From a virus: 64,000 bases of DNA. The position numbers and the translations under genes are program-made. The notes under the pieces are model-generated. The model had not been told where the DNA came from, made no database searches, and was given only the letters and a program-made list of their open reading frames with translations. Positions 1 through 64,000 of the stretch are shown piece by piece; position 1 is the first letter of the stretch, and the number at the start of each line of letters is the position of its first letter. The stretch lies in IMG/VR virus record IMGVR_UViG_3300028802_000009, positions 1-64,000 of that record; one strand, given 5' to 3'.

Positions 1-312
1 GATACCGCCCCTATACCCGAGGATCTGGAACAGATTGGTCGTATAGAGCAGTGTCTTGTTGAGCGAGATGGTCATAGGCTCAGTGACACTCGGCACCAGC
101 TCCGCGATTTGGTCGCCGTAACCAACGCCACGGATCGGATCAATCGTGCGCGACTCATCGAAGGTAAACTCCGAAATCACACCTAGCTGCTGAAGCGCGC
201 GATTGTTCACCGCATAGCCATAGATCTTGTTCTTCTGACTTACAGCGGCACGGGTATTCGGCGCCGTCCCCGGTCGATAGATGTAGTTCGCGGTAGCTGT
301 GTTACTTGCCAT
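1..312 (-). CDS. Tail tube-like virion protein, C-terminus outside window
   Basis: The frame opens at an ATG at 312, with a GAGG ribosome-binding site seven bases upstream, and stays open to base 1. About 104 N-terminal residues are visible. They are beta-rich in character, with no signal peptide or membrane segment. The segments VISEFTFDESRTID, GYGDQIAELVP and LNKTLLYTTNLF resemble what I associate with tube-type proteins of large myoviruses, which polymerise into the rigid inner tail tube inside the sheath. It lies at the far end of the same leftward late region that carries the sheath at 7253..11584, although a helicase and other genes sit between them. The tube assignment is inference; another small structural protein is possible. 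That it is a virion protein is fairly likely. Confidence 0.55.
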   Translation of the reverse strand, partial: MASNTATANYIYRPGTAPNTRAAVSQKNKIYGYAVNNRALQQLGVISEFTFDESRTIDPIRGVGYGDQIAELVPSVTEPMTISLNKTLLYTTNLFQILGYRGGI

Positions 313-372
313 GGTTTTACCTCATGTTGCGCGTCGACCATTGCGAGAATGGAGCGAGCACCCTTTTTGGGG

Positions 373-513
373 TTACAAAGAGCAGGCCGGCACAACCGTA
401 CCCGCGGTGTGCACTTCACCGCAGGGCAATGCGATCACGCGATCCATTGCCATGGCCTCACTGAGTGCAAAGCCATAAACACAACTTCGATCGAAGCGCG
501 AGCCTAGCCCCAC
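373..513 (-). CDS. Possible 46-residue small ORF
   Basis: This is a short leftward frame from a GTG at 513 to a TAA at 373, in the gap between the tail-tube-like gene and the gene ending at 504. The predicted peptide has three cysteines (SCVYGF, LPCGEV, PACSL). No good ribosome-binding site precedes the GTG; an internal ATG about 22 residues in could also serve. I see no recognisable domain. It is listed only because the 190-base gap is long for this compact region and the frame uses codons like its neighbours. It may well be non-coding. Confidence 0.2.
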   Translation of the reverse strand: MGLGSRFDRSCVYGFALSEAMAMDRVIALPCGEVHTAGTVVPACSL

Positions 514-1166
514 TCGGGGGAGTCAGCCTTCTGCTTCTGCCGCTTTCCAGGCTGGGACGCTGACGATCGCTTTGGGGTGAACAGCCCCTGAATCGCATCG
601 GCCTGACTAGATAGCTCCGACAAGTCTTCCCCGACCCACCCATGGGCTAGGTCGACGTTTGCTGTGATGTCAGCCACGCGAGAGGCAATCTTGAGAAGGT
701 CTGCCTTGGCCCGCACTGAGTCGAATCGTTTGCCAGCGGCGACCAGCCTATCGATGGTTGCATCGGTCTCAGCTACCTTGGTTACGATGTCCTCCGCCAT
801 CTCGACGTTAGAAATCAGGTTGTCGTAAGAAGCAGTCCGCATCTCGGCCTCCAATGTATGACTATCCCACTCGATAAATGGGTTAGTCGATGAGTACCGT
901 GCCCGCCGGAACGGAAGCAGATCCCACATCCGGTCTAGGTCGACCGAAACCACGGCCTTACCGTTAGCCAGAAACTCGTCTAGCGCGATACGAGCCGAGC
1001 GAGCAGATTTAGTGGACCCCACGATGAGACGTAGAACGGATACAGGCCCGAGCATGTACCTCTGGCCGTCAGGAACCTGGACATAGTCCACCACGCCATC
1101 AGTCCCGACGGTGACCATGCCCATGCGAGCACCCCCGGCGACTCGTTTATTCGCCACGGAAGTCAT
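504..1166 (-). CDS. Hypothetical protein, mixed beta then helical
   Basis: A 220-residue protein that I do not recognise. The start at 1166 is chosen because AGGA lies five bases upstream and gives a 20-base overlap with the preceding gene; an in-frame start at 1262 would overlap it much further. The first 80 residues look beta-rich (GMVTVGTDGVVDYVQVPDG). Residues of roughly 105 to 190 look helical and amphipathic, possibly coiled coil (NLISNVEMAEDIVTKVAET). The C-terminal tail is basic and low complexity. A motif EMRTAS near residue 110 matches the K/R-T-A-S pattern seen in head proteins to the right. It is the last leftward gene before the tail-tube-like gene. Function unknown. Confidence 0.7.
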   Translation of the reverse strand: MTSVANKRVAGGARMGMVTVGTDGVVDYVQVPDGQRYMLGPVSVLRLIVGSTKSARSARIALDEFLANGKAVVSVDLDRMWDLLPFRRARYSSTNPFIEWDSHTLEAEMRTASYDNLISNVEMAEDIVTKVAETDATIDRLVAAGKRFDSVRAKADLLKIASRVADITANVDLAHGWVGEDLSELSSQADAIQGLFTPKRSSASQPGKRQKQKADSPEWG

Positions 1167-1899
1167 ACATTCCTGCCGCCCGCGAACGCGAGATCGAAAA
1201 GTACTTCTTCCCGCCGGCGTTGGACACCATGTTGCCCAAAGTGACGGTTGAGATGCTCCCATCCTGGCGCTTTACCCGCGCCGAGTCGCCCTCCTGAACG
1301 TCGTGGTCTAGGATCGATACCCCCCAAGTCCCGTCTTTCAGTCTGGCCCAAGAGCCGACAGAGTTAGAGAGCCGTGGCCCACGCGAAGGGCCGTCGCCCT
1401 CACCATCTTCATCGCGAGCCGCCTCCTCTTCATCGTCGTCTTCCTCCCGCTCATGTTCTCTCTCGTCTTCCCTCTGCTCGTGGCGGTAACCCCTATCGGC
1501 ATTGTCGTTTCGCGTCTGAGCCCAGCTGTCCAATTGCTCCGCTTTGTTGTCGTACAGCTCAACCAACGACTCTACTCGGTCAGCAAGATTGTCACGCCAG
1601 TTCTGCGTGCGTTTAACGATCGACTCGCTCTTCCCATCAAGCCCGCGATTATCCTTGAGGGACACCAACCGCACCTTGATCGAGCTTTCGCCCACCCCCC
1701 TCGCGGCATTCGAGTGCACCTTGATCGAGGTCGTTATTCGGACCGCTACGATCTTGCTCAAGCGCAGGTCGTAAAAGTAGGTACCCCCGAACACGCCCTG
1801 TTTTGGATGCAGTGCGTGGAAAGCTCGCTTGATGAACTTGTCCATCTCCTCGATGGTGATGCTCGTGAACTTGGCCGCCATGGCTTGCTTAGTTTTCAT
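1147..1899 (-). CDS. Hypothetical protein with acidic linker and small C-terminal beta domain
   Basis: A 250-residue protein starting at an ATG with a strong GGAGG site four to five bases upstream; the start overlaps the helicase stop as ATGA, so translation is probably coupled. Residues 1-125 look mixed alpha/beta. Residues of about 135-170 are an extreme run of D, E, R and H that is probably disordered. The last 70 residues carry WARLKDGTWGVSI, QEGDSARVKRQDGS and VTLGNMV. This small beta module with a DG-W-GV / GD-V-V-R-DG pattern recurs in phage-associated proteins, but I cannot give it a reliable name. It lies directly downstream of the helicase and may work with it, but that is inference. 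Confidence 0.72.
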   Translation of the reverse strand: MKTKQAMAAKFTSITIEEMDKFIKRAFHALHPKQGVFGGTYFYDLRLSKIVAVRITTSIKVHSNAARGVGESSIKVRLVSLKDNRGLDGKSESIVKRTQNWRDNLADRVESLVELYDNKAEQLDSWAQTRNDNADRGYRHEQREDEREHEREEDDDEEEAARDEDGEGDGPSRGPRLSNSVGSWARLKDGTWGVSILDHDVQEGDSARVKRQDGSISTVTLGNMVSNAGGKKYFSISRSRAAGMYDFRGE

Positions 1900-4800
1900 G
1901 GCTCCCTCCGGTCATACGTCACGTTGTAAGTCTCATCGGCGCTCTGGTCATCGGAAAAGCCATGAGCTTGTGCAAAACCCATCGGCAGATCGACCGAAGC
2001 AGTCTTGATCTCTGGTTCAGACGACTTGGCCACAGAGTCTGGTTGAACCACGTTCTCGCCACGTACCAGTCCCGCCTCCTCAACGAACTGACTAAGCCCG
2101 CCGCGCTTCGTACCAGCACAAATGATGTTGAGGTTCTTCTGAGCCCGCGTGATAGCCACATAGGCAAGATTGCGCTCGGCCTCGATCCGTTTCTGTTCTT
2201 TCACTGGGTCGGGCGGTGGGTCGCCTGGTTTCGGCTTAATCTCGATCGGGAACTTACCCTTGGTCATCACGACGAAAACGTTTTCCCATTCCGCGCCCTT
2301 CACCTTGTGAACCGTCGACAAAGTCAGCGCTGGCGCGGGCTCATCACCGTGCTCGCTCTCCCACTGCTCTGTGTCGACGCGAAGCTTATCCCCAAGCGCC
2401 CGATATCGAGCGAGTTTTCGCGCGAACCCCGCAGCATTGGAAGGATCCGTCGCGTTGGCGGCGTCATTGGCATTCGGGATGGCCAACTGAAACAGAAACT
2501 GAACAGCCCCAAGTCCAGCGCCCTCCGCGACGGCCTTCTTGTCCTTGTCGACAAGGCCTCCCCCTTCATCTACGGAAATGGCCTCCTCTTTTTCCTCGTC
2601 CGTTCTCTCCTCCTCCGGCTCATCGTCATCCGAAAAGAGCGCGTTATTGAGTGAAATCTGCTCGCGGAGAGTTTTCGTGGATGCCACCTCGTGTCCGGCG
2701 CCACTAGGCCCCTTTTCATAATTGTAGACTGTTGAGGAGATACCATCGAGAATCGTATTCAGAAGCTCGGAGGTCGGCTGCTGAGGATTGTCTTCCATGT
2801 TCATACGTAGAACACGAATGTCACTCGCGAGCCCTTCGAGATTCTCCGTTAGCTGAGAGACCGCCTTCTTATAGAGCCACTCGCCCTTCTCCATAAGCTT
2901 AGCTTCGTAAGGGCGCTTCAAAGCTCGTGCCAAGATAGACACGTTCTTGCCCTCAAGGAGCTTGTTCGGGTTGATCAGGGACTTGTCAACACGGGTCAGT
3001 CGCGCCACGTCGCGCAAAGCCTCGTCAACACACTTCTCTGCCTCATCGAAGTTGAGAAAGGTGTTGCGCTCCGGGCACAGAATCGCCGCCACGAGCGACT
3101 TCTTCATGCTCTCGTACGAGTCACCCGCAGCTAAGTCGAGATACCCGAGAAGTGCTCGCGACTCCGGGGCCTCCAGGAACCCTTTGCCGCTCTTCTTGAC
3201 GTACCGCATCTCGCCGATAATGCACGCTGTCTCAAAGTCGTTGAGTTCCTTGTTAGTCCGCGCCAGAATCGCAAAGCTCTGCAGGGGCTCTCCGTGTTTG
3301 TGCTTGTCAACTATCTCATTGATCACGCCGATAGCCGCCGAAGCCGAGTCCGGGGGAGTATCCACGGTAATCGACGCGGTCCCGTTCTTCTTGCTCGGCG
3401 CCGCTCGACACTCCATGTCAATCTTATCTTCGTTGTGCACCTGAAGGCGGTTCGCCGCTTCGACAATCTCCGGCTCGCATCTGTAGTTGGTGCGAATTTG
3501 CCGGGTCGTCCACCCTTCCTTTTTGGCGAAGGCAACAAACAGCTCCGGCTTGGAGCCGCGGAACTGATAGATGCACTGCTTATCGTCGCCAATCATCCAC
3601 ATGGACTTTCCGTCGCCGGGCGTGATCTTCCCGGACATGATCTCATAGATCTCGTGCTGGACTAGATTCAGGTCCTGCGCTTCGTCGACCAGGATGTGCT
3701 CGAACGCGTTCTGAACGCGCTCACGCTTCTTCGGGTCACTACGCAGGATATCCAACAGAATCTTCTGCATATCCTCCATGTCGCCCAGGCGCTCGCCGCC
3801 CTTGCGATGCGTACCCATAAACTTCCGATGCGCTCCTGATTCGCAAGGTGGCGCCCATCCGGGAGTATCCCCCTTCAGCCCTAGGTACATGTCATACCAG
3901 ATATACCCGAGGGCCTCCGCCTGTGAGCGAACTTCTTGCTTCGCCAACTCCAACGTCACTCCATTCCCGCGCCACTGGTTCAAGAACGAGTTGGCCGCCT
4001 TCGGTTTGGGCGGACCGCTTTTCACCCACTCCAGAGGGAATCCATAGTGCGCCGCAATCACTTCGGGTTTGCAGTCCGCCCAGGTGTTACGAACGGCCAC
4101 GCTCATCGTGGTACCGGTAAGCTTGCCCTTATCGGTGATCAGACGGGGGCTCTGAAGCATCGCCCGTTCAGTCGGACTCCCAAGCCCCGGCGATGATTTG
4201 TTACCAACGACGAAATTCAGAAAGAGCGAATGCATGGTACTGCAATGAACGTTGTTGGTGCCCACCTTCCGGTCGATCTTGCCCTCAAGCTGAAGGGACG
4301 CCTTTCTATTGAAAGTGCACGCCACGATCTTGCCGCTGTCGCAGCCCCGATCATTGATCAGATACGCGATACGAGATACCAGCGTAGTCGACTTACCAGC
4401 ACCGGCACCGGCCGCGACAAGCACCCGACCATCAGTCAACGCGGCCGCCACCTGCTCCGGGTCGAGCGCTTTACCATTATTGATGAACGCGGCAGGAAGG
4501 TTCTTCGGAATCTCGGGGGTGCTGATAACAGCAGCAACCGTCGCGGCAACAATGCCATGAACTTCTGAGGTTGTGGCGGGCTTGTCCTCAATCCCCGCTG
4601 ACCGCAAGGCTTTGGCAGCTGTTGCGGTCGCGTTAGCTTGTACGGCCGCCAGGACATTCTCTTGCTTGGCAAGAGCCTCTTTAGCCTGTTCCGTGCCTGG
4701 AATCGCAGACTGGGTGACCTTCGCGTCCAGAATCTCGGCGCTTGCGCCGACGAGATCATCCGCGACGGCAGCAACCGGATTCAGAAACTGCTGCGACCCC

Positions 4801-5315
4801 GCTAGCTCTGACGCTTGGTCAATCCACTTGCGCGTTCGCGGGTTACGCATCGGAAGATCGGCGAGCGCTTTGAGCGCTTGGTCCGCATCATCGATGTTCA
4901 GCGCCGTCATCGCCTTTTTTACTTCTTGCCGAGCCTTGCTCTCAGTAAACAACGCATTGAGCAGAGACGGGCCGCCTCGCTTCAAAAGATTGCGAATGCG
5001 ATACGCACGCTCGGCCAAGCCGTTCTGATTGAGGCTGAATCTGAACGCTCTCGTGAGCTGATTCTTGTGCTCTTCCTTTGTGAGATTCTCCAAAAAGAAT
5101 GCCTTAAAGGCATCGCCGCTCGCTCCATCAGCCAAGCGAACTAGCTTCACGGCTTTCTGAATCAGGTCGTCACTAGCCCCAAGACCTTTGAACTCAGACA
5201 CGTAACGGATATACGTGTCGAGCGCGAGCAAAAACACGACATACTCGGCGACCTCTAACTGGCCGACCTCGTCGATCGCTGGCTCAGATTGAAGGACATT
5301 CTGTTCAAGAGGCAT
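1896..5315 (-). CDS. UvrD/Rep-like superfamily 1 DNA helicase with long N-terminal extension
   Basis: A 1139-residue SF1 helicase. Motif I is AGAGAGKST at residues 302-310, motif II DEAQD at 544-548, motif III GDDKQCIYQFRG at 576-587, motif V STVHKVKGAEWENV at 1000-1013, and motif VI AYVAITRAQ at 1051-1059. These belong to the UvrD/Rep/PcrA group, ATP-driven 3'-to-5' translocases on single-stranded DNA. UvrD itself is about 720 residues. The excess here is a 290-residue helical N-terminus that I do not recognise, plus a long acidic insert near 885-930. The protein acts on DNA, so its place between sheath and tail-tube genes is odd. It is preceded by an HTH gene 12 bases upstream and coupled to the next gene by ATGA. 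A role in replication, recombination or repair of phage DNA is likely. Confidence 0.93.
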   Translation of the reverse strand: MPLEQNVLQSEPAIDEVGQLEVAEYVVFLLALDTYIRYVSEFKGLGASDDLIQKAVKLVRLADGASGDAFKAFFLENLTKEEHKNQLTRAFRFSLNQNGLAERAYRIRNLLKRGGPSLLNALFTESKARQEVKKAMTALNIDDADQALKALADLPMRNPRTRKWIDQASELAGSQQFLNPVAAVADDLVGASAEILDAKVTQSAIPGTEQAKEALAKQENVLAAVQANATATAAKALRSAGIEDKPATTSEVHGIVAATVAAVISTPEIPKNLPAAFINNGKALDPEQVAAALTDGRVLVAAGAGAGKSTTLVSRIAYLINDRGCDSGKIVACTFNRKASLQLEGKIDRKVGTNNVHCSTMHSLFLNFVVGNKSSPGLGSPTERAMLQSPRLITDKGKLTGTTMSVAVRNTWADCKPEVIAAHYGFPLEWVKSGPPKPKAANSFLNQWRGNGVTLELAKQEVRSQAEALGYIWYDMYLGLKGDTPGWAPPCESGAHRKFMGTHRKGGERLGDMEDMQKILLDILRSDPKKRERVQNAFEHILVDEAQDLNLVQHEIYEIMSGKITPGDGKSMWMIGDDKQCIYQFRGSKPELFVAFAKKEGWTTRQIRTNYRCEPEIVEAANRLQVHNEDKIDMECRAAPSKKNGTASITVDTPPDSASAAIGVINEIVDKHKHGEPLQSFAILARTNKELNDFETACIIGEMRYVKKSGKGFLEAPESRALLGYLDLAAGDSYESMKKSLVAAILCPERNTFLNFDEAEKCVDEALRDVARLTRVDKSLINPNKLLEGKNVSILARALKRPYEAKLMEKGEWLYKKAVSQLTENLEGLASDIRVLRMNMEDNPQQPTSELLNTILDGISSTVYNYEKGPSGAGHEVASTKTLREQISLNNALFSDDDEPEEERTDEEKEEAISVDEGGGLVDKDKKAVAEGAGLGAVQFLFQLAIPNANDAANATDPSNAAGFARKLARYRALGDKLRVDTEQWESEHGDEPAPALTLSTVHKVKGAEWENVFVVMTKGKFPIEIKPKPGDPPPDPVKEQKRIEAERNLAYVAITRAQKNLNIICAGTKRGGLSQFVEEAGLVRGENVVQPDSVAKSSEPEIKTASVDLPMGFAQAHGFSDDQSADETYNVTYDRREP

Positions 5316-5327
5316 TCTACTTTCCGT

Positions 5328-5897
5328 TCAGGAGCGTGGAGGTGGATAACAGTCGGCCCCTGGGAAACCGGACGGCGGATCTGGGCACAGGGGTTGAGCG
5401 GGTTGCTGGGTACCGACCATCGGCGCGTTGGGGAACACGCGGATCAGACGGGGTCTCCAGTCCGGGCATAGAGCACGATCGGGTGGCAACGTTCGGCCAT
5501 CGGCCAGGCAGACCCGGTATGAAAGGCACGCCCAGACATTCACGGGGACCGGGATCACATTGCTCTCCCACTCGATGACCGTCTCAAGGGTCACTCCGTA
5601 GAGAGTCGCTACGTCTTGTTGAGACATCCGCAAAGACTCGCGGATGAACACGAAGGATTCGCCTCGGATCAATCCCATCTGGATGAGCGTACTAGCTGCC
5701 CTAAGATTGGAGACCCGATGGACCTCATCGGAGAAGGACGGCCCCCACTCTCGTAGGATGCCAGGCATCGCAGCCGTGAAGATGAGACCCGTGGCACCGA
5801 CGGGCATCAAAAGATCAAACAGCCCCATCTTACCCACTTGCTCTGGGTAGTCGTTCTCAAGAACAACGATCGGGTAATTTGCTAAATCGTCAGCCAC
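5328..5897 (-). CDS. Helix-turn-helix protein, XRE-like
   Basis: A 189-residue protein starting at a GTG at 5897 with GAGG eight bases upstream. Residues of roughly 85-125 form a likely Cro/C1-type helix-turn-helix: IRESLRMSQQDVATLYGV, followed by a helix with VIEWES. This is the usual architecture of XRE-family DNA-binding domains. The first 80 residues (a LENDYPEQVGKMGLF region) are not familiar. The C-terminal 50 residues are proline-rich and probably disordered. It is followed after 12 bases by the helicase and diverges from the forward gene at 5975. A regulatory role for this small non-structural island is plausible but inferred. Confidence 0.72.
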   Translation of the reverse strand: MADDLANYPIVVLENDYPEQVGKMGLFDLLMPVGATGLIFTAAMPGILREWGPSFSDEVHRVSNLRAASTLIQMGLIRGESFVFIRESLRMSQQDVATLYGVTLETVIEWESNVIPVPVNVWACLSYRVCLADGRTLPPDRALCPDWRPRLIRVFPNAPMVGTQQPAQPLCPDPPSGFPGADCYPPPRS

Positions 5898-5974
5898 TAG
5901 GGCGCCTCAACGTGCAGCCAGCACACACAGGAGAGAAAACAAGAAAATCACCGAGGATAGGTGTAGAGGCACCC
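5898..5974. promoter_or_regulatory. Divergent intergenic region, probable promoters
   Basis: These 77 bases separate the only forward gene from the leftward HTH gene. Both genes must be transcribed from here or from within each other. I see no convincing -10/-35 pair. The forward GTG at 5975 has an AGAGG site five bases upstream and the leftward GTG has GAGG. The promoter assignment rests on gene geometry alone. Confidence 0.3.
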
Positions 5975-6826
5975 GTGGAGCTGAACGTAAAGATCGATAA
6001 GGCGCTCTCCGGTCTGGTAAGCGATGCGGTGAGCTTCGAGACGGGCCTCACGAAGGAGCTGCTACTGGACCCATCAATGGTCTCGTACGAGCACCACGGA
6101 GACGGCTTCAGTCCCGACGACAAGGGCGCATTGCCATGCTTCTTTGAAGACCTGTTGCTCGGACGTCCGATGCCAGCCACCTTCGCCACGCGAAGCGTGC
6201 AAGACGTGGATACGCTAGTGGCCATCGCTCTGTTCCTACACCGCGACCTAGCCATCAACGCCAACACGCCCGGCTTCGTGTACTTGGTCGACTTCGTGCA
6301 CCGCCGGGGGCTACCCGCGCTCGCACACATAGACGAGCCGCTGGCTCGATTTCTATCCGCTGTGCGTACCCACTTCCCGGACAAGGGGCTGTCACAGCGC
6401 GAGCTAAGTCAGCGGGTGCCCGCGGCGGTCGATTGGATCCGTGAATACATCCATCACGGAACCATCCCCGTATTGGGTCAAGCGCCGAACGCTGATGTCA
6501 GGCTTCTAGACCAAGGAACACGTGGGTTCGCCGTCGCAGAGACTGCCGGCTCTCTCTGGGACGGGTGGGTAAAGCTCTATCGGCTGGGCTTTTTACGCGG
6601 CGTGCTGGTGAGCAATGATGGCGAGCGAAAGCGGGTCCTTGCTGCCAGAAAAAGCCATCATGTGCAGTTCAACCTCGACGCCGCTGCGCGGCTCCTCAAC
6701 CAGATGGAGATCGCCATGGGAGAACTCCCCGAATGGCACGCATCATCGGACCGACTCTGGTTAGAATCGCCCGCAGGAACTTTGATACTCTTGAAGGATA
6801 TCCTCGCCGTTTTGACTCGCGTGTAG
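5975..6826 (+). CDS. Hypothetical protein, the only forward-strand gene
   Basis: A 283-residue protein on the strand opposite to everything else. I chose GTG at 5975 because AGAGG precedes it by five bases; the frame is open further upstream to a TTG at 5879, but that stretch overlaps the start of the HTH gene and has a different character. The sequence looks globular and mostly helical, with RSVQDVDTLVAIALFLHRD, FVYLVDFVHRRG and VDWIREYIHHGTIPVLG. No family is recognised, and no signal or membrane segment is seen. Histidines and aspartates cluster in the first half, so an enzyme is possible. Its last 131 bases overlap a convergent leftward gene. With the HTH and helicase genes it forms a small non-structural island. 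Confidence 0.75.
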   Translation: MELNVKIDKALSGLVSDAVSFETGLTKELLLDPSMVSYEHHGDGFSPDDKGALPCFFEDLLLGRPMPATFATRSVQDVDTLVAIALFLHRDLAINANTPGFVYLVDFVHRRGLPALAHIDEPLARFLSAVRTHFPDKGLSQRELSQRVPAAVDWIREYIHHGTIPVLGQAPNADVRLLDQGTRGFAVAETAGSLWDGWVKLYRLGFLRGVLVSNDGERKRVLAARKSHHVQFNLDAAARLLNQMEIAMGELPEWHASSDRLWLESPAGTLILLKDILAVLTRV

Positions 6827-7157
6827 CCTCAATACGGCGGAGCATCGCCACATGAGCCAGGCTCAACTCGCAGTCATGAATGGCCGACGCCTCGATTGCC
6901 CTCCGGACCTCGCGGGCCGCTAAGGGGGCAATCCCGAGAGATCGAGTCTTGTAATAGGCTTGAGCGTATGGGCCATCAATCCAAACCGAGCAGAGGGTGT
7001 GGAGCAGGTCCAGGTCATCGGCAAAAGTGAGGTCTTCATCTGGTCCTTCCAAAGCCTCCCTAACCTTTCTGGTTAGGACTTTCCGTAGAGACTTCAGAAG
7101 CCTCTTAATGACACCGTCTCGAAGAAGGTGTTGACTCATGTCGGGCTTCCCGGTCAT
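6696..7157 (-). CDS. Hypothetical helical protein, overlaps the convergent forward gene
   Basis: A 153-residue leftward protein, or 147 if the second ATG at 7139 is used. The ribosome-binding site is poor for either start: GGAGG sits about 15 bases from the first. The first 110 residues look like a real, mostly helical protein (KRLLKSLRKVLTRKVREAL, then DDLDLLHTLCSVWIDG). The last 45 residues, which lie antisense to the forward gene, are strongly basic (RRIEATRESKRRGYPS) and may simply be read-through before the first stop. It lies just downstream of the sheath and its trailing hairpin. No family recognised. Confidence 0.5.
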   Translation of the reverse strand: MTGKPDMSQHLLRDGVIKRLLKSLRKVLTRKVREALEGPDEDLTFADDLDLLHTLCSVWIDGPYAQAYYKTRSLGIAPLAAREVRRAIEASAIHDCELSLAHVAMLRRIEATRESKRRGYPSRVSKFLRAILTRVGPMMRAIRGVLPWRSPSG

Positions 7158-7198
7158 CAGTTACACCGACTGCCTCCGTTGGCTCCCGATTAAGTGAC

Positions 7199-7230
7199 TC
7201 GGGGCCACCCCAACCTTGGGATAGCCCCGA
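7199..7230 (-). terminator. Hairpin after the tail sheath gene, possible terminator
   Basis: Starting 22 bases past the sheath stop, the leftward transcript can fold TCGGGGC against GCCCCGA, with a further CCC/GGG pairing inside the loop. The stem is GC-rich. The following bases (GTCACTTAATCGG) contain no U-run, so a classical intrinsic terminator is not certain; it may instead protect the 3' end of a highly expressed sheath message. Confidence 0.45.
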
Positions 7231-7252
7231 ACTGCGCCACAATGGCTAGGCG

Positions 7253-10200
7253 TTACGCCAAGCGCGCACGAAGATTGAAGGTCATCACGATGTAAAGCAG
7301 CGGGAAGATTGGCGAATAATACATCTCAAACCGCAGAATCGTGGGGTCATCAGGGTCGATAGACGCCGACATTCCTGTGAAGGCGCCGACGATCTCGGCC
7401 TCGACCAGCGACCGGAACAACCCGGTCATGGATGTCACCACCTCGTTGGTACGAGCCGCCAAGAACTTGGAGCCAACGAAGGAGTCCAGGATCGCGCGGC
7501 TCTGCTGATGCACAAAGTCCGCGATTTGAGTGACGGTCGGCAGACGCGTCAATATCGAGGTCATGTTGGTGGTCAACCCATGGCGGATACGGATGATTGG
7601 ATCCAAATCCTCCAGGATCGTGACACCGGCGACCGCCGTCTGATTCGCCTCGACCGGGTCCAAGACACGCGGGATCCTCGTGAAGCCCTGAATTCTCCGG
7701 TGCGTGTATGGGGTCGCTACGTCAACGGCTGGGCTCACGACAGCGCCAGAGACGGCGGCTGCGTAAAAGGTTCCGTCTACGAGGCTATCGAAAGATGCGC
7801 CGAGTTCGTCTGTCAAAGTAATGACAGCAGAGTCTGGGTAGAACGCGACGATACGACTAGAGTTCAGCGCCCTCGCGATAGACTGAACGCTGGTTGGCGA
7901 CGTGCCGGACGCAAATCCGATGAAGCCTTGGCGCTCACTTTGATTGCGCGGGTTACTCTGAATTTCGCAGTGCGCCGTGAGGTGCGTGTACACGCCCGTG
8001 CTCGTAGCCAACGGAATCACGATGCTAGGGCGGATGTTTCCAGGCAGCGGGCTAGCCAGCTCATCGATGGCGGCATTGAATGCCTGATCTGACGCCTGAT
8101 TGGTGTTCGGCATCTTGAGGACCTGCTTGATAATGATCAGCACAGCGCCGTTCAAGATCGCTAGGTAGCCAGCCAAGGTCACCCGATTCTCTGCCGAAGT
8201 ACGACCGAAGTTGGCTTCGATAGTCTTGAGCTGCTGGTAGACCTTCGCCGAGAAATCCTGCTTCATGTAGCGGTAGCTAATGAAGTAGAAGTCACCGACA
8301 GCCGGCTCAACGCCGCTCGGATTGTACGTTACAAGGCTTGCCGTATCGTTCACCCCGACGCCGACCGTGTTGGTCACCAGCAGCTCTAGGCCGCCGATCG
8401 AGTAACGCGGAATGGACGGGCTAACATGCCAGGTAGGTGTCACCTCAAGAGTGAAGGAACCAGCCGAATACGAGCCCGTCGCAGAGGGCAACACTGTGAA
8501 GCGCAGACCCGTTCTCGCGTCCGTATAGGTCTGACCCGGAATGCCAGTGCCGTTCGATCCCACCGCGATACCAGCCGAGCTGCTTACCGTGTAGATCCCC
8601 TGCGCGGCCTCTCCAACGTCTCCATCGGTCAGCGGGTTAATGCCCGTACCCGTGGTCGGATTGAATGCTGAACTACCCGAGTCAACGAAGCCGATGCTAG
8701 ATGTCGTTGCACCCGTCGTCAGCGACTCGATGGTGATGAAGTCCTGTCCGCCGATAGAATCGACATAGGCCACTGCACCACTCGCGAATCCACCGGTGCT
8801 CATCAGTGCGTTCACGACCTCCTGAGCCTCGACCAAGCTCTGGCTCGCCGAGGCGTTCTCATTGAAGCCGAGCACCGCGTTGGCGGAACCAGCCTTGATC
8901 ACGAGCGAGGAACTTGGGTCGTTAGTCGTGCTAGTGAGGCGAATTTTGCCCTCATTAGCATGAGGAAGAGCCGGAAGAACAGCGGCGGGCAACGTCGATG
9001 CCACAGCGGGAACAACTGCGTTGATCGCATTGACCACGGCAACGGCTGTCACAGCAGAGCCAGCAGGCAGCGTCACATTATAGTCGACCCCATTCAACCG
9101 GAAGTTGAACTTGTCATTCAAATCAGCGGTGATACTGAATGGCGCCGCTCGCGAGCCCAACAGCGTTGCTGGCTTGTTGATTGCCCCCGGTGAACCACTT
9201 GCCGAGTCATACGCTGTGAAGCCCAGCAGGGATTCGACCGTACCTTGGTCGATCGTGATATTCGAGATCGTATCAAACCCGGCCGGAAGCGCAGGAGGGG
9301 TCACCGTGCTCGTGATGATGAAGAATACATCTCCCGTGCCAACCTGCTTGAAAGTAACGACAGCATCAGAACCGGGGGCGTCCGCCAGAGCGATGCCATT
9401 CGTTATAGCAGTAACGATGTCGGCAGGAGTCATGGAGGTTGCTGGCGTAAGCTCGATAGGCGGCACGACGGTGCCGTTAACCTTCAGCTTGAGCACGTTT
9501 CCGGGAGCATCCGGAATCGGAATAGCACCAGCGGTCAGAGGGACGCGCGCACCGACCAGAGTCGCGGGCGACGGGGTCACCAAGTTCGTAAGCGCGGGAG
9601 CGCCGTTGACTTCGGTCTCCCAGTTCGCCGAGAACGGGCTGTAGAAGGAGTACGGCGCTGCACCCTTGTTCGTGTACGCTGCGTTCGTAGCAACCGAAGT
9701 GCCAAAGGCAACCGTTACTACCTCCGAGACTGGCGTGCCAGCACCCGTATGGAACGCATCAGGAATCAGCTCCGAACCGCGAGGCCACTGGATAATCTCA
9801 GCAGTGCCAGACTTGGAACCAAACCGGACCTCGAACAGATCCTTGTTCTGCGTGGTTGAGAATACCGTGTACTGCCCAGCTCCGACCGCGCCTGGTACGA
9901 CGTTCGTAAAGATGTACGTGTCGTCTGCCAGACGGCTGTAATAGAACGTCGCATACGCATGATAGTCAGGCGGCTGCGCCGTCTTGAGCTTGAAGCGGCG
10001 GGTAGTTCCGTCGAGTTCGAGAACCTCGACTGCCGGGCGATTCAGCGCATCGCGCAAGTTGCGCCCCGTGTAAACCTTCACGAGGTCCGGGCGATTCGTC
10101 ACCAGATCTTGACGGCTGTTGGAAACTGAGTTGAACGTGCTCAGACCAAGTGTGGTGCTGCGGCCATTACCCGTGGTCGGGACCTCCGGCAGCAAATAGT

Positions 10201-11584
10201 CCGTGGCGGAAAGCGTAGCTGGGATCGTGGTCGTATCAACGACGCGCGGGCAGTCTCCCAGGTACATCACGTCGTCGATCAGAGTTCCAACGATCTGACC
10301 ACCAGAGCCGGTCGAGCCATCGAATGGCGTCGCACCAGGAGTCGTCGCAGATGCAGTAACCTGAAAGCTCGACCCCCAGTTGATCACGCTCACATCCGTA
10401 GATGGATTGCTGACCACGAAGTCCGTGCCCTGGATGAAATCGTTGCGTCCCGGCGAGATACCGCAGCGCAGCACCGTCGTGACCAGACTGTTAGGCAGAT
10501 AGTCAAACGTGTCCTGCCAGGTGTTCGCCCAGTATTGGATCGTGACAGTCGACCCCATAGCCGGAGCGAAAGGCAGCGTCACGATACCGGCACCGCCGTT
10601 GACCGCCTCAGCGACTACCTGGAATCCGTCAACCTTTGCGACCACCTTGGAAGGGTCAGTCGTTGTCGTCCCGCCGCCCGTACCGTCCACAATGGGCCGC
10701 TGAAACACGCGGAAATCGCGGTTACGGTTTGTAGTGGCACCCGTGGTCCAACCCAGCGGACCATTTGCCGAACCATCCCCAATCGTGATGCCGAACGGAT
10801 TGGTCAGCCGAAGATGGTCGCGACCCTGGTTGTCAGTGAACACAGACGCCGAAAGGTTCGGCACCTGAGCCCCATTCACAGTGGAGGCGATGGTAGCCGC
10901 CGACAACGCGCCACCCGGCAGCACGATTGTCGCCGTTACGGCGTTGGCGGTAACAATGAACTGGTCATTGACCTCCGTGACGATGTTGAACCGATAAGCG
11001 CCCGGAGCCGGGAGGATCGTGGAATCAAATGTGCCGTAACCCGGAGACACCAACGTGGCGTTCTCCGTAGACACCTGCTCCGAGACATCATCCGTGAACG
11101 CGGTGTCCCCGCGATGAAAGTAGTAGGTGACCCGAACCTGGTCATTCGGCTGGGTCGGGATCTGAATGGTCACCAGACCCTTCTGGCCGTTGAGACTGCC
11201 AAGCGACACCGGCGATCCGTTCACAGACACAGAAGCCGCTCGAACATCGTTGGTGACACGGCCAAAACCCTGCCCGTCCACGATGGGGAAGTTACGGACT
11301 CGGAACGTCGTCAACGTCCCGTCCTGAGCACCCAAAAGCAGATTGTTCGGATTCGTCGAGTCTACAACCCAGCTCTCAGACACATCTTCATTGACGATCT
11401 GCTGGTCTACGGTTGCCGACGACCCGCGGACAAGCTCAAAGTCAGTCTGCTCCAACTCCTCCTGGCCCACCCCAATCAACGCTGGGATCCGAAGACCCGC
11501 AACCAAGTTTGACGCGTTCGTCTCTGTCAGAGTGCGGGTATAAACCCCCGGAGGCGCGTAAGAAATGAAGGGACCCAATGCCAT
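7253..11584 (-). CDS. Tail sheath protein, unusually large
   Basis: This is the contractile outer layer of the tail. At 1443 residues it is roughly twice the size of T4 gp18 (659). The N-terminus has YAPPGVYTRT, typical of sheaths. The last ~160 residues have IIRIRHGLTTN, PTVTQIADFV and VGSKFLAARTNE, the conserved C-terminal sheath domain. The middle is expanded by at least three beta-rich modules, near residues 195-285, 690-790 and 810-900. Each runs from a short strand such as KFNFRLNGVDYNVTLP through a helix like VNAINA to an LGF or LGW ending, reminiscent of hook-type repeats. Surface-exposed insertions are a reasonable reading. The start has AGGAG nine bases upstream. It is preceded by a 172-base gap, long for this region. 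Confidence 0.93.
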   Translation of the reverse strand: MALGPFISYAPPGVYTRTLTETNASNLVAGLRIPALIGVGQEELEQTDFELVRGSSATVDQQIVNEDVSESWVVDSTNPNNLLLGAQDGTLTTFRVRNFPIVDGQGFGRVTNDVRAASVSVNGSPVSLGSLNGQKGLVTIQIPTQPNDQVRVTYYFHRGDTAFTDDVSEQVSTENATLVSPGYGTFDSTILPAPGAYRFNIVTEVNDQFIVTANAVTATIVLPGGALSAATIASTVNGAQVPNLSASVFTDNQGRDHLRLTNPFGITIGDGSANGPLGWTTGATTNRNRDFRVFQRPIVDGTGGGTTTTDPSKVVAKVDGFQVVAEAVNGGAGIVTLPFAPAMGSTVTIQYWANTWQDTFDYLPNSLVTTVLRCGISPGRNDFIQGTDFVVSNPSTDVSVINWGSSFQVTASATTPGATPFDGSTGSGGQIVGTLIDDVMYLGDCPRVVDTTTIPATLSATDYLLPEVPTTGNGRSTTLGLSTFNSVSNSRQDLVTNRPDLVKVYTGRNLRDALNRPAVEVLELDGTTRRFKLKTAQPPDYHAYATFYYSRLADDTYIFTNVVPGAVGAGQYTVFSTTQNKDLFEVRFGSKSGTAEIIQWPRGSELIPDAFHTGAGTPVSEVVTVAFGTSVATNAAYTNKGAAPYSFYSPFSANWETEVNGAPALTNLVTPSPATLVGARVPLTAGAIPIPDAPGNVLKLKVNGTVVPPIELTPATSMTPADIVTAITNGIALADAPGSDAVVTFKQVGTGDVFFIITSTVTPPALPAGFDTISNITIDQGTVESLLGFTAYDSASGSPGAINKPATLLGSRAAPFSITADLNDKFNFRLNGVDYNVTLPAGSAVTAVAVVNAINAVVPAVASTLPAAVLPALPHANEGKIRLTSTTNDPSSSLVIKAGSANAVLGFNENASASQSLVEAQEVVNALMSTGGFASGAVAYVDSIGGQDFITIESLTTGATTSSIGFVDSGSSAFNPTTGTGINPLTDGDVGEAAQGIYTVSSSAGIAVGSNGTGIPGQTYTDARTGLRFTVLPSATGSYSAGSFTLEVTPTWHVSPSIPRYSIGGLELLVTNTVGVGVNDTASLVTYNPSGVEPAVGDFYFISYRYMKQDFSAKVYQQLKTIEANFGRTSAENRVTLAGYLAILNGAVLIIIKQVLKMPNTNQASDQAFNAAIDELASPLPGNIRPSIVIPLATSTGVYTHLTAHCEIQSNPRNQSERQGFIGFASGTSPTSVQSIARALNSSRIVAFYPDSAVITLTDELGASFDSLVDGTFYAAAVSGAVVSPAVDVATPYTHRRIQGFTRIPRVLDPVEANQTAVAGVTILEDLDPIIRIRHGLTTNMTSILTRLPTVTQIADFVHQQSRAILDSFVGSKFLAARTNEVVTSMTGLFRSLVEAEIVGAFTGMSASIDPDDPTILRFEMYYSPIFPLLYIVMTFNLRARLA

Positions 11585-11675
11585 TGGCGGTTATCTCCTG
11601 GTGAAGGACGTCACATCTAGATCTGGGTGTACGACGAGACACAAAAGCAGTGGCTTTGGGTGCTGGTCTTCATAA

Positions 11676-11689
11676 GATCCCTAGGGATC
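11676..11689. repeat. 14-base perfect palindrome in the gap before the sheath gene
   Basis: GATCCCTAGGGATC is a perfect inverted repeat located about 90 bases upstream of the sheath start, in the only sizeable gap in this part of the window (11585-11756). It could be a protein-binding site for sheath expression. I see nothing else convincing in the gap apart from a weak AAAGC/GCTTT hairpin, and no plausible gene. Confidence 0.35.
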
Positions 11690-11756
11690 AACTGCATCCC
11701 CACGCAACGAAGCAATCTGATAGGACTGGACCACAAAAGAACTATTACCCACGAGA

Positions 11757-12179
11757 TCAGCGCCCCCGTCCCCCCCGTATCCTCTTAAAGGCTTCACGGG
11801 CCAGCACTTTGCGCGCCGCTCTACCTTGGTCTGACATAGGTTCATAATCGACGTAGTCGCTGCCGGTCCGGCGAATCAAAGCGTGCGTCGACCCATCTGC
11901 CCGTGCCTCATTCTTCACAAGCTCGCGGGCGGCAAGGTGCGCCCACCGCTCGCCGGCATCACGGCCAACAGCTTTATCAGCCGACGGGTAATCGTCGGCG
12001 TGCACCCCGGAGTTAGCCGGCGCCCCAGAGCCCTTGGCAAAAGAGAAGCCGAATTCACTGGGTACGAGGGCAGCCGAGTTCTTGCAGCTCGGGCACGGAT
12101 ACGAGACGTGATTATCTACCCGAAGGTTCCTCTCGAATCTCAGAACGCAGGTGGGGCACTCAAAAGCGTACCGTGGCAT
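11757..12179 (-). CDS. FmdB-type zinc-ribbon protein
   Basis: A 140-residue protein with an N-terminal zinc ribbon: MPRYAFECPTC (C8, C11) and CPSC (C29, C32), the pattern of the FmdB family of small regulatory zinc ribbons. The rest is helical and charged, with a basic C-terminus (FKRIRGGRGR). The family is common but its function is mostly unknown; in phages such proteins occur near structural genes. AGGA sits six bases before the ATG. It lies between a neck-type gene and the sheath. A second protein of the same design is at 41820..42275. Zinc binding is well supported by the four cysteines; a role in assembly or gene control is inference. Confidence 0.75.
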   Translation of the reverse strand: MPRYAFECPTCVLRFERNLRVDNHVSYPCPSCKNSAALVPSEFGFSFAKGSGAPANSGVHADDYPSADKAVGRDAGERWAHLAARELVKNEARADGSTHALIRRTGSDYVDYEPMSDQGRAARKVLAREAFKRIRGGRGR

Positions 12180-12187
12180 TTTTTGTC

Positions 12188-13369
12188 CTATTTGATGCGC
12201 TCGAAATCATAGTTACGGCCGATGATCACTGGCATGGTCGAGAACACCAGGCTGTTGTTCACGTCACCGATAATCGCGGTACGGCCAGCGACACCCGGCA
12301 CGTCGCGCTGTGGGTCCGTAGTGACAACACTGATCGTCAAAGGCAGCGGCTCGTGGACTTCCCATGGGGTTTGCAGCTGGAGACTCAGAGAGGCCGTGTA
12401 GAAAAACTCGTCCCCGGTCTCATCCGCCACTTCCTCAGCTTCGCCGCCAATCGAGACATCCACTACTTCGATCCCCTCTGCGGACAGCTTCGGTCTTTTT
12501 TGGTAGAGCAAATACATCATCGTGAGGTCCGCCAGCTCTTCCATCTGGTGAGGGTCGCGGGCAATCACGTCCATCTCAAACGTAAGGTCGAAGCGCCCAC
12601 CATACGCATTGGCCGTCGGTGTCCTATCATCGTAGACCACCACAGCGACCTTATCGCCGGGCTTCCCCCTCTTACCAAAAGCAAGCACCACCCCCGGCAA
12701 CGTCCTAAAGTCGGAGGTGTTCCATTGATACGTAACCGGCCCGATGGACGCGACGGGATAGCGATAATCCGCGGTGACCACAGCGCCATGAGAAAACCGC
12801 TCAAGGAAGGTCACCTCTCCCGTGGCGTAATCCACCGCATAGTGCTTGCCCTCGACCAGTCGATAGTTGCGGTTCTGCCACATGCGTAGCGTCCCCTGGA
12901 CAGGCAACTGTTGCAGCTGTCCGAACGTCTCGATGCCCGACAAGAATCTGATGACCGGCTCATCATTGACGGTGAGCAACGGGTCGATCATGAACTTGCC
13001 AATCGACTGCGCGTCCGCCGGAGCCTCAAGGATCTCCACATAGTAGATCCCCGGAGGCAGAGGCATTCGGCCCCCGTGCAGGTCAAGATGGGCCGCATCT
13101 TCAACCACCCACTCAAGTGGGAAGGTCGGCGCACCCACGTAGCCAAGCATCACGTAACTGTTCAAGGTGCCGATGAACTGGTCAGCTGAGAGCGAGACCT
13201 TGTTGGCAGAAGCCCCTTTGACCACTATCCCGAACTGCGGACGCTCGGCGAACGAGTACTTATTCTCAATATTGGAAACGATCTTGTTATAGACGGGGTG
13301 CTGTGCAAACGAGTCTTTTAGCTCAAGAATGAGCCGGCGCTTCATTGCGTTGAGCAGATTATAATACAC
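12188..13369 (-). CDS. Virion structural protein, possible neck or tail-terminator type
   Basis: A 393-residue protein starting at a GTG at 13369 with AAGGG six bases upstream. It begins helical (NLLNAMKRRLILELKDSF), continues as beta-rich sequence with HYAVDYATGEVTFLE, a strand-turn-strand motif common in phage virion proteins, and contains DLTFEMDVIARDPHQMEELAD. Strand followed by helix in such an order is found in tail terminator and neck proteins, which close the tail tube and join it to the head. It is two genes upstream of the sheath in transcription order, where neck genes are expected. No enzymatic motif or signal peptide. The structural role is likely; the exact neck position is inferred. 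Confidence 0.65.
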   Translation of the reverse strand: MYYNLLNAMKRRLILELKDSFAQHPVYNKIVSNIENKYSFAERPQFGIVVKGASANKVSLSADQFIGTLNSYVMLGYVGAPTFPLEWVVEDAAHLDLHGGRMPLPPGIYYVEILEAPADAQSIGKFMIDPLLTVNDEPVIRFLSGIETFGQLQQLPVQGTLRMWQNRNYRLVEGKHYAVDYATGEVTFLERFSHGAVVTADYRYPVASIGPVTYQWNTSDFRTLPGVVLAFGKRGKPGDKVAVVVYDDRTPTANAYGGRFDLTFEMDVIARDPHQMEELADLTMMYLLYQKRPKLSAEGIEVVDVSIGGEAEEVADETGDEFFYTASLSLQLQTPWEVHEPLPLTISVVTTDPQRDVPGVAGRTAIIGDVNNSLVFSTMPVIIGRNYDFERIK

Positions 13370-13390
13370 GGCGACCCTTTATTTCCCGAA

Positions 13391-14404
13391 CTAGACCTGA
13401 CTGTGCTCCTCGGTTGCCAGCACAAGGAGCCCTTCAGCGACGGCGGTCATTGGGTCTTTGGCAGCCCTGACTTCGCTGATCTGAATCGGAAAGCCCCGCT
13501 TCTTGATTGCCTCGAATTCCTCCATGAACACTTCCATGAAGCCTCCGGCGCGAGTCGTGCCCCCGCTGAATACGAAGGGGATAGGCTCCGGCAGGTTGAT
13601 CCCTGCCTGGTTCTTTCGGAACTGAAGAGCGATGTTCTCTAGCACGTACTTGATCAGAGACCGAATATAGAGGGCGAGTGCCTCTTCTTCACGAGATTTG
13701 GGCTCGGCGAGATCAACGCCCTTTTCCTTGATGGCGCACATGCGAGCCGACGTATTGCCCACCGCCTTTGCAGCGTGCGAATCAACCCAGTCACCTCCGC
13801 GTGCGACAGAGAAATCCATGCCCTTGATCGTCTGATAAGCCAGCGCAATGTTGCCCATACCAGAGCCAAAGCTCACGGACAGACCAGAGAAGTTCTCCGC
13901 GGCACATTGCGAGTAGATGATCGCCATGGCCTCGTTCATGGGATGGGGCGTGTATCCAAGCTCACCCAAGATCTTCCGAAAGACCTCTTGGTGATAGATA
14001 ATATCCTGAGCGGTATCATCCACGGGCGACGCCGGAACACTGTAGTAGCAATGCTCCGCCTTCACGACGGGATCGCCAATGACATTTGAAATCAGCAAGC
14101 TGAGAATCTGCTGGGCATCCAACTCCCCAGCCGCAATCACGCCCTTGCTCAATGGCCGGCGCACCTCTCGGTTGAACAGATTAGCCATGGTCAGCGCGGA
14201 GTCTCCGAGTACCACCAGAGTTCCTTGGCGCTCTACGTAGTCGACCTTGGATAGGCGGAGCGTCTTCTTGGCCTCCAGATCCAGGTCAAGAAATGCGTCC
14301 CGAATTCGCCTCAGCTCCAAGCTATCCCCGTCCGCCAACTGGCGAGCTGAGACAATATTCATGGTGCCTAGGTCGAGCCCACACGCGGGCTTGTATTTTG
14401 ACAT
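13391..14404 (-). CDS. Actin-like ATPase (ParM/MreB/Hsp70 fold)
   Basis: A 337-residue protein with the nucleotide-binding signature of the actin superfamily: phosphate-1 GLDLGTMN at residues 9-16, connect-1 MNEAMAIIYS near 156-165, phosphate-2 SFGSGMGN at 178-185, a GGDWVD element near 203, and adenosine motif FSGGTTRAGG at 279-288. Family members bind ATP and many polymerise into filaments, for example to segregate plasmids or organise cells. I chose ATG 14404 over 14416 because GGAG lies at good spacing from the former. It sits among connector and neck-type genes next to a Dps-like gene. A filament that positions phage DNA or capsids, or a chaperone-like role, are both possible. Similarity to ParM rather than MreB is not resolved. 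Confidence 0.85.
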   Translation of the reverse strand: MSKYKPACGLDLGTMNIVSARQLADGDSLELRRIRDAFLDLDLEAKKTLRLSKVDYVERQGTLVVLGDSALTMANLFNREVRRPLSKGVIAAGELDAQQILSLLISNVIGDPVVKAEHCYYSVPASPVDDTAQDIIYHQEVFRKILGELGYTPHPMNEAMAIIYSQCAAENFSGLSVSFGSGMGNIALAYQTIKGMDFSVARGGDWVDSHAAKAVGNTSARMCAIKEKGVDLAEPKSREEEALALYIRSLIKYVLENIALQFRKNQAGINLPEPIPFVFSGGTTRAGGFMEVFMEEFEAIKKRGFPIQISEVRAAKDPMTAVAEGLLVLATEEHSQV

Positions 14405-14442
14405 CTCTATCTCCATCCTAAAGCCCTGTGCTTGGGCGGGGT

Positions 14443-15090
14443 CTAACGACTATCGTAACTGTAGGCTTCCCGGCCCCCGTTACGCTGCTGCAGCAGGTAA
14501 ACGAATTCTTCGTGCTTATCTGCTACACCTTGAAGCAAGTTGTCAGTGCCTGAACTCAGGCAGTTCTTTTCCTCTAGCCGGGTCCTTGCCGTCTCCAAGC
14601 AGTCGAGCACGCATCGCTCAACCTCAAGACTTTGTCGCACCATCTCGTCCGGGGATGGTGGCACAGGTGACCGGCACCAATGGCGAACCAAAACCGGGAT
14701 CATATCGGCCTGCAGCTTCGGACAAACGAGCCCGTCACCCCCCGCTCCGACAGCTCTCTCGGCAACCTGGTCAATGAATCCGACCGACTCGTTGTAGAAC
14801 CGCTCGAACAACAAGTGGTCTCCGTATTGAGCCGTGCCACAGGTCTGCCAGTGGTGACTCTGATGTACCAGTGCAGCGGCGCGCAGAATCCCGACCAAAA
14901 CACCAAGCTCCTCAACACCGGCCCCCGCAGGCATCGTCTTCGCAAGAAGAGACACAAGGACGCCGCCTTCCATGGAGGCCGTTTTAGCCCTGGATTCTGG
15001 AAGATAGGGCGCGCCATTCTCAGATGGCTCGAAAGCCAGCGGGTCAACCCAGAGAGCGTGAATAGAATCTTGTGCCATCACCTTCACCAA
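14443..15090 (-). CDS. Dps/ferritin-like protein with conserved ferroxidase residues
   Basis: A 215-residue protein whose middle matches Dps. It has H80-W81 in SHHWQT, H92 and E96 in DHLLFERF, and D107 and E111 in FIDQVAER. The spacing 12, 4, 11 and 4 is exactly that of E. coli Dps H51, H63, D67, D78 and E82, the intersubunit ferroxidase centre, with E replacing D67. Dps proteins form 12-subunit shells that oxidise and store iron and protect DNA. Here there are an extra 60 or so N-terminal residues and a cysteine-containing middle. The frame opens at TTG 15090; GTG 15087 or ATG 15078 are alternatives. It overlaps the preceding gene by seven bases and is followed by the actin-like gene. Fold confidence is good; iron chemistry is inferred. 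Confidence 0.78.
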   Translation of the reverse strand: MVKVMAQDSIHALWVDPLAFEPSENGAPYLPESRAKTASMEGGVLVSLLAKTMPAGAGVEELGVLVGILRAAALVHQSHHWQTCGTAQYGDHLLFERFYNESVGFIDQVAERAVGAGGDGLVCPKLQADMIPVLVRHWCRSPVPPSPDEMVRQSLEVERCVLDCLETARTRLEEKNCLSSGTDNLLQGVADKHEEFVYLLQQRNGGREAYSYDSR

Positions 15091-15782
15091 GACCTACCCG
15101 GAACGTCGATAACGATGAAATGGAACTCGGCGCTCTGAAACCTGACTTCGCTCTGCCGGACCAACTCCGGGTCCATGGCTCCCACAAGGTCAGCCCGCGA
15201 CAGGCGCAGCAGCCTAGATTGATGAGCCTCAATCAGCATGGCGTCGAATTTGGACCGCTCCATACGCGGAAACCCGCGATCCTTCACGCTAGAGATGAAA
15301 ACGTGCTCCTCGTAGTACTTCTTGCTTTGAGGTGACTTCGCGACGGCCAGCGCTTTAGCCGCGAACGCATGCAGGTCCTTCGGGTCGTCAGCATCATCCA
15401 TCTTGGAGTCGGACTTGGTCTCATCCGCCTTCTCTTCCTTCAAGATCTTGCCGATCTGAGACGGCATTATCTTCTTAGGCTTCGTGGTGAATCCAGGTCC
15501 GCCGTAGGGCGAGCGAACAGTAGTCGTGATCTTGCGGTCTAGCCAAAACATGTTCCCCTCGGGATCCGTGTATTGCCAGAGCACCGCTTGACCAGCCGCC
15601 AAGTGCGTCGCCCCACCGCTTATCCGGTCGACGTAGTCAACCAAGGCCATTACGTGGCCTTTCTTTGGTATCGCCCTAGTCTCACCACGCGCAGCGGTGC
15701 GGCGCTCCGAAGGAGGCTTGCCAGAGACCATAGCTGTCAAAGCTATAGCCCCCACCGATACATTAGCTTGACGTGGGTGCAT
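15084..15782 (-). CDS. Hypothetical protein with conserved C-terminal domain
   Basis: A 232-residue protein. ATG 15782 is preceded by GAGG at eight bases; an internal ATG at 15650 (MALVDYVDRI) could also be used. Residues of about 45-100 look globular. Residues 105-145 are a highly charged linker rich in K, E and D. Residues 155-232 form a compact domain with KYYEEHVFISSV, MLIEAHQSRLLRLSRADL and VGAMDPELV, then AEFHFIVID. The helix-helix-strand order looks like a winged-helix-type module, but I cannot name the family. The stop overlaps the Dps-like start, so the two are likely co-translated. Confidence 0.65.
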   Translation of the reverse strand: MHPRQANVSVGAIALTAMVSGKPPSERRTAARGETRAIPKKGHVMALVDYVDRISGGATHLAAGQAVLWQYTDPEGNMFWLDRKITTTVRSPYGGPGFTTKPKKIMPSQIGKILKEEKADETKSDSKMDDADDPKDLHAFAAKALAVAKSPQSKKYYEEHVFISSVKDRGFPRMERSKFDAMLIEAHQSRLLRLSRADLVGAMDPELVRQSEVRFQSAEFHFIVIDVPGRSW

Positions 15783-15821
15783 CGAAGATTCCTCTGTTCA
15801 GGTGTTCGCAAGAAAGGTTTA

Positions 15822-16469
15822 TCAAGGGCTGCGCTCTTTCTTACGAATCTGCCGCAGAAGATCAGCGGCCTCCGTGACGGCGTCCGAAGTGGACTCTTCG
15901 CCCTGAATGCTGATGCGAGCGTCGAGGTCTTTATCCCGGATCTGTCCCGGTAGAAACGTCGGCGCCGTACCGTCTACCGTTTCAACGACAACGGGCGCGG
16001 ATGCCGCCGCAACAGCTGAAGGCGCCGCCGACGCGACAGCCGCGGGGGGCGCTACCGCCACGCCTGACTGAATCGCCTTGAGAATCTGATCAAGCTTGTC
16101 TGAATGCGCATGAGCGCTGCCCTCAAGCTGATGCTTCAAGGCTTCATTCTCGTTCTGGAGGCGCACCGCAAGGGCCTCCAACTGAGCCGCATACTTCTCC
16201 AGACGAACCTTTTCAGGGTCGGGCGCTGACGCTGCGCTCGGGTAAGGAGCCGATGGGACCTGACACAGGAAACCTTGCGAAATAGCTCGCCAGAGATCTT
16301 TAGACATCAAGGCTTGCTCCTCGGGTATGATCACCAACGTCCGGAAGGCAACGTCTCTGCCGATGTCCTCGATCACATGGTTGCCAGCAACCATTCCAAT
16401 CACACGCACATCGCCCATCATCTTTTTCATCCATCGCTTCCCCACCAATTTGCATAGTAGGCGGCGCAT
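15822..16469 (-). CDS. Hypothetical coiled-coil protein
   Basis: A 215-residue protein. The first 75 residues are mixed, with several methionines that leave the exact start open (MGDVRVIGMV at residue 18 is an alternative). Residues 85-135 form a probable coiled coil (KYAAQLEALAVRLQNENEAL). An alanine- and valine-rich linker (135-165) follows, then a charged C-terminus ending in a helix. No catalytic motif is seen. Coiled-coil plus AP-rich linker architecture suggests an oligomeric assembly protein rather than an enzyme. It sits among connector-type genes. Confidence 0.6.
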   Translation of the reverse strand: MRRLLCKLVGKRWMKKMMGDVRVIGMVAGNHVIEDIGRDVAFRTLVIIPEEQALMSKDLWRAISQGFLCQVPSAPYPSAASAPDPEKVRLEKYAAQLEALAVRLQNENEALKHQLEGSAHAHSDKLDQILKAIQSGVAVAPPAAVASAAPSAVAAASAPVVVETVDGTAPTFLPGQIRDKDLDARISIQGEESTSDAVTEAADLLRQIRKKERSP

Positions 16470-16470
16470 G

Positions 16471-17013
16471 TCAGCTAGACTTCCTCATGGATTTGCGCAC
16501 TTGCTTCGCCACCTCGACCCTAAATTTCTTACGCAGAAACTCGCGAGTCTCTTCCTTGGCGCGCTCTATAAAGTCGGATGGTGGTCTTCCTGGATGCAAC
16601 CAGCCTTTTTTCCGCCCAACATTTGGCCCTGTCATCGGCCCTTGCGTCCAAGTCAACGACCGCGCATGAGCGCTCCGGAAAATCAGCTTTCCTGTCTCCG
16701 TGATGATCGGGATTGGGCGCCGAGCCTTCTTGAGCCACCTCATTTGCCCACGCTTTTGGCCTAGCACGAGGGCGTGAAACCCAGGATGGTCGGTTGTCAC
16801 CACAAGAGACGCCGGCCGGGCCTCGATCTGAATGGATTTGACAAGGGACTTCTTGGCTCTGACCGAGTACGTGGTCTGCGTGAGCTTACGCTTGAGACGG
16901 ACCATCAGTTCCCGGCGTGCTTTACGCAAGACACTGCTCATATCGCCGATGGTGATCCCGTGCGGGAACAACGGCTTTACCATCATGCGGGCGGCTATGA
17001 CCTTCTTGCCCAT
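16471..17013 (-). CDS. Head-tail connector or tail-completion-like virion protein
   Basis: A 180-residue very basic protein. I start it at ATG 17013, where the A is shared with the previous stop (TAATG); the frame extends a little further to 17034. A central region GFHALVLGQKRGQM is followed by RRPIPIITETGKLIFR and a GPMTGPNVGRKK loop, then a C-terminal helix. The layout resembles small head-tail joining or tail-completion proteins of the HK97 gp10 type, which sit at the neck. Context agrees: neighbours are structural and the sheath is downstream. The specific family is inferred. Confidence 0.55.
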   Translation of the reverse strand: MGKKVIAARMMVKPLFPHGITIGDMSSVLRKARRELMVRLKRKLTQTTYSVRAKKSLVKSIQIEARPASLVVTTDHPGFHALVLGQKRGQMRWLKKARRPIPIITETGKLIFRSAHARSLTWTQGPMTGPNVGRKKGWLHPGRPPSDFIERAKEETREFLRKKFRVEVAKQVRKSMRKSS

Positions 17014-18374
17014 TAGTACTCGATGTTCTCCCAAACCTTAGTGCGGCCTCTAAGCTCCCGCTCATTCGGAATGTTTGGCTTCTCCGTGATGCTCGTATCG
17101 GCCTCGCGCTCGGGTCCGGACGGTGCGAATTGCACGGCCGCGAACTTCACTGGGTTGCCGACCGGAACCTGGTAACGGATGTCCTTCTCATCGAGGTGGC
17201 CGATGTTGAAATGCTGCTGAAGCACCATGCCGCGATTCGAGGGGAACCGAACGGCGCCTATCGCGTATCGCTCACCGTTGAGCTTCACCACGAAATCGCG
17301 CTGCGACAAGATAGGAGCCGGCCCTGTCCACACCTCATACGCGTGTTCGACAGTGCGCCCAGTCTCCTTTTGAGAGATACGGCGCTCTGCATCATCAGGT
17401 GCAATCAAGGCATCGTAGGGTCCCTCGTACCCACCTAGAAACCCGGTGCCGTAGCACTTGGGACAGTCGTTGATAGGCTGCTTGTGATACCCGTCCGGGA
17501 CGCACGAGCAAGGAACGCCGACGTGCTTGCGTAGAAATATCTTCACCCGCTCGCCGCCTTGCTCCAGGATGAAGCGATTGCGACGCACGGATTCGCGCCA
17601 GATGTAGTCGAGTTTTTCGATCTCCATCGAGTTCGTGGCGGTCGCAAACTCAATAGGTGTCTCGATCAAGTCTTCGCATTGCACCTGACTGAGGTCGCAG
17701 CCCACGCGAACACCGACACTAGTGACGCGATAGAAGACACGCTGCCCGAGATCCGTTCGTACCAGCTCGCGATTACGCCGATACGTGCAGGTTACCGTGC
17801 TGTTGGGTCCTGGCACCAAGGCCGGGTCGTAGTTCTGCCGCGCCACGTCCGCATGGACGTACGGGTTGATCTCTACTTCGCCCGAAAACCCGTGCACCGC
17901 CAATGGAGTGACAGTGACTCCGTCGATTTTGACCCAGACATCATCCGGCAGATCTGCTGTGACAGCTTGCGAGCCCTCGCGCACGATCGGGCTATGCAAT
18001 GTCTTGAAGACCCAACGCGGTGCGTCCGGACCGGCAGCCGACTCTCCTTCGCCTTTGAGAACGAACCTGTCCGTGACATCTTCATCTACGATCAGCTCGT
18101 TATCGGTCTGGTCGCGCCAAAAGTTGCTACAGATGAGCAACTCTGAGATGCGCTCAAAAGGTCCGTACTCAGAGTCGAACGAGCGATAGAGGTTGACCCC
18201 GAGCAGCTGGTAGAGGCTGTTCAAGGCAAGTGTCGCTGGGGAGTCCCACCGGAGATCAAAGATTCCGGGCCGGTACCCACTGGTCATAAAAAGATTGAGC
18301 GGGGGCAGCGGCCAAGGAGTCTTTGTGTACTCTAGCTCTGTGGTGTTCCAATCGCGATTTGATGCGTAAGGCAC
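17013..18374 (-). CDS. Virion structural protein with a zinc-binding knuckle
   Basis: A 453-residue, mostly beta protein. Residues 30-80 contain a fibronectin-like stretch (GIFDLRWDSPATLAL, NLYRSFDSEYGP). Near residue 289 there is CSC, followed by CPKCYGTGF at 304-312, giving C289, C291, C304 and C307 in a DnaJ-like zinc knuckle. The remainder is beta-rich with VKLNGERYAIGAV. Comparable proteins in large phages are neck or baseplate-associated structural components. No signal peptide. The next gene starts within its stop codon, so the two are coupled. Zinc binding is likely; the site in the virion is unknown. Confidence 0.65.
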   Translation of the reverse strand: MPYASNRDWNTTELEYTKTPWPLPPLNLFMTSGYRPGIFDLRWDSPATLALNSLYQLLGVNLYRSFDSEYGPFERISELLICSNFWRDQTDNELIVDEDVTDRFVLKGEGESAAGPDAPRWVFKTLHSPIVREGSQAVTADLPDDVWVKIDGVTVTPLAVHGFSGEVEINPYVHADVARQNYDPALVPGPNSTVTCTYRRNRELVRTDLGQRVFYRVTSVGVRVGCDLSQVQCEDLIETPIEFATATNSMEIEKLDYIWRESVRRNRFILEQGGERVKIFLRKHVGVPCSCVPDGYHKQPINDCPKCYGTGFLGGYEGPYDALIAPDDAERRISQKETGRTVEHAYEVWTGPAPILSQRDFVVKLNGERYAIGAVRFPSNRGMVLQQHFNIGHLDEKDIRYQVPVGNPVKFAAVQFAPSGPEREADTSITEKPNIPNERELRGRTKVWENIEY

Positions 18375-18413
18375 GGGCTACCCCCTTCTAGAGAGAAGCC
18401 ACAAGGAAAAAGA

Positions 18414-18716
18414 CTAGGACGCCGCTGGCTCCTCCAGAGCGGTTTCCGCCTTGCGATCCAAGAGCTTCAGCTCACCCGTCTTATCATTGATACTGACCGG
18501 GGTCCCCGGCTGGAGACCCCGTTCAATCAACACCTGCTCGAATAAGCGTTGCCGCTGCTGGTCCACCTGATGAGCCGCGGCGAGGACACGCACCCGCTCC
18601 TGCTCAAGTTCGAGTAACCGAAACCCAAGCTCGTAGCGGGCGCTGTCAAGGTCCGAGAATTTGGCGAGAACATCCGGTTGTACCGGGTCGCTGAGAGTCA
18701 GAGACGCGTTGGGCAT
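18414..18716 (-). CDS. Small coiled-coil hypothetical protein
   Basis: A 100-residue acidic protein; the start at ATG 18716 follows a G-rich site and leaves seven bases after the glycosyltransferase stop. Residues 20-70 form a long amphipathic helix (ARYELGFRLLELEQERVRVL). The end has a short strand pair, PGTPVSINDKTGELKLLD. No family recognised. It could be a small chaperone or adaptor, but nothing shows it. Confidence 0.6.
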   Translation of the reverse strand: MPNASLTLSDPVQPDVLAKFSDLDSARYELGFRLLELEQERVRVLAAAHQVDQQRQRLFEQVLIERGLQPGTPVSINDKTGELKLLDRKAETALEEPAAS

Positions 18717-18723
18717 GCCCCCG

Positions 18724-19602
18724 TTACACCAAAAGCTTCCAGACCGCGTCGCGCCACCAGCTGGCAACGCGCTTTAGCCACTGACGCGGAGTTGCGAGCG
18801 GCGCCTCTGGCTGCGGCTCCTCTGGCGGCGGCGCTGGCGGTCTCGCCTCCTCCACAAGGGCACGCATTTTGATGGGGTCTCCGGTCGCCCGATGATATCG
18901 GCTCGCCAGGTGTCCGTTCATACCGGGACGCTCCTGCCCCTCCCACATCTTGTTGGACGCATTAAACCCGATGCTCGGGTGCCACAGATGCAAGACTTCG
19001 GCATTCAAGGTCTTGTGCTTGCCGTACAACGTGTCGACAGCTCGCACGAAGGCCACGTCCTCACCACCCCAACCTTCGAATCTACGGTCCATGCCGCCAA
19101 CGCTCTCAAAAGCCTCTCGGGGCATAATTTGCACCATCGCCCCGAAATGGTGACCATACGTGGCAGTGGTCATTGACTCCACGTCATCTGGTGACGGCGG
19201 TGACGGCAACCTAACCGGCCACTTCGGGTCTGAGTTCAAGATCAGCTCCGTACTCGCCTCTACGAGACGGTACAAACGACGGTACGGAATGAACCAGCGG
19301 TTTTGACCTCGACGAGCCGACTCCTCGATGGCTCGCGCAGCCCGAAGAATCGTATCGCCCCGAAGATAGGCATCAGAATCCAACAACACAAAGATGCGGC
19401 CATGTGCCTTCTTGGCAGCATCATTGAGCGCCTCAGTCTTAGAGAACGCCGCGGCCGTAGACGTGCCGATCACGACCTCCGCGTCGGGCAACTCATATTG
19501 CCAATAGGTTCGCAACCAACTCCACAGGCGAGTCCGGTGTGGCGACGACGCGCTGGCCCGAAACGGAACCAACAATGAGATTTGCGGTCTAGGATAGCTC
19601 AT
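18724..19602 (-). CDS. GT-A family glycosyltransferase
   Basis: A 292-residue glycosyltransferase of the GT2/GT7-like GT-A fold. It begins ISLLVPFRA, has DSD at residues 75-77 (the metal and sugar-nucleotide-binding acidic motif), and carries GGMDRRFEGWGGEDVAF at 169-185, the galactosyltransferase-type C-terminal motif found in polypeptide GalNAc-transferases and bacterial capsule enzymes. H205 and H208 may complete the metal site. It should transfer a sugar from a nucleotide donor. The C-terminal 45 residues are proline-rich and then a basic, tryptophan-rich helix (WLKRVASWWRDAVWK) that could bind a membrane. It overlaps the polysaccharide pyruvyl transferase gene upstream by ATGA, so the two probably act together. 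The acceptor (virion protein, phage DNA or host glycan) is unknown. Confidence 0.88.
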   Translation of the reverse strand: MSYPRPQISLLVPFRASASSPHRTRLWSWLRTYWQYELPDAEVVIGTSTAAAFSKTEALNDAAKKAHGRIFVLLDSDAYLRGDTILRAARAIEESARRGQNRWFIPYRRLYRLVEASTELILNSDPKWPVRLPSPPSPDDVESMTTATYGHHFGAMVQIMPREAFESVGGMDRRFEGWGGEDVAFVRAVDTLYGKHKTLNAEVLHLWHPSIGFNASNKMWEGQERPGMNGHLASRYHRATGDPIKMRALVEEARPPAPPPEEPQPEAPLATPRQWLKRVASWWRDAVWKLLV

Positions 19603-20351
19603 TTGGACAACCCCGCCAGTTTGCGCCCGTACTCTTCGAACACGTCGAAAAGTTCGTGCTGACGATCTTGGACCTTGTAGCGATGCGCCTCCTGAGTCAC
19701 CCCAACCTGAAAGGGGACGCCAACGGCGGCACAGTGATCGCGGAACTTGAAGTCACCGCCCTCCTTGGCAAACCTCTCCGTCATCTCGATTCTTCGCGGG
19801 ATACCAAAGGCATCCGCCACGATGATCCCGTGAAGCGAGGAAGAAACGATCTTCCGGCACTCCCCGATCTTACGGATCACCTCAAGTGGGTCCTCCGTTG
19901 GACGAATGATCACGGGATTGTAACGCGCGAACTCAGGACGTAGCTCCAACGTCGTATCCGACCAATGCGGAACTAGCCCGAGCGCGTGCTTCTTTTCCTG
20001 CCGTGGGACAAGCTCGTCGGCAAGAAGCCCAGCGTCACCAAGAACAAACTCCTTCTTCACACCCTTGACGCACTGAGCGGTAAGCGGCCCACGCAACGCC
20101 AATACCTGCGCTCGCGACAGATCAATGCTGCTGCCCTCCTTCAATTTGCCAGAGCCAATGATCGTTCCGGACCAGCCCGGAGGAAGATGCTCAAGGACAG
20201 AACCGACGCAGACAAAACTAGCTTCGCTCACTGGAGCCCAAGCCACCTCTAGATCGGCAAAGTGTGACAGCAACAACGGTGTCAAAAGATCGCCGAAATT
20301 AGGTCTTCCCCGCCACCAATAGCCAAGAGGAGCTACGCGAGAAGAAAGCAT
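19599..20351 (-). CDS. Polysaccharide pyruvyl transferase family protein
   Basis: A 250-residue member of the polysaccharide pyruvyl transferase family (CsaB/WcaK type). It has NFGDLLTPLLL at residues 18-28, a strand ending CVGSVLEHL, LALRGPL near 85-90, GDAGLLAD near 105, and the hallmark SSSLHGIIVADAFGIP at 170-185. These enzymes transfer pyruvate from phosphoenolpyruvate to sugars, or occupy related roles in polysaccharide biosynthesis. The protein is shorter than most (around 300 residues) but keeps the main motifs. ATG 20351 has GGAG ahead of it. Its stop overlaps the glycosyltransferase start, which argues for one glycan-modifying unit. Uncommon in a virion operon. The substrate cannot be told from sequence. 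Confidence 0.85.
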   Translation of the reverse strand: MLSSRVAPLGYWWRGRPNFGDLLTPLLLSHFADLEVAWAPVSEASFVCVGSVLEHLPPGWSGTIIGSGKLKEGSSIDLSRAQVLALRGPLTAQCVKGVKKEFVLGDAGLLADELVPRQEKKHALGLVPHWSDTTLELRPEFARYNPVIIRPTEDPLEVIRKIGECRKIVSSSLHGIIVADAFGIPRRIEMTERFAKEGGDFKFRDHCAAVGVPFQVGVTQEAHRYKVQDRQHELFDVFEEYGRKLAGLSK

Positions 20352-20399
20352 ATAGCATATTCTCCGTTGAAGGCCTACCAGTGTAATTTCATAAGGAGT

Positions 20400-21599
20400 C
20401 TATAACAATCCGTCGTCCGAAAACGCTTGGTAAACTGCGGTCAAGATCAGCTTGCGGCTGCGGGCGTTGAGGTCTTTCTCGATGTTCGACCACGTGAACG
20501 ACAAGCGCAACGACGAATCAACCAACTTGGTACCGCTCATGTGCTCGCTGAGCTTGTGTGCCATTCGCACTGTCTCATCGACGATTTGCTGCATGAACGC
20601 GCGTACCTCGTGAGGGTCGTTTACGTAGTCTTTCTCATTCTTGACCTTGTAGTCCTTGTCATACTCATACTGGAGTGGCTTGCGGAACGCGGTCTCAGCG
20701 GCATGGGTCGTCTCGTGAATCAAGACAGTGTACAGACCAAAGGGAAGACAAGTCTCGGAAGTGCACTCGCTGAGTGGCGTGAAACGATCCGTGACAAACG
20801 AAGCCAGGTCCGTGTTGGACCCGTTGGTGGCGAGATATTCGTTCGGAGACATGGCCCCATTCAACTGAAGCGTCACCTGGACGAAAGCCTCTCCATTTTC
20901 AAAGTGCCGTGTCCCAGCCGTCCCCATTAGCACCGGATATGCCTTACGGGTTGCACGGGCCGAGATCACCAGCACATCGATTCTGAGCTGCTCTGTGCCA
21001 TCCACTGAATCGACGTAGAATCTCGCTTCCGCCACGGCTGTATCACGAGCACCGATCGGCTGGTCCGGATGCGGGTGACGTTCCAACCACCGCTTTACCT
21101 GAGGAACAAGCTCGTTTTGGACGACCCGTCTGATCAACGCCTTGTCTATGCGTATCGGTCGCGTCGCCATTCTGCGGTCATAGCTGTACCCCATCTTGAC
21201 CTCCTTCAGCTGGATACCAGGGCGCAAGATGATCTCCCGCTCATGTCCGAACGCCTTGCCGCCAAGAGGCATCTCATCCTGGCCGTAATGCACCAAGGCG
21301 TCCTTGGCCCCGATCTCGTACGCCTTGAACAACGCCGGGTCCAGGTTGGGCTTCCGCGGCGAGACCGATGCGCCCCCCATGTCGCCGCGTGGCTTGTACC
21401 GATACACGGTCGCACTAGCGCCGTGCTCGGCGCGAAACGCCCGCTCCACGTCTGCGTCGTAGGCTGCCTTGGCTTTAGGCGACAAGCCCTCGTACGCCTC
21501 TAGCAGAGCGTTCTTGCTGGACCTGGACGGATGGTGGACCCAGTCCATGGCCGCTGGGTACATGGCATCGATCGCTTCGCCTAGCCACACGCCCAGCAT
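20400..21599 (-). CDS. Protein with ART-like N-terminal part and HExxH metalloprotease-like part
   Basis: A 399-residue protein. N-terminal features recall the R-S-E signature of ADP-ribosyltransferases: R67 in TVYRY, GGASVS at residues 75-80, and E120/E122 in FGHEREIILRPG. The C-terminal half has LIHETTHAAE, giving H295, E296 and H299, plus a possible third ligand E302; this HExxH pattern is that of zinc metallopeptidases. A segment with YEYDKDYKVKNEKDYVND follows, then a helical end. Two enzyme-like parts in one phage protein suggest an effector or processing role, perhaps virion-delivered. No signal peptide. It sits between structural genes and the pyruvyl transferase gene. The metal motif is clear; the ART assignment is tentative. 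Confidence 0.6.
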   Translation of the reverse strand: MLGVWLGEAIDAMYPAAMDWVHHPSRSSKNALLEAYEGLSPKAKAAYDADVERAFRAEHGASATVYRYKPRGDMGGASVSPRKPNLDPALFKAYEIGAKDALVHYGQDEMPLGGKAFGHEREIILRPGIQLKEVKMGYSYDRRMATRPIRIDKALIRRVVQNELVPQVKRWLERHPHPDQPIGARDTAVAEARFYVDSVDGTEQLRIDVLVISARATRKAYPVLMGTAGTRHFENGEAFVQVTLQLNGAMSPNEYLATNGSNTDLASFVTDRFTPLSECTSETCLPFGLYTVLIHETTHAAETAFRKPLQYEYDKDYKVKNEKDYVNDPHEVRAFMQQIVDETVRMAHKLSEHMSGTKLVDSSLRLSFTWSNIEKDLNARSRKLILTAVYQAFSDDGLL

Positions 21600-21602
21600 A
21601 GG

Positions 21603-22520
21603 TTAGAACCCGATGAACTTCTGCGGGCTCAACACTCCGCGGCCCACGTAAGGACCGAACGCGCTTCGCAGTCCCATGCCAAACCGGGGCTGCTGCAGAC
21701 CCTTGATGATGTTGACCGTCGCCTTAGTGTTCTCTAACTGCTTATCAAACTGGTCTGACAGCGACGAGAACGCGCCCTCATACTTGCTCGACTTCTCCAG
21801 ATCGAGAGAAACCCCGCCAATTGAGTAGTTAAATTCGTCAACTATCCAATTCAATCTTAGCGCTTGGATGGCAAACATCATTGCTCCAGTTAGGAGTAAG
21901 GTGCGCCACTCAGGGCGGAACATCACCATCTGATCGACCGTCTGAAACGGAGTGCGTGGGGGAGCCGATGAAATCAAGTCAAGCGAACGTGCCAAGTACT
22001 CCTGCAACTCCACATCTTCCCAGATGTAACCAAAGACCCTACTGAACTGTTGTACCGTTTCTTCGTGTGAAGGTGGCCGAAAATGGTAGTTGCGATCTGG
22101 ATTATTATCCCTAAGCAGGATTCTCAGCCGCCCCATGAGATCGTACTCGATCGCCGTCGCATTGATCGCTCCCCCGGTGATCATGCTCGCGCTGCTCGTC
22201 GACAAGCCGGCCTTGTCGGTGACCGAGAACTCCTGCACCACCTGTTGCTGCGCACCGCCGATGATCTCGCGGAACGTCCAACGGACCCGGTATTCGCCGA
22301 GATTGGCGTCAAGCGGGACGATAATGCTCGCAAAATACTCCCCGACCGAGGGGTTAGCCGGGATACGCATGGGAATGCCGACTAGCACCTCTTGACCCGT
22401 CGTGAAGTCATACAGGGCGTACGAGATCTCCGCGGCATTCACCGGAGTGTTAGCGGCATTCACCAGATAGATGTTTAGGTCATTCCGGCCAAGCTGCTGC
22501 CCTCTGTAGAAGTTAGTCAT
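21603..22520 (-). CDS. Virion structural protein with Ig-like N-terminus
   Basis: A 305-residue protein. Residues 1-105 look like an immunoglobulin-like beta sandwich (DLNIYLVNAAN, ISYALYDFTTGQEV, GEYRVRWTFRE). Residues 125-305 are mostly helical, with NNPDRNYHFRPPSHEETV, MVMFRPEWRTLLLTGAMMFAIQ and a final helix-loop. An Ig-like domain followed by a helical body is common in baseplate, neck or head-decoration proteins of large phages. It lies in a run of small virion proteins. The structural role is likely; the precise location is unknown. Confidence 0.65.
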   Translation of the reverse strand: MTNFYRGQQLGRNDLNIYLVNAANTPVNAAEISYALYDFTTGQEVLVGIPMRIPANPSVGEYFASIIVPLDANLGEYRVRWTFREIIGGAQQQVVQEFSVTDKAGLSTSSASMITGGAINATAIEYDLMGRLRILLRDNNPDRNYHFRPPSHEETVQQFSRVFGYIWEDVELQEYLARSLDLISSAPPRTPFQTVDQMVMFRPEWRTLLLTGAMMFAIQALRLNWIVDEFNYSIGGVSLDLEKSSKYEGAFSSLSDQFDKQLENTKATVNIIKGLQQPRFGMGLRSAFGPYVGRGVLSPQKFIGF

Positions 22521-22540
22521 GCGTCACAGCCCCTAGTGGT

Positions 22541-22837
22541 TCAGTCCTTCGATGCGGGCTTTGGCGGCGGCTCAGACTTCTTCTTCTCCTGCTTCTTGTT
22601 GTGCTTGGCTCTAGACTCCAAGTCGGCCAACGACTTGTCCGCGTCTGTCGTGTCCTGCGGGCGAGCGACAGCGTGGGACCTTGCGTCGGCGTTGGGGTGC
22701 TCCTGCAGATACTTGTTGAGTGCTTCAGTGCTTGGAAACTTCTTAGCAAAGCGATACGCGATCGTCTCGGCTATCGACGCTTCCTTCAGAGCGCGCTCAA
22801 ACTCCTCAACAGCTGATCTCTTCGTGATGTGTCTCAT
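22541..22837 (-). CDS. Small charged helical protein
   Basis: A 98-residue protein with a helical N-terminus (AVEEFERALKEASIAETIAY), a short motif FPSTEALNKYLQEHP that looks like a helix capped by PST, and a very basic, disordered tail (KHNKKQEKKKSE). It starts three bases after the stop of the preceding gene. A forward frame on the other strand covers nearly the same bases but has no ribosome-binding site or context. Function unknown; a nucleic-acid-binding or scaffold-type role fits the tail. Confidence 0.65.
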   Translation of the reverse strand: MRHITKRSAVEEFERALKEASIAETIAYRFAKKFPSTEALNKYLQEHPNADARSHAVARPQDTTDADKSLADLESRAKHNKKQEKKKSEPPPKPASKD

Positions 22838-22840
22838 GCC

Positions 22841-23653
22841 TTAATCCCATCCGTACTTGCAATTTCGAGGTAGCGTGTCGCCGGGCACCGGACACAGCAC
22901 CGAGTCGAACACGTAGAAGTAGCAGTCCTTCTCTATGGGAGCGGCACCAAAGGATATTTGATAGCTCCATCGAATCACCCATAGCCCCGGCTGGCCGCAC
23001 TCCCCTGCAGTGCCGGTTGGGTAATAACACCCGAGGCTGCTGTTGCCGGGCTTGCGTCCGGACGGCCCGACCTGCTTCGGAGCACAGCCATTCTGAATCT
23101 GGTAAAGGGTATAGCTGACGCAGACCGGCCCCACGGGATTACCGCTCTTGTCAGTCACGCACATCGTGAGCCCTCCAGGACCAAACTGCTGTCCCCAACG
23201 CAGCGTATTTGGGACCCGAGGGGTCTGGCAGATAGCGTACGGGACATGAATAACCTCCATGAACCCTGAGACGACCGACTGCCCATAGATGGGCTCCGGC
23301 TCCCAAACGAAGGCCCCGCTCGAACCAGCGGCATAGCCTTGGAACACCATGACATTCGAGAACACAGCGCTCACGTCCCCTGACCCAGTGACGGTCCCCG
23401 CGATATCCAGGATCGACTGTTCGACAACGGCCGACGAGCCGCTGGTAAGCCCGGACAGATTGAAGACCCTCACCGCGGAACCAGCAAAGCTTCCGACCCC
23501 GTGAAACGCCTGAAGTAACCACGGGTCAATCTGCGCCCTTCCGCTTGAAGAGGCAGCGCCGACCGTCTCGCCGGACAACGCCAGTGTCAACGGTAGCAAG
23601 CCTCGCACATCGGAGGTTCCATCCGCTGTCCCGCCTAGTAGAATCTCAGCCAT
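22841..23653 (-). CDS. Virion-associated beta-rich protein with cysteine-rich C-terminus
   Basis: A 270-residue protein. The first half is low complexity and beta-rich, with GTVTGSGDVSAVF and ASSSGRAQIDPW. The second half has about ten cysteines (MCVTDKSGN, VCVSYTLYQIQNGC, LGCYYPTGTAGECG, KDCYFYVFDSVLC), an Ig-like layout that may be metal-bound rather than disulphide-bonded in the cytoplasm. No signal peptide. The start ATG follows an AAGGGG site directly after a strong intrinsic terminator, so it may have its own promoter or depend on read-through. Probably a surface component; the function is unknown. Confidence 0.6.
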   Translation of the reverse strand: MAEILLGGTADGTSDVRGLLPLTLALSGETVGAASSSGRAQIDPWLLQAFHGVGSFAGSAVRVFNLSGLTSGSSAVVEQSILDIAGTVTGSGDVSAVFSNVMVFQGYAAGSSGAFVWEPEPIYGQSVVSGFMEVIHVPYAICQTPRVPNTLRWGQQFGPGGLTMCVTDKSGNPVGPVCVSYTLYQIQNGCAPKQVGPSGRKPGNSSLGCYYPTGTAGECGQPGLWVIRWSYQISFGAAPIEKDCYFYVFDSVLCPVPGDTLPRNCKYGWD

Positions 23654-23668
23654 GGTTGATCACCCCTT

Positions 23669-23705
23669 AAACAAAATCATCCCGGAAACGTCCGCCTCCG
23701 AGATG
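23669..23705 (-). terminator. Intrinsic terminator after the holin-like gene
   Basis: On the leftward strand, CATCTCGGA pairs with TCCGGGATG (nine pairs including one G-U), with a ten-base loop, followed by ATTTTGTTTA. This is the usual stem plus U-rich tail of a rho-independent terminator. It lies 27 bases past the holin-like stop and just before the ribosome-binding site of the next gene, so it would reduce but perhaps not end transcription of the genes downstream. Confidence 0.7.
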
Positions 23706-23731
23706 ATTCAAGCTGTCAGCCACGCTCTGAC

Positions 23732-24001
23732 TTACTTCGGCTCAGGTGGGTCATCACCAGATTCGGGAAGCACCCCAATGGACGTAAGAGCCAACGCGTA
23801 AACCACATAGTACAACAGGTCATTTATCGGGTCAGTCTGAAAATACAGCCACACGGCGTGTGGTATGACGACAATCGCAGCTGGGAGCAGTATCGCAACG
23901 AGCTTCGGAACGCGACTCCACAGCGGCCGAGCCACATGGAGAAACCGACTCAGCAGCAGCAAGATCGACACCACTATCGCAACGACTTCAACAGTTGCCA
24001 T
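23732..24001 (-). CDS. Small membrane protein, holin-like
   Basis: An 89-residue protein with three probable membrane segments: residues 5-20 (VVAIVVSILLLL), 34-54 (LVAILLPAAIVVIPHAVWLYF) and 60-77 (LLYYVVYALALTSIGV). A basic loop with RPLWSRVPK separates the first two, and the tail is acidic and proline-rich. Size and topology suit a class I holin, which makes inner-membrane holes at lysis. No endolysin gene is seen nearby, so another role (for example a superinfection or membrane-anchoring protein) is possible. A terminator follows. Confidence 0.6.
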   Translation of the reverse strand: MATVEVVAIVVSILLLLSRFLHVARPLWSRVPKLVAILLPAAIVVIPHAVWLYFQTDPINDLLYYVVYALALTSIGVLPESGDDPPEPK

Positions 24002-24031
24002 CTCTATCTCTCCTTCATCTAATTAAGTCTG

Positions 24032-24415
24032 TTACGCCTCGATGCAGATCAACTGTCCCGCAGGCATCCGGACTTGATCTTGCGCATCCACCGTTCGCGG
24101 AGCACTCAAATTGCCTATGTACAGGATGTGACCGCCTGCACTAGCATCCATGAACGTGAAAGCAGCTATGGAACCCCAGAAAGTTTGAGCGACGGGGAAC
24201 AACACATCGTCGACACTCACAACTTTGCCGTCCACTGGTACCGTGAACTGAACCAGTTGCCGAAAATAGTCGCCGGCAGAGACCTCGGTGCCGGCATCAC
24301 CAACGCCAGGGGCTACTGTGTAAAGCGCCACATAGATAGCCGGAGGAGGCGTGAACGGGATGCCACGCAGGGCAGCGTTCAAGAAATTATTATCAAGATA
24401 GATCGACTTAGGCAT
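24032..24415 (-). CDS. Small virion protein, paralogue of 25553..25954
   Basis: A 127-residue protein; the ATG at 24415 lies two bases past the preceding stop and is preferred over a TTG at 24427. It shares an order of motifs with the 133-residue protein at 25553..25954: an N-terminal helix, a strand like IYVALYTVAPG, a 'GTEVSAGDY' turn, VLFPVA, WGSIAAFT, GHILYIGNLSAP-V, then PAGQLICIE. This layout belongs to small phage proteins often annotated as tail-fibre-associated. It is probably a beta-sandwich attached to fibres. The paralogy is visible directly; the fibre link is inferred from the family and the fibre genes nearby. Confidence 0.65.
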   Translation of the reverse strand: MPKSIYLDNNFLNAALRGIPFTPPPAIYVALYTVAPGVGDAGTEVSAGDYFRQLVQFTVPVDGKVVSVDDVLFPVAQTFWGSIAAFTFMDASAGGHILYIGNLSAPRTVDAQDQVRMPAGQLICIEA

Positions 24416-24417
24416 AG

Positions 24418-24831
24418 CTAGCAGCAACTCCCACTACCAGGAGGCTTGATAAAAGAAGCTGAGAGGCCAGACTCCATCGCCGGTGCTGATTGCACTACGT
24501 CGAAATCTTGAGCGGAGATCTGCTGACCAGCGGGATAAGTGAGAAGGTTCCGCCAGTAGCCGAGCGCATCGGGTCGAAACCGCACGCTGTAGAAGCCCGG
24601 ATGTCCGGGGATCTCGTTGAAGTAAATGCGGCCCGCCGAGACCTGTGCGTCAGTGACGGCGTTCCCAGATACCAAAGGCCAAGGCTGGATGGTGTTGTTG
24701 AAAAAGACCTGAGAGACCAAGACTCCCGGAACTAGCCCCGTCGCGCGCGTAAAGCCGTCGGGCGCAAAGAAGTCAACCTGGTCCAACACGACCTGGTTAG
24801 CCTGAACGATTCTACCGCGCGTGGTTGCCAT
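24418..24831 (-). CDS. Small beta-rich virion protein
   Basis: A 137-residue protein with no recognised family. It begins TTRGRIVQANQVVLDQVDF, contains RIYFNEIPGHPGFYSVRFRP (a strand-turn-strand), and ends in a short serine/glycine tail with two terminal cysteines (GSGSCC). The GFYSVRF pattern is like modules that describe Ig-like structural domains in phage proteins. The start shares its A with the stop of the 53-residue gene (TGATG). Likely a virion component, by context. Confidence 0.6.
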   Translation of the reverse strand: MATTRGRIVQANQVVLDQVDFFAPDGFTRATGLVPGVLVSQVFFNNTIQPWPLVSGNAVTDAQVSAGRIYFNEIPGHPGFYSVRFRPDALGYWRNLLTYPAGQQISAQDFDVVQSAPAMESGLSASFIKPPGSGSCC

Positions 24832-24992
24832 CAGGCTCCTTGCTTGGGCGGCTCCGGCTTAGTATCCGGTCTACGTGGCCGCTCACTAGCGGAGGTGCCC
24901 CGCATCACAGCCGAGACGCTGAACTGTCGAATAACCGCGGTCCGTGTCTCAGCAGACCCGGTGATATGGGCCTCGACATTGATGATTGCCAT
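24831..24992 (-). CDS. Small 53-residue protein
   Basis: A short gene fits exactly between its neighbours: its ATG at 24992 follows the stop of the preceding gene directly (TAAATG), and its TGA shares a base with the next ATG (TGATG). It starts MAIINVEAHITGSAETR, a beta-hairpin-like stretch, has FSVSAVMRGTSASE, and ends in a basic, proline-rich tail. The tight fit on both sides argues that it is real despite its size. Function unknown. Confidence 0.6.
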   Translation of the reverse strand: MAIINVEAHITGSAETRTAVIRQFSVSAVMRGTSASERPRRPDTKPEPPKQGA

Positions 24993-25454
24993 TTAGCGTT
25001 CCTCTCTGCGTCTGTTTCGATTTGCTGCTGGAGTGATGGAATAGGTCGGTGGCGGCGGGGCTTGAGGCACGACCCGAACAGTAGGGATAGTCGGCGGCTT
25101 AGCCGTCTGTGGAACTTGAGGACCACGGCTGAGATTGGTGACCGTCGTCATCGTGGGGTCGACTACGACTACCGAGTTGCCGACAAGTGTCGCAACAAGG
25201 CTCCGCACAGAAACCGCAGCTGCTGCGAATAACGCGTCTCCTGGCATCGGCGACGTTCCCTGCAATAGGAAGCCGCCGTTCGGAACGACTGTTGTGCCAC
25301 CCAACATAGCGGCCGTTGTCGAAACAACGACACTAGGCTGCGTCAAGTCAGCCTCACCAGGCATCGGAGCTGTTCCCTGCAATAGGAAGCCGCCAACTAC
25401 TGCCCATGTGGTCTCAGCCGTAAGAGTAGCTATGCCTTCATGTATTTCAGCCAT
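24993..25454 (-). CDS. Low-complexity protein with a duplicated GGFLLQGT motif
   Basis: A 153-residue protein. The segment GGFLLQGTAPMPGEA near residue 21 is repeated as GGFLLQGTSPMPGDA near residue 60, and the corresponding DNA is nearly identical over 23 bases, a recent duplication. The middle is valine- and alanine-rich (ATLVGNSVVVVDP), and the C-terminus is proline-rich and basic (PQAPPPPTYS, ending RNRRREER). It lies among small virion proteins. No family recognised. A disordered or repetitive surface protein is plausible. Confidence 0.55.
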   Translation of the reverse strand: MAEIHEGIATLTAETTWAVVGGFLLQGTAPMPGEADLTQPSVVVSTTAAMLGGTTVVPNGGFLLQGTSPMPGDALFAAAAVSVRSLVATLVGNSVVVVDPTMTTVTNLSRGPQVPQTAKPPTIPTVRVVPQAPPPPTYSITPAANRNRRREER

Positions 25455-25552
25455 CGTTACCCCCGAAAGAGTCGAGATTTGGCGCCCAGCATGCCGATAG
25501 CGAAAATCGCCTGGCCACAGGAGGCTTTAGACGATGAGAAGACCCCCGAGGT

Positions 25553-25954
25553 TTAGCTCTCCGCTACAGAGATCGCTCCGACAGCGAAGTTCAGCGAATC
25601 GCCAATCGCGACAGTCTTCGGGGCTGTAAGAGCGCCGTAATAGAGTTGGTTGCCCGTGCCACTGACGGCGCTGCAAACAGCAATGGATGTAATGTCACCC
25701 CATGCCGCGGCCGCCGCGGGGAAAGTCACAGCTGCATCATTTGATGCGGTAGCTCCGTTTGCATTCGGAACTGGAGCCCCGAACGTAACCGGCAGCCTGT
25801 CATAGTCTGCGGCATCCACCTCCAAGCCTTCGCCAGTAGCGGTCGGCGCGGTCTTGAAGAGCGCAACAAACAATGCCGCAGGCCCTGTGTAAGCAACGGC
25901 GTCCAGAACAGCATTGAGTACCAAGACAGCAAGAGTTTGTTTTTTAGCAGCCAT
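25553..25954 (-). CDS. Small virion protein, paralogue of 24032..24415
   Basis: A 133-residue protein built like the one at 24032..24415: helix (LAVLVLNAVLDAV), strand LFVALFKTAP, a GLEVDAADYDRLPV turn, AAVTFPAAAAAWGDI, then NQLYYGALTAPKTVAIGD and a final AVGAISVAE. The WGDI, YYG-L and TVAIGD elements correspond to WGSI, YIGNL and RTVDAQD in the paralogue. It is probably a beta-sandwich virion component, perhaps on fibres. The 130 bases upstream contain no obvious gene, and only a weak GGGG site precedes the ATG. Confidence 0.65.
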   Translation of the reverse strand: MAAKKQTLAVLVLNAVLDAVAYTGPAALFVALFKTAPTATGEGLEVDAADYDRLPVTFGAPVPNANGATASNDAAVTFPAAAAAWGDITSIAVCSAVSGTGNQLYYGALTAPKTVAIGDSLNFAVGAISVAES

Positions 25955-26085
25955 GTTTACCCCGATAGGTTTAGAGGACCATCGAATCTGGACCTGTCCC
26001 CGACTCTTTGCGGCGACAAGACCATTACGATCAGACGATCACATCTAAGGATTATCGAGGCCGACTGCCGACTCGCCGCCACACG

Positions 26086-26382
26086 CTACTGCATGTGAAC
26101 GACGGACTTGAGCGAACGGATTGAATACGCGTATGGCTGCGCGGCAACCTTCCCCGTATTGTTTATCCACGCCTGCTTCAGCTCGTCCATGTTGCCCAAT
26201 GACGTGTCGAACACGAAGTAGGTTCGGTTGCCCTCCCTGTCGGTCCGAATCATCTCGACCCCGGCCGTCTGCAGGTACGCCGCGTAGTAGAGATCTGGAG
26301 TGCGAAACTCGCCGGGTCTTGAATTCTTCACTTCTGAGTCTCCATCTGAGCGCCCGAGGCGCTGGTTAGTGTAAGACAGCAC
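26086..26382 (-). CDS. DUF5659-like protein
   Basis: A 98-residue protein; GTG 26382 is preferred because AGGA lies six bases upstream, whereas the TTG at 26388 directly abuts it. Residues 25-98 match what I know as DUF5659: a DLYYAAYLQTAGVEMIR helix-turn-strand, NRTYFVFDTS, MDELKQAWIN and a final IRSLKSVVH. These small domains occur in many phages, but their job is unknown. It is preceded by a UUCG-capped hairpin. The domain call is moderately safe; the function is open. Confidence 0.65.
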   Translation of the reverse strand: MLSYTNQRLGRSDGDSEVKNSRPGEFRTPDLYYAAYLQTAGVEMIRTDREGNRTYFVFDTSLGNMDELKQAWINNTGKVAAQPYAYSIRSLKSVVHMQ

Positions 26383-26404
26383 ATTCAATCCTAATGTTCA
26401 TGTG

Positions 26405-26426
26405 GCCGGGTCCCGAAGGACCCGGC
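26405..26426 (-). terminator. Strong UUCG-capped hairpin between two virion genes
   Basis: On the leftward strand, GCCGGGTCC and GGACCCGGC form a perfect nine-pair stem closed by a TTCG loop, an exceptionally stable C(UUCG)G tetraloop. The sequence after it (CACATGAACATTAGG) has no U-run, so it may act as a pause, an mRNA-stability or processing element, or a weak terminator rather than a full rho-independent stop. It stands about 23 bases before the GTG of the DUF5659-like gene and about 40 bases after the preceding gene. Confidence 0.65.
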
Positions 26427-26466
26427 AAAGCGTAAGCAAAAGCAAGCCAAATCTAGTGGCGAGTCA

Positions 26467-27582
26467 TCACGTCACGACAACCTGGACCGGCTTACCAATG
26501 TTCGGCCCGGTGGTCGCCACGTTTACAAGGCTCGTGTACTGAACTTGAACCTTAGAGCCGGCGACGCCGAGACCATTGAGCAATGGAGCCGGGATGACAA
26601 TTGACGTGGGGGAGATCACACCCAGCGTGGCGCCCGCTATGGGCGTCTGAATCTTCTTCTGGTGAATCTGCACCGACCGCGAACCGTCTGCTGAATAGAC
26701 GCGCACCACAGTCGCCTGATACTCGGGATCGCCGAGATTGAACCCGAGGATAGTCAGGTCCCCAGCGGTTGCAGCTGCCGACGTGATCGATGTCAAAGGT
26801 ACATCGTACGCCGTGGTGCCATTATCTTGTACAATGGAGACCGCGGCGCCTGGAGTTAGGGCCGGAACACGACTCGGATCTGGATTATAGGCCAGGCTAC
26901 GATACCCAGAGAGCATACCCACCTGGAAGCTCTTGATGAACGCGTCAGTCTCGACAAAGCGAGGGGCAATCGAGCCAATCGCAGCGTCACGCTGCGCGGG
27001 TGTCCCCCCGGAGCCGAACTGAGTCTTGACGACACCTGCCGACAAGTTTATTGGGCCTCCGATGGGCGAAGTTGCCGAGATTATCGCCGATGCCGCTGGC
27101 ACAGTGAAAGACCCGGTAAGGCCCGCAGCGGTATTGAACGTCCCCGCGGTGCTTTCGATGTAGCTACCAGTGCCCCCCACCTTGCTCTGCAACACAAGAA
27201 ACGCACCTGTCTCGTCCATGATAACGCTGGCGGCCAACGCCGATGCCCCGATAGCCGCATTCACGGCCTTCACTAGCGCGACACCCGAAGTATACACACC
27301 GGGAGGTATGGTCACGTTGGTGGTTGGGCCGGCAGACGCCGTCTTGGCGCCCAGCACGTTGTTCGTACCGTCAACGGTTAGACCAGCCGAACGATTAACA
27401 GTGCCAATAATCCCAGCCGGGAGTTGCGTCAATGCCGCCCCAACGGTCTCTGGGGTCGGGCGACCGAAACGCCGCTCCTGCCCCCGCGGCTCCGTTGGCG
27501 GGTTGTGCCGACTGACTGGTTCGAGGTCCATGACCGCTATTGGACCCTGCATGTCTCCACGAATAACTCCAACATACGCCAT
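26467..27582 (-). CDS. Virion structural protein with a hook-like module
   Basis: A 371-residue protein, AT/GS-rich and beta-rich. Residues of about 75-165 form a module: a VTIPPGVYTSGVALVKAVN stretch, then MDETGAFLVLQSK and a T-A-A-G-L end. It recalls the modules inserted in the sheath at 7253..11584 (strand, helix with VNAI, strand, closing LGF/AGL). The first 40 residues are charged and probably extended. The C-terminus ends with beta-strands (VQVQYTSLVNV). It probably forms part of a fibre, baseplate or decoration. No enzymatic motif. Specific role unknown. Confidence 0.65.
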   Translation of the reverse strand: MAYVGVIRGDMQGPIAVMDLEPVSRHNPPTEPRGQERRFGRPTPETVGAALTQLPAGIIGTVNRSAGLTVDGTNNVLGAKTASAGPTTNVTIPPGVYTSGVALVKAVNAAIGASALAASVIMDETGAFLVLQSKVGGTGSYIESTAGTFNTAAGLTGSFTVPAASAIISATSPIGGPINLSAGVVKTQFGSGGTPAQRDAAIGSIAPRFVETDAFIKSFQVGMLSGYRSLAYNPDPSRVPALTPGAAVSIVQDNGTTAYDVPLTSITSAAATAGDLTILGFNLGDPEYQATVVRVYSADGSRSVQIHQKKIQTPIAGATLGVISPTSIVIPAPLLNGLGVAGSKVQVQYTSLVNVATTGPNIGKPVQVVVT

Positions 27583-27585
27583 GAC

Positions 27586-27981
27586 CTAAACTCCTGTTGT
27601 AAGCCCGCTCGTTGCGGGTTCAGTAAACTTCCCACGCTGTTGATCAATCCTGAGCATTCTCAGCACCGCGCCGTAGTCCGCGTAGAATGCAGCCACGGAC
27701 TTGATAAATTTGAGGTGGTCCGCTTGCCAAGCAAACGCGGCTTGTCGGACCCAGAGACGCATGCGGCGCAGATACTTGATGTACTTAGGCGCATATTCGA
27801 GCAGCTGCAGCTCGTGTTGCGCAAGCTCAAGGTTGAGGTACCGTGCCTCGATGTCCTTGAGCAGGATCTGAACCTGGCGTAGAAAGAGCAACTTGCGTGG
27901 CTGCCAGACTTGATGGATCGACTGGAAGTCCTGGCTCGGCTCCTGCTCCAAGATCCATGAGAGATTTGGATAGAACGGCAT
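27586..27981 (-). CDS. Small helical virion-associated protein
   Basis: A 131-residue, mostly helical protein with LEQEPSQDFQSIHQVWQPRK, RQVQILLKDIEARYL and many aromatic residues (AAFAWQADHLKFIK, AAFYADYG). It starts 70 bases after the previous gene and ends three bases before the next. No family recognised. A small assembly or neck-type helical protein is consistent with its size and setting, but this is not shown. Confidence 0.55.
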   Translation of the reverse strand: MPFYPNLSWILEQEPSQDFQSIHQVWQPRKLLFLRQVQILLKDIEARYLNLELAQHELQLLEYAPKYIKYLRRMRLWVRQAAFAWQADHLKFIKSVAAFYADYGAVLRMLRIDQQRGKFTEPATSGLTTGV

Positions 27982-28051
27982 CTCGATTCAGAGCTTTCGA
28001 CAGGACAATCCACTGTTGTATAGCTTCCCACGCAACGCTTGCCTCTAAGAC

Positions 28052-28912
28052 TCAAGTGAGAGCGACAACTACGGTTGCTCCACCATTGGTCGTCACCTTC
28101 GCGGATGAGACGCTAGCGGCGACACCTGGAATGAGAGCCGCTGGAATGAGGATTGAGGTGCCACCGATTGTACCGCCGCCCGCTAGGATCTGAGCGCTCG
28201 TCAAAGTAATCGCGCCAGTATTAGTGATGGCCACAGTAAGCGGGGCCTGGAGGTTGGTGCCCGTCAGAGTGAGCGCGCCGGCACCAGGCTTGACGGCAGT
28301 CGTCAACGTAGGCGGTGCCGCCACGGTAAGAACGTTGCTGGATTTCGCGTTCGCAATGACCTTCACAGATGAAGTACCAGCGGCGATGATCGGCGCCAGA
28401 GACGCGGGGATGGTTATAGTGGTTGCCGTAACACTACCGCCAACCGCGATCTGTGCCTGCGTCAGGGTCACCGCACCAGTGCCCGTGATCACTACCGTCG
28501 TGCTATCCGGAGCGACCGATAGGAGAGTGAGACCCGTCAGAGTAAGAATCCCACCAGCGGCAAGACTTGCACCTGTCAACGTCGGAGTCTGAACGTTCGC
28601 GGCAAGCACGGAGGTCACCGTGACTAATCCGGCTGCCTTCAACCTACTGATCTTGCCTTTACCGGCAGACAACACGACTCGCGGAGTCTGATTCAGATCG
28701 ATGTAGCCCGGAACAGTAGGATTGCCGGTGCTGGCTTGCGTCCGCGGTACGTAGCAAGGCTGCTTGGGCTTGTTTGCGTAGCCGTCGCGAGGGTACGCAT
28801 CCGGGTTGCCGAGCGAACCAAGGCGGTGAACCTCTTTGTTGGGCAAGCCATCATCGATGTCATCGATCAGGATGGCACCAGCCACGGTTTGATTGTGCTG
28901 AATTCGGTACAT
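28052..28912 (-). CDS. Virion protein with tandem IPT/TIG-like beta repeats
   Basis: A 286-residue protein. The first 85 residues are a globular or extended lead (AGAILIDDIDDGLPN, PCYVPRTQASTG). From residue 105 on there are two to three similar units: LTGLTLLSVAPDSTTVVI then GAVTLTQAQIAVGG, and LTLTGTNLQAPLTVAI then GAITLTSAQILAGG. The repeated 'LTLTGT-L ... V-ITNTGA-TLT-AQI' pattern is that of IPT/TIG-like beta sandwiches, typical of extended virion fibres and adhesins. The DNA of the two units is also alike. No signal peptide. It is probably part of an exposed structure. Confidence 0.7.
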   Translation of the reverse strand: MYRIQHNQTVAGAILIDDIDDGLPNKEVHRLGSLGNPDAYPRDGYANKPKQPCYVPRTQASTGNPTVPGYIDLNQTPRVVLSAGKGKISRLKAAGLVTVTSVLAANVQTPTLTGASLAAGGILTLTGLTLLSVAPDSTTVVITGTGAVTLTQAQIAVGGSVTATTITIPASLAPIIAAGTSSVKVIANAKSSNVLTVAAPPTLTTAVKPGAGALTLTGTNLQAPLTVAITNTGAITLTSAQILAGGGTIGGTSILIPAALIPGVAASVSSAKVTTNGGATVVVALT

Positions 28913-28991
28913 TAGGGTGCTCTCTCCTAGGCGAGTACGAGAAAATGTCTCGTGAGAGATAGGAGATAAAAGGAAGTGCGGTCTTGGTCCG

Positions 28992-29876
28992 CTACTTATC
29001 TGTGCAAGTCAGGGGTGCCCCGCGACCAAGAGCACACGCATCCTCGTATCCAAGCTCGATCAGCTCGCGCATGGCCTTCGGCTCGAACGTCAGGCCGTCC
29101 CCCGCAATCCTGCCCAAATCGATCTTGGGCTTAAGGACGCGCAGAGTGACCTTCCGGTAATCTGTATCGGCGTTTCTTAGCTCGCAGATCTTCAGGTCGT
29201 CACGCATGACCTCGTTGATCAATAGATTGACGGCCCGGAGCGCGAGGTCCGGAATCGCCGCCTTCCCTGCGCATTTGAAGGGGGATGGGAGCCGTGGATC
29301 AGTGCACAAGATCATGTCGATCTCGGTCGCCCCAGCCCGGACGGCCTCCCCCAACGGGGTCACGGACCGGAGTGCCCCGTCCGCCCAAAGCCCCCCATCA
29401 ACCTTGACCGGCAGAAACATCCCAGGGAACGCCGAAGACGCGAGCACCCAAGACAAGATGTCCGGCTCGGTCTCGTCCACTGTTCGGCTCTCACCCGACT
29501 CCCAAGAAACGGCCAGAACGCGAAGCTTCCGCCCCGAGTCACGGATCTTCGCGGCATCCAACGTGCCACGAACCCATTTGTGCAGGGGCTCCGAGTTATA
29601 GACCGATGGTTTCCATAGAGCCGACCCCATGCCAAAAGGCCACCAGGACTTGCGGACCTTGGCAGTAGTCACATCCAGCCAAAAGCGATTGAGGTGTACC
29701 CATGCTTCCATGGGAGCGCCCTTTGGCGACTGACACAGCACCGCGGCGTTGAGGGCGCCAACGGAGACGCCAGAGATTAGGTCGTAGTCGACCCCGTCCT
29801 CCGCCATCCACTTCTTGAGAACGCCTGTCTCGTACGACCCCTTGGACCCGCCCCCGCTAAGAACCAAAGCTCTCAT
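28992..29876 (-). CDS. Patatin-like phospholipase
   Basis: A 294-residue patatin-family lipid acyl hydrolase. It has the oxyanion loop SGGGSKG at residues 7-13, the nucleophile elbow GVSVG at 36-40 with S38, and the catalytic aspartate in DGG at 160-162. These three elements are the S-D dyad of patatins (cleavage of phospholipid acyl chains). Length is normal for a single-domain bacterial member. The start is MRALVLSGGG, with no signal peptide, so the enzyme is cytoplasmic or virion-packaged. It lies between two fibre-type genes in a late operon, which suggests a role in lysis, membrane entry or membrane remodelling of the host. The patatin call is very secure; the role is inferred. Confidence 0.95.
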   Translation of the reverse strand: MRALVLSGGGSKGSYETGVLKKWMAEDGVDYDLISGVSVGALNAAVLCQSPKGAPMEAWVHLNRFWLDVTTAKVRKSWWPFGMGSALWKPSVYNSEPLHKWVRGTLDAAKIRDSGRKLRVLAVSWESGESRTVDETEPDILSWVLASSAFPGMFLPVKVDGGLWADGALRSVTPLGEAVRAGATEIDMILCTDPRLPSPFKCAGKAAIPDLALRAVNLLINEVMRDDLKICELRNADTDYRKVTLRVLKPKIDLGRIAGDGLTFEPKAMRELIELGYEDACALGRGAPLTCTDK

Positions 29877-29913
29877 GCCATCATGGAACTATAAATGGCT
29901 TCCGTGGCCGCGC

Positions 29914-31005
29914 TCAGCCGGCGATCCACTTATTCGTGATATCGCCCTGGAAGAACCTGACAAAGTCAAACGCGTAGTGCATGGGCGCCGAGGTCGTCCC
30001 CGGCATGGTGAAAGTGGAGTTTCCACTTTCCATTCGCACGCCGATCGCGGTGAACAAGGTCGGGTTCAGTGCATACGTGTTCATCTTACCGCCGTCCCAA
30101 AACGCGCCTGACAGCACCGGGGACTCCACGAAGATCGAATTATGCCTAACGTTAGTCACGACACCACTAACACTTGCAAAGATGTAGTTCCCGACGATGT
30201 CGTACTTCGTACCTGTGCTGCCGGCCTCAGAGAGATTGCCGAAAGTGGATTCAGACCCTGCTATAACACGGCCTGTAAAGGCGGTGTTATTACCCGCGGC
30301 ACCATTGTTATAGTTCGTAGCGTATAACCTGTTAGCTTCATCCCAAACCGTGCCACCGGTAGTCGTATATGCGACCTCAGATGAGATTGAGCCGTCGACC
30401 ACACCAGCATTTCCATATCCGTATCTGGCCCCGCGGCACCATGTAATTGTGCCATTGGGCCATGTGGCGCTCATTGCTGGCGTTGCCTTCCACATCAGGT
30501 ATTGTTTGTTGATCACGCCAGGAACCTGCAAGAACAACACGGACCCATAGATCGTAGATCGGTAGTGCCCAGCCGGGATCGGGTTTGATTGAAGGGCCGG
30601 GGTCGTGGTGAAGGCGTAGTATGGAATAACGTCGCCGTCGCGAATCATGGCGACACTCGGCGCTATTGAATCGACGAACTTCCAGCCGCGCACTACAAGG
30701 TCGGGCGACCCACTGTCAAACTCGTCATCGAAGGCGCTTGGCGATAGTGGAGGCGTGAGGAATGGATTGTTGCCGGAAGCTGATCCGGTACTACTACTGC
30801 TCCATACCGCAGTGCTCGGCCCTTGTGCCGTGAGCACCTGCCCTGCAATCGGCGCAGTGCTACTGATGGCAACGGGAGAGCCGCTGGTAGCGATCCGATT
30901 GGCAATCTGCGGATCTGCTAGCGTTCCGCTCAAGCCGGCGATACTGATCTCATCAGTCCCACCATCTTCGTGAGTGACCGCGTGCTTTCCGAGATAATAA
31001 GGCAT
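29914..31005 (-). CDS. Tail fibre or receptor-binding-type protein
   Basis: A 363-residue protein. It begins HAVTHEDGGTDEISIAGLSG, followed by GTLADPQIANRIA, a lead-in used repeatedly in phage fibres. It then has a GQVLTAQGPSTAVWSSSSTG segment and a globular C-terminal part of 270 residues with aromatic and glycine-rich strands (IIRDGDVIPYYAF-like, RYGYGNAGVVDGS, NTYALNPTLFTAIG). The order 'shared N-terminal module, short linker, globular end' suits a short fibre whose C-terminal domain binds a receptor. It shares its first base with the long fibre stop at 31005, so the pair is coupled. Confidence 0.72.
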   Translation of the reverse strand: MPYYLGKHAVTHEDGGTDEISIAGLSGTLADPQIANRIATSGSPVAISSTAPIAGQVLTAQGPSTAVWSSSSTGSASGNNPFLTPPLSPSAFDDEFDSGSPDLVVRGWKFVDSIAPSVAMIRDGDVIPYYAFTTTPALQSNPIPAGHYRSTIYGSVLFLQVPGVINKQYLMWKATPAMSATWPNGTITWCRGARYGYGNAGVVDGSISSEVAYTTTGGTVWDEANRLYATNYNNGAAGNNTAFTGRVIAGSESTFGNLSEAGSTGTKYDIVGNYIFASVSGVVTNVRHNSIFVESPVLSGAFWDGGKMNTYALNPTLFTAIGVRMESGNSTFTMPGTTSAPMHYAFDFVRFFQGDITNKWIAG

Positions 31006-33905
31006 CAGGTCACCTCCGTACAGCGGGCGAAGCCGGTCGCCGAGCCCCAGAGCCCTGTGATGACCCCCGTGTAACTAAACGGGACCTCATAGTAAGAGCC
31101 CGATGCCATCTGGACCGTATAACTTGTCGCGGACGCGCCAGTTCCAAACTTTAGATAGAGAGTCGCGGTCGAATCATTCTGGACCATGGCCCCCTTCCGA
31201 TTAGTGTTGCTCGCAATCAGCGTGACGCTTGAGGCCGAACCAGCAACGTTAGTGAGAGTGGCCGTGGGGTTTCCCGGAGCCGCCAGCAGAGCGCTATTCG
31301 GTGAGAGCGCAACAACGAGCGCCGGGTCAGCCGCGACTGGCGCGGTGCTCGCCGCTTTGACAGCAGCATTGCTCGTGCCGTCAGTGATCCTCGTGCGCTG
31401 AGTGCCACCGGTGAGAGTCGCGTCAAGGGCCAGCCCGTTGGTGGTCCCGATGTTGGCTGTTACCGCGCCATCCACGGTGATGGAGCCGCCGCCGTCGGCA
31501 ATGGGGATCGACGACTGGTCACTCGCCAACACAACCGGGGTCGACGCCGCCATGGCCTTTTGGCCCAACGTGTTGATCCGAGCCGTGAAGGTTGCCTCAG
31601 CTAAGCGATTTCCAAGTGTTGCCTCCGTAGCTGCTCCGGTGGGCAGGGGCAACGAAGCAGCGCTTATCGCGACGGTATTGTTCGGCGAGACCGCAACAAC
31701 AAGCGCGGGGTCTGCAGCCACGGCAGCTGTGCTCGCTGCCTTAACAGCGGCCGTGTTGGCGCCGTTGGTGATCTTGGTCTGCTGTAGCCCACTGGTCTGA
31801 TTCGCGTTGATCGCGGCAAGATTTATGTCGTCTGTGGCGACGGCGACTCGTAGGGTACCAGCGGTGGAGGCCCCTCTGTCAGTGGCAGTATTCGTTCCAT
31901 TGATCTTGGACAGGTCCACCTTGGCGGTCGAAACAACGGTGCTAATCTCACTGCTGACATCACTGCCATGAACCTGACCGCCGATGGCCCACAGCGAATC
32001 GACCACCACTCCAGCGAGCGCGGCGTTCGCGCTAGTCATCTCAAGGCCCACCGCATAGTACGTGACTGACGCTAAATTCCAGCCAGCACCAACGCTCGCG
32101 TTGGAACTACCAAGCGCAGCACGAAAGGTCTGCCACACGCCTCCGACGCTAGTGGCCTCCGCAACGGACAGACTCCACGAGTTGTAGTTACTCGCGTCGG
32201 TGCCTAGACGAATCACCACGTTGCCCACGTTCACGAGACTAGGGATGAACATGAGCAGCTGGACAAACGTGATGCCCGTCGCGAGCTGACTGAGGTCTAT
32301 AGCGGGAATCGTCTTCTGGATCAGCGCAAACGCGCTATTGGCGGCACTGTTGACGATGTCAAACGATACGGCACTCAGGCCTCGCACGTGGTTTGTCGAC
32401 AGGGCGATGTTCGTTACGTCAGTATTGACCGCTGTGATACCGGTCGCAGACTCAAAGGCATCTATGACTACGAGGCCACCGGGCGAAACCCTGAGCCGAC
32501 CCTTGTCGTCGATATTGAGGGTCGCGTAGTCGCCTGGAGTGTCGGCGCTAACTCCAACGGTGTCTGGCTGGTACACGCCAAGAACCGCCACGCCAGTGTC
32601 ACCTGAAGCCGCCGCCGTGTCCTCTGCTTTACCAAGATTGGTGGCTCCGACACCCGAGACCAAGGACGTGATCGCCACGGAACCGTCAACGGTCAACGAG
32701 CCGCCATTGTCAGTAACCGGGATCGAGCTTTGATCACTTGAGATAGCGACCGGGAGGGACCCAGTCATTGTCTTCTGACCGATCGTGGGCGTAGTGCTCC
32801 CGAACCAAGATCCCAGGTTCGTATTGAGCCGACCGTTGACTAGCGCAGGCGGTAGTTGATCGGAGTCGACTGTGAGCGAACTACCGTTATCGGTGACTGG
32901 AAGCGGGCTTTGATCACTCGCAAGGACAACAGGGGTGGAGGCCGTTGAAGTCTTCGGGCCTAGGGTGTTGATCCTCGCGGTAAAGGTTGCATCCGCTAAA
33001 CGCGTAGCGAGCGTCGCCTCAGTGGCCGCCCCCGCTGGCAGCGGTAACGAAGCAGCCGTGATCGGAATGGCTGTCTGGTCGCTAGAGACGACAACCGGCA
33101 GAGATGCTGCCATCGCCTTCTGGCCGACCGTAGGAGCCGTGGAACCTAGCCAAGCGCCGTTATTTACGTCCAAACGGCTGCCAACAAGCGAGGCGGGGAG
33201 CTGCGGCGTATCGACCGTGATGGAGCCACCGCCGTCAGCGATAGAAACCGCCGTCTGATCGCTCGCCAACACCACCGGCGTGGAGGCGGCCATCGCCTTC
33301 TGGCCTTGCGTATTGATCCGCGCAGTGAAGGTAGCCTCAGCTAGCCGAGTCGCTAATGTGGCTTCCGTGGCAGCGCCAGCGGGCAGCGGAAGGGACACCG
33401 CCGATATCGGTTGCGTGGTGGTCCCCGTTGGGTCGACTCGTAACGGGTCGCTGGCCGTGCCCGCCTCGACCGAACCACCCGACGCAGCCTTACGTAGCCC
33501 TACCCCAAGAACGTATTGGGTAGCGCCGCCTGTGTCCGCATCGAAAACCCTGGCCGCCTGAAGATTCGCGCCATCAGAGCCGCCGATCTGCGTAGACGAC
33601 GCGGGGGCCGGCGAGCTGTTGGGGCCAATGGAAGGATTGGCAACAGACACCGACCCGGTGACCGGAAGTGCAACGCCGCCAGCCACACCTTGGATGCTGA
33701 CTACCCCGCCAGCCGGGGCGCCCGCTGTTCCGGCACCAACCACTATGGGACGGCCGTTAGCGTCAACCAGCAAGAGACGAGCAGCAGTGCCATCAGAACC
33801 AGCCGCTAAGAGGGCCTTGGTCCCTGCCGGGATTGCAACTCCACCCGCCACGGCCATCGCAACGCCGTTAGAATCGAATAGGATAACTGCGGGTGATTTA
33901 GCCAT
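31005..33905 (-). CDS. Long repetitive tail fibre or adhesin-like protein
   Basis: A 966-residue protein made of repeated beta-prone units of roughly 65 residues: LPLPAGAATEATLATRL, then ATFTARINT, STPVVLASDQ and ITVDG. Three units match almost completely and several more partly, interspersed with VKAASTAPVAADPALVVA-type segments. A globular part of 200 residues (about 490-680, with IDLSQLATGITFVQLLMF) lies in the middle, and the C-terminus has a compact domain (NTNRKGAMVQNDSTATLY, PFSYTGVITGLWG). Repeats of this sort build long trimeric fibres or baseplate-attached whiskers. No signal peptide. Its exact location in the virion is unknown. Confidence 0.75.
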   Translation of the reverse strand: MAKSPAVILFDSNGVAMAVAGGVAIPAGTKALLAAGSDGTAARLLLVDANGRPIVVGAGTAGAPAGGVVSIQGVAGGVALPVTGSVSVANPSIGPNSSPAPASSTQIGGSDGANLQAARVFDADTGGATQYVLGVGLRKAASGGSVEAGTASDPLRVDPTGTTTQPISAVSLPLPAGAATEATLATRLAEATFTARINTQGQKAMAASTPVVLASDQTAVSIADGGGSITVDTPQLPASLVGSRLDVNNGAWLGSTAPTVGQKAMAASLPVVVSSDQTAIPITAASLPLPAGAATEATLATRLADATFTARINTLGPKTSTASTPVVLASDQSPLPVTDNGSSLTVDSDQLPPALVNGRLNTNLGSWFGSTTPTIGQKTMTGSLPVAISSDQSSIPVTDNGGSLTVDGSVAITSLVSGVGATNLGKAEDTAAASGDTGVAVLGVYQPDTVGVSADTPGDYATLNIDDKGRLRVSPGGLVVIDAFESATGITAVNTDVTNIALSTNHVRGLSAVSFDIVNSAANSAFALIQKTIPAIDLSQLATGITFVQLLMFIPSLVNVGNVVIRLGTDASNYNSWSLSVAEATSVGGVWQTFRAALGSSNASVGAGWNLASVTYYAVGLEMTSANAALAGVVVDSLWAIGGQVHGSDVSSEISTVVSTAKVDLSKINGTNTATDRGASTAGTLRVAVATDDINLAAINANQTSGLQQTKITNGANTAAVKAASTAAVAADPALVVAVSPNNTVAISAASLPLPTGAATEATLGNRLAEATFTARINTLGQKAMAASTPVVLASDQSSIPIADGGGSITVDGAVTANIGTTNGLALDATLTGGTQRTRITDGTSNAAVKAASTAPVAADPALVVALSPNSALLAAPGNPTATLTNVAGSASSVTLIASNTNRKGAMVQNDSTATLYLKFGTGASATSYTVQMASGSYYEVPFSYTGVITGLWGSATGFARCTEVT
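31475..33400. repeat. Three long coding repeats within the fibre gene
   Basis: Segments near 31475-31665, 32870-33065 and 33215-33400 encode nearly the same 65-residue unit. The DNA is strongly similar, not only the protein, which indicates expansion by recombination and gives a ready route for unit loss or gain. Coordinates of each unit are approximate. Confidence 0.65.
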
Positions 33906-33941
33906 CTAGGGTACCTCCTACCGCTTTAAACAAAAGCAGGC

Positions 33942-34600
33942 TCATATGATGGACCTCACCCGGCTAAGCTCGAAAACGCCAGAATAAGTCATCGTGTCTG
34001 TCACCGTCGCCAATACCGTAATTCCATCAGTGGCGTAGACCTTCCACTGATCAGTCGCGACGGTACTGTTCGAGTTATAGGTGACCGTCTCTTCGACGAT
34101 CTTCGAAACTTTGGCCGCACTCGTCCACCAAATGACTGAGGTCGGGAATGGAGAGGCAGGCGGCAACGTCTCTTGGTAGGCGCCCGAAGAAAACCCCTCG
34201 TACGGCCCCCCTTCTTCCGCCAAGTGAACAAGCTGGCGCAAGGTTTTGTGTGTCTCGGTCGTGATCAACGTTGCGCCGCCCGGAAAGTAATCCGTGATCG
34301 TCCGGACCCGACTCAGCTCAAATACTCCAGAGTACGTGATCACATCCGTGATCTGCGCCATCAGAGTCACGCCGTCTACGTCATAAACCTTCCAGTTGTC
34401 GGTCGCGACCGTGCTGTTAGAGTTGTACGTGATCGTCTCTTCTAAGATCTTCGCCGTCTTGCCAGAGCTGGTCCACCAAATCACGGAAGTGGGGAACGGC
34501 GTCGCGGAGGGCAATGTCTCTTGAAAAACGCCCGTCGGGAATCCCTCGAATGGCCCACCCTCATCGGCGAGATGGATGAGCTGCCGCAATGCCCTGTGCT
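33942..34600. repeat. Tandem in-frame duplication of a 100-residue domain
   Basis: The 3' half of the gene encodes two adjacent copies of the same domain, one near 34270-34600 and the other near 33942-34255. Similarity is clear at the protein level and, in blocks, in the DNA. It indicates duplication within the gene rather than two independent acquisitions. Confidence 0.65.
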
Positions 34601-35069
34601 CGGCCAGGCTCATGCCGGTCCCGGTACCAGTCCCTGCCACGGCGTCCAGCTCTTCAATCGCCCCTTGAACGCTGCGAGAAGTGACATTGGTCAGCCCTGT
34701 CGGATCAAGGCCAATTAGCTCCGCACCAGCTCGATAGTGGAAAGCGATCGAGCCCCCGGTCGAGGTGCCGATGCCGCCCAAAACCGAGAACGATGTGTCA
34801 CTCAGGACCGCGCCAATCGAGAATCTGCCGTCTCCCAGCCCGCCGCTGGTTCCTGTGATCACCACGAAGTCCCCGGCCTCAACCGGATGATCTCGACCAG
34901 ACAATATCCCTTCGCCATCAGCGGGAAGATTAACAACCACCACGTTCGTACCCGAAGTGGTCGAAACAACCGTGCTGGTCAGGTAAACGAACGTGCCATC
35001 GCTTCCAAGTTCCTGTTGATCAAGAAACTCGCTGTCGACTACGTCCGTCTTGCTGATCTGATTGGCCAC
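33942..35069 (-). CDS. Virion protein with two tandem copies of a 100-residue domain
   Basis: A 375-residue protein. Residues 1-155 are beta-rich (GEGILSGRDHPVEAGDFVVI, SFSVLGG). Residues of about 157-265 and 267-375 are two copies of one domain: HRALRQLIHLADEGGP and HKTLRQLVHLAEEGGP, followed in both by FPTSVIWWTS, TYNSNSTVATD-WKVY and TYSGVFELSRVR. The IWWTS and TYNSNST parts look like a fibre-tip or connector domain. The duplication suggests avidity in an attachment protein. No enzymatic motif. It neighbours the long fibre gene. Confidence 0.7.
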   Translation of the reverse strand: MANQISKTDVVDSEFLDQQELGSDGTFVYLTSTVVSTTSGTNVVVVNLPADGEGILSGRDHPVEAGDFVVITGTSGGLGDGRFSIGAVLSDTSFSVLGGIGTSTGGSIAFHYRAGAELIGLDPTGLTNVTSRSVQGAIEELDAVAGTGTGTGMSLAEHRALRQLIHLADEGGPFEGFPTGVFQETLPSATPFPTSVIWWTSSGKTAKILEETITYNSNSTVATDNWKVYDVDGVTLMAQITDVITYSGVFELSRVRTITDYFPGGATLITTETHKTLRQLVHLAEEGGPYEGFSSGAYQETLPPASPFPTSVIWWTSAAKVSKIVEETVTYNSNSTVATDQWKVYATDGITVLATVTDTMTYSGVFELSRVRSII

Positions 35070-35446
35070 TACTTCTTCTTGGCTCTCGCTCGTTTGATCG
35101 GAATAGGACGCTCCGGTTCGCGTGCCGCGGCATCTTGCTCGACCTTTCGCTCGGCCTCCTCCTGCGCGCGTTTCTGTCCAGCCTCAACGAAGCCGTTGAC
35201 GATGCTAAACAGAATAGATGCCATCGTAGCGAAGGCACCGGCTTGAGCGTCCGCGGCAGCGGCTTGACGCCGAAGGGTCTCCGCCTGACTCAGAAGTGTC
35301 AAACGACGCCGATCAGCCTCCTGCCACGTCTGCAAGATTGTCTGTTCGTACATCCCTGCCGACTCCGGGCTCATGTACCCTAGGGCCTGAAGATCGTTGA
35401 CCCGCTTCCGAAGCTTCAACAAGTCCATCTGCAAAGTGTTGTCCAT
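35069..35446 (-). CDS. Small helical, coiled-coil protein
   Basis: A 125-residue protein. It starts with a helix (MDLLKLRKRVNDLQAL), has a long helix around residues 30-75 (QEADRRRLTLLSQAETLR), a hydrophobic stretch ATMASILFSIVNGF that could touch a membrane or pack in a bundle, and a basic tail ending RARAKKK. It shares the base at 35069 with the next start. No family recognised. An assembly protein or virion peripheral component is possible. Confidence 0.55.
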   Translation of the reverse strand: MDNTLQMDLLKLRKRVNDLQALGYMSPESAGMYEQTILQTWQEADRRRLTLLSQAETLRRQAAAADAQAGAFATMASILFSIVNGFVEAGQKRAQEEAERKVEQDAAAREPERPIPIKRARAKKK

Positions 35447-35449
35447 ATC

Positions 35450-35680
35450 TCATCTCTTCTTTTGCCGTGCCATCGCATTGGCAACCATCAAACATGGCTC
35501 ACAGTAAGTGCCGCTCACGCCGTGGTCGCTCGCGCTCGAAACCTGAAAGAACTGCATCGGCAGCAGAGGCGTACCTGCCCCCTCTCTCGACCAACTCTCC
35601 GGTGCCATATGCCCAGACGAGCACCACCTACCCTGAGTAGCGGCAACCTGTTTGACCTGAAGATTAGCCTTCGGTTGCAT
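35450..35680 (-). CDS. Small putative zinc-binding protein
   Basis: A 76-residue protein with WCSSGHMAPESW near residues 19-30 and TYCEPCLMVANAM near 58-70, giving a C-x3-H plus C-x2-C set that could hold one zinc. The start shares its base with the preceding stop (TGATG), which supports a real gene. The rest is short and polar. No family recognised. Confidence 0.55.
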   Translation of the reverse strand: MQPKANLQVKQVAATQGRWCSSGHMAPESWSREGAGTPLLPMQFFQVSSASDHGVSGTYCEPCLMVANAMARQKKR

Positions 35681-36039
35681 CAGCCGTAGACGTAGTAGTT
35701 GATGTGATCGCCAGCCTTCTGCTTGGCGTAGAACGTTATCGAGGTCACGCTAGTCTCTGCGTAATCATCGCCATTGATGACAGTTCCGGGGTCTCGGAGG
35801 ATGCCTCGCGTATAGACACTGAGCCCCTTGCCACTGTTGGTGCCGTCTTGCACATAGGTCGCGGCTCCCGGCAGCGTGTGCGCCGTGTTCGGAAGGAGAT
35901 CGGCACCCAGACGTTCGATGTAACGCACGACGTTCGCGTTAGCTATCGAGTCAGACAGCGCCTGCAACGATTCGGTGATCGTCTCTCCGTCAGTCAAAAG
36001 CGGCCCGTTGTAGTCACGGTTGCCGATCTCCTCGTTCAA
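35680..36039 (-). CDS. Small virion protein, may be the C-terminal part of the preceding protein
   Basis: A 119-residue protein starting at a TTG that overlaps the preceding TGA (TTGA). The first residues are NEEIGNRDYNGPLLTDGETIT, then LQALSDSIANANVV, and a beta-rich end (VTSITFYAKQK, HINYYVYG). Read one frame back without its start, the DNA gives VVQALNTLNEEIG, which would continue smoothly from the end of the preceding protein (residues DSLTNATNYFP). A -1 frameshift could therefore join them. Whether it is a separate gene or a frameshift product cannot be settled from sequence. Structural role likely. Confidence 0.55.
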   Translation of the reverse strand: MNEEIGNRDYNGPLLTDGETITESLQALSDSIANANVVRYIERLGADLLPNTAHTLPGAATYVQDGTNSGKGLSVYTRGILRDPGTVINGDDYAETSVTSITFYAKQKAGDHINYYVYG

Positions 36040-37142
36040 CGTGTTGAGCGCCTGAACGACGGAAAGTAGTTAGTCGCATTGGTAAGGCTATCGAGGAACG
36101 TGTCCCCGTCGTCCATGCCAATGACTTGCTGGATGTCAGTCACGTCCTGACGAAGAGTGCCAGACTCTTCTACGCCCAATGTCTGTAGCGTACGGAGAAT
36201 ATACTCGTTTGCTTCATCCAACTGCTGAAAGTAGCCATAGACAAAATCGACCGCTGTCGGCAGCCCTGCTTCCCACGTGTAAGGGAGTGACTGGGTCGAG
36301 AGGTTGCCGCCGGCCGGGACAGAGTAGAACTTTACTGTTACCGAGTCCGGAGACGTAGAACCCGCGGACTGCGTCAGACCATAAATCTTCCTGCCCGCGT
36401 TAGCACCACCCAAGACTCGGAACTCAGTGCCGTCCGCTGGATTCGTGATGCGAACGTAACAGCCTACGTAGTCATTGATGTAGGGAGCCACGTCAAAACA
36501 AGGAACACCTGTCTTGTTGACAGAACCAGCGTGTTTTAGGTTGCCCGTGCTGGTGATAACGACCTGAGTGTTAGTAGCCGCGACAGCAGCCCCCACAAAC
36601 TGCCGATTGAAGATGAAGCCTTTCGCATCCGTGGTCTTACCAGCAATATTCGAAAGGTTGGCTGGCACCAACGTGCCAATCGCCGACGGTCTCTCGTATG
36701 TCGGGATCGGATCGCTGTACAGAACACCCTTGATGGCCGCACGATCCGTCCGCTCGAAGTCGAGGTCGTCATTCAAGCAATAGGCGCGCCGCTCAGTCCA
36801 AGTTAGGCCGGTGGCCGGAGAAGCACCGGCAGCGTTGGAAATCACTACACTTGACGCGGAGATATACGCGACGATCAAGAACGTGCCGTTGTTACCCGGA
36901 GCAACAGCTCCGGAAACGGTCAAGAAATTGCCAACTGAGTTGGCAGTCATTCCCGCCAAACCAGCCACGGTCGACTGACCCGCGTTGAACGCGGTGATGG
37001 TGCCAGCCAACCCCGTCTGGCCAGTAATGGGACCGCCAAGCCCTGCAGGTTCGTCTAGCAGTAGCCTTGTAGCGTCCTGAGAGGACGAGCCCTGAATGTC
37101 TAGGATCTGGTCCAGTGCGTTGAAACGTGAAAATTGTGCCAC
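36036..37142 (-). CDS. Virion structural protein, fibre- or baseplate-associated
   Basis: A 368-residue protein. It starts MAQFSRFNALDQILDIQG, has an AGTITAFNAGQSTVAGLAGM stretch and a Cys-containing central beta part (DVAPYINDYVGCYVRITNPA), and a helical end VDFVYGYFQQLDEAN with TLRQDVTDIQQVIGMDDGDTF. The final residues FRRSTR come from the last 18 bases and look unlike the rest, consistent with a frame change just before the stop. No catalytic motif. It is placed between small structural genes and the paired domain genes at 37154..38019. Confidence 0.6.
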   Translation of the reverse strand: MAQFSRFNALDQILDIQGSSSQDATRLLLDEPAGLGGPITGQTGLAGTITAFNAGQSTVAGLAGMTANSVGNFLTVSGAVAPGNNGTFLIVAYISASSVVISNAAGASPATGLTWTERRAYCLNDDLDFERTDRAAIKGVLYSDPIPTYERPSAIGTLVPANLSNIAGKTTDAKGFIFNRQFVGAAVAATNTQVVITSTGNLKHAGSVNKTGVPCFDVAPYINDYVGCYVRITNPADGTEFRVLGGANAGRKIYGLTQSAGSTSPDSVTVKFYSVPAGGNLSTQSLPYTWEAGLPTAVDFVYGYFQQLDEANEYILRTLQTLGVEESGTLRQDVTDIQQVIGMDDGDTFLDSLTNATNYFPSFRRSTR

Positions 37143-37153
37143 AGTTTACTCTC

Positions 37154-37693
37154 CTAAGAAGGCGCCCTCTGGTAGCTGGCCAATAAACTGGACCTACCTA
37201 CTGGAGCAAAAGTCAAAAGGTTTATCGTGTCGAAACCCGTCCCTACCCCGCCGCTTTCTCCAACCGTGTAGTCCCCTAGCGCGGGGTTAGGGACAGCGGT
37301 CTGAGTAAGGCGACGACCATTGTGCCAAAGCTCGATGGTTCTCCCCGTCCCACTCAAGTCATGTATGAAGTGTTCCGGAGTGGTCCTAAAGAGTCGATTC
37401 ACGCCATCGATTGGACCCACCAAGGAAACCCCGACCCGAACACGGGCCGCTTCGCCAGGGGATGAAGACAGCTCCTTGAGGGACAAGATCCCGTCGCTGA
37501 ACAGATCGTCGTACCAGTGCTCCGGCGCCGACTCGCCAAAGATGATCTGGCGAAGCCGACTCAGGATGAAGACCTGTAGCTGCTCCTGTGTCTCGGAGGC
37601 GACCAACGCCCCCGAGATAGGCGCGGACCCTTGCTGGTCGTCTACATCATCAGTGCGCCGAATGCTGTTGTAGCGTTTGAGGGTGTTTCCCAT
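37154..37693 (-). CDS. Virion protein with C-terminal domain shared with the next gene
   Basis: A 179-residue protein. Residues 1-80 include EQLQVFILSRLRQIIFGE, helical and charged. Residues 85-179 carry VSLVGPIDGVNRLFRTTPEHF, IELWHNGRRL, DYTVGESGG and GTGFDTINLL. The same order (LVGP-D-VN-F-TPG, NG-RL, DY, ESGG-GTGFDTI-LL) fills the 108-residue protein at 37693..38019. The domain is probably a small beta-sandwich used in fibre or baseplate assembly. The two genes share one base (TGATG) and are almost certainly co-translated. Confidence 0.7.
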   Translation of the reverse strand: MGNTLKRYNSIRRTDDVDDQQGSAPISGALVASETQEQLQVFILSRLRQIIFGESAPEHWYDDLFSDGILSLKELSSSPGEAARVRVGVSLVGPIDGVNRLFRTTPEHFIHDLSGTGRTIELWHNGRRLTQTAVPNPALGDYTVGESGGVGTGFDTINLLTFAPVGRSSLLASYQRAPS

Positions 37694-38019
37694 CAGGCCG
37701 TCCGCAATATATAGTCGGCCAAGAGATGATCATCAGGCCGCGGCGGAGGCACCAGAAGCATGATGGTGTCAAACCCAGTGCCAGGGCCTCCAGACTCCAT
37801 CACAAGATAGTCGTCCAGCAGCGCCAACCGGCTACCGTTGAAGAACACAGAGATGTCTAGGAACGGCAAGTTATGGGAGAACTTCTCAAGCCCTGGAGTG
37901 GCGAACATCACGTTCACCGCGTCCCGAGGTCCGACCAGATTCTGGCCGACCCGGTATCGGTCAACAGCTATGAATAGCTGCTGCGCAACCTGTAGCGATA
38001 GAGGGTTGAGAAGATACAC
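37693..38019 (-). CDS. Single-domain virion protein, paralogue of the previous protein's C-terminus
   Basis: A 108-residue protein that starts at a GTG with AGGA about ten bases upstream. It consists of one domain, with GQNLVGPRDAVNVMFATPG, ISVFFNGSRLALLDDY and ESGGPGTGFDTIMLLVPP, matching residues 85-179 of the neighbour. A single copy here and a copy fused to an N-terminal helical part there suggest duplication followed by fusion or fission. Structural role likely; position in the virion unknown. Confidence 0.7.
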   Translation of the reverse strand: MYLLNPLSLQVAQQLFIAVDRYRVGQNLVGPRDAVNVMFATPGLEKFSHNLPFLDISVFFNGSRLALLDDYLVMESGGPGTGFDTIMLLVPPPRPDDHLLADYILRTA

Positions 38020-38070
38020 ACGATAAGTCCTATCTTGAGTGAGCTACAGTGACCATGAGAGAGGACGCGT

Positions 38071-41000
38071 TCATGTCCCAAGCGGCTGCAGCTCTAGGAT
38101 CACGCAACCAGGGGAACCATCGCCGCCTTTGCCTCCACTGCCGCCTTTGCCCCCTCCAGCACCGCCTGACCCACCACCACCGCCGCCACCTCCGGCACCA
38201 CCACCGCCGCCTCGACCCATGGAGCCGTTTGCACCAGCACCGCCTGCGCTTCCATCTGAGCCAGCATTGACCGGGAGCGCGCCTCCCGCACCCCCCTGGC
38301 CAGGATCCCCACCTGTTCCGGAACCAGGCCCGGTCTTCGGCACTGGTCCTGCCAATCGTGTCTCCCATCCAAAGTACGAAGGGGCACCGCCACTACCAGC
38401 ACCACCACCGCCACCAGCACCAGCACCTCCGCCAGGACCAACTCCACCAGCACCAACTGCCGGCGTACCTATATTGCTAATTGTGCCTAAACCCTGAAGG
38501 TTTAGCGTATTGATGTTAATCTTAGCTGAACCTCCGCCGCTGGTACCGTTTGCGCCGCCCCCACCGCCGGGAGTGGCGCTGAGTGTTGGGTATGTCGTAG
38601 TATAAGGCCAATGAATTGGCGAGAATGTGGCAGCTGATGTCGAACCTGTACCGCCCGCTGCAGCACCGAATGCGGCCGTACCAACTGAGAGTGGACCTCC
38701 ATTTGCCGGGGAGGCCGTCGCGATAATAATCCCGTCTGCATCAGCGACTGAAGATAGTCCCCCGGCGAGACCGCCGACACCTACTGGACCAACAGCCCCG
38801 GCAAGAGGGCCTGTGCCACCAATACCTCCCGTTCCGCCCGCGCCAACAGTAATCGTCAAGACGAGACCTTCTCCCAAGCCCGCCACAGGAACATTAACCA
38901 ACGAACATGAGCCGCCTGAGCCCCCTCGTCCTCCGCCTCCCCCTCCTCCGGTATTAGTTCCTGTAGCCCCACCACCGCCAGCGGTTCCACCACCTCCGCC
39001 ACCGGCGCCAGCGGAAATCCATATGGTCGTTACCTCATAGCCAGGCGGCACCGTGAAGGGGAATGTGCCAGCCTCAAGATAACTGAACCTAATCGCCCGA
39101 TTGCTGCTGACACCACTGGGGGTCAAGCGAGGATCATCGCCCGCGCAAAATGTTCCTGAACTTGTACCGAATGGTGGTAAACCGTGGCTGTGATCCGCTA
39201 GCGCACGACCCGGTCCGCTACCCGAACTGTTAGACGCGCCTGGCACCAATGCGATCGGCGCTCCAGTTCCTAGTCTAAGGTCATTCCCCTGGCAGAACGT
39301 ATTTGCAGTTGTTCCGTATGCCGGCATGGCATGTCTATGATTCGCGCTAGCGAGTTCAATAGCGTTTCCCACGTCACCTACTGCGCCGGGAACAAGCGTG
39401 GTCGGAAACCCCGTCAGCGCCTTATGCACGTGATCGTATGGTGCATAGTACGGACCCACCCCCGGAATTCCCTCTGAATAAGCTCCAACTGCCTGGGGCG
39501 ACGGCCGCGCGCCCTCCAGAGAGCTTAGAAGCGCGTTTTCCTCACGCGGGCCGGGTACCCGCTCCCAGAGCCAGTGAGGACCGTTGGGAGGAGTCTGCGA
39601 AAACCCAGTAGTCCGCCATGCCGACCCCGCAAATGCATCGCCACCCGCCACCACCACAGTAGTGCCGACCGGCACTTTATCAGCAGTGTCTGCATCGGGC
39701 GCACGCACCCAGATGCCATCATTGCCGGTACCAGCAGACTGTACTAGATAGATTCCGTTGCCATTAGTCCCATCAGTTGTTGTGCCAGAAAGCACTAACA
39801 CCCGATTGCCATTAACAAGCAGCACAGTATCAACACCAAGCGGCGCAGCATTCACATCAATAGCCGTCGAAACCAGGGGGCCGCCAGTTGTCGCGTGTAC
39901 TGATAACTTGCCTTGCGCCATCAGCTTCGCATCACTAACCGTTAGGACACCGCCGCGCACCGAGACCCATCCCGTGTTCGTAGCCACGCCGGACTCTTTA
40001 ACCCAAAGGGTCGAGCCAGCCCCGCCGTCCACGTTCGAATAAAGATCACCAGGGGACCCAAAGCGCTCCCGGCCCAGCTCCGCAGGCGAGCCTTTGCTAG
40101 ATGTCCAGCGGCGCGATACCGTCTCATCGCCGATGGTCCGTGGCGACGTTCCAGCGAGATTGAGCTGAACACCGTTGGTCAAAATCATACTGCTGGGCAG
40201 CAGAGATGCGTTTGCATTGAGAAACAGCGGACCTTCAAGCTGCATCTCTTGCGAAACTACTGTCGTGGTGAGGTCTATTTGACTCTGCGTCAAGGGGTCT
40301 AAGGCGCCGCCGCTAATTCGTATGATTGTTCCGCCTATCGACTGCCAGCGTACGGGCACAAACGGTGCAGTGCCTGTATCGCTGTCAATTACCCTCACGT
40401 CTTGGAGCGTCGAGTTAACAGCGAGGCCAGCTCCGCCGACCAGAGAAACGCCGCCCCCATGACAGTTTGTGATCACGATCGATTGGCTGAAATCCATCAA
40501 CTGCGATGAAACGCCGATCGTCCCCAGAATGTTACAATCAGTAACAAAGAACTGCGATCCGCCATCAATGGGCGGAAAGTCTAGCTGAAAATTCGGGTAC
40601 AGGCTTACGTTAGACACACCACCTATGGTAGACGGCTGATCCCACTCATCGGAAAGCGTCCAATCGGAATATGCCAGTATGCATTGGTCACGACTCGCAC
40701 CGCAAACAAACGTGAACGGCGGCTGTGCTATCAATTCTTCATTGAAGAGCGTCGAAGCGACCCACACACCATAGCATTTCTCGTATGTCGCATCAGTGAT
40801 GCTCGCAAACGCCGCAGTCAGCGTCTGGAACGGCTTTCCAATCGTACCGTCCCCAGTGATGTCGTCGCCATCAACCGACACATAGCGCCACGCTGAGATC
40901 TGTGGCAAAGCGCCGCCCCCTCCGCCCGCTACCGTGGTCCAACTAGCCGCCGTAGGTCCGCTCGCGACAAGCGCCTGCCCTGCTGTCGGCGGGACCGCGC

Positions 41001-41823
41001 TAGACACCGTAACAACGCCCGAAGTGGTGCGTAGCCCAGACGCCGTTCTGTCATTGGAAAGTCTTGGATCTGAGCCCTCCGCGAACGTCCCCGCTACGTT
41101 TCCAAACGGGGGTAGACCGTGGCGGTGATCCGCGTGCGCTACCTCAGTCGACGTACCAATCACACTCGGCTGACCGGGGATCGATGGCGTTGGAACGATC
41201 GTGGTCCCATCCTGATTCGATGGCTCAAGAGAGGCCCCCAAAGCCAATCTCGCGGACATCGAGAAAGCGCCTCCTGTCACATAGATGGTAGCCAGCGACC
41301 CCAAGAAGCTGAGGGAATGAATCTCCGTCGCGCTTCCTGGAACCTTGAAGGTTTGCCCACCTTCTTCCGTTCCGATCTCGATGTCACCGTCGCACTGAAA
41401 GGTGAAATCGCGCATCAACGGCAAGTCGAGCTGCTGCGTCCCTGTGGGCGCGCCCGCTATGAAGATAAGCCCCGTGGTGGAAATAAAGCTAGCAGGCAAA
41501 ACAAGAGTCATTGCCCCCGGCGTGCCCTCAACACCGCCGGTCACTGTCACAAACTGCATCCAAAAGGCTATACCGTCGGGGATGCCGTACGAAGCCGGGT
41601 CAAATACGATGCGTATCTGGTCTTCCAGTGCCTGTACGCTAAGCCTAGAGCGATCAACATTCGGGTCAAGAAATCCGACGTTTGTCGCCGTAAGAAGGGG
41701 CTGCGGGGGCAAGTCAAAATTCTCAGCCCACTTCAAGCGATACCCGTCAACCCCCGGAACCCTAGCAGTGATAATGTTGACCACATGAGGGAGTCGGGGG
41801 AAAACACTAAACAATCGATTCAT
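38071..41823 (-). CDS. Giant tail fibre or adhesin with glycine-rich C-terminal domain
   Basis: A 1250-residue protein. Residues 1-230 are beta-rich. Then come fibre modules such as PSVIGTSTEVAHADHRHGLP and PTAGQALVASGPTAASW. From about residue 308, YVSVDGDDITGDGTIGKPF begins a right-handed beta-helix-like part. A PVGTTVVVAGGD-type module and more H-x-H knobs follow. The last 320 residues begin PFTVPPGYEVTTIWISAGAG and are dominated by glycine runs (GGGGGG), with GDPGQGG-like stretches, like polyglycine-helix sandwich adhesins (T-even gp38 and Gly_rich tail-fibre domains). This is the likely receptor-binding tip. No signal peptide. Its start overlaps the zinc-ribbon stop by ATGA. Confidence 0.85.
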   Translation of the reverse strand: MNRLFSVFPRLPHVVNIITARVPGVDGYRLKWAENFDLPPQPLLTATNVGFLDPNVDRSRLSVQALEDQIRIVFDPASYGIPDGIAFWMQFVTVTGGVEGTPGAMTLVLPASFISTTGLIFIAGAPTGTQQLDLPLMRDFTFQCDGDIEIGTEEGGQTFKVPGSATEIHSLSFLGSLATIYVTGGAFSMSARLALGASLEPSNQDGTTIVPTPSIPGQPSVIGTSTEVAHADHRHGLPPFGNVAGTFAEGSDPRLSNDRTASGLRTTSGVVTVSSAVPPTAGQALVASGPTAASWTTVAGGGGGALPQISAWRYVSVDGDDITGDGTIGKPFQTLTAAFASITDATYEKCYGVWVASTLFNEELIAQPPFTFVCGASRDQCILAYSDWTLSDEWDQPSTIGGVSNVSLYPNFQLDFPPIDGGSQFFVTDCNILGTIGVSSQLMDFSQSIVITNCHGGGVSLVGGAGLAVNSTLQDVRVIDSDTGTAPFVPVRWQSIGGTIIRISGGALDPLTQSQIDLTTTVVSQEMQLEGPLFLNANASLLPSSMILTNGVQLNLAGTSPRTIGDETVSRRWTSSKGSPAELGRERFGSPGDLYSNVDGGAGSTLWVKESGVATNTGWVSVRGGVLTVSDAKLMAQGKLSVHATTGGPLVSTAIDVNAAPLGVDTVLLVNGNRVLVLSGTTTDGTNGNGIYLVQSAGTGNDGIWVRAPDADTADKVPVGTTVVVAGGDAFAGSAWRTTGFSQTPPNGPHWLWERVPGPREENALLSSLEGARPSPQAVGAYSEGIPGVGPYYAPYDHVHKALTGFPTTLVPGAVGDVGNAIELASANHRHAMPAYGTTANTFCQGNDLRLGTGAPIALVPGASNSSGSGPGRALADHSHGLPPFGTSSGTFCAGDDPRLTPSGVSSNRAIRFSYLEAGTFPFTVPPGYEVTTIWISAGAGGGGGGTAGGGGATGTNTGGGGGGGRGGSGGSCSLVNVPVAGLGEGLVLTITVGAGGTGGIGGTGPLAGAVGPVGVGGLAGGLSSVADADGIIIATASPANGGPLSVGTAAFGAAAGGTGSTSAATFSPIHWPYTTTYPTLSATPGGGGGANGTSGGGSAKININTLNLQGLGTISNIGTPAVGAGGVGPGGGAGAGGGGGAGSGGAPSYFGWETRLAGPVPKTGPGSGTGGDPGQGGAGGALPVNAGSDGSAGGAGANGSMGRGGGGGAGGGGGGGGSGGAGGGKGGSGGKGGDGSPGCVILELQPLGT

Positions 41824-42275
41824 GATGCAGCCTCTCGCTTAATGTGGGGCTCAAAAGTCTGGGCGCTCTCAGCAGCCGCGCGAGCCGCATCTTGATGCCC
41901 ATGCTCTCTTTCCACCCGTGCATAGGTAGACTGGTACGCCGCGTCCTTGGCCTCCGACCAGGAACTCGCGACCTGTCCGTTGTGGTTCGGTACCAAGCGC
42001 TTAGGCTTCACATGATCTCGCTCGCGGCGACCTATCACCTGCCGGCGAGCCGCTCGGTACTTGTTCTCTTTGGTGGCCTTGGAGATCCACCCACCGGCCT
42101 CACCGTCCTTCAGTACGAAGCTGACGGCCGATGGGTCGAACACCAAGTCAGGCTTGCCGCCACACGCACACGCCAGGGCGACAGACCCTGATTTCACCTC
42201 CTCATACTGCTCGAAGGACAGCTTGCGGGTTTCGTGTTTCTGGCACGTCTTGCACTGCGTATCGTACACCGGCAT
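41820..42275 (-). CDS. FmdB-type zinc-ribbon protein, second copy of this design
   Basis: A 151-residue protein starting at MPVYDTQ (ATG 42275), two bases after the preceding stop; the frame extends upstream to 42308, but those residues do not fit the family. The zinc ribbon is CKTC at residues 8-11 and CAC at 36-38, each a pair of cysteines. The rest is helical and charged (ENKYRAARRQVIGRRERDH) with a short tail. Compare 11757..12179, which has the same N-terminal ribbon and helical tail. The function in phages is unknown. The stop overlaps the giant-fibre start, so the two are coupled. Confidence 0.7.
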   Translation of the reverse strand: MPVYDTQCKTCQKHETRKLSFEQYEEVKSGSVALACACGGKPDLVFDPSAVSFVLKDGEAGGWISKATKENKYRAARRQVIGRRERDHVKPKRLVPNHNGQVASSWSEAKDAAYQSTYARVEREHGHQDAARAAAESAQTFEPHIKREAAS

Positions 42276-42277
42276 AT

Positions 42278-43189
42278 CTAAATCTTTCTCTTCTTCGCGA
42301 CAGACCAAGTCTTCACATGAGCTAGTACGGCCGCCACATGCTTACACACCCTATTGACCATCCCAGGGTCCCGAATCACCGGCACAGAGGCGGTCCCTCT
42401 GGGCTTGCCGTCCAAGTATTCTTCCCGCTGTGAATGGTGCTCCGGGCCTTGCCAACGCCACGCCGGGCACGAACAAGTCAGGTCCAGGTCCATCTTGGAC
42501 AGCTTCGTTACACGCTGGTCTCGGAAGCCTTTGACCTTCACAACCCGGTCGACGTTTCCGCAGTTCACAGCCAAAAGCCATCGCAGGTTTTTCGTGTCAG
42601 CCCGCTTGAGCTTCACGGCACAACGCCTCGATCGCCCCGTTACCCTCGGATTCAGCCCACTCACGATTGCATCCAAACGCAGAGCGATCTTGGTCCGCCT
42701 GCTAGCTTCAATACGCCGCACAGGAGCGTGCTCTGCATCCCATCTGGCCAGCACAAACTCCGCCGAAGCGTTGACCGTATTCGGGATGTCGTCTCGGTAC
42801 GGATACTTGGTCTTCGGGCCTTCCCACTCGCCCTTGCCCCAGCCTCCTATGCCATCGTGCTTGTTCGCGTTCTCATCTTTGAACTCAATGCGCTCGCGAT
42901 TCACCAACATGTCATCCGCATTGTCAGTGCGGTAGAGGCTCTCATCCTTGCCCTTGTCAAAGTCTCGAACGTCCTTCTCATCCTTGTCATGGACGGACGT
43001 TCCAGGGATCTTATTGTCGAGCGGCAGGCCCTTGCTCACGGGGTCATCATCGCCGGGAAGCTTAGCCTTATTCGACGGACCGCCGCCCGGCAGACCAGAT
43101 TCACCAACGCGCTCGGCCCCCTTAGGCAAGGCTGGATTGCCCTCACCATAGGCGGGTCTAGTCATCAATGGTTGCTTCAAATCTGGCAC
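42278..43189 (-). CDS. SWIM zinc-finger protein
   Basis: A 303-residue protein. The first 135 residues are polar and low complexity (GNPALPKGAERVG, KDEKDVRDFDKGKDES), probably disordered. The C-terminal half contains DLTCSCPAW with C239 and C241 and VCKHVAAVLAHV with C282 and H284, the C-x-C...C-x-H pattern of SWIM zinc fingers. Between them is a loop with GPEHHSQREEYLDGKPRG. SWIM domains bind DNA or proteins; here the protein is close to capsid genes, so a DNA-handling or assembly role in the head is possible. Zinc-binding residues are clear; the role is inferred. Confidence 0.8.
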   Translation of the reverse strand: MPDLKQPLMTRPAYGEGNPALPKGAERVGESGLPGGGPSNKAKLPGDDDPVSKGLPLDNKIPGTSVHDKDEKDVRDFDKGKDESLYRTDNADDMLVNRERIEFKDENANKHDGIGGWGKGEWEGPKTKYPYRDDIPNTVNASAEFVLARWDAEHAPVRRIEASRRTKIALRLDAIVSGLNPRVTGRSRRCAVKLKRADTKNLRWLLAVNCGNVDRVVKVKGFRDQRVTKLSKMDLDLTCSCPAWRWQGPEHHSQREEYLDGKPRGTASVPVIRDPGMVNRVCKHVAAVLAHVKTWSVAKKRKI

Positions 43190-43193
43190 TCAC

Positions 43194-44858
43194 TTAGACC
43201 TTCCAGGGATCTTGACCCCTGCTGGCAGTGCTTGTCCTAGCTTCCTTGAACTTGTCCTCGTACTTATCGGTGTTGGCTTTCCATTCCTTGGCAGCGTCCT
43301 CGGACATGTTGTCCGTCGGATCGGCGGGCTTACCTTCCTCGAAACGAGACTCCTTCTCATCCGAAGCGGACTTGAACTTGTCTTCGTACTTATCGGTGTT
43401 CGACTTCCATTCCTTGGCGTCTTCTTCGGACATGTTGTCAGTAGGGTCGGCTGGCTTGCCTTCCTCGAACTTTGACTCCTTTTCATCCGACGCGGAGCGC
43501 AGTAAGCCTTTAGCTTCACGGTTGATCAGCCTCTCAGCCTCTCTTGAGAGAACATCGGCGTTCGCTTCCAACCCATCTACGGATACCGACTTGCGACCCA
43601 TTATTACCTGAATCGCGCCAAGCCCCTCTTCATCAATCGAGACGAGACAGCTGATGTTGTCCCCCGGATCACTCTCCCGCTCAGCAACCTCCAACACTAC
43701 CCCGCCGCCGAAATCACGACGGATCTCCGTGAGCAAACTCGGATACAAGCGGTTGAACCTGGCTTCGACCCTTTGCAGGACATCCCTATCGCCCGCAGCA
43801 GACTTCTTGAACTTGTCCTCGTACTTATCGGTGTTGGATTTCCACTTCTTGGCGTCCTCTTCGGACATCCCCTCAGTAGGATCGGCGGGCTTGCCTTCCT
43901 CGAACCGAGACTCCTTCTCATCCGATGCAAGCACCAGCGATTCGAGCACATCGGGCTTCAGATAGCGCCGCGCAAGACGCACGCCCTTGCTCATGCGAAT
44001 GGCTAGACCAGCCACATCGTTCGCCCCAACGCTGTCACACATGAGCCCGATCTCCGAGACAATGCTCGCCAGCTGATCGAAGGCTTGCCGCATCTGGTTG
44101 CCAGCCGCGCCTCGGAGGTAAGCGATACGAGCGGCCCCGCGGATATACTCAAACCCTAGAGCCATGTTGTATGGCCCGTCGACCCCAAGCTCGCCAACGT
44201 CAGCCTTCTTTGGACGCTCCGACGCTTTGACCTCAATGGCATCGCCCAGCACTCGCCGGAGAATAGCCGCCACCATCAAACGACTAGGACGGCCCTCATC
44301 CTTGCTGAGACCAGCAACCAGTCGGCGCAACGTCACAGCCACCTCCTGGTTGGACGACGCGGTACGTACCGAGTCTCCTTCAAGGGATGCGATCAAGCGA
44401 GTCAGAGACTCCGTATCGATGTGCCCCGTTTTTTCGATCTCAGCGGCGACGTGCGTCAACTGTGTGGCAGCTTCTTCAACTCTCATGGGTGACTCCGGTT
44501 GTGATGACTTTCTCTTTACTCGACGTACACGGACGTCTTTCAAGGCGTCCTCCAGCTGTTCGACCTTCTCAGGCCTGAGGTCGTCTTTGATCTCCTCGTA
44601 ATCCCATCGCGCTACAGCCATCGCCGCCGCATCCAAGGACTTGCTCACGCGCATCAAAGTGTCCGGGATCGCATGCAGCAGATGACCCGCAACCTCAAAA
44701 AACTGGTCACGATGGTCAGACTTCTCGATGAGCGTTGAAGCCTCCTCGATGTAATCTTTGAGCTGATTGCAGCGAAGCCGAGCATCGCCAATCTCCTCTA
44801 GTAGGAACACGGAGATTCCCGAGGCTGTTTTGACTTGCTTCAAGCACCGATCTTCCAA
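43194..44858 (-). CDS. Head-region protein with three copies of a 40-residue acidic repeat
   Basis: A 554-residue, mostly helical protein starting at a TTG with GAGGAG nine bases upstream. It contains three copies of a repeat: ASDEKESRFEEGKPADPT, then MSEEDAKEWKSNTDKYEDKF, near residues 312-350, 459-497 and 500-540. The last two are adjacent. A segment of about 100 residues between copies 1 and 2 has IRRDFGGGVVLEVAERES, a mixed alpha/beta part. Several K/R-T/S-A-S motifs occur (VKTASGIS, RTASSN, RSASDEK, KSASDEK). Repetition and acidity suggest an internal head or core protein cut during maturation. No family recognised. Confidence 0.65.
   Translation of the reverse strand: MEDRCLKQVKTASGISVFLLEEIGDARLRCNQLKDYIEEASTLIEKSDHRDQFFEVAGHLLHAIPDTLMRVSKSLDAAAMAVARWDYEEIKDDLRPEKVEQLEDALKDVRVRRVKRKSSQPESPMRVEEAATQLTHVAAEIEKTGHIDTESLTRLIASLEGDSVRTASSNQEVAVTLRRLVAGLSKDEGRPSRLMVAAILRRVLGDAIEVKASERPKKADVGELGVDGPYNMALGFEYIRGAARIAYLRGAAGNQMRQAFDQLASIVSEIGLMCDSVGANDVAGLAIRMSKGVRLARRYLKPDVLESLVLASDEKESRFEEGKPADPTEGMSEEDAKKWKSNTDKYEDKFKKSAAGDRDVLQRVEARFNRLYPSLLTEIRRDFGGGVVLEVAERESDPGDNISCLVSIDEEGLGAIQVIMGRKSVSVDGLEANADVLSREAERLINREAKGLLRSASDEKESKFEEGKPADPTDNMSEEDAKEWKSNTDKYEDKFKSASDEKESRFEEGKPADPTDNMSEDAAKEWKANTDKYEDKFKEARTSTASRGQDPWKV
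43240..43497. repeat. Two adjacent 42-codon direct repeats (third copy at 43805-43931)
   Basis: Two adjacent DNA blocks encode almost the same 42-residue segment, with a third copy about 310 bases further right within the same gene. Long runs of bases are shared between the copies, so the expansion seems recent. Copy number could vary between relatives. Confidence 0.7.
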
Positions 44859-44861
44859 TGG

Positions 44862-44903
44862 AAAACGCTCCTCAGGTCGCGGTTAGGTCACGAAGAGCGT
44901 TCC
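44862..44903 (-). promoter_or_regulatory. Leader hairpin that may cover a ribosome-binding site
   Basis: Just upstream of the TTG at 44858, the leader can pair AACGCTC with GAGCGTT, and the adjacent GGAA with TTCC past a small bulge. The 3' arm overlaps the GAGGAG site used by this gene. The loop is long (24 bases), so the fold is not certain. If it forms it would lower initiation at this start. Confidence 0.3.
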
Positions 44904-44928
44904 CACAAAGAAAACATCACACTAGCTC

Positions 44929-46005
44929 TCAGCCAAAAGCTTGAGGGAACAACTCAAGAATCCGCGACTTGATGACTTCTTCTTCCGCCGCAAACACGGC
45001 GCGCAGGATGTCTAGTCGATCCTCGAAATCCGCCTGCAGCCGCGCCAGCTTCTTCTTGGTGGGAGCCGCGAAGTCATACGACTCCGGGAAGTCAGGGCAC
45101 ATGGCCTTAGCGATCTTCAGCCGTACGGCGACACTCATGGGAGGCGCAGAAGCCTTCGCTGCGGGTCTCTTGGGCGCCTTCGCCGTCGGGATATTCGTAT
45201 TTGAAAACGTGATGCCATCCTCCACCGTTTTGGTGGTTGGCTCGCCAATGCTCGCGACCACGGAAGCGTCACCACCATCCCAGGTCTCAATCCCCCCGCC
45301 CGTGGACCCCGTAACGGTCATACCTTCGGACGTTGTCTTGGACCCGGAGGCCGTCTTCACTTTTCCGACGGTCCTACCGGAGCCCGAGCTTGTCGTGGTC
45401 GCCGGCACATAGCTAGCTCTAGCCGCCTCCTTCTTGAGCAGATACGCATCCCGCTCGTCGTCGCTCATGCGCTCCAACAGCTCATCGACCGTGATCCCTT
45501 GACCCGGAGTGATGCTCACGTGGTCCAGTGCGTTCAAGACCTCCCGTGCCTGAGTTACGTTCGTGGTGGAGACCGCAGGGGTCTTGAGCTTACGCACCGG
45601 CACCCCATCAGATCCGGCCTCAGACGCCGTGCGGCGATTGCCCGCCTTGGTAGCAGAGGCGTGCTGTGCGTAATTCATCACGATCCGCTCGTCCTGCTCG
45701 ACCGTCGAGATCATCGTGCGCGGCTGGTCGCGCTCCGTGGCGGAACGCACTTGGATCTTGGCGGACGCGGGACGGCCATACTCTGGGTCCGCTGAATCAT
45801 AACTATCGGTCAGCACGATCCACGCCGCCGAGATGGCGCCGCGGAGCTGCGGAAATGAGTAGTCTGCACCGGCGTATTTCACCGTAGAGCCGTCGAACTC
45901 CAGCTCGGTGCCCTTCTCAATCCGCACATTGAAGTTGCCCAGCGCGAAGCTACGAGTGGCAGTGAAGGCTTGAAAGTCACCGGTCTTAAATCTGATTTGG
46001 TCCAT
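44929..46005 (-). CDS. Head-region protein with K/R-T-A-S motifs, function unknown
   Basis: A 358-residue protein. ATG 46005 is chosen because GGAG lies six bases upstream; a longer frame to 46065 would begin with an unlikely hydrophobic stretch. Residues 1-95 look globular (DQIRFKTGDFQAFTATRSF, KGTELEFDGSTVKYAGADY, with FPQLRGAISAAWI). The middle (95-285) is polar, with NRRTASEAGSDG, DELLERMSDDERDAYL and KVKTASGSKTTSEG. The C-terminal 85 residues are helical (KKKLARLQADFEDRLDILRA). The T-A-S motifs match those of other head proteins. It lies directly downstream of the capsid terminator. Unknown family; a head accessory protein is plausible. Confidence 0.6.
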   Translation of the reverse strand: MDQIRFKTGDFQAFTATRSFALGNFNVRIEKGTELEFDGSTVKYAGADYSFPQLRGAISAAWIVLTDSYDSADPEYGRPASAKIQVRSATERDQPRTMISTVEQDERIVMNYAQHASATKAGNRRTASEAGSDGVPVRKLKTPAVSTTNVTQAREVLNALDHVSITPGQGITVDELLERMSDDERDAYLLKKEAARASYVPATTTSSGSGRTVGKVKTASGSKTTSEGMTVTGSTGGGIETWDGGDASVVASIGEPTTKTVEDGITFSNTNIPTAKAPKRPAAKASAPPMSVAVRLKIAKAMCPDFPESYDFAAPTKKKLARLQADFEDRLDILRAVFAAEEEVIKSRILELFPQAFG

Positions 46006-46051
46006 TATGATCTCCATCGAAGGGCGCAACGATGCCCACCAACAGGAAAAC

Positions 46052-46070
46052 CATAGATAGAACATCTATG
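46052..46070. repeat. Short inverted repeat in the leader after the capsid terminator
   Basis: CATAGAT and ATCTATG form a perfect seven-base inverted repeat with a five-base spacer, about 47 bases upstream of the ATG at 46005. It stands in the 190-base gap that also holds the capsid terminator. It could be an operator, or a small hairpin at the 5' end of a new transcript. No promoter elements were recognised next to it. Confidence 0.35.
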
Positions 46071-46140
46071 TGAAAGCTTCCGATCTGGCCGCTACACGTG
46101 ACAGGCGGTCTCACTGAGGCACAGAATGCAGCGTTCACCG

Positions 46141-46184
46141 AAATTAAAGAAAAGAGGCCGATCCATCTCTGGACCAGCCTCTTT
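46141..46184 (-). terminator. Strong intrinsic terminator after the major capsid gene
   Basis: On the leftward strand, AAAGAGGC pairs with GCCTCTTT, and the inner GGTCC with GGATC (one G-U), around an AGAGAT loop; the stem is followed by TCTTTAATTT. It lies about 20 bases past the capsid-gene stop. The fold and its U-rich tail are those of a rho-independent terminator, well placed to end the highly expressed head transcript. Confidence 0.85.
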
Positions 46185-46205
46185 GCTTAGGTCAGCTGAT
46201 TAGCT

Positions 46206-47087
46206 TCAGACGCGAGTGATAACCACACGGGTCAAACCACGCGGGTTGAATGCACCGATACCGAGATTCTCGAAGCACGAGAAACCGATCGTGCGCGCCT
46301 TCGGGTCATCCGCCGAAAGAACGGTGATCTCGGTACGAACCGGGATACGACCAAACTGCTCAGGCTCGCAGCAAACATATGTGAAGCCGGCAGGTACGAG
46401 ACGCGACGTGATGATCTGAGCGCCCCAGATAACTGCCTGGAGACCAGTCTTCAGCAACGTGGCCTGGCTCTCAATGTCCAGGATGTCGCGACCGAACTTA
46501 CGAATGTCAGCGTAGTCGACCGCGTTCATGTAGATGCGAGCGACGCGCAAGTCGTGACGCTCGATCTCGGCAAACGCGTCAGCAAGAACTGACGGGCTGA
46601 TGGGGGCGACGACAGGAACGTCCGCGTTCGTCTGACCAGGGAGTGTGTCGAAACCAGAGACAGCGATGCTATCCATGATTGCAAACGTCCGCTCGTCTTC
46701 CGCGGCCTGAATCTGTGCCTTCGCAAGATCCTGAGCGCGCTCGATCAGATCGAATCGACGCTCCTTGATCTGCGTGAGTGGGATCTCCGGGTTCGAGGCA
46801 ATCTCGAACAGCGGGAAGATCACGCGACGTGGCTTCTGGATCGCAAGGATGTTCTCGCCCTCTTCGCCGACAACGAACGCCGTAACATCCGGGTCCTTGT
46901 CGTAGATCGGGAGAGCACCATCCGGAAGCTGCTCGACCAAGAAGGTCTTACGACCTACGGCCGAATAGTCGCGGCGCAGACGCAAAGGCTGCACCATCGA
47001 AGCAGCGAGCTTCTGGCGGCCAGCAGCGGTCTTGATGTACTCACTAATGACCTGCTGCTTGAGCTGGTTAGATACTTGGTGTGCCAT
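46206..47087 (-). CDS. Major capsid protein, HK97-like fold
   Basis: A 293-residue protein. The N-terminal arm (residues 1-45) is helical, with SEYIKTAAGRQKLAASM, which could carry a cleavage site near residue 20. The body has FLVEQLPDGALPIYDKD, RRVIFPLFEIASNPEIPL, ERAQDLAKAQIQAAEDER (a spine-type helix), YMNAVDYADIRKFG and WGAQIITSRLVPAGFTYVC. These match the layout of small HK97-type capsid proteins: N-arm, E-loop, spine helix, P-domain and A-domain. It follows the scaffold and small virion genes and ends at a strong terminator. The AGGAAAAACC-ATG start is good. The assignment is strong on order and fold-type motifs. Confidence 0.88.
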   Translation of the reverse strand: MAHQVSNQLKQQVISEYIKTAAGRQKLAASMVQPLRLRRDYSAVGRKTFLVEQLPDGALPIYDKDPDVTAFVVGEEGENILAIQKPRRVIFPLFEIASNPEIPLTQIKERRFDLIERAQDLAKAQIQAAEDERTFAIMDSIAVSGFDTLPGQTNADVPVVAPISPSVLADAFAEIERHDLRVARIYMNAVDYADIRKFGRDILDIESQATLLKTGLQAVIWGAQIITSRLVPAGFTYVCCEPEQFGRIPVRTEITVLSADDPKARTIGFSCFENLGIGAFNPRGLTRVVITRV

Positions 47088-47125
47088 GGTTTTTCCTGGG
47101 CTCCTATTCTTCTTTGCCTAACGAC

Positions 47126-47752
47126 TCAGACCCGGAGGTCCAGGACTAGGAGTGAGGAGTTGGCGTCCGGAGCGACCTTGACGACGCCAATGACCGTGGC
47201 CACACCAGCAACGGTGCTATCCAACGCATTGGTCAGGAGGTTCGTCAGAAGACCGTTGACAGAAGCATATAGCTTGTCACCAACGGCATACGTGAGTGCC
47301 GGGAAAGCCCCGAGCTGATCCTTCGTCTCATAGACCGAGACGCCTACGCACGAGCCACTGCCGGTCACGTAAGGCGCACGCCCTGAAGCAACACCTGGAG
47401 TGTTCTCGAAAGCGTTGCCAAGTGCATCGTTCAGAAAAATGCCGAGAGGCAAAATTCCAGCAGCCGCGCCAGTGTTAACAAGAGAGGCACCGATCGGACC
47501 ACCAATATAGTTATTTCCGACGTCGCGGCGCGTGAACGCTACCGATCCGCCGAGAACGCCAACCTTAGTGATGCTGGTGAGAGTTGTCGATTTGGCGCCA
47601 ACCGCGAGACCCCCGGGAGGATTAGCCTGGGTGAAACCGTCCGGAGATAGCAGACCAACGCTGTTGCGGGTCACTACGTGGAACAGTTGAACACGACCAG
47701 ACGTCTCACGGAAATCACCCGAGCTTTGGCCGCCGATTGCGAAAGTAGTCAT
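47126..47752 (-). CDS. Capsid-associated protein, decoration or vertex type
   Basis: A 208-residue, beta-rich, glycine/threonine/valine-rich protein. It begins TTFAIGGQSSGDFRETSGRV, has LTSITKVGVLGGSVAFTRRD, and ends YAVGDKLYASVNGLLTN with VIGVVKVAPDANSSLLVLDL. The composition and position between scaffold and capsid genes suit a capsid decoration protein or vertex component. The start has AAGGAG seven to nine bases upstream, a strong site suggesting high expression. No family recognised with certainty. Confidence 0.65.
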   Translation of the reverse strand: MTTFAIGGQSSGDFRETSGRVQLFHVVTRNSVGLLSPDGFTQANPPGGLAVGAKSTTLTSITKVGVLGGSVAFTRRDVGNNYIGGPIGASLVNTGAAAGILPLGIFLNDALGNAFENTPGVASGRAPYVTGSGSCVGVSVYETKDQLGAFPALTYAVGDKLYASVNGLLTNLLTNALDSTVAGVATVIGVVKVAPDANSSLLVLDLRV

Positions 47753-47837
47753 TATTGACTTTCTCCTTAGGGCGTGAAAACAGGGTGCTTTACATTCGAT
47801 CTAAATCTGAGAGGGAAACTGGTTCCCCCTAAACACT

Positions 47838-49136
47838 TCACTTCAGGCCGAAGGCGTCACGGACATCCGGAGCCGACTGCCAGAGACTCGACAACTTGTC
47901 GACTACTGCATCGCTTGCGGTCTTAGAGGTAGAACCGCCGAGTTTCGCGACGCCTGCGCGGGGGCGGGTACCAACAGTGCGAGTGCTGGCAGTACGACGC
48001 GAGCCCTGCTTCTGCTGAACCTGCGCTTGACCCTGATCGTCTTCCTCGACCTGCTCATCTTGCGCGAACAAGGTGCGAAGGATCTCATCCTCACCGGCAA
48101 GGACAACGTTTTCCGTGTCCAACGGCGCGGGGTCCATCTCGATGTCGCCCTCAGCCAACGGACCACACGAGTCGTCGGCAAGCAGCTGCTCAAGGTCGTC
48201 ATCACCGCCCAGCACCGGCTCTTGACTCGGGAACTGCTGACCAAGCGCCTGTTGCTGACCCGGCACTTGCTGACCAAGCGCCTGTTGCTCGCCCGGCAGC
48301 TGTTGCCCCTGCGCTTGTTGAATCAGCTGCTGCAGCTGAGCCATCATCTGTTGCATCTGCGCTACCTGTTGCTGTCCATTGGCAGACTTGGTAGGCCAGT
48401 TGTCGTTGGACTTGGCATTCTGATCGCCGCCGTCATCCTTGGACTGCTGCTCAGAGTTCTTCTTCTTAGCCAACATCCTACGAGAGGCCTGCTTCTGCTG
48501 GCCGTCATCGTCATCGTCATCGTCGGCATCATCGTCGTCGCCGCCCTTGGACTTGGCCTTCATCTTTTCGATGTTCTCTTTGAACTGCGGAGGGATCTCG
48601 CCGGCCTGCTTGTCCTGACCCTCGTCAGAATCATCATCCTCAGCGAAGCCGTCATCGTCGTCGGCCTCCTCCTCGACATCCTCTTCGCCCTGCTCAGCAG
48701 CCAAACGCCGATGCGTATTGATCAGCTCCTGGTCAGGCACATACATGAGAGCGAAAGCCTGGTCCTCGATCGCATCGATCCCAGCCACCTTTCCGCCACG
48801 CAGCATGAGCTTGGCAACAGCGACGCACAGCTCGGCCTTCTTCAGGCGAACCCGATCAGACGCAGTCTTCTCGGCATGATTGAAGGTATCTTTACGTAGT
48901 TCCGGCATACCGATCTCATCACGGGCCGTCTGTCCGTCAGAGTACTCCTCTTCCCAAGTATTGGGCGAGTGCACGTCTTCAGCGAAGTCAGACGGGTCAC
49001 CAATCACGTACTCATCCATCGCAGGTTGTGGATGGTCTTGATTCATCGAATAGACATCGCCCGCGACTTCAGCTGCCTGCTTCTTGGCAGCCTGCCTCGC
49101 GATCTCTTGAAGATTCCAGGTTGAACGCTCACGCAT
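47838..49136 (-). CDS. Scaffold/core-like acidic protein, low complexity
   Basis: A 432-residue, highly acidic and polar protein. Residues 150-215 include long D/E runs (EADDDDGFAEDDD, ADDDDDDDG). Residues 255-310 are glutamine-rich, with MQQMMAQLQQLIQQAQGQQ and PGEQQALGQQVPG repeats. Structured parts remain near residues 88-135 (VRLKKAELCVAVAKLML) and at the end (VVDKLSSLWQSAPDVRDAF). It has several K/R-T/Q/S-A-S/G sites (EKTASDR, KQAGEI, KQASRR, RRTASTR, SKTASDA). Acidic, helical, protease-site-rich proteins between protease and capsid genes are typically the prohead scaffold. The placement is the strongest argument. Confidence 0.72.
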   Translation of the reverse strand: MRERSTWNLQEIARQAAKKQAAEVAGDVYSMNQDHPQPAMDEYVIGDPSDFAEDVHSPNTWEEEYSDGQTARDEIGMPELRKDTFNHAEKTASDRVRLKKAELCVAVAKLMLRGGKVAGIDAIEDQAFALMYVPDQELINTHRRLAAEQGEEDVEEEADDDDGFAEDDDSDEGQDKQAGEIPPQFKENIEKMKAKSKGGDDDDADDDDDDDGQQKQASRRMLAKKKNSEQQSKDDGGDQNAKSNDNWPTKSANGQQQVAQMQQMMAQLQQLIQQAQGQQLPGEQQALGQQVPGQQQALGQQFPSQEPVLGGDDDLEQLLADDSCGPLAEGDIEMDPAPLDTENVVLAGEDEILRTLFAQDEQVEEDDQGQAQVQQKQGSRRTASTRTVGTRPRAGVAKLGGSTSKTASDAVVDKLSSLWQSAPDVRDAFGLK

Positions 49137-49187
49137 GGCAGGGGTTTTCCTTTTCCTCGTAGGCTTGCAGTTGTATAGAAAGAAAGT

Positions 49188-50738
49188 TCACGACCGACCT
49201 AAGGCGTAGAGTCGACCCTTTTCAAGAAGTTTACTCGCCTCAGAGCCGGTCACTACCCGGCCAATTACTTGACGGCACGCCGCCAAGTAGGTCTCATCAT
49301 CTTCATATGGAGCAGTACCGCCCACACTAAGCACTGTCCTATAAACTCTTGTTTCACCGGCCATAGACGATTTCTTCGTCAAGACATCTAGAACGCGAGA
49401 GACCGCAAGGATCTCACGGCCCGTTAAACCGGCTTGCCTCACCCGGCGCCATCCTCCGTTCTTCTGGAGGATGAGCCCTTGCAAGACTCGCTTGGCTTGT
49501 GCCTTTCCAACAAACGAAACCACGATCTTAGCGATGCGTCGCCACTGAGGGTGTTCGAGTGCCGAACGGATCAAGCTCTCATTCTGCTTGTTGTTGTCGA
49601 CGATCTCGCGAACTTCGTTCGCTTCGCCCTTACTAATCTCTTGCCGAACATGCTCGATGGCCTTGTCCCGAAGAGCCGTCGACAGATCCTTGACCGCCTT
49701 ACTGATGGGGTCTTCCTCTGCGCCTCCCGGTGGAGCCGGCGCGGGTGCGCCCTCCGCGGGAGCTGCCGCAGGATCTTCCGCGGGCGCTTGAGTCTGTTCT
49801 GCGGGTGCCTGCTCTGCTGGCGCTTGCTCTGCTGGCGCCTGGCCCTGACCTTGGGCACGCAAAACGCGAGCGGCTTTAGAAACCCCTCCGGGTATCGGCG
49901 ATGGAGCGGATTTCGAGAAAGCCATGTGAATCTTGTTCTCAGCGTGCGCGACTTCTTCAGCCGACAAAACGCTACGCAGAACGGCGCCCTTGAAGGCGGG
50001 ATTGGCTACCCACGATGCCTCGATGAAGCGCACCGAGGTCGGATCCGTGTGGTGCCCGCAAAGCTCTGCGACCTTCCGCCCAGTCTTCGATTCATCCAAG
50101 AACTGCTGGCCCTTGAAATACCGGATGCACGCGCATAGCTGGGTTTCGTCTTTGGCGACGTTGCCGCACTTCGTGCAGGTCGTTGAGCTGGTCGAGCACC
50201 CCATGCTCAGAGTCCCGAGCTGGCCGGACTTGATCGACCGAATCAGGGCCGCGTGCTTTAGGTCGTTGGCAATCAGGATGTCGACGTAAACCGAGTCCCC
50301 AATGTCACGAGCCGCCGCGTCAATGATGCGCCCCTGAGATAGCTCGGGGATCTGCACGTGCTCGATGTACGACTGCGCTCCGACAAACGACTTGAATGAC
50401 GACATCAGGAGCTTGCGCTCGAATGCGTCGTTGTTGTTGTTGATGTAGCGCTGCGTTTCGGGCGTGACGTAGTAGTCCTGATATGGCCGGTCGATCTCAA
50501 ACCCATCGACAAAGTGGCGCCCGACCGGAGCGCTAGCGTTGTCAACGTCGACAGACGCGACAATCGTCGCGTGGCTAAGCATGTACCTAGCTGGGTCGTA
50601 CTCCTGTAAGATGACCCGTGCAGTTCTCTTCTGAAAATCTAGCTCGGGCAAGATCGCCGTACGACGCAATGCATCCCACTCGGCGAACTTGATTCCCGGC
50701 TTCTGAAGAGTAGCTTTAGCGAACTTGAGAAATGCCAA
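49188..50738 (-). CDS. Prohead maturation protease with scaffold-like C-terminal extension
   Basis: A 516-residue protein. Residues of about 30-260 look like a prohead protease: YIEHVQIPELSQGRII with H127 and TLSMGCS with S178, the His/Ser pair expected for the herpesvirus/T4 gp21-type fold. Inserted just after S178 is a cysteine set (C188, C191, C202, C204, then C227/H229), a zinc ribbon not usual in this family. FIEASWVANPAFKGAVLR matches the end of the protease part. Residues 298-320 repeat QAPAE, and the last 170 residues are helical (KAVKDLSTALRDKAIEHV), perhaps a scaffold part cleaved off at maturation. It fits between the portal-side genes and the scaffold. Confidence 0.78.
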   Translation of the reverse strand: MAFLKFAKATLQKPGIKFAEWDALRRTAILPELDFQKRTARVILQEYDPARYMLSHATIVASVDVDNASAPVGRHFVDGFEIDRPYQDYYVTPETQRYINNNNDAFERKLLMSSFKSFVGAQSYIEHVQIPELSQGRIIDAAARDIGDSVYVDILIANDLKHAALIRSIKSGQLGTLSMGCSTSSTTCTKCGNVAKDETQLCACIRYFKGQQFLDESKTGRKVAELCGHHTDPTSVRFIEASWVANPAFKGAVLRSVLSAEEVAHAENKIHMAFSKSAPSPIPGGVSKAARVLRAQGQGQAPAEQAPAEQAPAEQTQAPAEDPAAAPAEGAPAPAPPGGAEEDPISKAVKDLSTALRDKAIEHVRQEISKGEANEVREIVDNNKQNESLIRSALEHPQWRRIAKIVVSFVGKAQAKRVLQGLILQKNGGWRRVRQAGLTGREILAVSRVLDVLTKKSSMAGETRVYRTVLSVGGTAPYEDDETYLAACRQVIGRVVTGSEASKLLEKGRLYALGRS

Positions 50739-50744
50739 GGCTGT

Positions 50745-51470
50745 TCACCATCCAATCGGCTCGCCCAGCGGACCCAAGATCGCATCCGACTTAAGCAAAA
50801 ACAGGTCTTTGGGGCATGCGAACAACCGGACACGGGCACCCTTGTCCATCTTATAGGTTGTGCGACGCATTGAGGTCGCACACTTCGGACAGCGCGGCTT
50901 GCCAAGCTCCAACTCACCGGCAGTCACACGATACTGGCGATTTTGCGCAACCCAGTATGCCGCGGTCTTCGCAATATGCTGCTGTATCCGCAGATCACGG
51001 AGCCTCTCGCCCACCCGATAGAACTTCTGCACTTCGGCCCGCAGCCCGTTATCATCCACGCCTTGAGCTGCGTATCGATGCCAGGCGTCGTCATACGCAG
51101 CTACCTCGGAAGCGCCAGTCGCCCAGCTCTTTGCCAAGCTTGTGTAGAATCCCCGTGGGAGCTTTGACCCCGCCCATGGGCTAGAGGAAGCCCACTTCTT
51201 ACGGGCTTTCTCAATGTCGTAACTGCTGTAAGACTGGTCGAACTCGGGTGGCAGCCACTGCACAAGGTTGGGATTGACCCGCACGACCTCATCCGGGCTC
51301 ATGCGCTCGTTGCCATAGGGCCATTGGACATCCAGGCAACCCAAACCACGATGCACGGCCGTTACGCGCCCGGTGAAAGGCGATAGAGACCAAGCGTCCG
51401 CCCCAGGAGCGTACCGTTGCACGGGATCGCCCTGCTTGAAGTCTTTGACGAGTTTCCAGATGTCGATCAT
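50745..51470 (-). CDS. Head-associated protein with KOW-like start and zinc ribbon
   Basis: A 241-residue protein. Residues 10-65 are a small beta barrel-like unit (FKQGDPVQRY, FTGRVTAVHRGLGCLDVQW) of the kind seen in KOW-type domains. The middle is helical, with WATGASEVAAYDDAWHRY and the K-T-A-A motif in HIAKTAAYWVAQ. The end has PRCPKCATSMRRTTYK, then LFACPKDLFLL, a C-x2-C plus C zinc-ribbon-type site. It starts downstream of the large head protein and is followed by the protease. A head component or portal-adjacent protein is likely; the family is not identified. Confidence 0.65.
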   Translation of the reverse strand: MIDIWKLVKDFKQGDPVQRYAPGADAWSLSPFTGRVTAVHRGLGCLDVQWPYGNERMSPDEVVRVNPNLVQWLPPEFDQSYSSYDIEKARKKWASSSPWAGSKLPRGFYTSLAKSWATGASEVAAYDDAWHRYAAQGVDDNGLRAEVQKFYRVGERLRDLRIQQHIAKTAAYWVAQNRQYRVTAGELELGKPRCPKCATSMRRTTYKMDKGARVRLFACPKDLFLLKSDAILGPLGEPIGW

Positions 51471-51528
51471 GTTTGCGGTCCTCGTGCGGTCTCACACTCG
51501 CTCGGGCCAGCTTCAGGCCCCACACGGG

Positions 51529-54500
51529 TCACTTAGCCAGCGGGCGACCACTCGTGGACTTGCCGCTGCGAACGCCAGACGAATCGTCGGACTTGTACGC
51601 CTTCATATACGGCTCGTCGGCTTCCATCTGAATAGGCTGCTGAGGATTCTTGAACGTGTCCATGTACTTCTCATCGGAGTCGCGCTGCAACACCTGCGCT
51701 AGCTTAGAGCGGCCGATCTCGCTCGCCTGACGGTTCAGCAACGATTCCTCACCGTAGGTTGCGGCTTCTAGGTCGTCCGCGATCTTATCGATCGCGTTCA
51801 CCAGATTCTTAGCCGCCGTAAAGTCCATCCCCCACTTGCCATGGTTAGACTGGACAACGGAGGCCATGCGGTCCAGGCGGGCCAAAAGCCCATCAGCCTG
51901 GGCGGTCTCAAGTTGAAGTTTGTTGTTCGGCATCGTGTTCCTCGCAGTTCTTGATCTAACCGTAAGTAGCGTCTCGTTCTCAGACACACCTGCAAGGCGT
52001 GCCAAGAGCTTGTTGTAAACAGTCGGATGTATCGCGTGATCGTAATTCTCATCGCGCAGAGCGAGATCCAGAGCCGCACGCAACTGGGTATCCCGGACAA
52101 CGCCCTCGACCTTGGTCGACAGCGCTGGCGTGGAGAGCCATTCGCGAGCCGCCTTTAGAAGCCGTGTATAGACCGGCTCACCGAGGTCTCTAGCCTGTGG
52201 CTGCTGCCACTTTCGATAAGGCTCGAAACCCTCATGGCCCTTGGGATAGGGGGCGACGCCCCAATAGACAGCAGAACGATCCATCGCACAAGTAGCGGAA
52301 TAAAAAGAAAAGGCGTGCCCAGTGGTCCGATCCGCGACTCTTTGGGCGGCACGGCGCGAAGCGAAGTCATCCCAGATTTCCTGCGCGAACCCTGCCTGTT
52401 CTTCCGGGTCCTCAACGTCCCCCTTGTAGCGGGGCGGCTTGCGCGGAGGCTTCGGGGCGGCAATCTTCTGCTTTCTCAGACGTTCGCTACCCGTGGGAGG
52501 TGGCTCAGCGTCAACATCACCCGACTCCTTGAGCTTCTTGGAGTATGCCTTGTAGTCTGACTCGAACTCCTTGCTCGCCTTATGAAGCTGCTCCCGATAG
52601 TCCTGGGCGGACTTCTTGTACTTCACCATCTCTTGTTCGTAGTGCCGATTGTCCTGCTGATCTAAGATGCCCTGGACCGCATGCTGCTTGTCGGGTCGCA
52701 GATTCGCCAGATGCTTCATGACGCGATCCCGAAACGTCGTGTATGTGTCCTGCGAAGTCGCCTCGTCCGGGTATCGTTTTGACCGTTCGCGAAGAAACTC
52801 GGTCGCCTTACCGAGGCCCTTGGCAATCGCCTCCGGTGACTGTCGCTCGGAGATGGGGGCAAACCCCTTCGGGTCCAAGAATCGCTTGCGGGCCTCGCGG
52901 TAATCATTCGCCTGACAATAGCTAACAGCCAGCTTTTGGAGGTCCGGGTCCTTAGTGGACTTCAAAAGCTTCTGCGCTTGTTTATCTGAGAGGTCGGATG
53001 GGTCCGACTTGAGCTGCAACCCGCCGTAGAACAGACGCTCTGCCTCAGCAGTCGCCCGCTTACTGCGGTCCTCTGGGCTCTCTCCAGAACCTGAGAGCGC
53101 AAAGTTGGACATGGCGTCAGCCAGCTCCTTTGGCGCCCCCTTCCTAGCGAAGGCTTTAGCGACCGCACTCTCCGCGGCCAAACTCATAGCAACGGTCTTC
53201 ACCTGATGCTTACGGTAAGCTTTCGCACCCTCAATCGGATCGGTGATGCTCTTGAACTCAACATCATTACCGTCCGCGTCCTTCACCATCTTGGGTGCCG
53301 GGACATTGTTGGGGTCGGTCGTGTAGAAGGAGGACGCCTCGTCAACAAGCGACGAGATATCCTCGGGGACGCGAATAGCGGTCACCTTCTCATAGTCTGC
53401 GACCATTTCCTGTATCTCGTCCGGGTGGTACCGGGGCTTGTTGGCGAACAGTATCTTGGCAGCCAGCTCACGCGGGAACGTCTTCATGACGAGCCGATCA
53501 GCTGCCTGGCGTTCTGCCTCTGTGACAGGTCTATCTGGCTGAAACGGGGCGAACTTGGGCGCGTTGGGGTCCTCTGGCGCCGTAGGCTTCGCTTTTGCCG
53601 GCCCCTTCTTCGCTTTGGCAACACCGGCCGAGCTGCGGGGTTTGAGCGATTTCGCGAGGGACTTAAGCCGTTTGGCCGTATCGCGAGATGTGTTAGGTTT
53701 GGCAGCCGTGTCTTGGAGTAACTGAATGGCCTGGTCGACAAGTTCTGGCTTTATCGGGTCACCTCCCTGTAAATAGAACACAAGCTTGCCGACTGCGTTG
53801 GAGGCTGAAGCTGGGTTAAACCCCGCGTCCTCCCAGACTTTGGTGATCTCAGCTTCCAGAGCTTCATCATCCGACTGAGCGGGCTTGGCGGCAGGTGCTC
53901 CTTGTGCCGGAGCAGGCTGTTGGGCGGGAGGTGGCTGTTGACCAGGGCCTGGCTGTTGAGGTGGCTGTTGACCAGGGGCAGCTTGTGGTGGTGCCCCTTG
54001 AGCGGGAGCCTGCGTAGGAGCAGCTTGCGGGACCTCACCGGGTGTGGCTTCTTCGCCGGGAGCAACGGGCTTTTTCTTGCCCTTTTGTTTCTGCTCCTTG
54101 ATGCTTTCGCGCGCGCGAGCCTCCACCTCCTCATCAGTCGGCGGCCCTTTTTTCTGGAGTTCAGCAAGAGCGGCTTTCGTTTCCGCCAGCTCCTTCATGA
54201 TTTGCTCGCGCTCGGCGGTCGCCTTGAGAGCCTCCTTGATGGCAGCGCGCTCCTTTTGGGCGCCCTCTGACTTTGGGTCCTCCTTCAGCTCCTCTTTGAC
54301 CTCCTTCAAGCGGTTCTTGAGCTGGACGCGTTCAGCGGCCGAGTCGCTCGTGTCTGGAGCTTCATCCGGACCTTTCTTGGGCTTTGGAGCTTGCCCTTGG
54401 ACGCTCATGACGCGCGCCAAGTCCGAAACCGTCTTGATGCCTTCTGGCAGCGCTCTTCCCTGCATAAAGGGTTTAGCGCTGTAGCCAGGATTGTTCTTGG

Positions 54501-55134
54501 CGAACTGAGAGTTATCCGAGTCGGGTCTCCGGAATGACTTCAGGAATGCCTCGAACTTGGGATCCTCTTTCGCCAGCTGTCTCAGGGCATCGCGTGCCGC
54601 CATGTCCTTTTCGACATTCGGCTGCGCCGCGGGCTCCTTGGCTTGAGGTTCTTTCTCTTCGCCGGTTGGCTTTGGTACAAGTTTGAGGTTTGGCTTACCG
54701 ACAGGCTTTGGCTTATCAGCTGGCTTTGGCTCGGCAGTCGGCTTTGGCTTGCCCTTGAAAGTCTCTTCTTCGGAGTCATCCGCGAGTTCGTATTTGCCAG
54801 GCAGCTCTTTAAGCTTCTCCGGGCTGATCTTACCCACCCATCCTGTGGCTTTGGATCGGACCTTGACCTTCTTCCCCTGTGGGTCAGTCGCCTTGGCGCC
54901 CGGAGCGTTGGCCGCCCAGCGACGCAGGATTCTCGCCGCGGTCGATCCACCGATATCTTTGAAGTTTTTGGACTGGTCCTTGTCCCTATTGTCTAGGTCA
55001 GGGTCGTCATCCGGCTCCACCCGCTCCCTGCGTAGGTCATGCCGTGCCGGCTTAACCTTGGGGCTCGGGCGAACAAGCCGCTCGACTTCTTCATCCTCCC
55101 GCTCTCCGCGGCTCTTCGTAGCTTCGCGATCCAT
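51529..55134 (-). CDS. Very large charged head-region protein, function unknown
   Basis: A 1201-residue, highly charged protein. Layout: charged N-terminus (DDDPDLDNRDKDQSKNF); a STAARILRRWAANAPG motif near residue 65; KPKP-rich linkers (130-165); a probable coiled coil at 270-345 (LKNRLKEVKEELKEDPK); glutamine/proline-rich stretches (QPPQQPGPGQQPPP, 370-425); helical mid parts (LVDQAIQLLQD, TFPRELAAKILFAN); and a globular helical end from about 850. No enzyme motif. It lies between portal and protease genes, which suits an internal head or core protein. The ribosome-binding site ahead of ATG 55134 is poor, so the start could lie elsewhere. Function unknown. Confidence 0.6.
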   Translation of the reverse strand: MDREATKSRGEREDEEVERLVRPSPKVKPARHDLRRERVEPDDDPDLDNRDKDQSKNFKDIGGSTAARILRRWAANAPGAKATDPQGKKVKVRSKATGWVGKISPEKLKELPGKYELADDSEEETFKGKPKPTAEPKPADKPKPVGKPNLKLVPKPTGEEKEPQAKEPAAQPNVEKDMAARDALRQLAKEDPKFEAFLKSFRRPDSDNSQFAKNNPGYSAKPFMQGRALPEGIKTVSDLARVMSVQGQAPKPKKGPDEAPDTSDSAAERVQLKNRLKEVKEELKEDPKSEGAQKERAAIKEALKATAEREQIMKELAETKAALAELQKKGPPTDEEVEARARESIKEQKQKGKKKPVAPGEEATPGEVPQAAPTQAPAQGAPPQAAPGQQPPQQPGPGQQPPPAQQPAPAQGAPAAKPAQSDDEALEAEITKVWEDAGFNPASASNAVGKLVFYLQGGDPIKPELVDQAIQLLQDTAAKPNTSRDTAKRLKSLAKSLKPRSSAGVAKAKKGPAKAKPTAPEDPNAPKFAPFQPDRPVTEAERQAADRLVMKTFPRELAAKILFANKPRYHPDEIQEMVADYEKVTAIRVPEDISSLVDEASSFYTTDPNNVPAPKMVKDADGNDVEFKSITDPIEGAKAYRKHQVKTVAMSLAAESAVAKAFARKGAPKELADAMSNFALSGSGESPEDRSKRATAEAERLFYGGLQLKSDPSDLSDKQAQKLLKSTKDPDLQKLAVSYCQANDYREARKRFLDPKGFAPISERQSPEAIAKGLGKATEFLRERSKRYPDEATSQDTYTTFRDRVMKHLANLRPDKQHAVQGILDQQDNRHYEQEMVKYKKSAQDYREQLHKASKEFESDYKAYSKKLKESGDVDAEPPPTGSERLRKQKIAAPKPPRKPPRYKGDVEDPEEQAGFAQEIWDDFASRRAAQRVADRTTGHAFSFYSATCAMDRSAVYWGVAPYPKGHEGFEPYRKWQQPQARDLGEPVYTRLLKAAREWLSTPALSTKVEGVVRDTQLRAALDLALRDENYDHAIHPTVYNKLLARLAGVSENETLLTVRSRTARNTMPNNKLQLETAQADGLLARLDRMASVVQSNHGKWGMDFTAAKNLVNAIDKIADDLEAATYGEESLLNRQASEIGRSKLAQVLQRDSDEKYMDTFKNPQQPIQMEADEPYMKAYKSDDSSGVRSGKSTSGRPLAK

Positions 55135-55160
55135 TCGATAGGATCGAATTCATCGAAAGA

Positions 55161-56933
55161 TCAACCGAACCGGTCGTCAGGGGGCGCCTCTTGCTCCACC
55201 TTCTTGAGACCAAGGGTCTTAATGAGGCGATCGGTTACGTCAGTCTTGGTCACGAGTTCGTTGGACGCCGCACCGTAGATACCGCGCATCAACTCGTTAA
55301 AGAGGGCATCGTTGACGGTGAACAGGTCCCGCTCCAACTTGACCCTAGTGTCATCTGGGTCGATATTGAACATCTCCAGGATGAGGGAGATATCGATCGA
55401 GCCCTTGTTGTAAAGGTTGAAAAGCGCATCGTACGTATCTTGAGAGTCGCGCAATGGAAGCCGCGTAAATGAGAGCCGAGGAAACAACACGACCTCTCCG
55501 CCCCATTGATTTTTCTCGACAAACCCCTTGCGACGCGCCACGGGTTTGAAGATGTGTTTCTCGACGTACTCCTGAAGCATCTCGCGCAGGAACATGTAAC
55601 GCGTGTTGATCACCTCCAGCTTGAGGCGGTCGCCCGAGTACAGTTGCTCACCGGAAAGCAGGCTCTCCGTAACCCCGAGCCCAGCAAAGAGCTGCTTGTC
55701 TGTGATCTCGTACTCGCTCGAAAGATCGAGCAAGCGATCCTTGGACCCCATCTCTTCCCAGTGGACCTCGTAGTTCGCGACGATCGAGTAGTCCGGGTCA
55801 ACCAGTGACAGGTCGACCTGTTCCCGTAGGTCCATCACGTCCAACTCAGAAATCTTATCGCCCCAAACGATTCGCTTAGGGGTCATGGCGCGAGACGCAA
55901 TCTGCGTCTGAGCTTGGCGCAACTTTTCCCGATACATCAACGTGCGCAACACTCGGTCGAGGATGCTCTGACCAAGGTCCTCACCCGCACCACGGCGACC
56001 GGCGAGATAGTACACGAACGATCCTTCATCCGCGTCTGTCCCGAGTGGAATGAGCTTGCCCTGCTCCAGGTGGTTGCGAACTTCTTCCGGGATCTCGCGA
56101 ACCATCTCCTCCGCAAAATCATCGCCGGCCTTCGCCTGCTCGATGAGCGCCCGATCACGATCCGCAGGGATCAACTCGACCTTCATTTTGTCGGTGAACG
56201 AATAAGTGGTGACCTTCACTTGGTCAATCGGCAAGACGATGATCCGGTCCCAGCCTTTATAGTGCTGCTGATAATATGCCAGCTCTTGGTCGTCCCGATC
56301 GGCGCGCTCGACCCGAGTAACGTCGGGCTCCTCCACCGCTTCACCGTCCTCGGTGACCTTGGATTTGGTCCCAACCGACTGCACGTCAAACCCGACATCA
56401 TCAGGGACATCCACCGCCGAATCTTCGGCGAACGAGAACACCGACCCGTCCAGCCAGTAGTGATGCACCATCGTCACCAAGCGCTGAAACAGCTTGATGC
56501 GATCGCACATCTCCGTGAAGAACCAGAGGATATAGTTGCCGTAATCGTGCGCGTCCTTGAATCCTTCCGGACAGGTCGTCGGCTTCGGAGTGGCGAGCCG
56601 GACCTTGGACAATGGCAGCTCAGTATGCAGGTCGATCGACTGTCCCACGATGGGGTCAGTATTGTAGAAATGCCGGTACAGCTCGCGCTTTTCGCGCAAC
56701 GACTGCGGCAACTCCAGGAAGTCTGTCGACAGCTGCGGAGAAAAGAACTGGCCAGCTGTGGCCAGCGTCGTGTTCATCGAACCGCCGTCATTGGCCTTCT
56801 TTAGCCGACGCGCCTCTCGCTCCTTGTCCGTCAGCCCGTTGACCGGGTTCTTAGCCACGTACGGTCGGCTCTGGACCTTCGTGGTCTGGGGTAGCGACAC
56901 CCCACGTCTAACGTTGGTAAAATCTTTTGCCAT
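55161..56933 (-). CDS. Portal protein
   Basis: A 590-residue protein. ATG 56933 is chosen because it shares a base with the preceding stop (TGATG); a GTG three bases earlier is less likely. It has the size, helix content and segment order of a phage portal: an N-terminal wing (SLREKRELYRHFYNTDPIV), DGSVFSFAEDS, the stem region ILDRVLRTLMYREKLRQAQ, a possible crown end, and the typical FAGLGVTESLLSG and LYSGDRLKLEV segments. The portal forms the ring at one head vertex through which DNA is packaged. It is near the terminase in the late order, as expected. Assignment is strong. Confidence 0.9.
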   Translation of the reverse strand: MAKDFTNVRRGVSLPQTTKVQSRPYVAKNPVNGLTDKEREARRLKKANDGGSMNTTLATAGQFFSPQLSTDFLELPQSLREKRELYRHFYNTDPIVGQSIDLHTELPLSKVRLATPKPTTCPEGFKDAHDYGNYILWFFTEMCDRIKLFQRLVTMVHHYWLDGSVFSFAEDSAVDVPDDVGFDVQSVGTKSKVTEDGEAVEEPDVTRVERADRDDQELAYYQQHYKGWDRIIVLPIDQVKVTTYSFTDKMKVELIPADRDRALIEQAKAGDDFAEEMVREIPEEVRNHLEQGKLIPLGTDADEGSFVYYLAGRRGAGEDLGQSILDRVLRTLMYREKLRQAQTQIASRAMTPKRIVWGDKISELDVMDLREQVDLSLVDPDYSIVANYEVHWEEMGSKDRLLDLSSEYEITDKQLFAGLGVTESLLSGEQLYSGDRLKLEVINTRYMFLREMLQEYVEKHIFKPVARRKGFVEKNQWGGEVVLFPRLSFTRLPLRDSQDTYDALFNLYNKGSIDISLILEMFNIDPDDTRVKLERDLFTVNDALFNELMRGIYGAASNELVTKTDVTDRLIKTLGLKKVEQEAPPDDRFG

Positions 56934-57355
56934 CACTCAGTACCACTTGCGTCCCCGTCCACCACGGCTTGGATGACGCCATCCGTAAGGTCTGAGTCCT
57001 CTCGATACATATTGAGCAGAGACTCCACCGGAGTGGAAGCCACGGGGGCCTGCCTGATAGGTGGTTTGACAATAGATTCTGCAGGCGCTTCGGGAGTTAG
57101 CCCCTTGAGAACTCGACCGCCAGCCGAAGCTCTCTTGAGCCCTTGCCCCGCCATCCCCGAAAAACGGGTCCACGTCGAGGCGAAGCGCATGTAGATAGCG
57201 GTGTTGTCGTCAGCGGGTGCCCGCCGCACCCGTTGGTAAAGACTCTGCGCGAGCCCCTGGATACGTGAAAAACGAGAATCTAGTTCTTGACGAAGTGAGG
57301 CGATTTCCGCCACAATCGCAGCCGGCTCCATTCGATCTGGCGGGGTGAGATTCAT
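56933..57355 (-). CDS. Hypothetical protein upstream of the portal gene
   Basis: A 140-residue protein with a long N-terminal helix (EPAAIVAEIASLRQELDSRF, RIQGLAQSLYQRVRRAP), a linker with TWTRFSGMAGQGLK and VLKGLTPEAPAE, and an acidic C-terminus (MYREDSDLTDGVIQAV). No family is recognised. Its start overlaps the preceding stop as ATGA, and its stop overlaps the portal start as TGATG. It may be a portal-associated or packaging accessory factor, but this is inference from position. Confidence 0.6.
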   Translation of the reverse strand: MNLTPPDRMEPAAIVAEIASLRQELDSRFSRIQGLAQSLYQRVRRAPADDNTAIYMRFASTWTRFSGMAGQGLKRASAGGRVLKGLTPEAPAESIVKPPIRQAPVASTPVESLLNMYREDSDLTDGVIQAVVDGDASGTE

Positions 57356-57921
57356 AGACCGGCTTGGATCCCCAAGAAGAATTGATTGACTGGCATCGGG
57401 GTCTGATTCACGAAGCCGGCGACAGAAGCGGGCGTGAACGATAGAGCTGGAGCCACCGATGACTCATCCTCTCTAGTCCACAATCCGCGCCTCGAAAAAT
57501 AGAGCGGGTCCCGAACAGCATACACCAGAGGGACGAGCGGCCCGCCCCCAACTCTCGATGCATATGTGTATCTCTCGTAACTGGAGGTTGTCAGAATGTT
57601 GTTACCCCCCATCATCACGGCAGATCCCGGATGAACCAACTGAGCCCTCGTGCTGCCCACAAACTTGTCCGCCGACTCATCACTCCCCCACAGCATGAAG
57701 CCGCCGTATAGCCCGTTCGAGTAACTGACGACGGGCTCCGGTAGCGAAGAGTCGACCCACATCACGCCTTGTCCCCCGGCCCACCCGCCCTGCACCATCG
57801 CTGCGTCAACCGTGACGACGTGAGCGTCCCCCTTCGCAAACAGGATGCAATCACGCGATCGAACCATGTCTAGCCCGTGAAAATCGATCTCGAAGGCGCC
57901 TACTGGAGGTGGGAAAGGCAT
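57352..57921 (-). CDS. Tandem paralogue 3 of 3, beta-rich protein
   Basis: A 189-residue protein. I start it at ATG 57921, where the A is shared with the preceding stop (TAATG). Key segments are DCILFAKGDAHVV, VQGGWAGGQGVMWV, YSNGLYGGFMLWGSDESAD, SSYERYTYASR, GLWTREDESS and NQFFLGIQAGL. The same series recurs in the next two genes. The domain is probably beta-sandwich or jelly-roll-like. It has an N-terminal extension and Gly/Pro-rich strands the others lack. Lying between terminase and portal, it may be a vertex or packaging-linked component. No enzyme motif is visible. Confidence 0.7.
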   Translation of the reverse strand: MPFPPPVGAFEIDFHGLDMVRSRDCILFAKGDAHVVTVDAAMVQGGWAGGQGVMWVDSSLPEPVVSYSNGLYGGFMLWGSDESADKFVGSTRAQLVHPGSAVMMGGNNILTTSSYERYTYASRVGGGPLVPLVYAVRDPLYFSRRGLWTREDESSVAPALSFTPASVAGFVNQTPMPVNQFFLGIQAGL

Positions 57922-58436
57922 TAGATGGCCGTCTGAACCATGAGTTGAAAGTTGTTCTGGTTCACGGGGGCCTGGATAACCGATCCGATGAAATAGGGAT
58001 TCGGCGCTCTGGGATCCGCGGCTATTGTCCACTCGTCTTCAGGGGTGAACAGTCCCCGCAGGCTAAATTGTAGCCTTGCGCCGACCGAGAACGTGTTCGG
58101 CACAAGCGGAGGCGTCAACCTCGACTGCAACGTGTATCGCTCATATGCGACCGTCGAAATTACCCACGTCCCGAAACACGCCACCCCAAATCGATAAGTC
58201 GGCTGGTTACGGGTCATCGATATGTACTGGTCGGCTGGTTCGTCCGAGCCCCAAAGGAGAAACCCGCCGTAAGTGCCATCAGAGTACGTAACCACGAAGT
58301 TGTCAGAGGTGGAGGCGGCCCAAGTCACGCCTTGGCCCCCCGGCCAGCCATTTCGGGCCATGGCCGCATCTACCATGACCGGGAAGGTCAGATCCTGAGT
58401 GAGGACAATGACATTTCTAGTTCGCGGGATTTCCAT
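57921..58436 (-). CDS. Tandem paralogue 2 of 3, beta-rich protein
   Basis: A 171-residue protein starting at ATG 58436, whose base is shared with the preceding stop (TGATG). It shares the order RTRNVIVLTQD, MARNGWPGGQGVTWA, YSDGTYGGFLLWGSDEPAD, AYERYTLQSR, GLFTPEDEW and FQLMVQTAI with its neighbours. Similarity to the third copy is roughly half at aligned positions by eye. Tight coupling on both sides shows the set is translated together. The role is unknown. Confidence 0.75.
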   Translation of the reverse strand: MEIPRTRNVIVLTQDLTFPVMVDAAMARNGWPGGQGVTWAASTSDNFVVTYSDGTYGGFLLWGSDEPADQYISMTRNQPTYRFGVACFGTWVISTVAYERYTLQSRLTPPLVPNTFSVGARLQFSLRGLFTPEDEWTIAADPRAPNPYFIGSVIQAPVNQNNFQLMVQTAI

Positions 58437-58954
58437 CAGATGCTCACCTGTATCCCGAGATGTCCGTTGCGCTCCGGGATTGGCCGTTGCGTGACAAACC
58501 CAACGTAAAATTGGTTGGGCGCCCGAAGGTCCCCGGACAGCGTCCACTCATCCTCGTTCGTCCAGAGCCCAGACAGGCTAAAGACCAAGCGGTCGCTCGG
58601 GTTATACGTGATCGGCTCAAGCGGCCCTCCGCCCGTTCTGGAAGCGTAGGTGTAGCGCTCGTAGTTCGCGGTCGAGATCAGCCATCCGCCTGCCCCAAGA
58701 ACCACGAACCTGTAGACGGGCTGATTGCGAGTCATGGCCGTGAAATCATCGGATGCTTCATCAGATCCCCACAGCGCGAAGCCCCCGTAATACCCGTCAG
58801 ACTTCGTCGCCATGAGTCGATCTTGCGTCGTGTTGGCCCACTGAAAACCCTGGCCTCCACGCCACCCCTGGCGTGCATCGGTCTCGGTTACGTCTACCGT
58901 GATGGTGACGCCCTTGAAGAACACGATCACGTCCCGAGTCCGAAAGACTTCCAT
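58436..58954 (-). CDS. Tandem paralogue 1 of 3, beta-rich protein
   Basis: A 172-residue protein; ATG 58954 shares its base with the preceding stop (TGATG), and a TTG one codon earlier is less likely. Key segments: RTRDVIVFFKGVTI, RGGQGFQWANTTQDR, SDGYYGGFALWGSDEASD, NYERYTYASRTGGGP, GLWTNEDEWTLS and GHLGIQVSI. It is closest to copy 2. No signal peptide or catalytic triad is visible. Conserved GGF-LWGSDE and YERYT-SR suggest a shared fold with a structural or binding role. It sits right after the small gene downstream of the terminase. Confidence 0.75.
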   Translation of the reverse strand: MEVFRTRDVIVFFKGVTITVDVTETDARQGWRGGQGFQWANTTQDRLMATKSDGYYGGFALWGSDEASDDFTAMTRNQPVYRFVVLGAGGWLISTANYERYTYASRTGGGPLEPITYNPSDRLVFSLSGLWTNEDEWTLSGDLRAPNQFYVGFVTQRPIPERNGHLGIQVSI

Positions 58955-59205
58955 CAAACTACCCTTTTGAGTTCGATTTTACGCATCGGCAGCTGGCCCC
59001 ACGCCATGACAACCATACGAAGCCTCGCAAGCTGGGTGTGGTCACCGTCCAACAAGGCAGCCCAAGAGCCGCCGATTTGCCGAAAGACGACCCGAATCGA
59101 GGCGAAGTCTTCCCAGCTCGGCATCAACTTCTCCGAGACCCCGTGCTGGATTAGTTGCAGGATAACCTTGTTCGCCAGAACGCTGGGTTTCTGCTCTTGA
59201 TCCAT
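58954..59205 (-). CDS. Small hypothetical protein after the large terminase
   Basis: An 83-residue protein with a helical first half (NKVILQLIQHGVSEKLMPSW) and a strand-type second half (SIRVVFRQIGGSWAALLDGD, LPMRKIELKRVV). It starts 27 bases after the terminase stop and its own stop overlaps the next start. No family recognised. Small proteins at this place sometimes assist packaging, but nothing in the sequence shows it. Confidence 0.55.
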   Translation of the reverse strand: MDQEQKPSVLANKVILQLIQHGVSEKLMPSWEDFASIRVVFRQIGGSWAALLDGDHTQLARLRMVVMAWGQLPMRKIELKRVV

Positions 59206-59232
59206 CGTAGTAGGAGCTACCCAAAAAGATTC

Positions 59233-61308
59233 TCACCGAACGCCACGTGGAGCGCGTGGTCGGACCATGCGATATCTCGCCGCTGGATTTCGATCCGAGT
59301 GCATCCCGTGGGTACGGGCGCGCATCATTTGGTAGCGCTGCGCGGTCATCGCCCCCGTATCGCTCAGACGCATGCCGGGCAACGACCCGTAGACATACTT
59401 CTGATTGCGCATGCGGTCCGCAGTCAGCCAGACGGCACGGGTGAAAGCGTCGCTCATATCATCGTGGTAGTCGACACCTGGAGGGGCAGCGACCTCGACG
59501 ATGTTCTTGCTTTTGGTCTTAGCCTCAAGAGTTAGCAGCTCCTGAATGAAGGCAGAGTGCTTCTTCCCCGAGATCTCGCCCATGATGAACTTCGGGTAGT
59601 CGTACAGCAAGAGCCGCCTGTCGAACATGAGCATCTTGGCGTTCTGGTAGATGCGCGACCGCAGGTCGGGAGTGAAGAACTCGCATTTGAACTGCGTCAG
59701 CCCCTTCTTGAGCAACGCCTGCTCAAGCGGTATTCCGTTCCAACGGTCAAAGATGCCATCGGTGACGTAGAAGCGCTTGGTCAGCTTGTAGATCCACTCG
59801 CTGATCTCGTCGAACTCGAGCCTAGGAGCCTCCGCCAAGGTTCTGCAATAGTCGGTGGAATAGTCGCTACCAAGGTGCGGATTCGACTTCTTCCAATCCA
59901 CGCCGGCTTGCCAAACCTCGTGGTAGACCAAGACGACCTTGCCGCCAATTTCAGAGGTGATGAAGATGGCCGTGCCGTCCCGCATGAGCCCGATATCGAT
60001 GCCCATCTGGTGCGGATAGCGCGGTATTCCGACGTTCTGAGGCCGGTGTTCTTCCTCCACGCACGCCATGAGATCTTCTTCACGCTCAATCCAGCCGCGA
60101 ACTCGGCTGCTGAACTGGGCTCCGTGCTCGGTGAGAAACACCGCGGGGTCTTCGTGGTACTTCTGCTTGTAGTAGTCCGGCGAAACCGTCGGGTTGATTT
60201 CCCAGGTCGGCGCCTGAATGGCCAGCATGTTCTCCGAGCCGGGGCCAGCAGACATCGCAAGGTGATAAAGGTCGTAGAACTTGCCGCTCTTGTTCAGCGG
60301 GGATGAGATAGCGATAACCCGCGACTCCACCGGGTAGGATGACCCGTCGGGCTTGAGCATCGTGAGCCCGGTCTTCGGGTCCTTCGGAGAGTACGTCGCG
60401 GTCGACGGCGTCACAGAATCATAGATATCCTTGGCGCTCGACTGGCCAGAATCCTGATAGTGCGCCATCTCGTCCATGATCACCACGGCGTTGGAATGAC
60501 CGCGGAGACCCTTTGCGATACATGACTTGAAGGTTACGCGCAGTGTAGCCTTGCCATTAAAACTGACGAACTTGCCGTTCTGGTGTCGGGACGTTGGGCC
60601 GTAGCGCTCGATGTCATACGGCGTTCTAAACTTGATCTGCGACTGCGTGTTGTTGGCGATGTACGGCTTGAAGTAATCGCACTTCGCAAGGTGCGTCGTC
60701 ACCTCATTGAACAAGATACCCGCTTGGTCCTTATCGGTCGCAACCGAGATAATCTGAATCAGGTTGCCGTTCGGAAACCCGTAGTAGGATTGCGGGTTAC
60801 CGAAGTTCAGCAGCCGATAGATCTCGTAGCTGGCGAAAATCGAGCTTAGCGTGGTCTTTCCACCACGGCGGCCGATACTCAGCACTAGCTGGCGCCGCTC
60901 GCGATCTTGCTCGCCGATGTTGCAGCGCCCCTCGTTGTGCAAGAACGTCAGGTACTCGCGCTCCGTGAAGCGATACATGACCTTCGTGCCGAGCATGTCT
61001 TTGATCTCAATGCTCTTCTCCGTTGCGTCCAACGGCATGAAATAGTAGAGCTTGACCAAGAAGCGCTGCACCGGGTAGAGCCGCATCCCGAGGCCCCAGC
61101 TGGACTCGATGTAGTCCAGGATGTTGAAAATCTTAGGGCGGAACGGCTTGACCTCGTCAAGCACGAACTCTGTCTCTACCCCCGAGTCTTCATGCTCGGC
61201 TTGCGCGGCCGCAGCCGACTTCTGCTCGGACTCTAGCTTAGCCTGGGACGCGGCCTCTCGAATGAATCGAGCGACACCCTCCCCGGTTCGTTTCTTTTGT
61301 GCAGGCAC
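59233..61308 (-). CDS. terL: Terminase large subunit
   Basis: The DNA-packaging motor, 691 residues. ATPase: Walker A SIGRRGGKTT at residues 144-153, Walker B VVIMDE at 275-280, and the coupling motif SSP at 335-337. Nuclease: MGIDIGLMRDG with D438, DRWNG near residue 500, and DDMSDAF near 640, the three acidic clusters of the RNase H-like domain. It docks on the portal, uses ATP to pump DNA into the head and cuts concatemers. The length is somewhat above typical (450-650), with an extra charged N-terminus of some 50 residues. It lies upstream of portal genes, as in many phages. The assignment is very secure. Confidence 0.97.
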   Translation of the reverse strand: MPAQKKRTGEGVARFIREAASQAKLESEQKSAAAAQAEHEDSGVETEFVLDEVKPFRPKIFNILDYIESSWGLGMRLYPVQRFLVKLYYFMPLDATEKSIEIKDMLGTKVMYRFTEREYLTFLHNEGRCNIGEQDRERRQLVLSIGRRGGKTTLSSIFASYEIYRLLNFGNPQSYYGFPNGNLIQIISVATDKDQAGILFNEVTTHLAKCDYFKPYIANNTQSQIKFRTPYDIERYGPTSRHQNGKFVSFNGKATLRVTFKSCIAKGLRGHSNAVVIMDEMAHYQDSGQSSAKDIYDSVTPSTATYSPKDPKTGLTMLKPDGSSYPVESRVIAISSPLNKSGKFYDLYHLAMSAGPGSENMLAIQAPTWEINPTVSPDYYKQKYHEDPAVFLTEHGAQFSSRVRGWIEREEDLMACVEEEHRPQNVGIPRYPHQMGIDIGLMRDGTAIFITSEIGGKVVLVYHEVWQAGVDWKKSNPHLGSDYSTDYCRTLAEAPRLEFDEISEWIYKLTKRFYVTDGIFDRWNGIPLEQALLKKGLTQFKCEFFTPDLRSRIYQNAKMLMFDRRLLLYDYPKFIMGEISGKKHSAFIQELLTLEAKTKSKNIVEVAAPPGVDYHDDMSDAFTRAVWLTADRMRNQKYVYGSLPGMRLSDTGAMTAQRYQMMRARTHGMHSDRNPAARYRMVRPRAPRGVR

Positions 61309-61332
61309 ATATCACCAGGAATGCGGCTAGAC

Positions 61333-61965
61333 CTATCTAACGAGGTCCGCCGCTCTCTCTTCCCAGCCATCCATTGCCGTAGTCAAACGGTTGAAAAACA
61401 GGTCGAGTTGCTCGGGGCCAAGAGTAGCGACGGCCGCATCCTTGACGATCTCAGTCCAGAGCTGGAAAACTCGTTGCAGCTTCTCGCCATGCAAGTCGAG
61501 CTGGTCAAACCCGATCTTGTGCATCTCAAGCTCAATGTCCGCGATCTTCTTCAGAGCGTCGATACGCCGACCCGAGATCGCGCTGGAGTCTCGGCCCATG
61601 CGCTCGTTGATGATGCGCTGGTAGGCAAGGCTGGCCGTCTCCCTGGCGACTTCTTTCTTCAGGGCTGACAGCAACGAAAGAGGGTCCTTGCCGGACGAGT
61701 TTTGAACTACCGGATCCCCGGATACAAACTGCTCGCGCTCTTCCGACAGCGCCTCGTAGTATTCGAGGTCCTCCTGTGATGGACGATTACGCACCATAGG
61801 GCGGGGCCTGTTTCCAAGTGCCTTTCCCCCGGCCATTGCTTGGTTCTTCGGCGGGACAAACAGTACTTGTATGGTTGGTTGAACGGTCTGTGTTTTTACT
61901 TCCGGGCCGGTGATCTCCGCCAAGAGTTCATCGGCATCGTTGTCATCTAATATATCGCTGCTCAT
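61333..61965 (-). CDS. Hypothetical protein upstream of terL, candidate small terminase
   Basis: A 210-residue protein. The N-terminal 65 residues are acidic and polar with a strand (VQPTIQVLFVPPKN). The rest is helical: NRPSQEDLEYYEALSEER, LSALKKEVARETASLAYQRI and RRIDALKKIADIELEMHK, with GFDQLDLHGEKLQRVFQLW near the end. The gene ahead of terL is usually the small subunit, which binds DNA and starts packaging. Size and helix content are consistent, but I see no clear HTH. The assignment is from position. Confidence 0.5.
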   Translation of the reverse strand: MSSDILDDNDADELLAEITGPEVKTQTVQPTIQVLFVPPKNQAMAGGKALGNRPRPMVRNRPSQEDLEYYEALSEEREQFVSGDPVVQNSSGKDPLSLLSALKKEVARETASLAYQRIINERMGRDSSAISGRRIDALKKIADIELEMHKIGFDQLDLHGEKLQRVFQLWTEIVKDAAVATLGPEQLDLFFNRLTTAMDGWEERAADLVR

Positions 61966-61968
61966 ATC

Positions 61969-62382
61969 TCATTTCCCAACGGGCTTAGTGCCGCCTCCCC
62001 CATCGGTCTCCACCAAATACTGGCTGAGGTTCTTCACCGTGGCGTACCCCTTGTCTTTGGGGATCTGCTTCCGAATCGCCGTCTCCATGTCCTGATAGTC
62101 GTCACTGACACCCGGCCAGCCCTTGTTGACTAGGTCGAGGACATTCATGTTGTTTGGCTTCGGCTGAAACACGTCCTGTGGGCGTAGGTCACGACGATCC
62201 GGATCAATGGTATCAGTACGGCGAAGGTCAGTTGTGACGTAGTCCTTGAGCGTCGTCTTGGACATGCCTTTGGCCTTGTTGATTGGGCCAACCAGGTCTT
62301 TGACGTTCTTGCGCGCACCGGGGCCTTGGTCCGCTTTCTTGAAGCGGGCCGCAACACGCATGGCTACGCGACTGAATGTCAA
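61969..62382 (-). CDS. Small basic hypothetical protein
   Basis: A 137-residue basic protein. It starts MTFSRVAMRVAARFKKADQGPG, has a K/R-rich middle (NKAKGMSKTTLKDYVTTDLRR) and a C-terminal part with DDYQDMETAIRKQIPKDKG. Its start overlaps the preceding stop as ATGA. The motif MRVAARFKKAD resembles the K/R-x-A-A/S motif in head proteins. The composition suggests a nucleic-acid-binding or internal head protein. No family recognised. Confidence 0.55.
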   Translation of the reverse strand: MTFSRVAMRVAARFKKADQGPGARKNVKDLVGPINKAKGMSKTTLKDYVTTDLRRTDTIDPDRRDLRPQDVFQPKPNNMNVLDLVNKGWPGVSDDYQDMETAIRKQIPKDKGYATVKNLSQYLVETDGGGGTKPVGK

Positions 62383-64000
62383 AGCTTGACCTCCCCCTGG
62401 CCGAACATAATCGTCACGTCTCGCGGCGCCTCGGTCGCTTTGACATCGACCACGATCTCATTCTGCATCTGGAATTCATCCACCATCGAGGCTCCGTTAT
62501 TCACGAGGTCCGCGTAAGCGATCGACGTAGAGCTACCGGATGCCAGTACGGCTCGCTGCTGCGCCACCTTGTCTGTGTAAGGCGGCTCAGTGACCAGCGG
62601 CTTGTTGATCTTGGAGCAATACCCCGTCTTCACCTGATGCACGCAGCTCATGCATTTCGAGCCGTACTTGAGGTACGGAACGCCGCGCGAGCCATAGAGA
62701 CGACTTGCCTCATCACAGCCCTTGCCATAATCGTCATACACGGAAGGGTCGAGGTAGTAGACCCCCTGCAGCCCTTGCTCAGCGACCACTCTCCGCAGCT
62801 CTTGTTTCGACGCCACAAGATCGCGTGGGTCGAACTGAGTCTTGAGCGCGGCGATAAGGTCCCGCCCATACAGGCCCTCGTTCATGTATCGAGACGCCTG
62901 CTTGATGACCTCTTTGCGCGCCACGCCACTTGTGGCGTACTCGGGCGTGTCGCCGTAGAAGCCTGTCATGGCTCCAAGCCGCTCCGGAGCCCCTGCCACC
63001 GACCGTGCAGAAGTACGAACAGCGTGATGAATCGCCTTCAAAGCCTGACTTGGGCTATCGCCCCAGCTCGCCGCCGTCTTAGTATTCAGCCCCGGCAAGC
63101 GACCCGCGGTGCGATGCTCAAGCAGCACGGCGTCCACAGTCTCCTGTGTGAGGATGTCCGCAGCTTGCTTCACCAGCGGTTTGCCGTAGAGCAAGCATCG
63201 CGTCTTGTTGTAGATGCAGGAGCCGCACTTCGATCCGGCCACGATGGCTCGAACCGTTGGGTTGTGCTTCGCCAAGAAGTCGGCGCCCTCGTGGCAATCT
63301 TGGAAGCTGGCCTGCTTCGTGTAGATCACGCCATAAAGCCCAGTCTCTTTTAGGATCGGCGCCCAGTGACTGTGGGTACGACGCAGCACGCTCTCATCAA
63401 AAGCTAGCCGAAGAGAGCTAGCCGTCTCGGCGTGGGACAAGCCCTTAACCATCTGACGGTGCAAGAAATCCTGGACGGGCTTGGCCTCAACGGCGAGCTG
63501 GTCCTGAGCCAGCTTGCCCTTCAAAAGCGACGACGCCTCAATCAGCTGCTCACGCGCCTGCACAGGGGTGGGTAACGCCGGCTTGTGCTGGTTGAGGCCC
63601 TGTCCTGCGTAGGCTTCAGATCGCCCGCTCCCCGGCGCCAAGTAAGCCGCCCTGATGCGCTCCTTGGCGGAAGGCGCGTCCGATGCCTGGATGATGCGAC
63701 CGCGGGCCGCCTGAGACCGCTCCACGGAACCTGCGAGCTTGTCCGTGTACGGTACCTCGCTGACCAATGGGCGACCGAACTGGCTGCAATGGCCCGGCGC
63801 ATTCGGCTGCGCCGTCCGGCAGTGTGGGCACCCGCCGCACCCAGTCTTGGAGAGGACGTAGCGCGAAGTCGGGGCGTGCTTGTTGATCAAGGCCGTGGCC
63901 TTCGCCGGGTCGAGCCCAGAAAAATCGTCAGCCACCACGTAGTAACGGCCGACAAGCCCGCGCTCCTTGAGCACAGACGCCAATACCTCGCGGTGCTCCC
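62379..64000 (-). CDS. Multi-zinc-site protein with three cysteine repeats, 5' end outside window
   Basis: At least 540 residues; the frame stays open to base 64000 with coding-like residues (EHREVLASVLKERGL), so the true start is beyond the edge. Three similar units are seen: GLVGRYYVVADDF with CGGCPHC, a further C and FGRPLVSEVPYTD; GLYGVIYTKQASF with CGSC, C and YGKPLV; GLQGVYYLDPSVY with CMSC, C and NKPLVTEPPYTD. Each has C-x2-C, a later cysteine and an (x)PLV end, so each probably binds a metal. Between units are helical parts with KTAASWGDS and IKQASRYMNEG. It may be a DNA- or protein-binding component acting before or with packaging. No name is assigned. Confidence 0.65.
   Translation of the reverse strand, partial: EHREVLASVLKERGLVGRYYVVADDFSGLDPAKATALINKHAPTSRYVLSKTGCGGCPHCRTAQPNAPGHCSQFGRPLVSEVPYTDKLAGSVERSQAARGRIIQASDAPSAKERIRAAYLAPGSGRSEAYAGQGLNQHKPALPTPVQAREQLIEASSLLKGKLAQDQLAVEAKPVQDFLHRQMVKGLSHAETASSLRLAFDESVLRRTHSHWAPILKETGLYGVIYTKQASFQDCHEGADFLAKHNPTVRAIVAGSKCGSCIYNKTRCLLYGKPLVKQAADILTQETVDAVLLEHRTAGRLPGLNTKTAASWGDSPSQALKAIHHAVRTSARSVAGAPERLGAMTGFYGDTPEYATSGVARKEVIKQASRYMNEGLYGRDLIAALKTQFDPRDLVASKQELRRVVAEQGLQGVYYLDPSVYDDYGKGCDEASRLYGSRGVPYLKYGSKCMSCVHQVKTGYCSKINKPLVTEPPYTDKVAQQRAVLASGSSTSIAYADLVNNGASMVDEFQMQNEIVVDVKATEAPRDVTIMFGQGEVKL

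Follow-up and report, generated by a model that had tools for sequence, protein, structure and literature searches.

A tagged Dps-type mini-ferritin gene in the neck module of huge phages: a predicted ferroxidase and candidate head cargo

The stretch of DNA analysed here (64,000 nucleotides; the window) comes from a huge, soil-type phage and carries at 14443-15078, on the minus strand, the gene of a Dps-type mini-ferritin of 211 amino acids, read from an ATG at 15078 to a stop codon at 14443. The open reading frame was confirmed at 14443-15090 (minus strand) when counted from the TTG (15090) chosen in the initial annotation, and all residue and codon numbers below are counted from that TTG. 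The ATG is the likely start rather than the TTG, since the corresponding Met is the first residue in the relatives L001, L002, L003, L008 and L009 and a GAAGGTG stretch is found ahead of the ATG. The gene product contains the Dps ligand set H-x11-H-x3-[DE]-x10-D-x3-E, and the pattern H-x11-H-x3-[DE]-x10-[DE]-x3-[DE] occurs just once across all six frames of the window, i.e. in this gene; being unique and conserved, it was not attributed to a chance motif. The dN/dS values (0.09 versus L009 and 0.12 versus L001) indicate that the gene is under purifying selection. One scan of genome contigs for a cellular origin of the gene returned zero relatives.

The gene is embedded in a module of neck and tail genes, whose names are taken from the annotated genes of Tunturi_5 that their profiles match. 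Throughout the core group of related phages, the contigs of which reach 529 kb, the row of genes reads connector (21603), 18414, minor tail/neck (17013), 16471, 15822, 15084, Dps, volactin, tail terminator (12188), zinc ribbon (11757) and sheath (7253), with single genes of the row missing or undetected in some members. In the window, where the four genes named next lie on the minus strand, family HMMs matched the head-tail connector protein (21603-22520) to Tunturi_5 gp319 (E=9e-35; also phrog_17327), the minor tail or neck protein (17013-18374) to gp322, ‘minor tail protein’ (E=7e-46), the tail terminator (12188-13369) to gp324 (E=1.4e-24; phrog_123, E=0.0036) and the tail sheath (7253-11584) to gp326, ‘tail sheath’ (E=5e-67). 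The location among connector and tail genes, as initially proposed, is thus upheld by homology to annotated genes and by an order shared across the group. The gene just upstream of Dps (15084-15782, minus strand) has an N-terminal SERRTA/A motif (here and below the slash marks the putative cut) and is found in many, not all, module members. The next gene downstream (13391-14416, minus strand) encodes an actin homologue of the volactin family (PF25216, E=7.3e-73, 246 bits), which is kept in more phages than module-borne Dps, including LR745208. The PF25216 family cut-off was passed by one of 14 control genomes, presumably that of Haloferax volcanii, the organism in which volactin was reportedly described. 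Phages are nowhere mentioned in the volactin paper.

The head genes, also on the minus strand, comprise those of the major capsid protein (46206-47087; phrog_2522, E=3e-49), with KTA/A at residue 19 conserved in relatives, of a probable scaffold (47838-49136), so called because it is charged and placed between capsid and protease, with three KTAS/RTAS motifs, and of the head maturation protease (49188-50738; phrog_18299, E=4e-10). The capsid protein groups the window phage with huge metagenomic phages and with two isolates, phage G and Tunturi_5, which are the nearest cultured ones by this protein but lack a module-borne Dps; no phage of the group itself was found among deposited isolates. Among other open reading frames of the minus strand, one at 28992-29876, starting MRALVLSGGGSKGSYETGVLKKW and with the look of a patatin-type phospholipase, lies among tail genes; two at 18724-20351 resemble, by eye, a glycosyltransferase and a polysaccharide pyruvyl transferase and form a neck-module insertion restricted to the window phage and a few close relatives; a C-terminal OAS1_C match in 43194-44858 (20.3 bits, cut-off 19.9) is likely due to chance.

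The initial reading of the protein as Dps/ferritin-like is borne out at several levels. In the profile search PF00210 (Ferritin) scored above its cut-off (E 1.5e-6, 28.7 bits, cut-off 24.5), the best PHROGs were phrog_3636 (DNA binding protein) and phrog_858 (starvation-inducible regulator), and phmmer against PDB chains found Dps chains best (E 7e-5), headed by 2d5k, a ‘Dps family protein’. An alternative identity, DUF5856 (PF19174), was rejected at 19.8 bits against a cut-off of 34.6. An AlphaFold2 model of the monomer, built with 22 sequences of the family itself, has a mean pLDDT of 81, exceeding 90 in the ferritin core and low in the tag and linker; its helices (56-78, 82-111, (120-134), 143-170 and 176-200) make up the four-helix bundle with a short BC-loop helix that characterizes the Dps family. 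The top Foldseek matches by E were Dps, many phage Dps proteins were among the matches to viral predicted structures, and structure prediction together with fold search, the checks suggested at the outset, therefore yielded a confident ferritin-like bundle that matches Dps. In VIA, bacterioferritins scored level with Dps (Z 17.7), so that the fold alone does not separate Dps from bacterioferritin; it is the sequence matches and the ligand spacing that favour Dps over ferritin or bacterioferritin. The Dps-type fold and site can be regarded as nearly certain, and the protein appears to be a Dps-family member of a new variety, which would be expected to form a dodecameric, catalytically active cage.

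The ferroxidase ligands H80, H92, E96, D107 and E111 (codons 80-111, 14758-14853, minus strand) are all present exactly as first listed. Of the 76 distinct family domains collected, 73 cover the ferroxidase site, and H80, H92, D107 and E111 are invariant in all of them (73/73), a retention in relatives on which the earlier reading had been staked; the patterns used to scan for relatives included DH[LQ]L[FY][EDM]R[LVI]Y or ADKHEE, so that the conservation of H92 and of position 96 is partly favoured by the search, while D107 and E111 are free of such bias. Position 96 is E in 52 of the 73 relatives and D in 16 (i.e. acidic in 68), and is M in five (L006, L012, L015, L019 and L075), so that diiron activity may not be complete throughout the family; in L148 and L149, two divergent relatives detected with a profile, it is Q. 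The E at this position had been listed as a conservative D-to-E change: the residue is indeed there, but 2d5k also carries Glu where E. coli Dps has D67, and E96 thus falls within natural variation. H76, W81, D91, D191, H193 and E194 are likewise invariant or nearly so, the last three forming part of the DKHEE stretch of helix 4 (codons 191-195, 14506-14520, minus strand), where they are nearly invariant; H76/H79 together with H193/E194/E195 would be candidates for a second metal site. On these grounds the protein is probably an active ferroxidase. The conserved ligands would also suit a role in iron acquisition or denial, by which the cage would strip the host of iron or bring iron into the virion and on to the next host, and published discussion of iron in phage particles goes by the name of ‘Ferrojan horse’; as the surroundings of the Dps gene showed no recognisable gene for siderophores or iron uptake and there is no pointer to a receptor-binding role, such a function is considered quite unlikely.

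The distribution of the gene bears on its relation to the module, into which Dps is an insertion. One member of the core group (L113) keeps the module with no Dps between the 15084-like gene and volactin, and the Dps gene thus looks dispensable. Further away, L136-L142 and L147 have the neck, volactin and tail genes with no Dps there, and Tunturi_5, which has neck and tail genes, matches neither PF00210 nor PF25216; Dps is therefore unlikely to be structurally required, and an essential structural part was rejected as a candidate because the module occurs without Dps. Recruitment of a ferritin fold as a structural part of the neck or collar, its ligands retained solely for folding or for metal-stabilised assembly, would account for a gene that sits among neck and tail genes throughout the core group. 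It fares badly with the phages just listed, with the Dps of LR745208, about 140 kb from volactin, and with the strict retention of the ligands even in copies outside the module, and is judged most unlikely; the structural shell contemplated in the initial annotation is disfavoured on the same grounds of modules devoid of Dps and ferroxidase ligands strictly kept.

Dps copies without a tag occur away from the module in LR745208 and in the genomes of L136 and L140, and phage G has a PF00210 gene distant from its capsid genes. In the tree, the outside-module copies cluster but form no single clade (four label changes, versus 16 when shuffled), and moves of Dps between genomic sites have probably happened, with long branches leaving the details unsure. 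As to variants of the protein, the Dps encoded by L003 (5013-5912) and L004 (4509-5417) is longer at the C-terminus by about 85-90 amino acids, and the tagless Dps proteins of L148 and L149 have long C-terminal extensions with [RQ]xFxExGAxxN in common, which may be another tag. A chaperonin-like open reading frame (L028, 5151-6698), GroEL-like by eye, is found near the tagless Dps of LR745208.

Two features were overlooked by the earlier reader, namely the actin-family neighbour and an N-terminal tag with a putative cleavage motif. The tag, IHALWVDP...NGAPYLP (codons 10-31, 14998-15063, minus strand), is conserved in module-borne relatives with the consensus WxDP...GPPYLP, in which W14, D16, P17, G26, P28, L30 and P31 are nearly fixed. 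It is restricted to module-borne versions, being missing from Dps proper and from those relatives outside the module that were examined; it was found nowhere else in the window and, in the 255-kb relative G008, only in the Dps of that phage. The variable linker between tag and ferritin domain contains KTA/S (codons 36-39, 14974-14985, minus strand), which would fit a head-maturation cleavage motif [KR]xA/[AS]. Such a motif is present in the linkers of 39 of 48 distinct sequences, compared with 6.4 expected from shuffled linkers (at most 15 motif-bearing linkers in 500 shuffles), figures to be read bearing in mind that tag and motif had been spotted in a subset of the data on which they were then tested in full. 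The narrower [KR]TA[AS] occurs 16 times in window proteins versus 2.2 expected; in G008 it occurs 16 times versus 2.7 expected in genes shared with the window and five times versus 3.3 expected elsewhere (shared versus other genes, Fisher p=0.0016). The capsid motif is kept in 65 of 65 relatives, in a protein that is highly conserved throughout, and that at site 381 of the probable scaffold in 66 of 68, in columns more conserved than their flanks; poorly kept sites are those of the 44929 protein (10/36 and 7/35) and scaffold site 405 (9/68). It is from such sequence patterns, together with the head maturation protease gene, that [KR]xA/[AS] is put forward as a candidate maturation cleavage motif. 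[KR]TA[AS], enriched in structural proteins of the window and of G008 (L150-L162), is also a candidate head-protease signal for huge phages.

Residues 1-34 of the protein include two K/R versus five D/E, the calculated pI is about 5.0 (5.2 without the tag), and a search of the gene product for a Lys/Arg-rich DNA-binding tail found none; an acidic protein lacking a basic tail gives no indication of direct DNA binding. Since such a tail is optional rather than defining, its absence is no bar to membership of the Dps family, and the title of the PDB entry for A. tumefaciens Dps (1o9r) describes protection of DNA without binding.

The mechanism that can be envisaged is as follows. The mini-ferritin would be produced together with the virion proteins, and the tag WxDP...GPPYLP would direct it into the assembling head, where the head maturation protease would cut the tag off at [KR]xA/[AS]; the ferritin core would then stay in the particle beside the DNA and possibly be delivered along with it. 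By oxidizing Fe(II), ideally with H2O2, and storing the iron, a Dps-type mini-ferritin would take away both Fe(II) and peroxide and spare the DNA from Fenton chemistry. In this scheme iron oxidation, judged likely, and capsid packaging, judged plausible, are predicted steps, as are the dodecamer, the cleavage and the delivery. The fixed module position, the tag and the cut-like motif favour travel into the head and trimming of the tag. Association of the mini-ferritin with the virion seems evenly poised between yes and no, and its residence inside the head in trimmed form is appreciably less assured; the whole, an active mini-ferritin that is targeted to the head and trimmed at maturation, is tentatively offered as the best explanation. 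It is rather doubtful whether one may go as far as a large group of huge phages packaging a protease-trimmed Dps ferroxidase inside the head by means of a dedicated tag, with a particle that protects itself against oxidative damage and may inject the protein along with the genome, and an actin-family gene co-inherited beside it.

The chief rival is action solely in the infected cell, i.e. an ordinary intracellular Dps, an accessory ferroxidase that shields replicating phage DNA or host machinery from iron and peroxide. The late-module location would then reflect expression timing, and the tag would be used otherwise, e.g. to bind the volactin filament or a neck product. Tagless relatives located outside the virion module, beside replication and metabolic genes (L093, L105 and LR745208), fit this possibility, as do the similar interpretation given to Dps genes of gut phages (PMC8008677) and the strong induction of host dps during YerA41 infection (PMC7354516). 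What it leaves unexplained is the presence, in module-borne copies, of the tag and of a [KR]xA[AS] linker matching the motif of the structural genes, and also the fixed position in the neck module; it is given real weight, if somewhat less than an even chance.

Phage Dps proteins are already known (PMC2853527, PMC8008677), and a literature search for Dps with jumbo or huge phages did not find this protein. With respect to the literature and collections searched, what appears to be new is the fixation in the neck module beside a volactin-family gene, and a tag with a cut-like motif. If packaged, the protein would act as a ferroxidase carried by the virion, a way of protecting the genome that was not met with in the searched literature, and its tag would offer a ready-made address for loading cargo into giant phage heads. 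If not packaged, it would still clearly exemplify a phage Dps gene that has become fixed among virion genes with its active site under strict selection. In both cases, the residues to be tested are precise, namely the cut after A38 and H80, H92, D107 and E111.

Among known systems, bacterial Dps proteins or mini-ferritins (PF00210; e.g. P. aeruginosa PA0962, 8ff9; Nostoc Dps4, 5hjf/5hjh; S. coelicolor DpsC, 4cyb; and E. coli 1dps) share with the phage protein the four-helix ferritin fold, the order and spacing of the HW...H...[DE]...D...E ligands and a similar core length, at an identity of about 16-24%. Compared with them, the phage protein adds the N-terminal tag and the linker motif, has no basic DNA-binding tail, displays nearly invariant HxxHHW and DKHE motifs and is encoded in a phage neck module. 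The Dps fold is also common to other phage Dps-like proteins (phrog_3636, phrog_858, A0A6J5RS28, and those of Lactobacillus phages LP65 and Semele, Campylobacter phage CPT_0123 and ‘Gratiaviridae’), for which the literature searched holds no report of virion-module fixation or of this tag; the nearest in fold is A0A6J5RS28, from an uncultured Caudovirales, with 30% identity over the aligned part. Direct homologues are the tagless Dps proteins of related huge phages (LR745208.1, 485 kb; L148 and L149; the L093/L105 group), which keep H, H, D and E but have no WxDP...GPPYLP tag and a different genome location. In large phages, the internal proteins of T4 and the inner-body proteins of phiKZ are packaged in the head and trimmed by a protease; at their N-terminus a short targeting sequence precedes a cleavage motif that capsid and scaffold proteins carry as well. 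Although the motif differs and the proteins are unrelated, the mini-ferritin, if packaged as predicted, would enter the head with a similar layout, i.e. a tag followed by a motif that it shares with capsid and scaffold.
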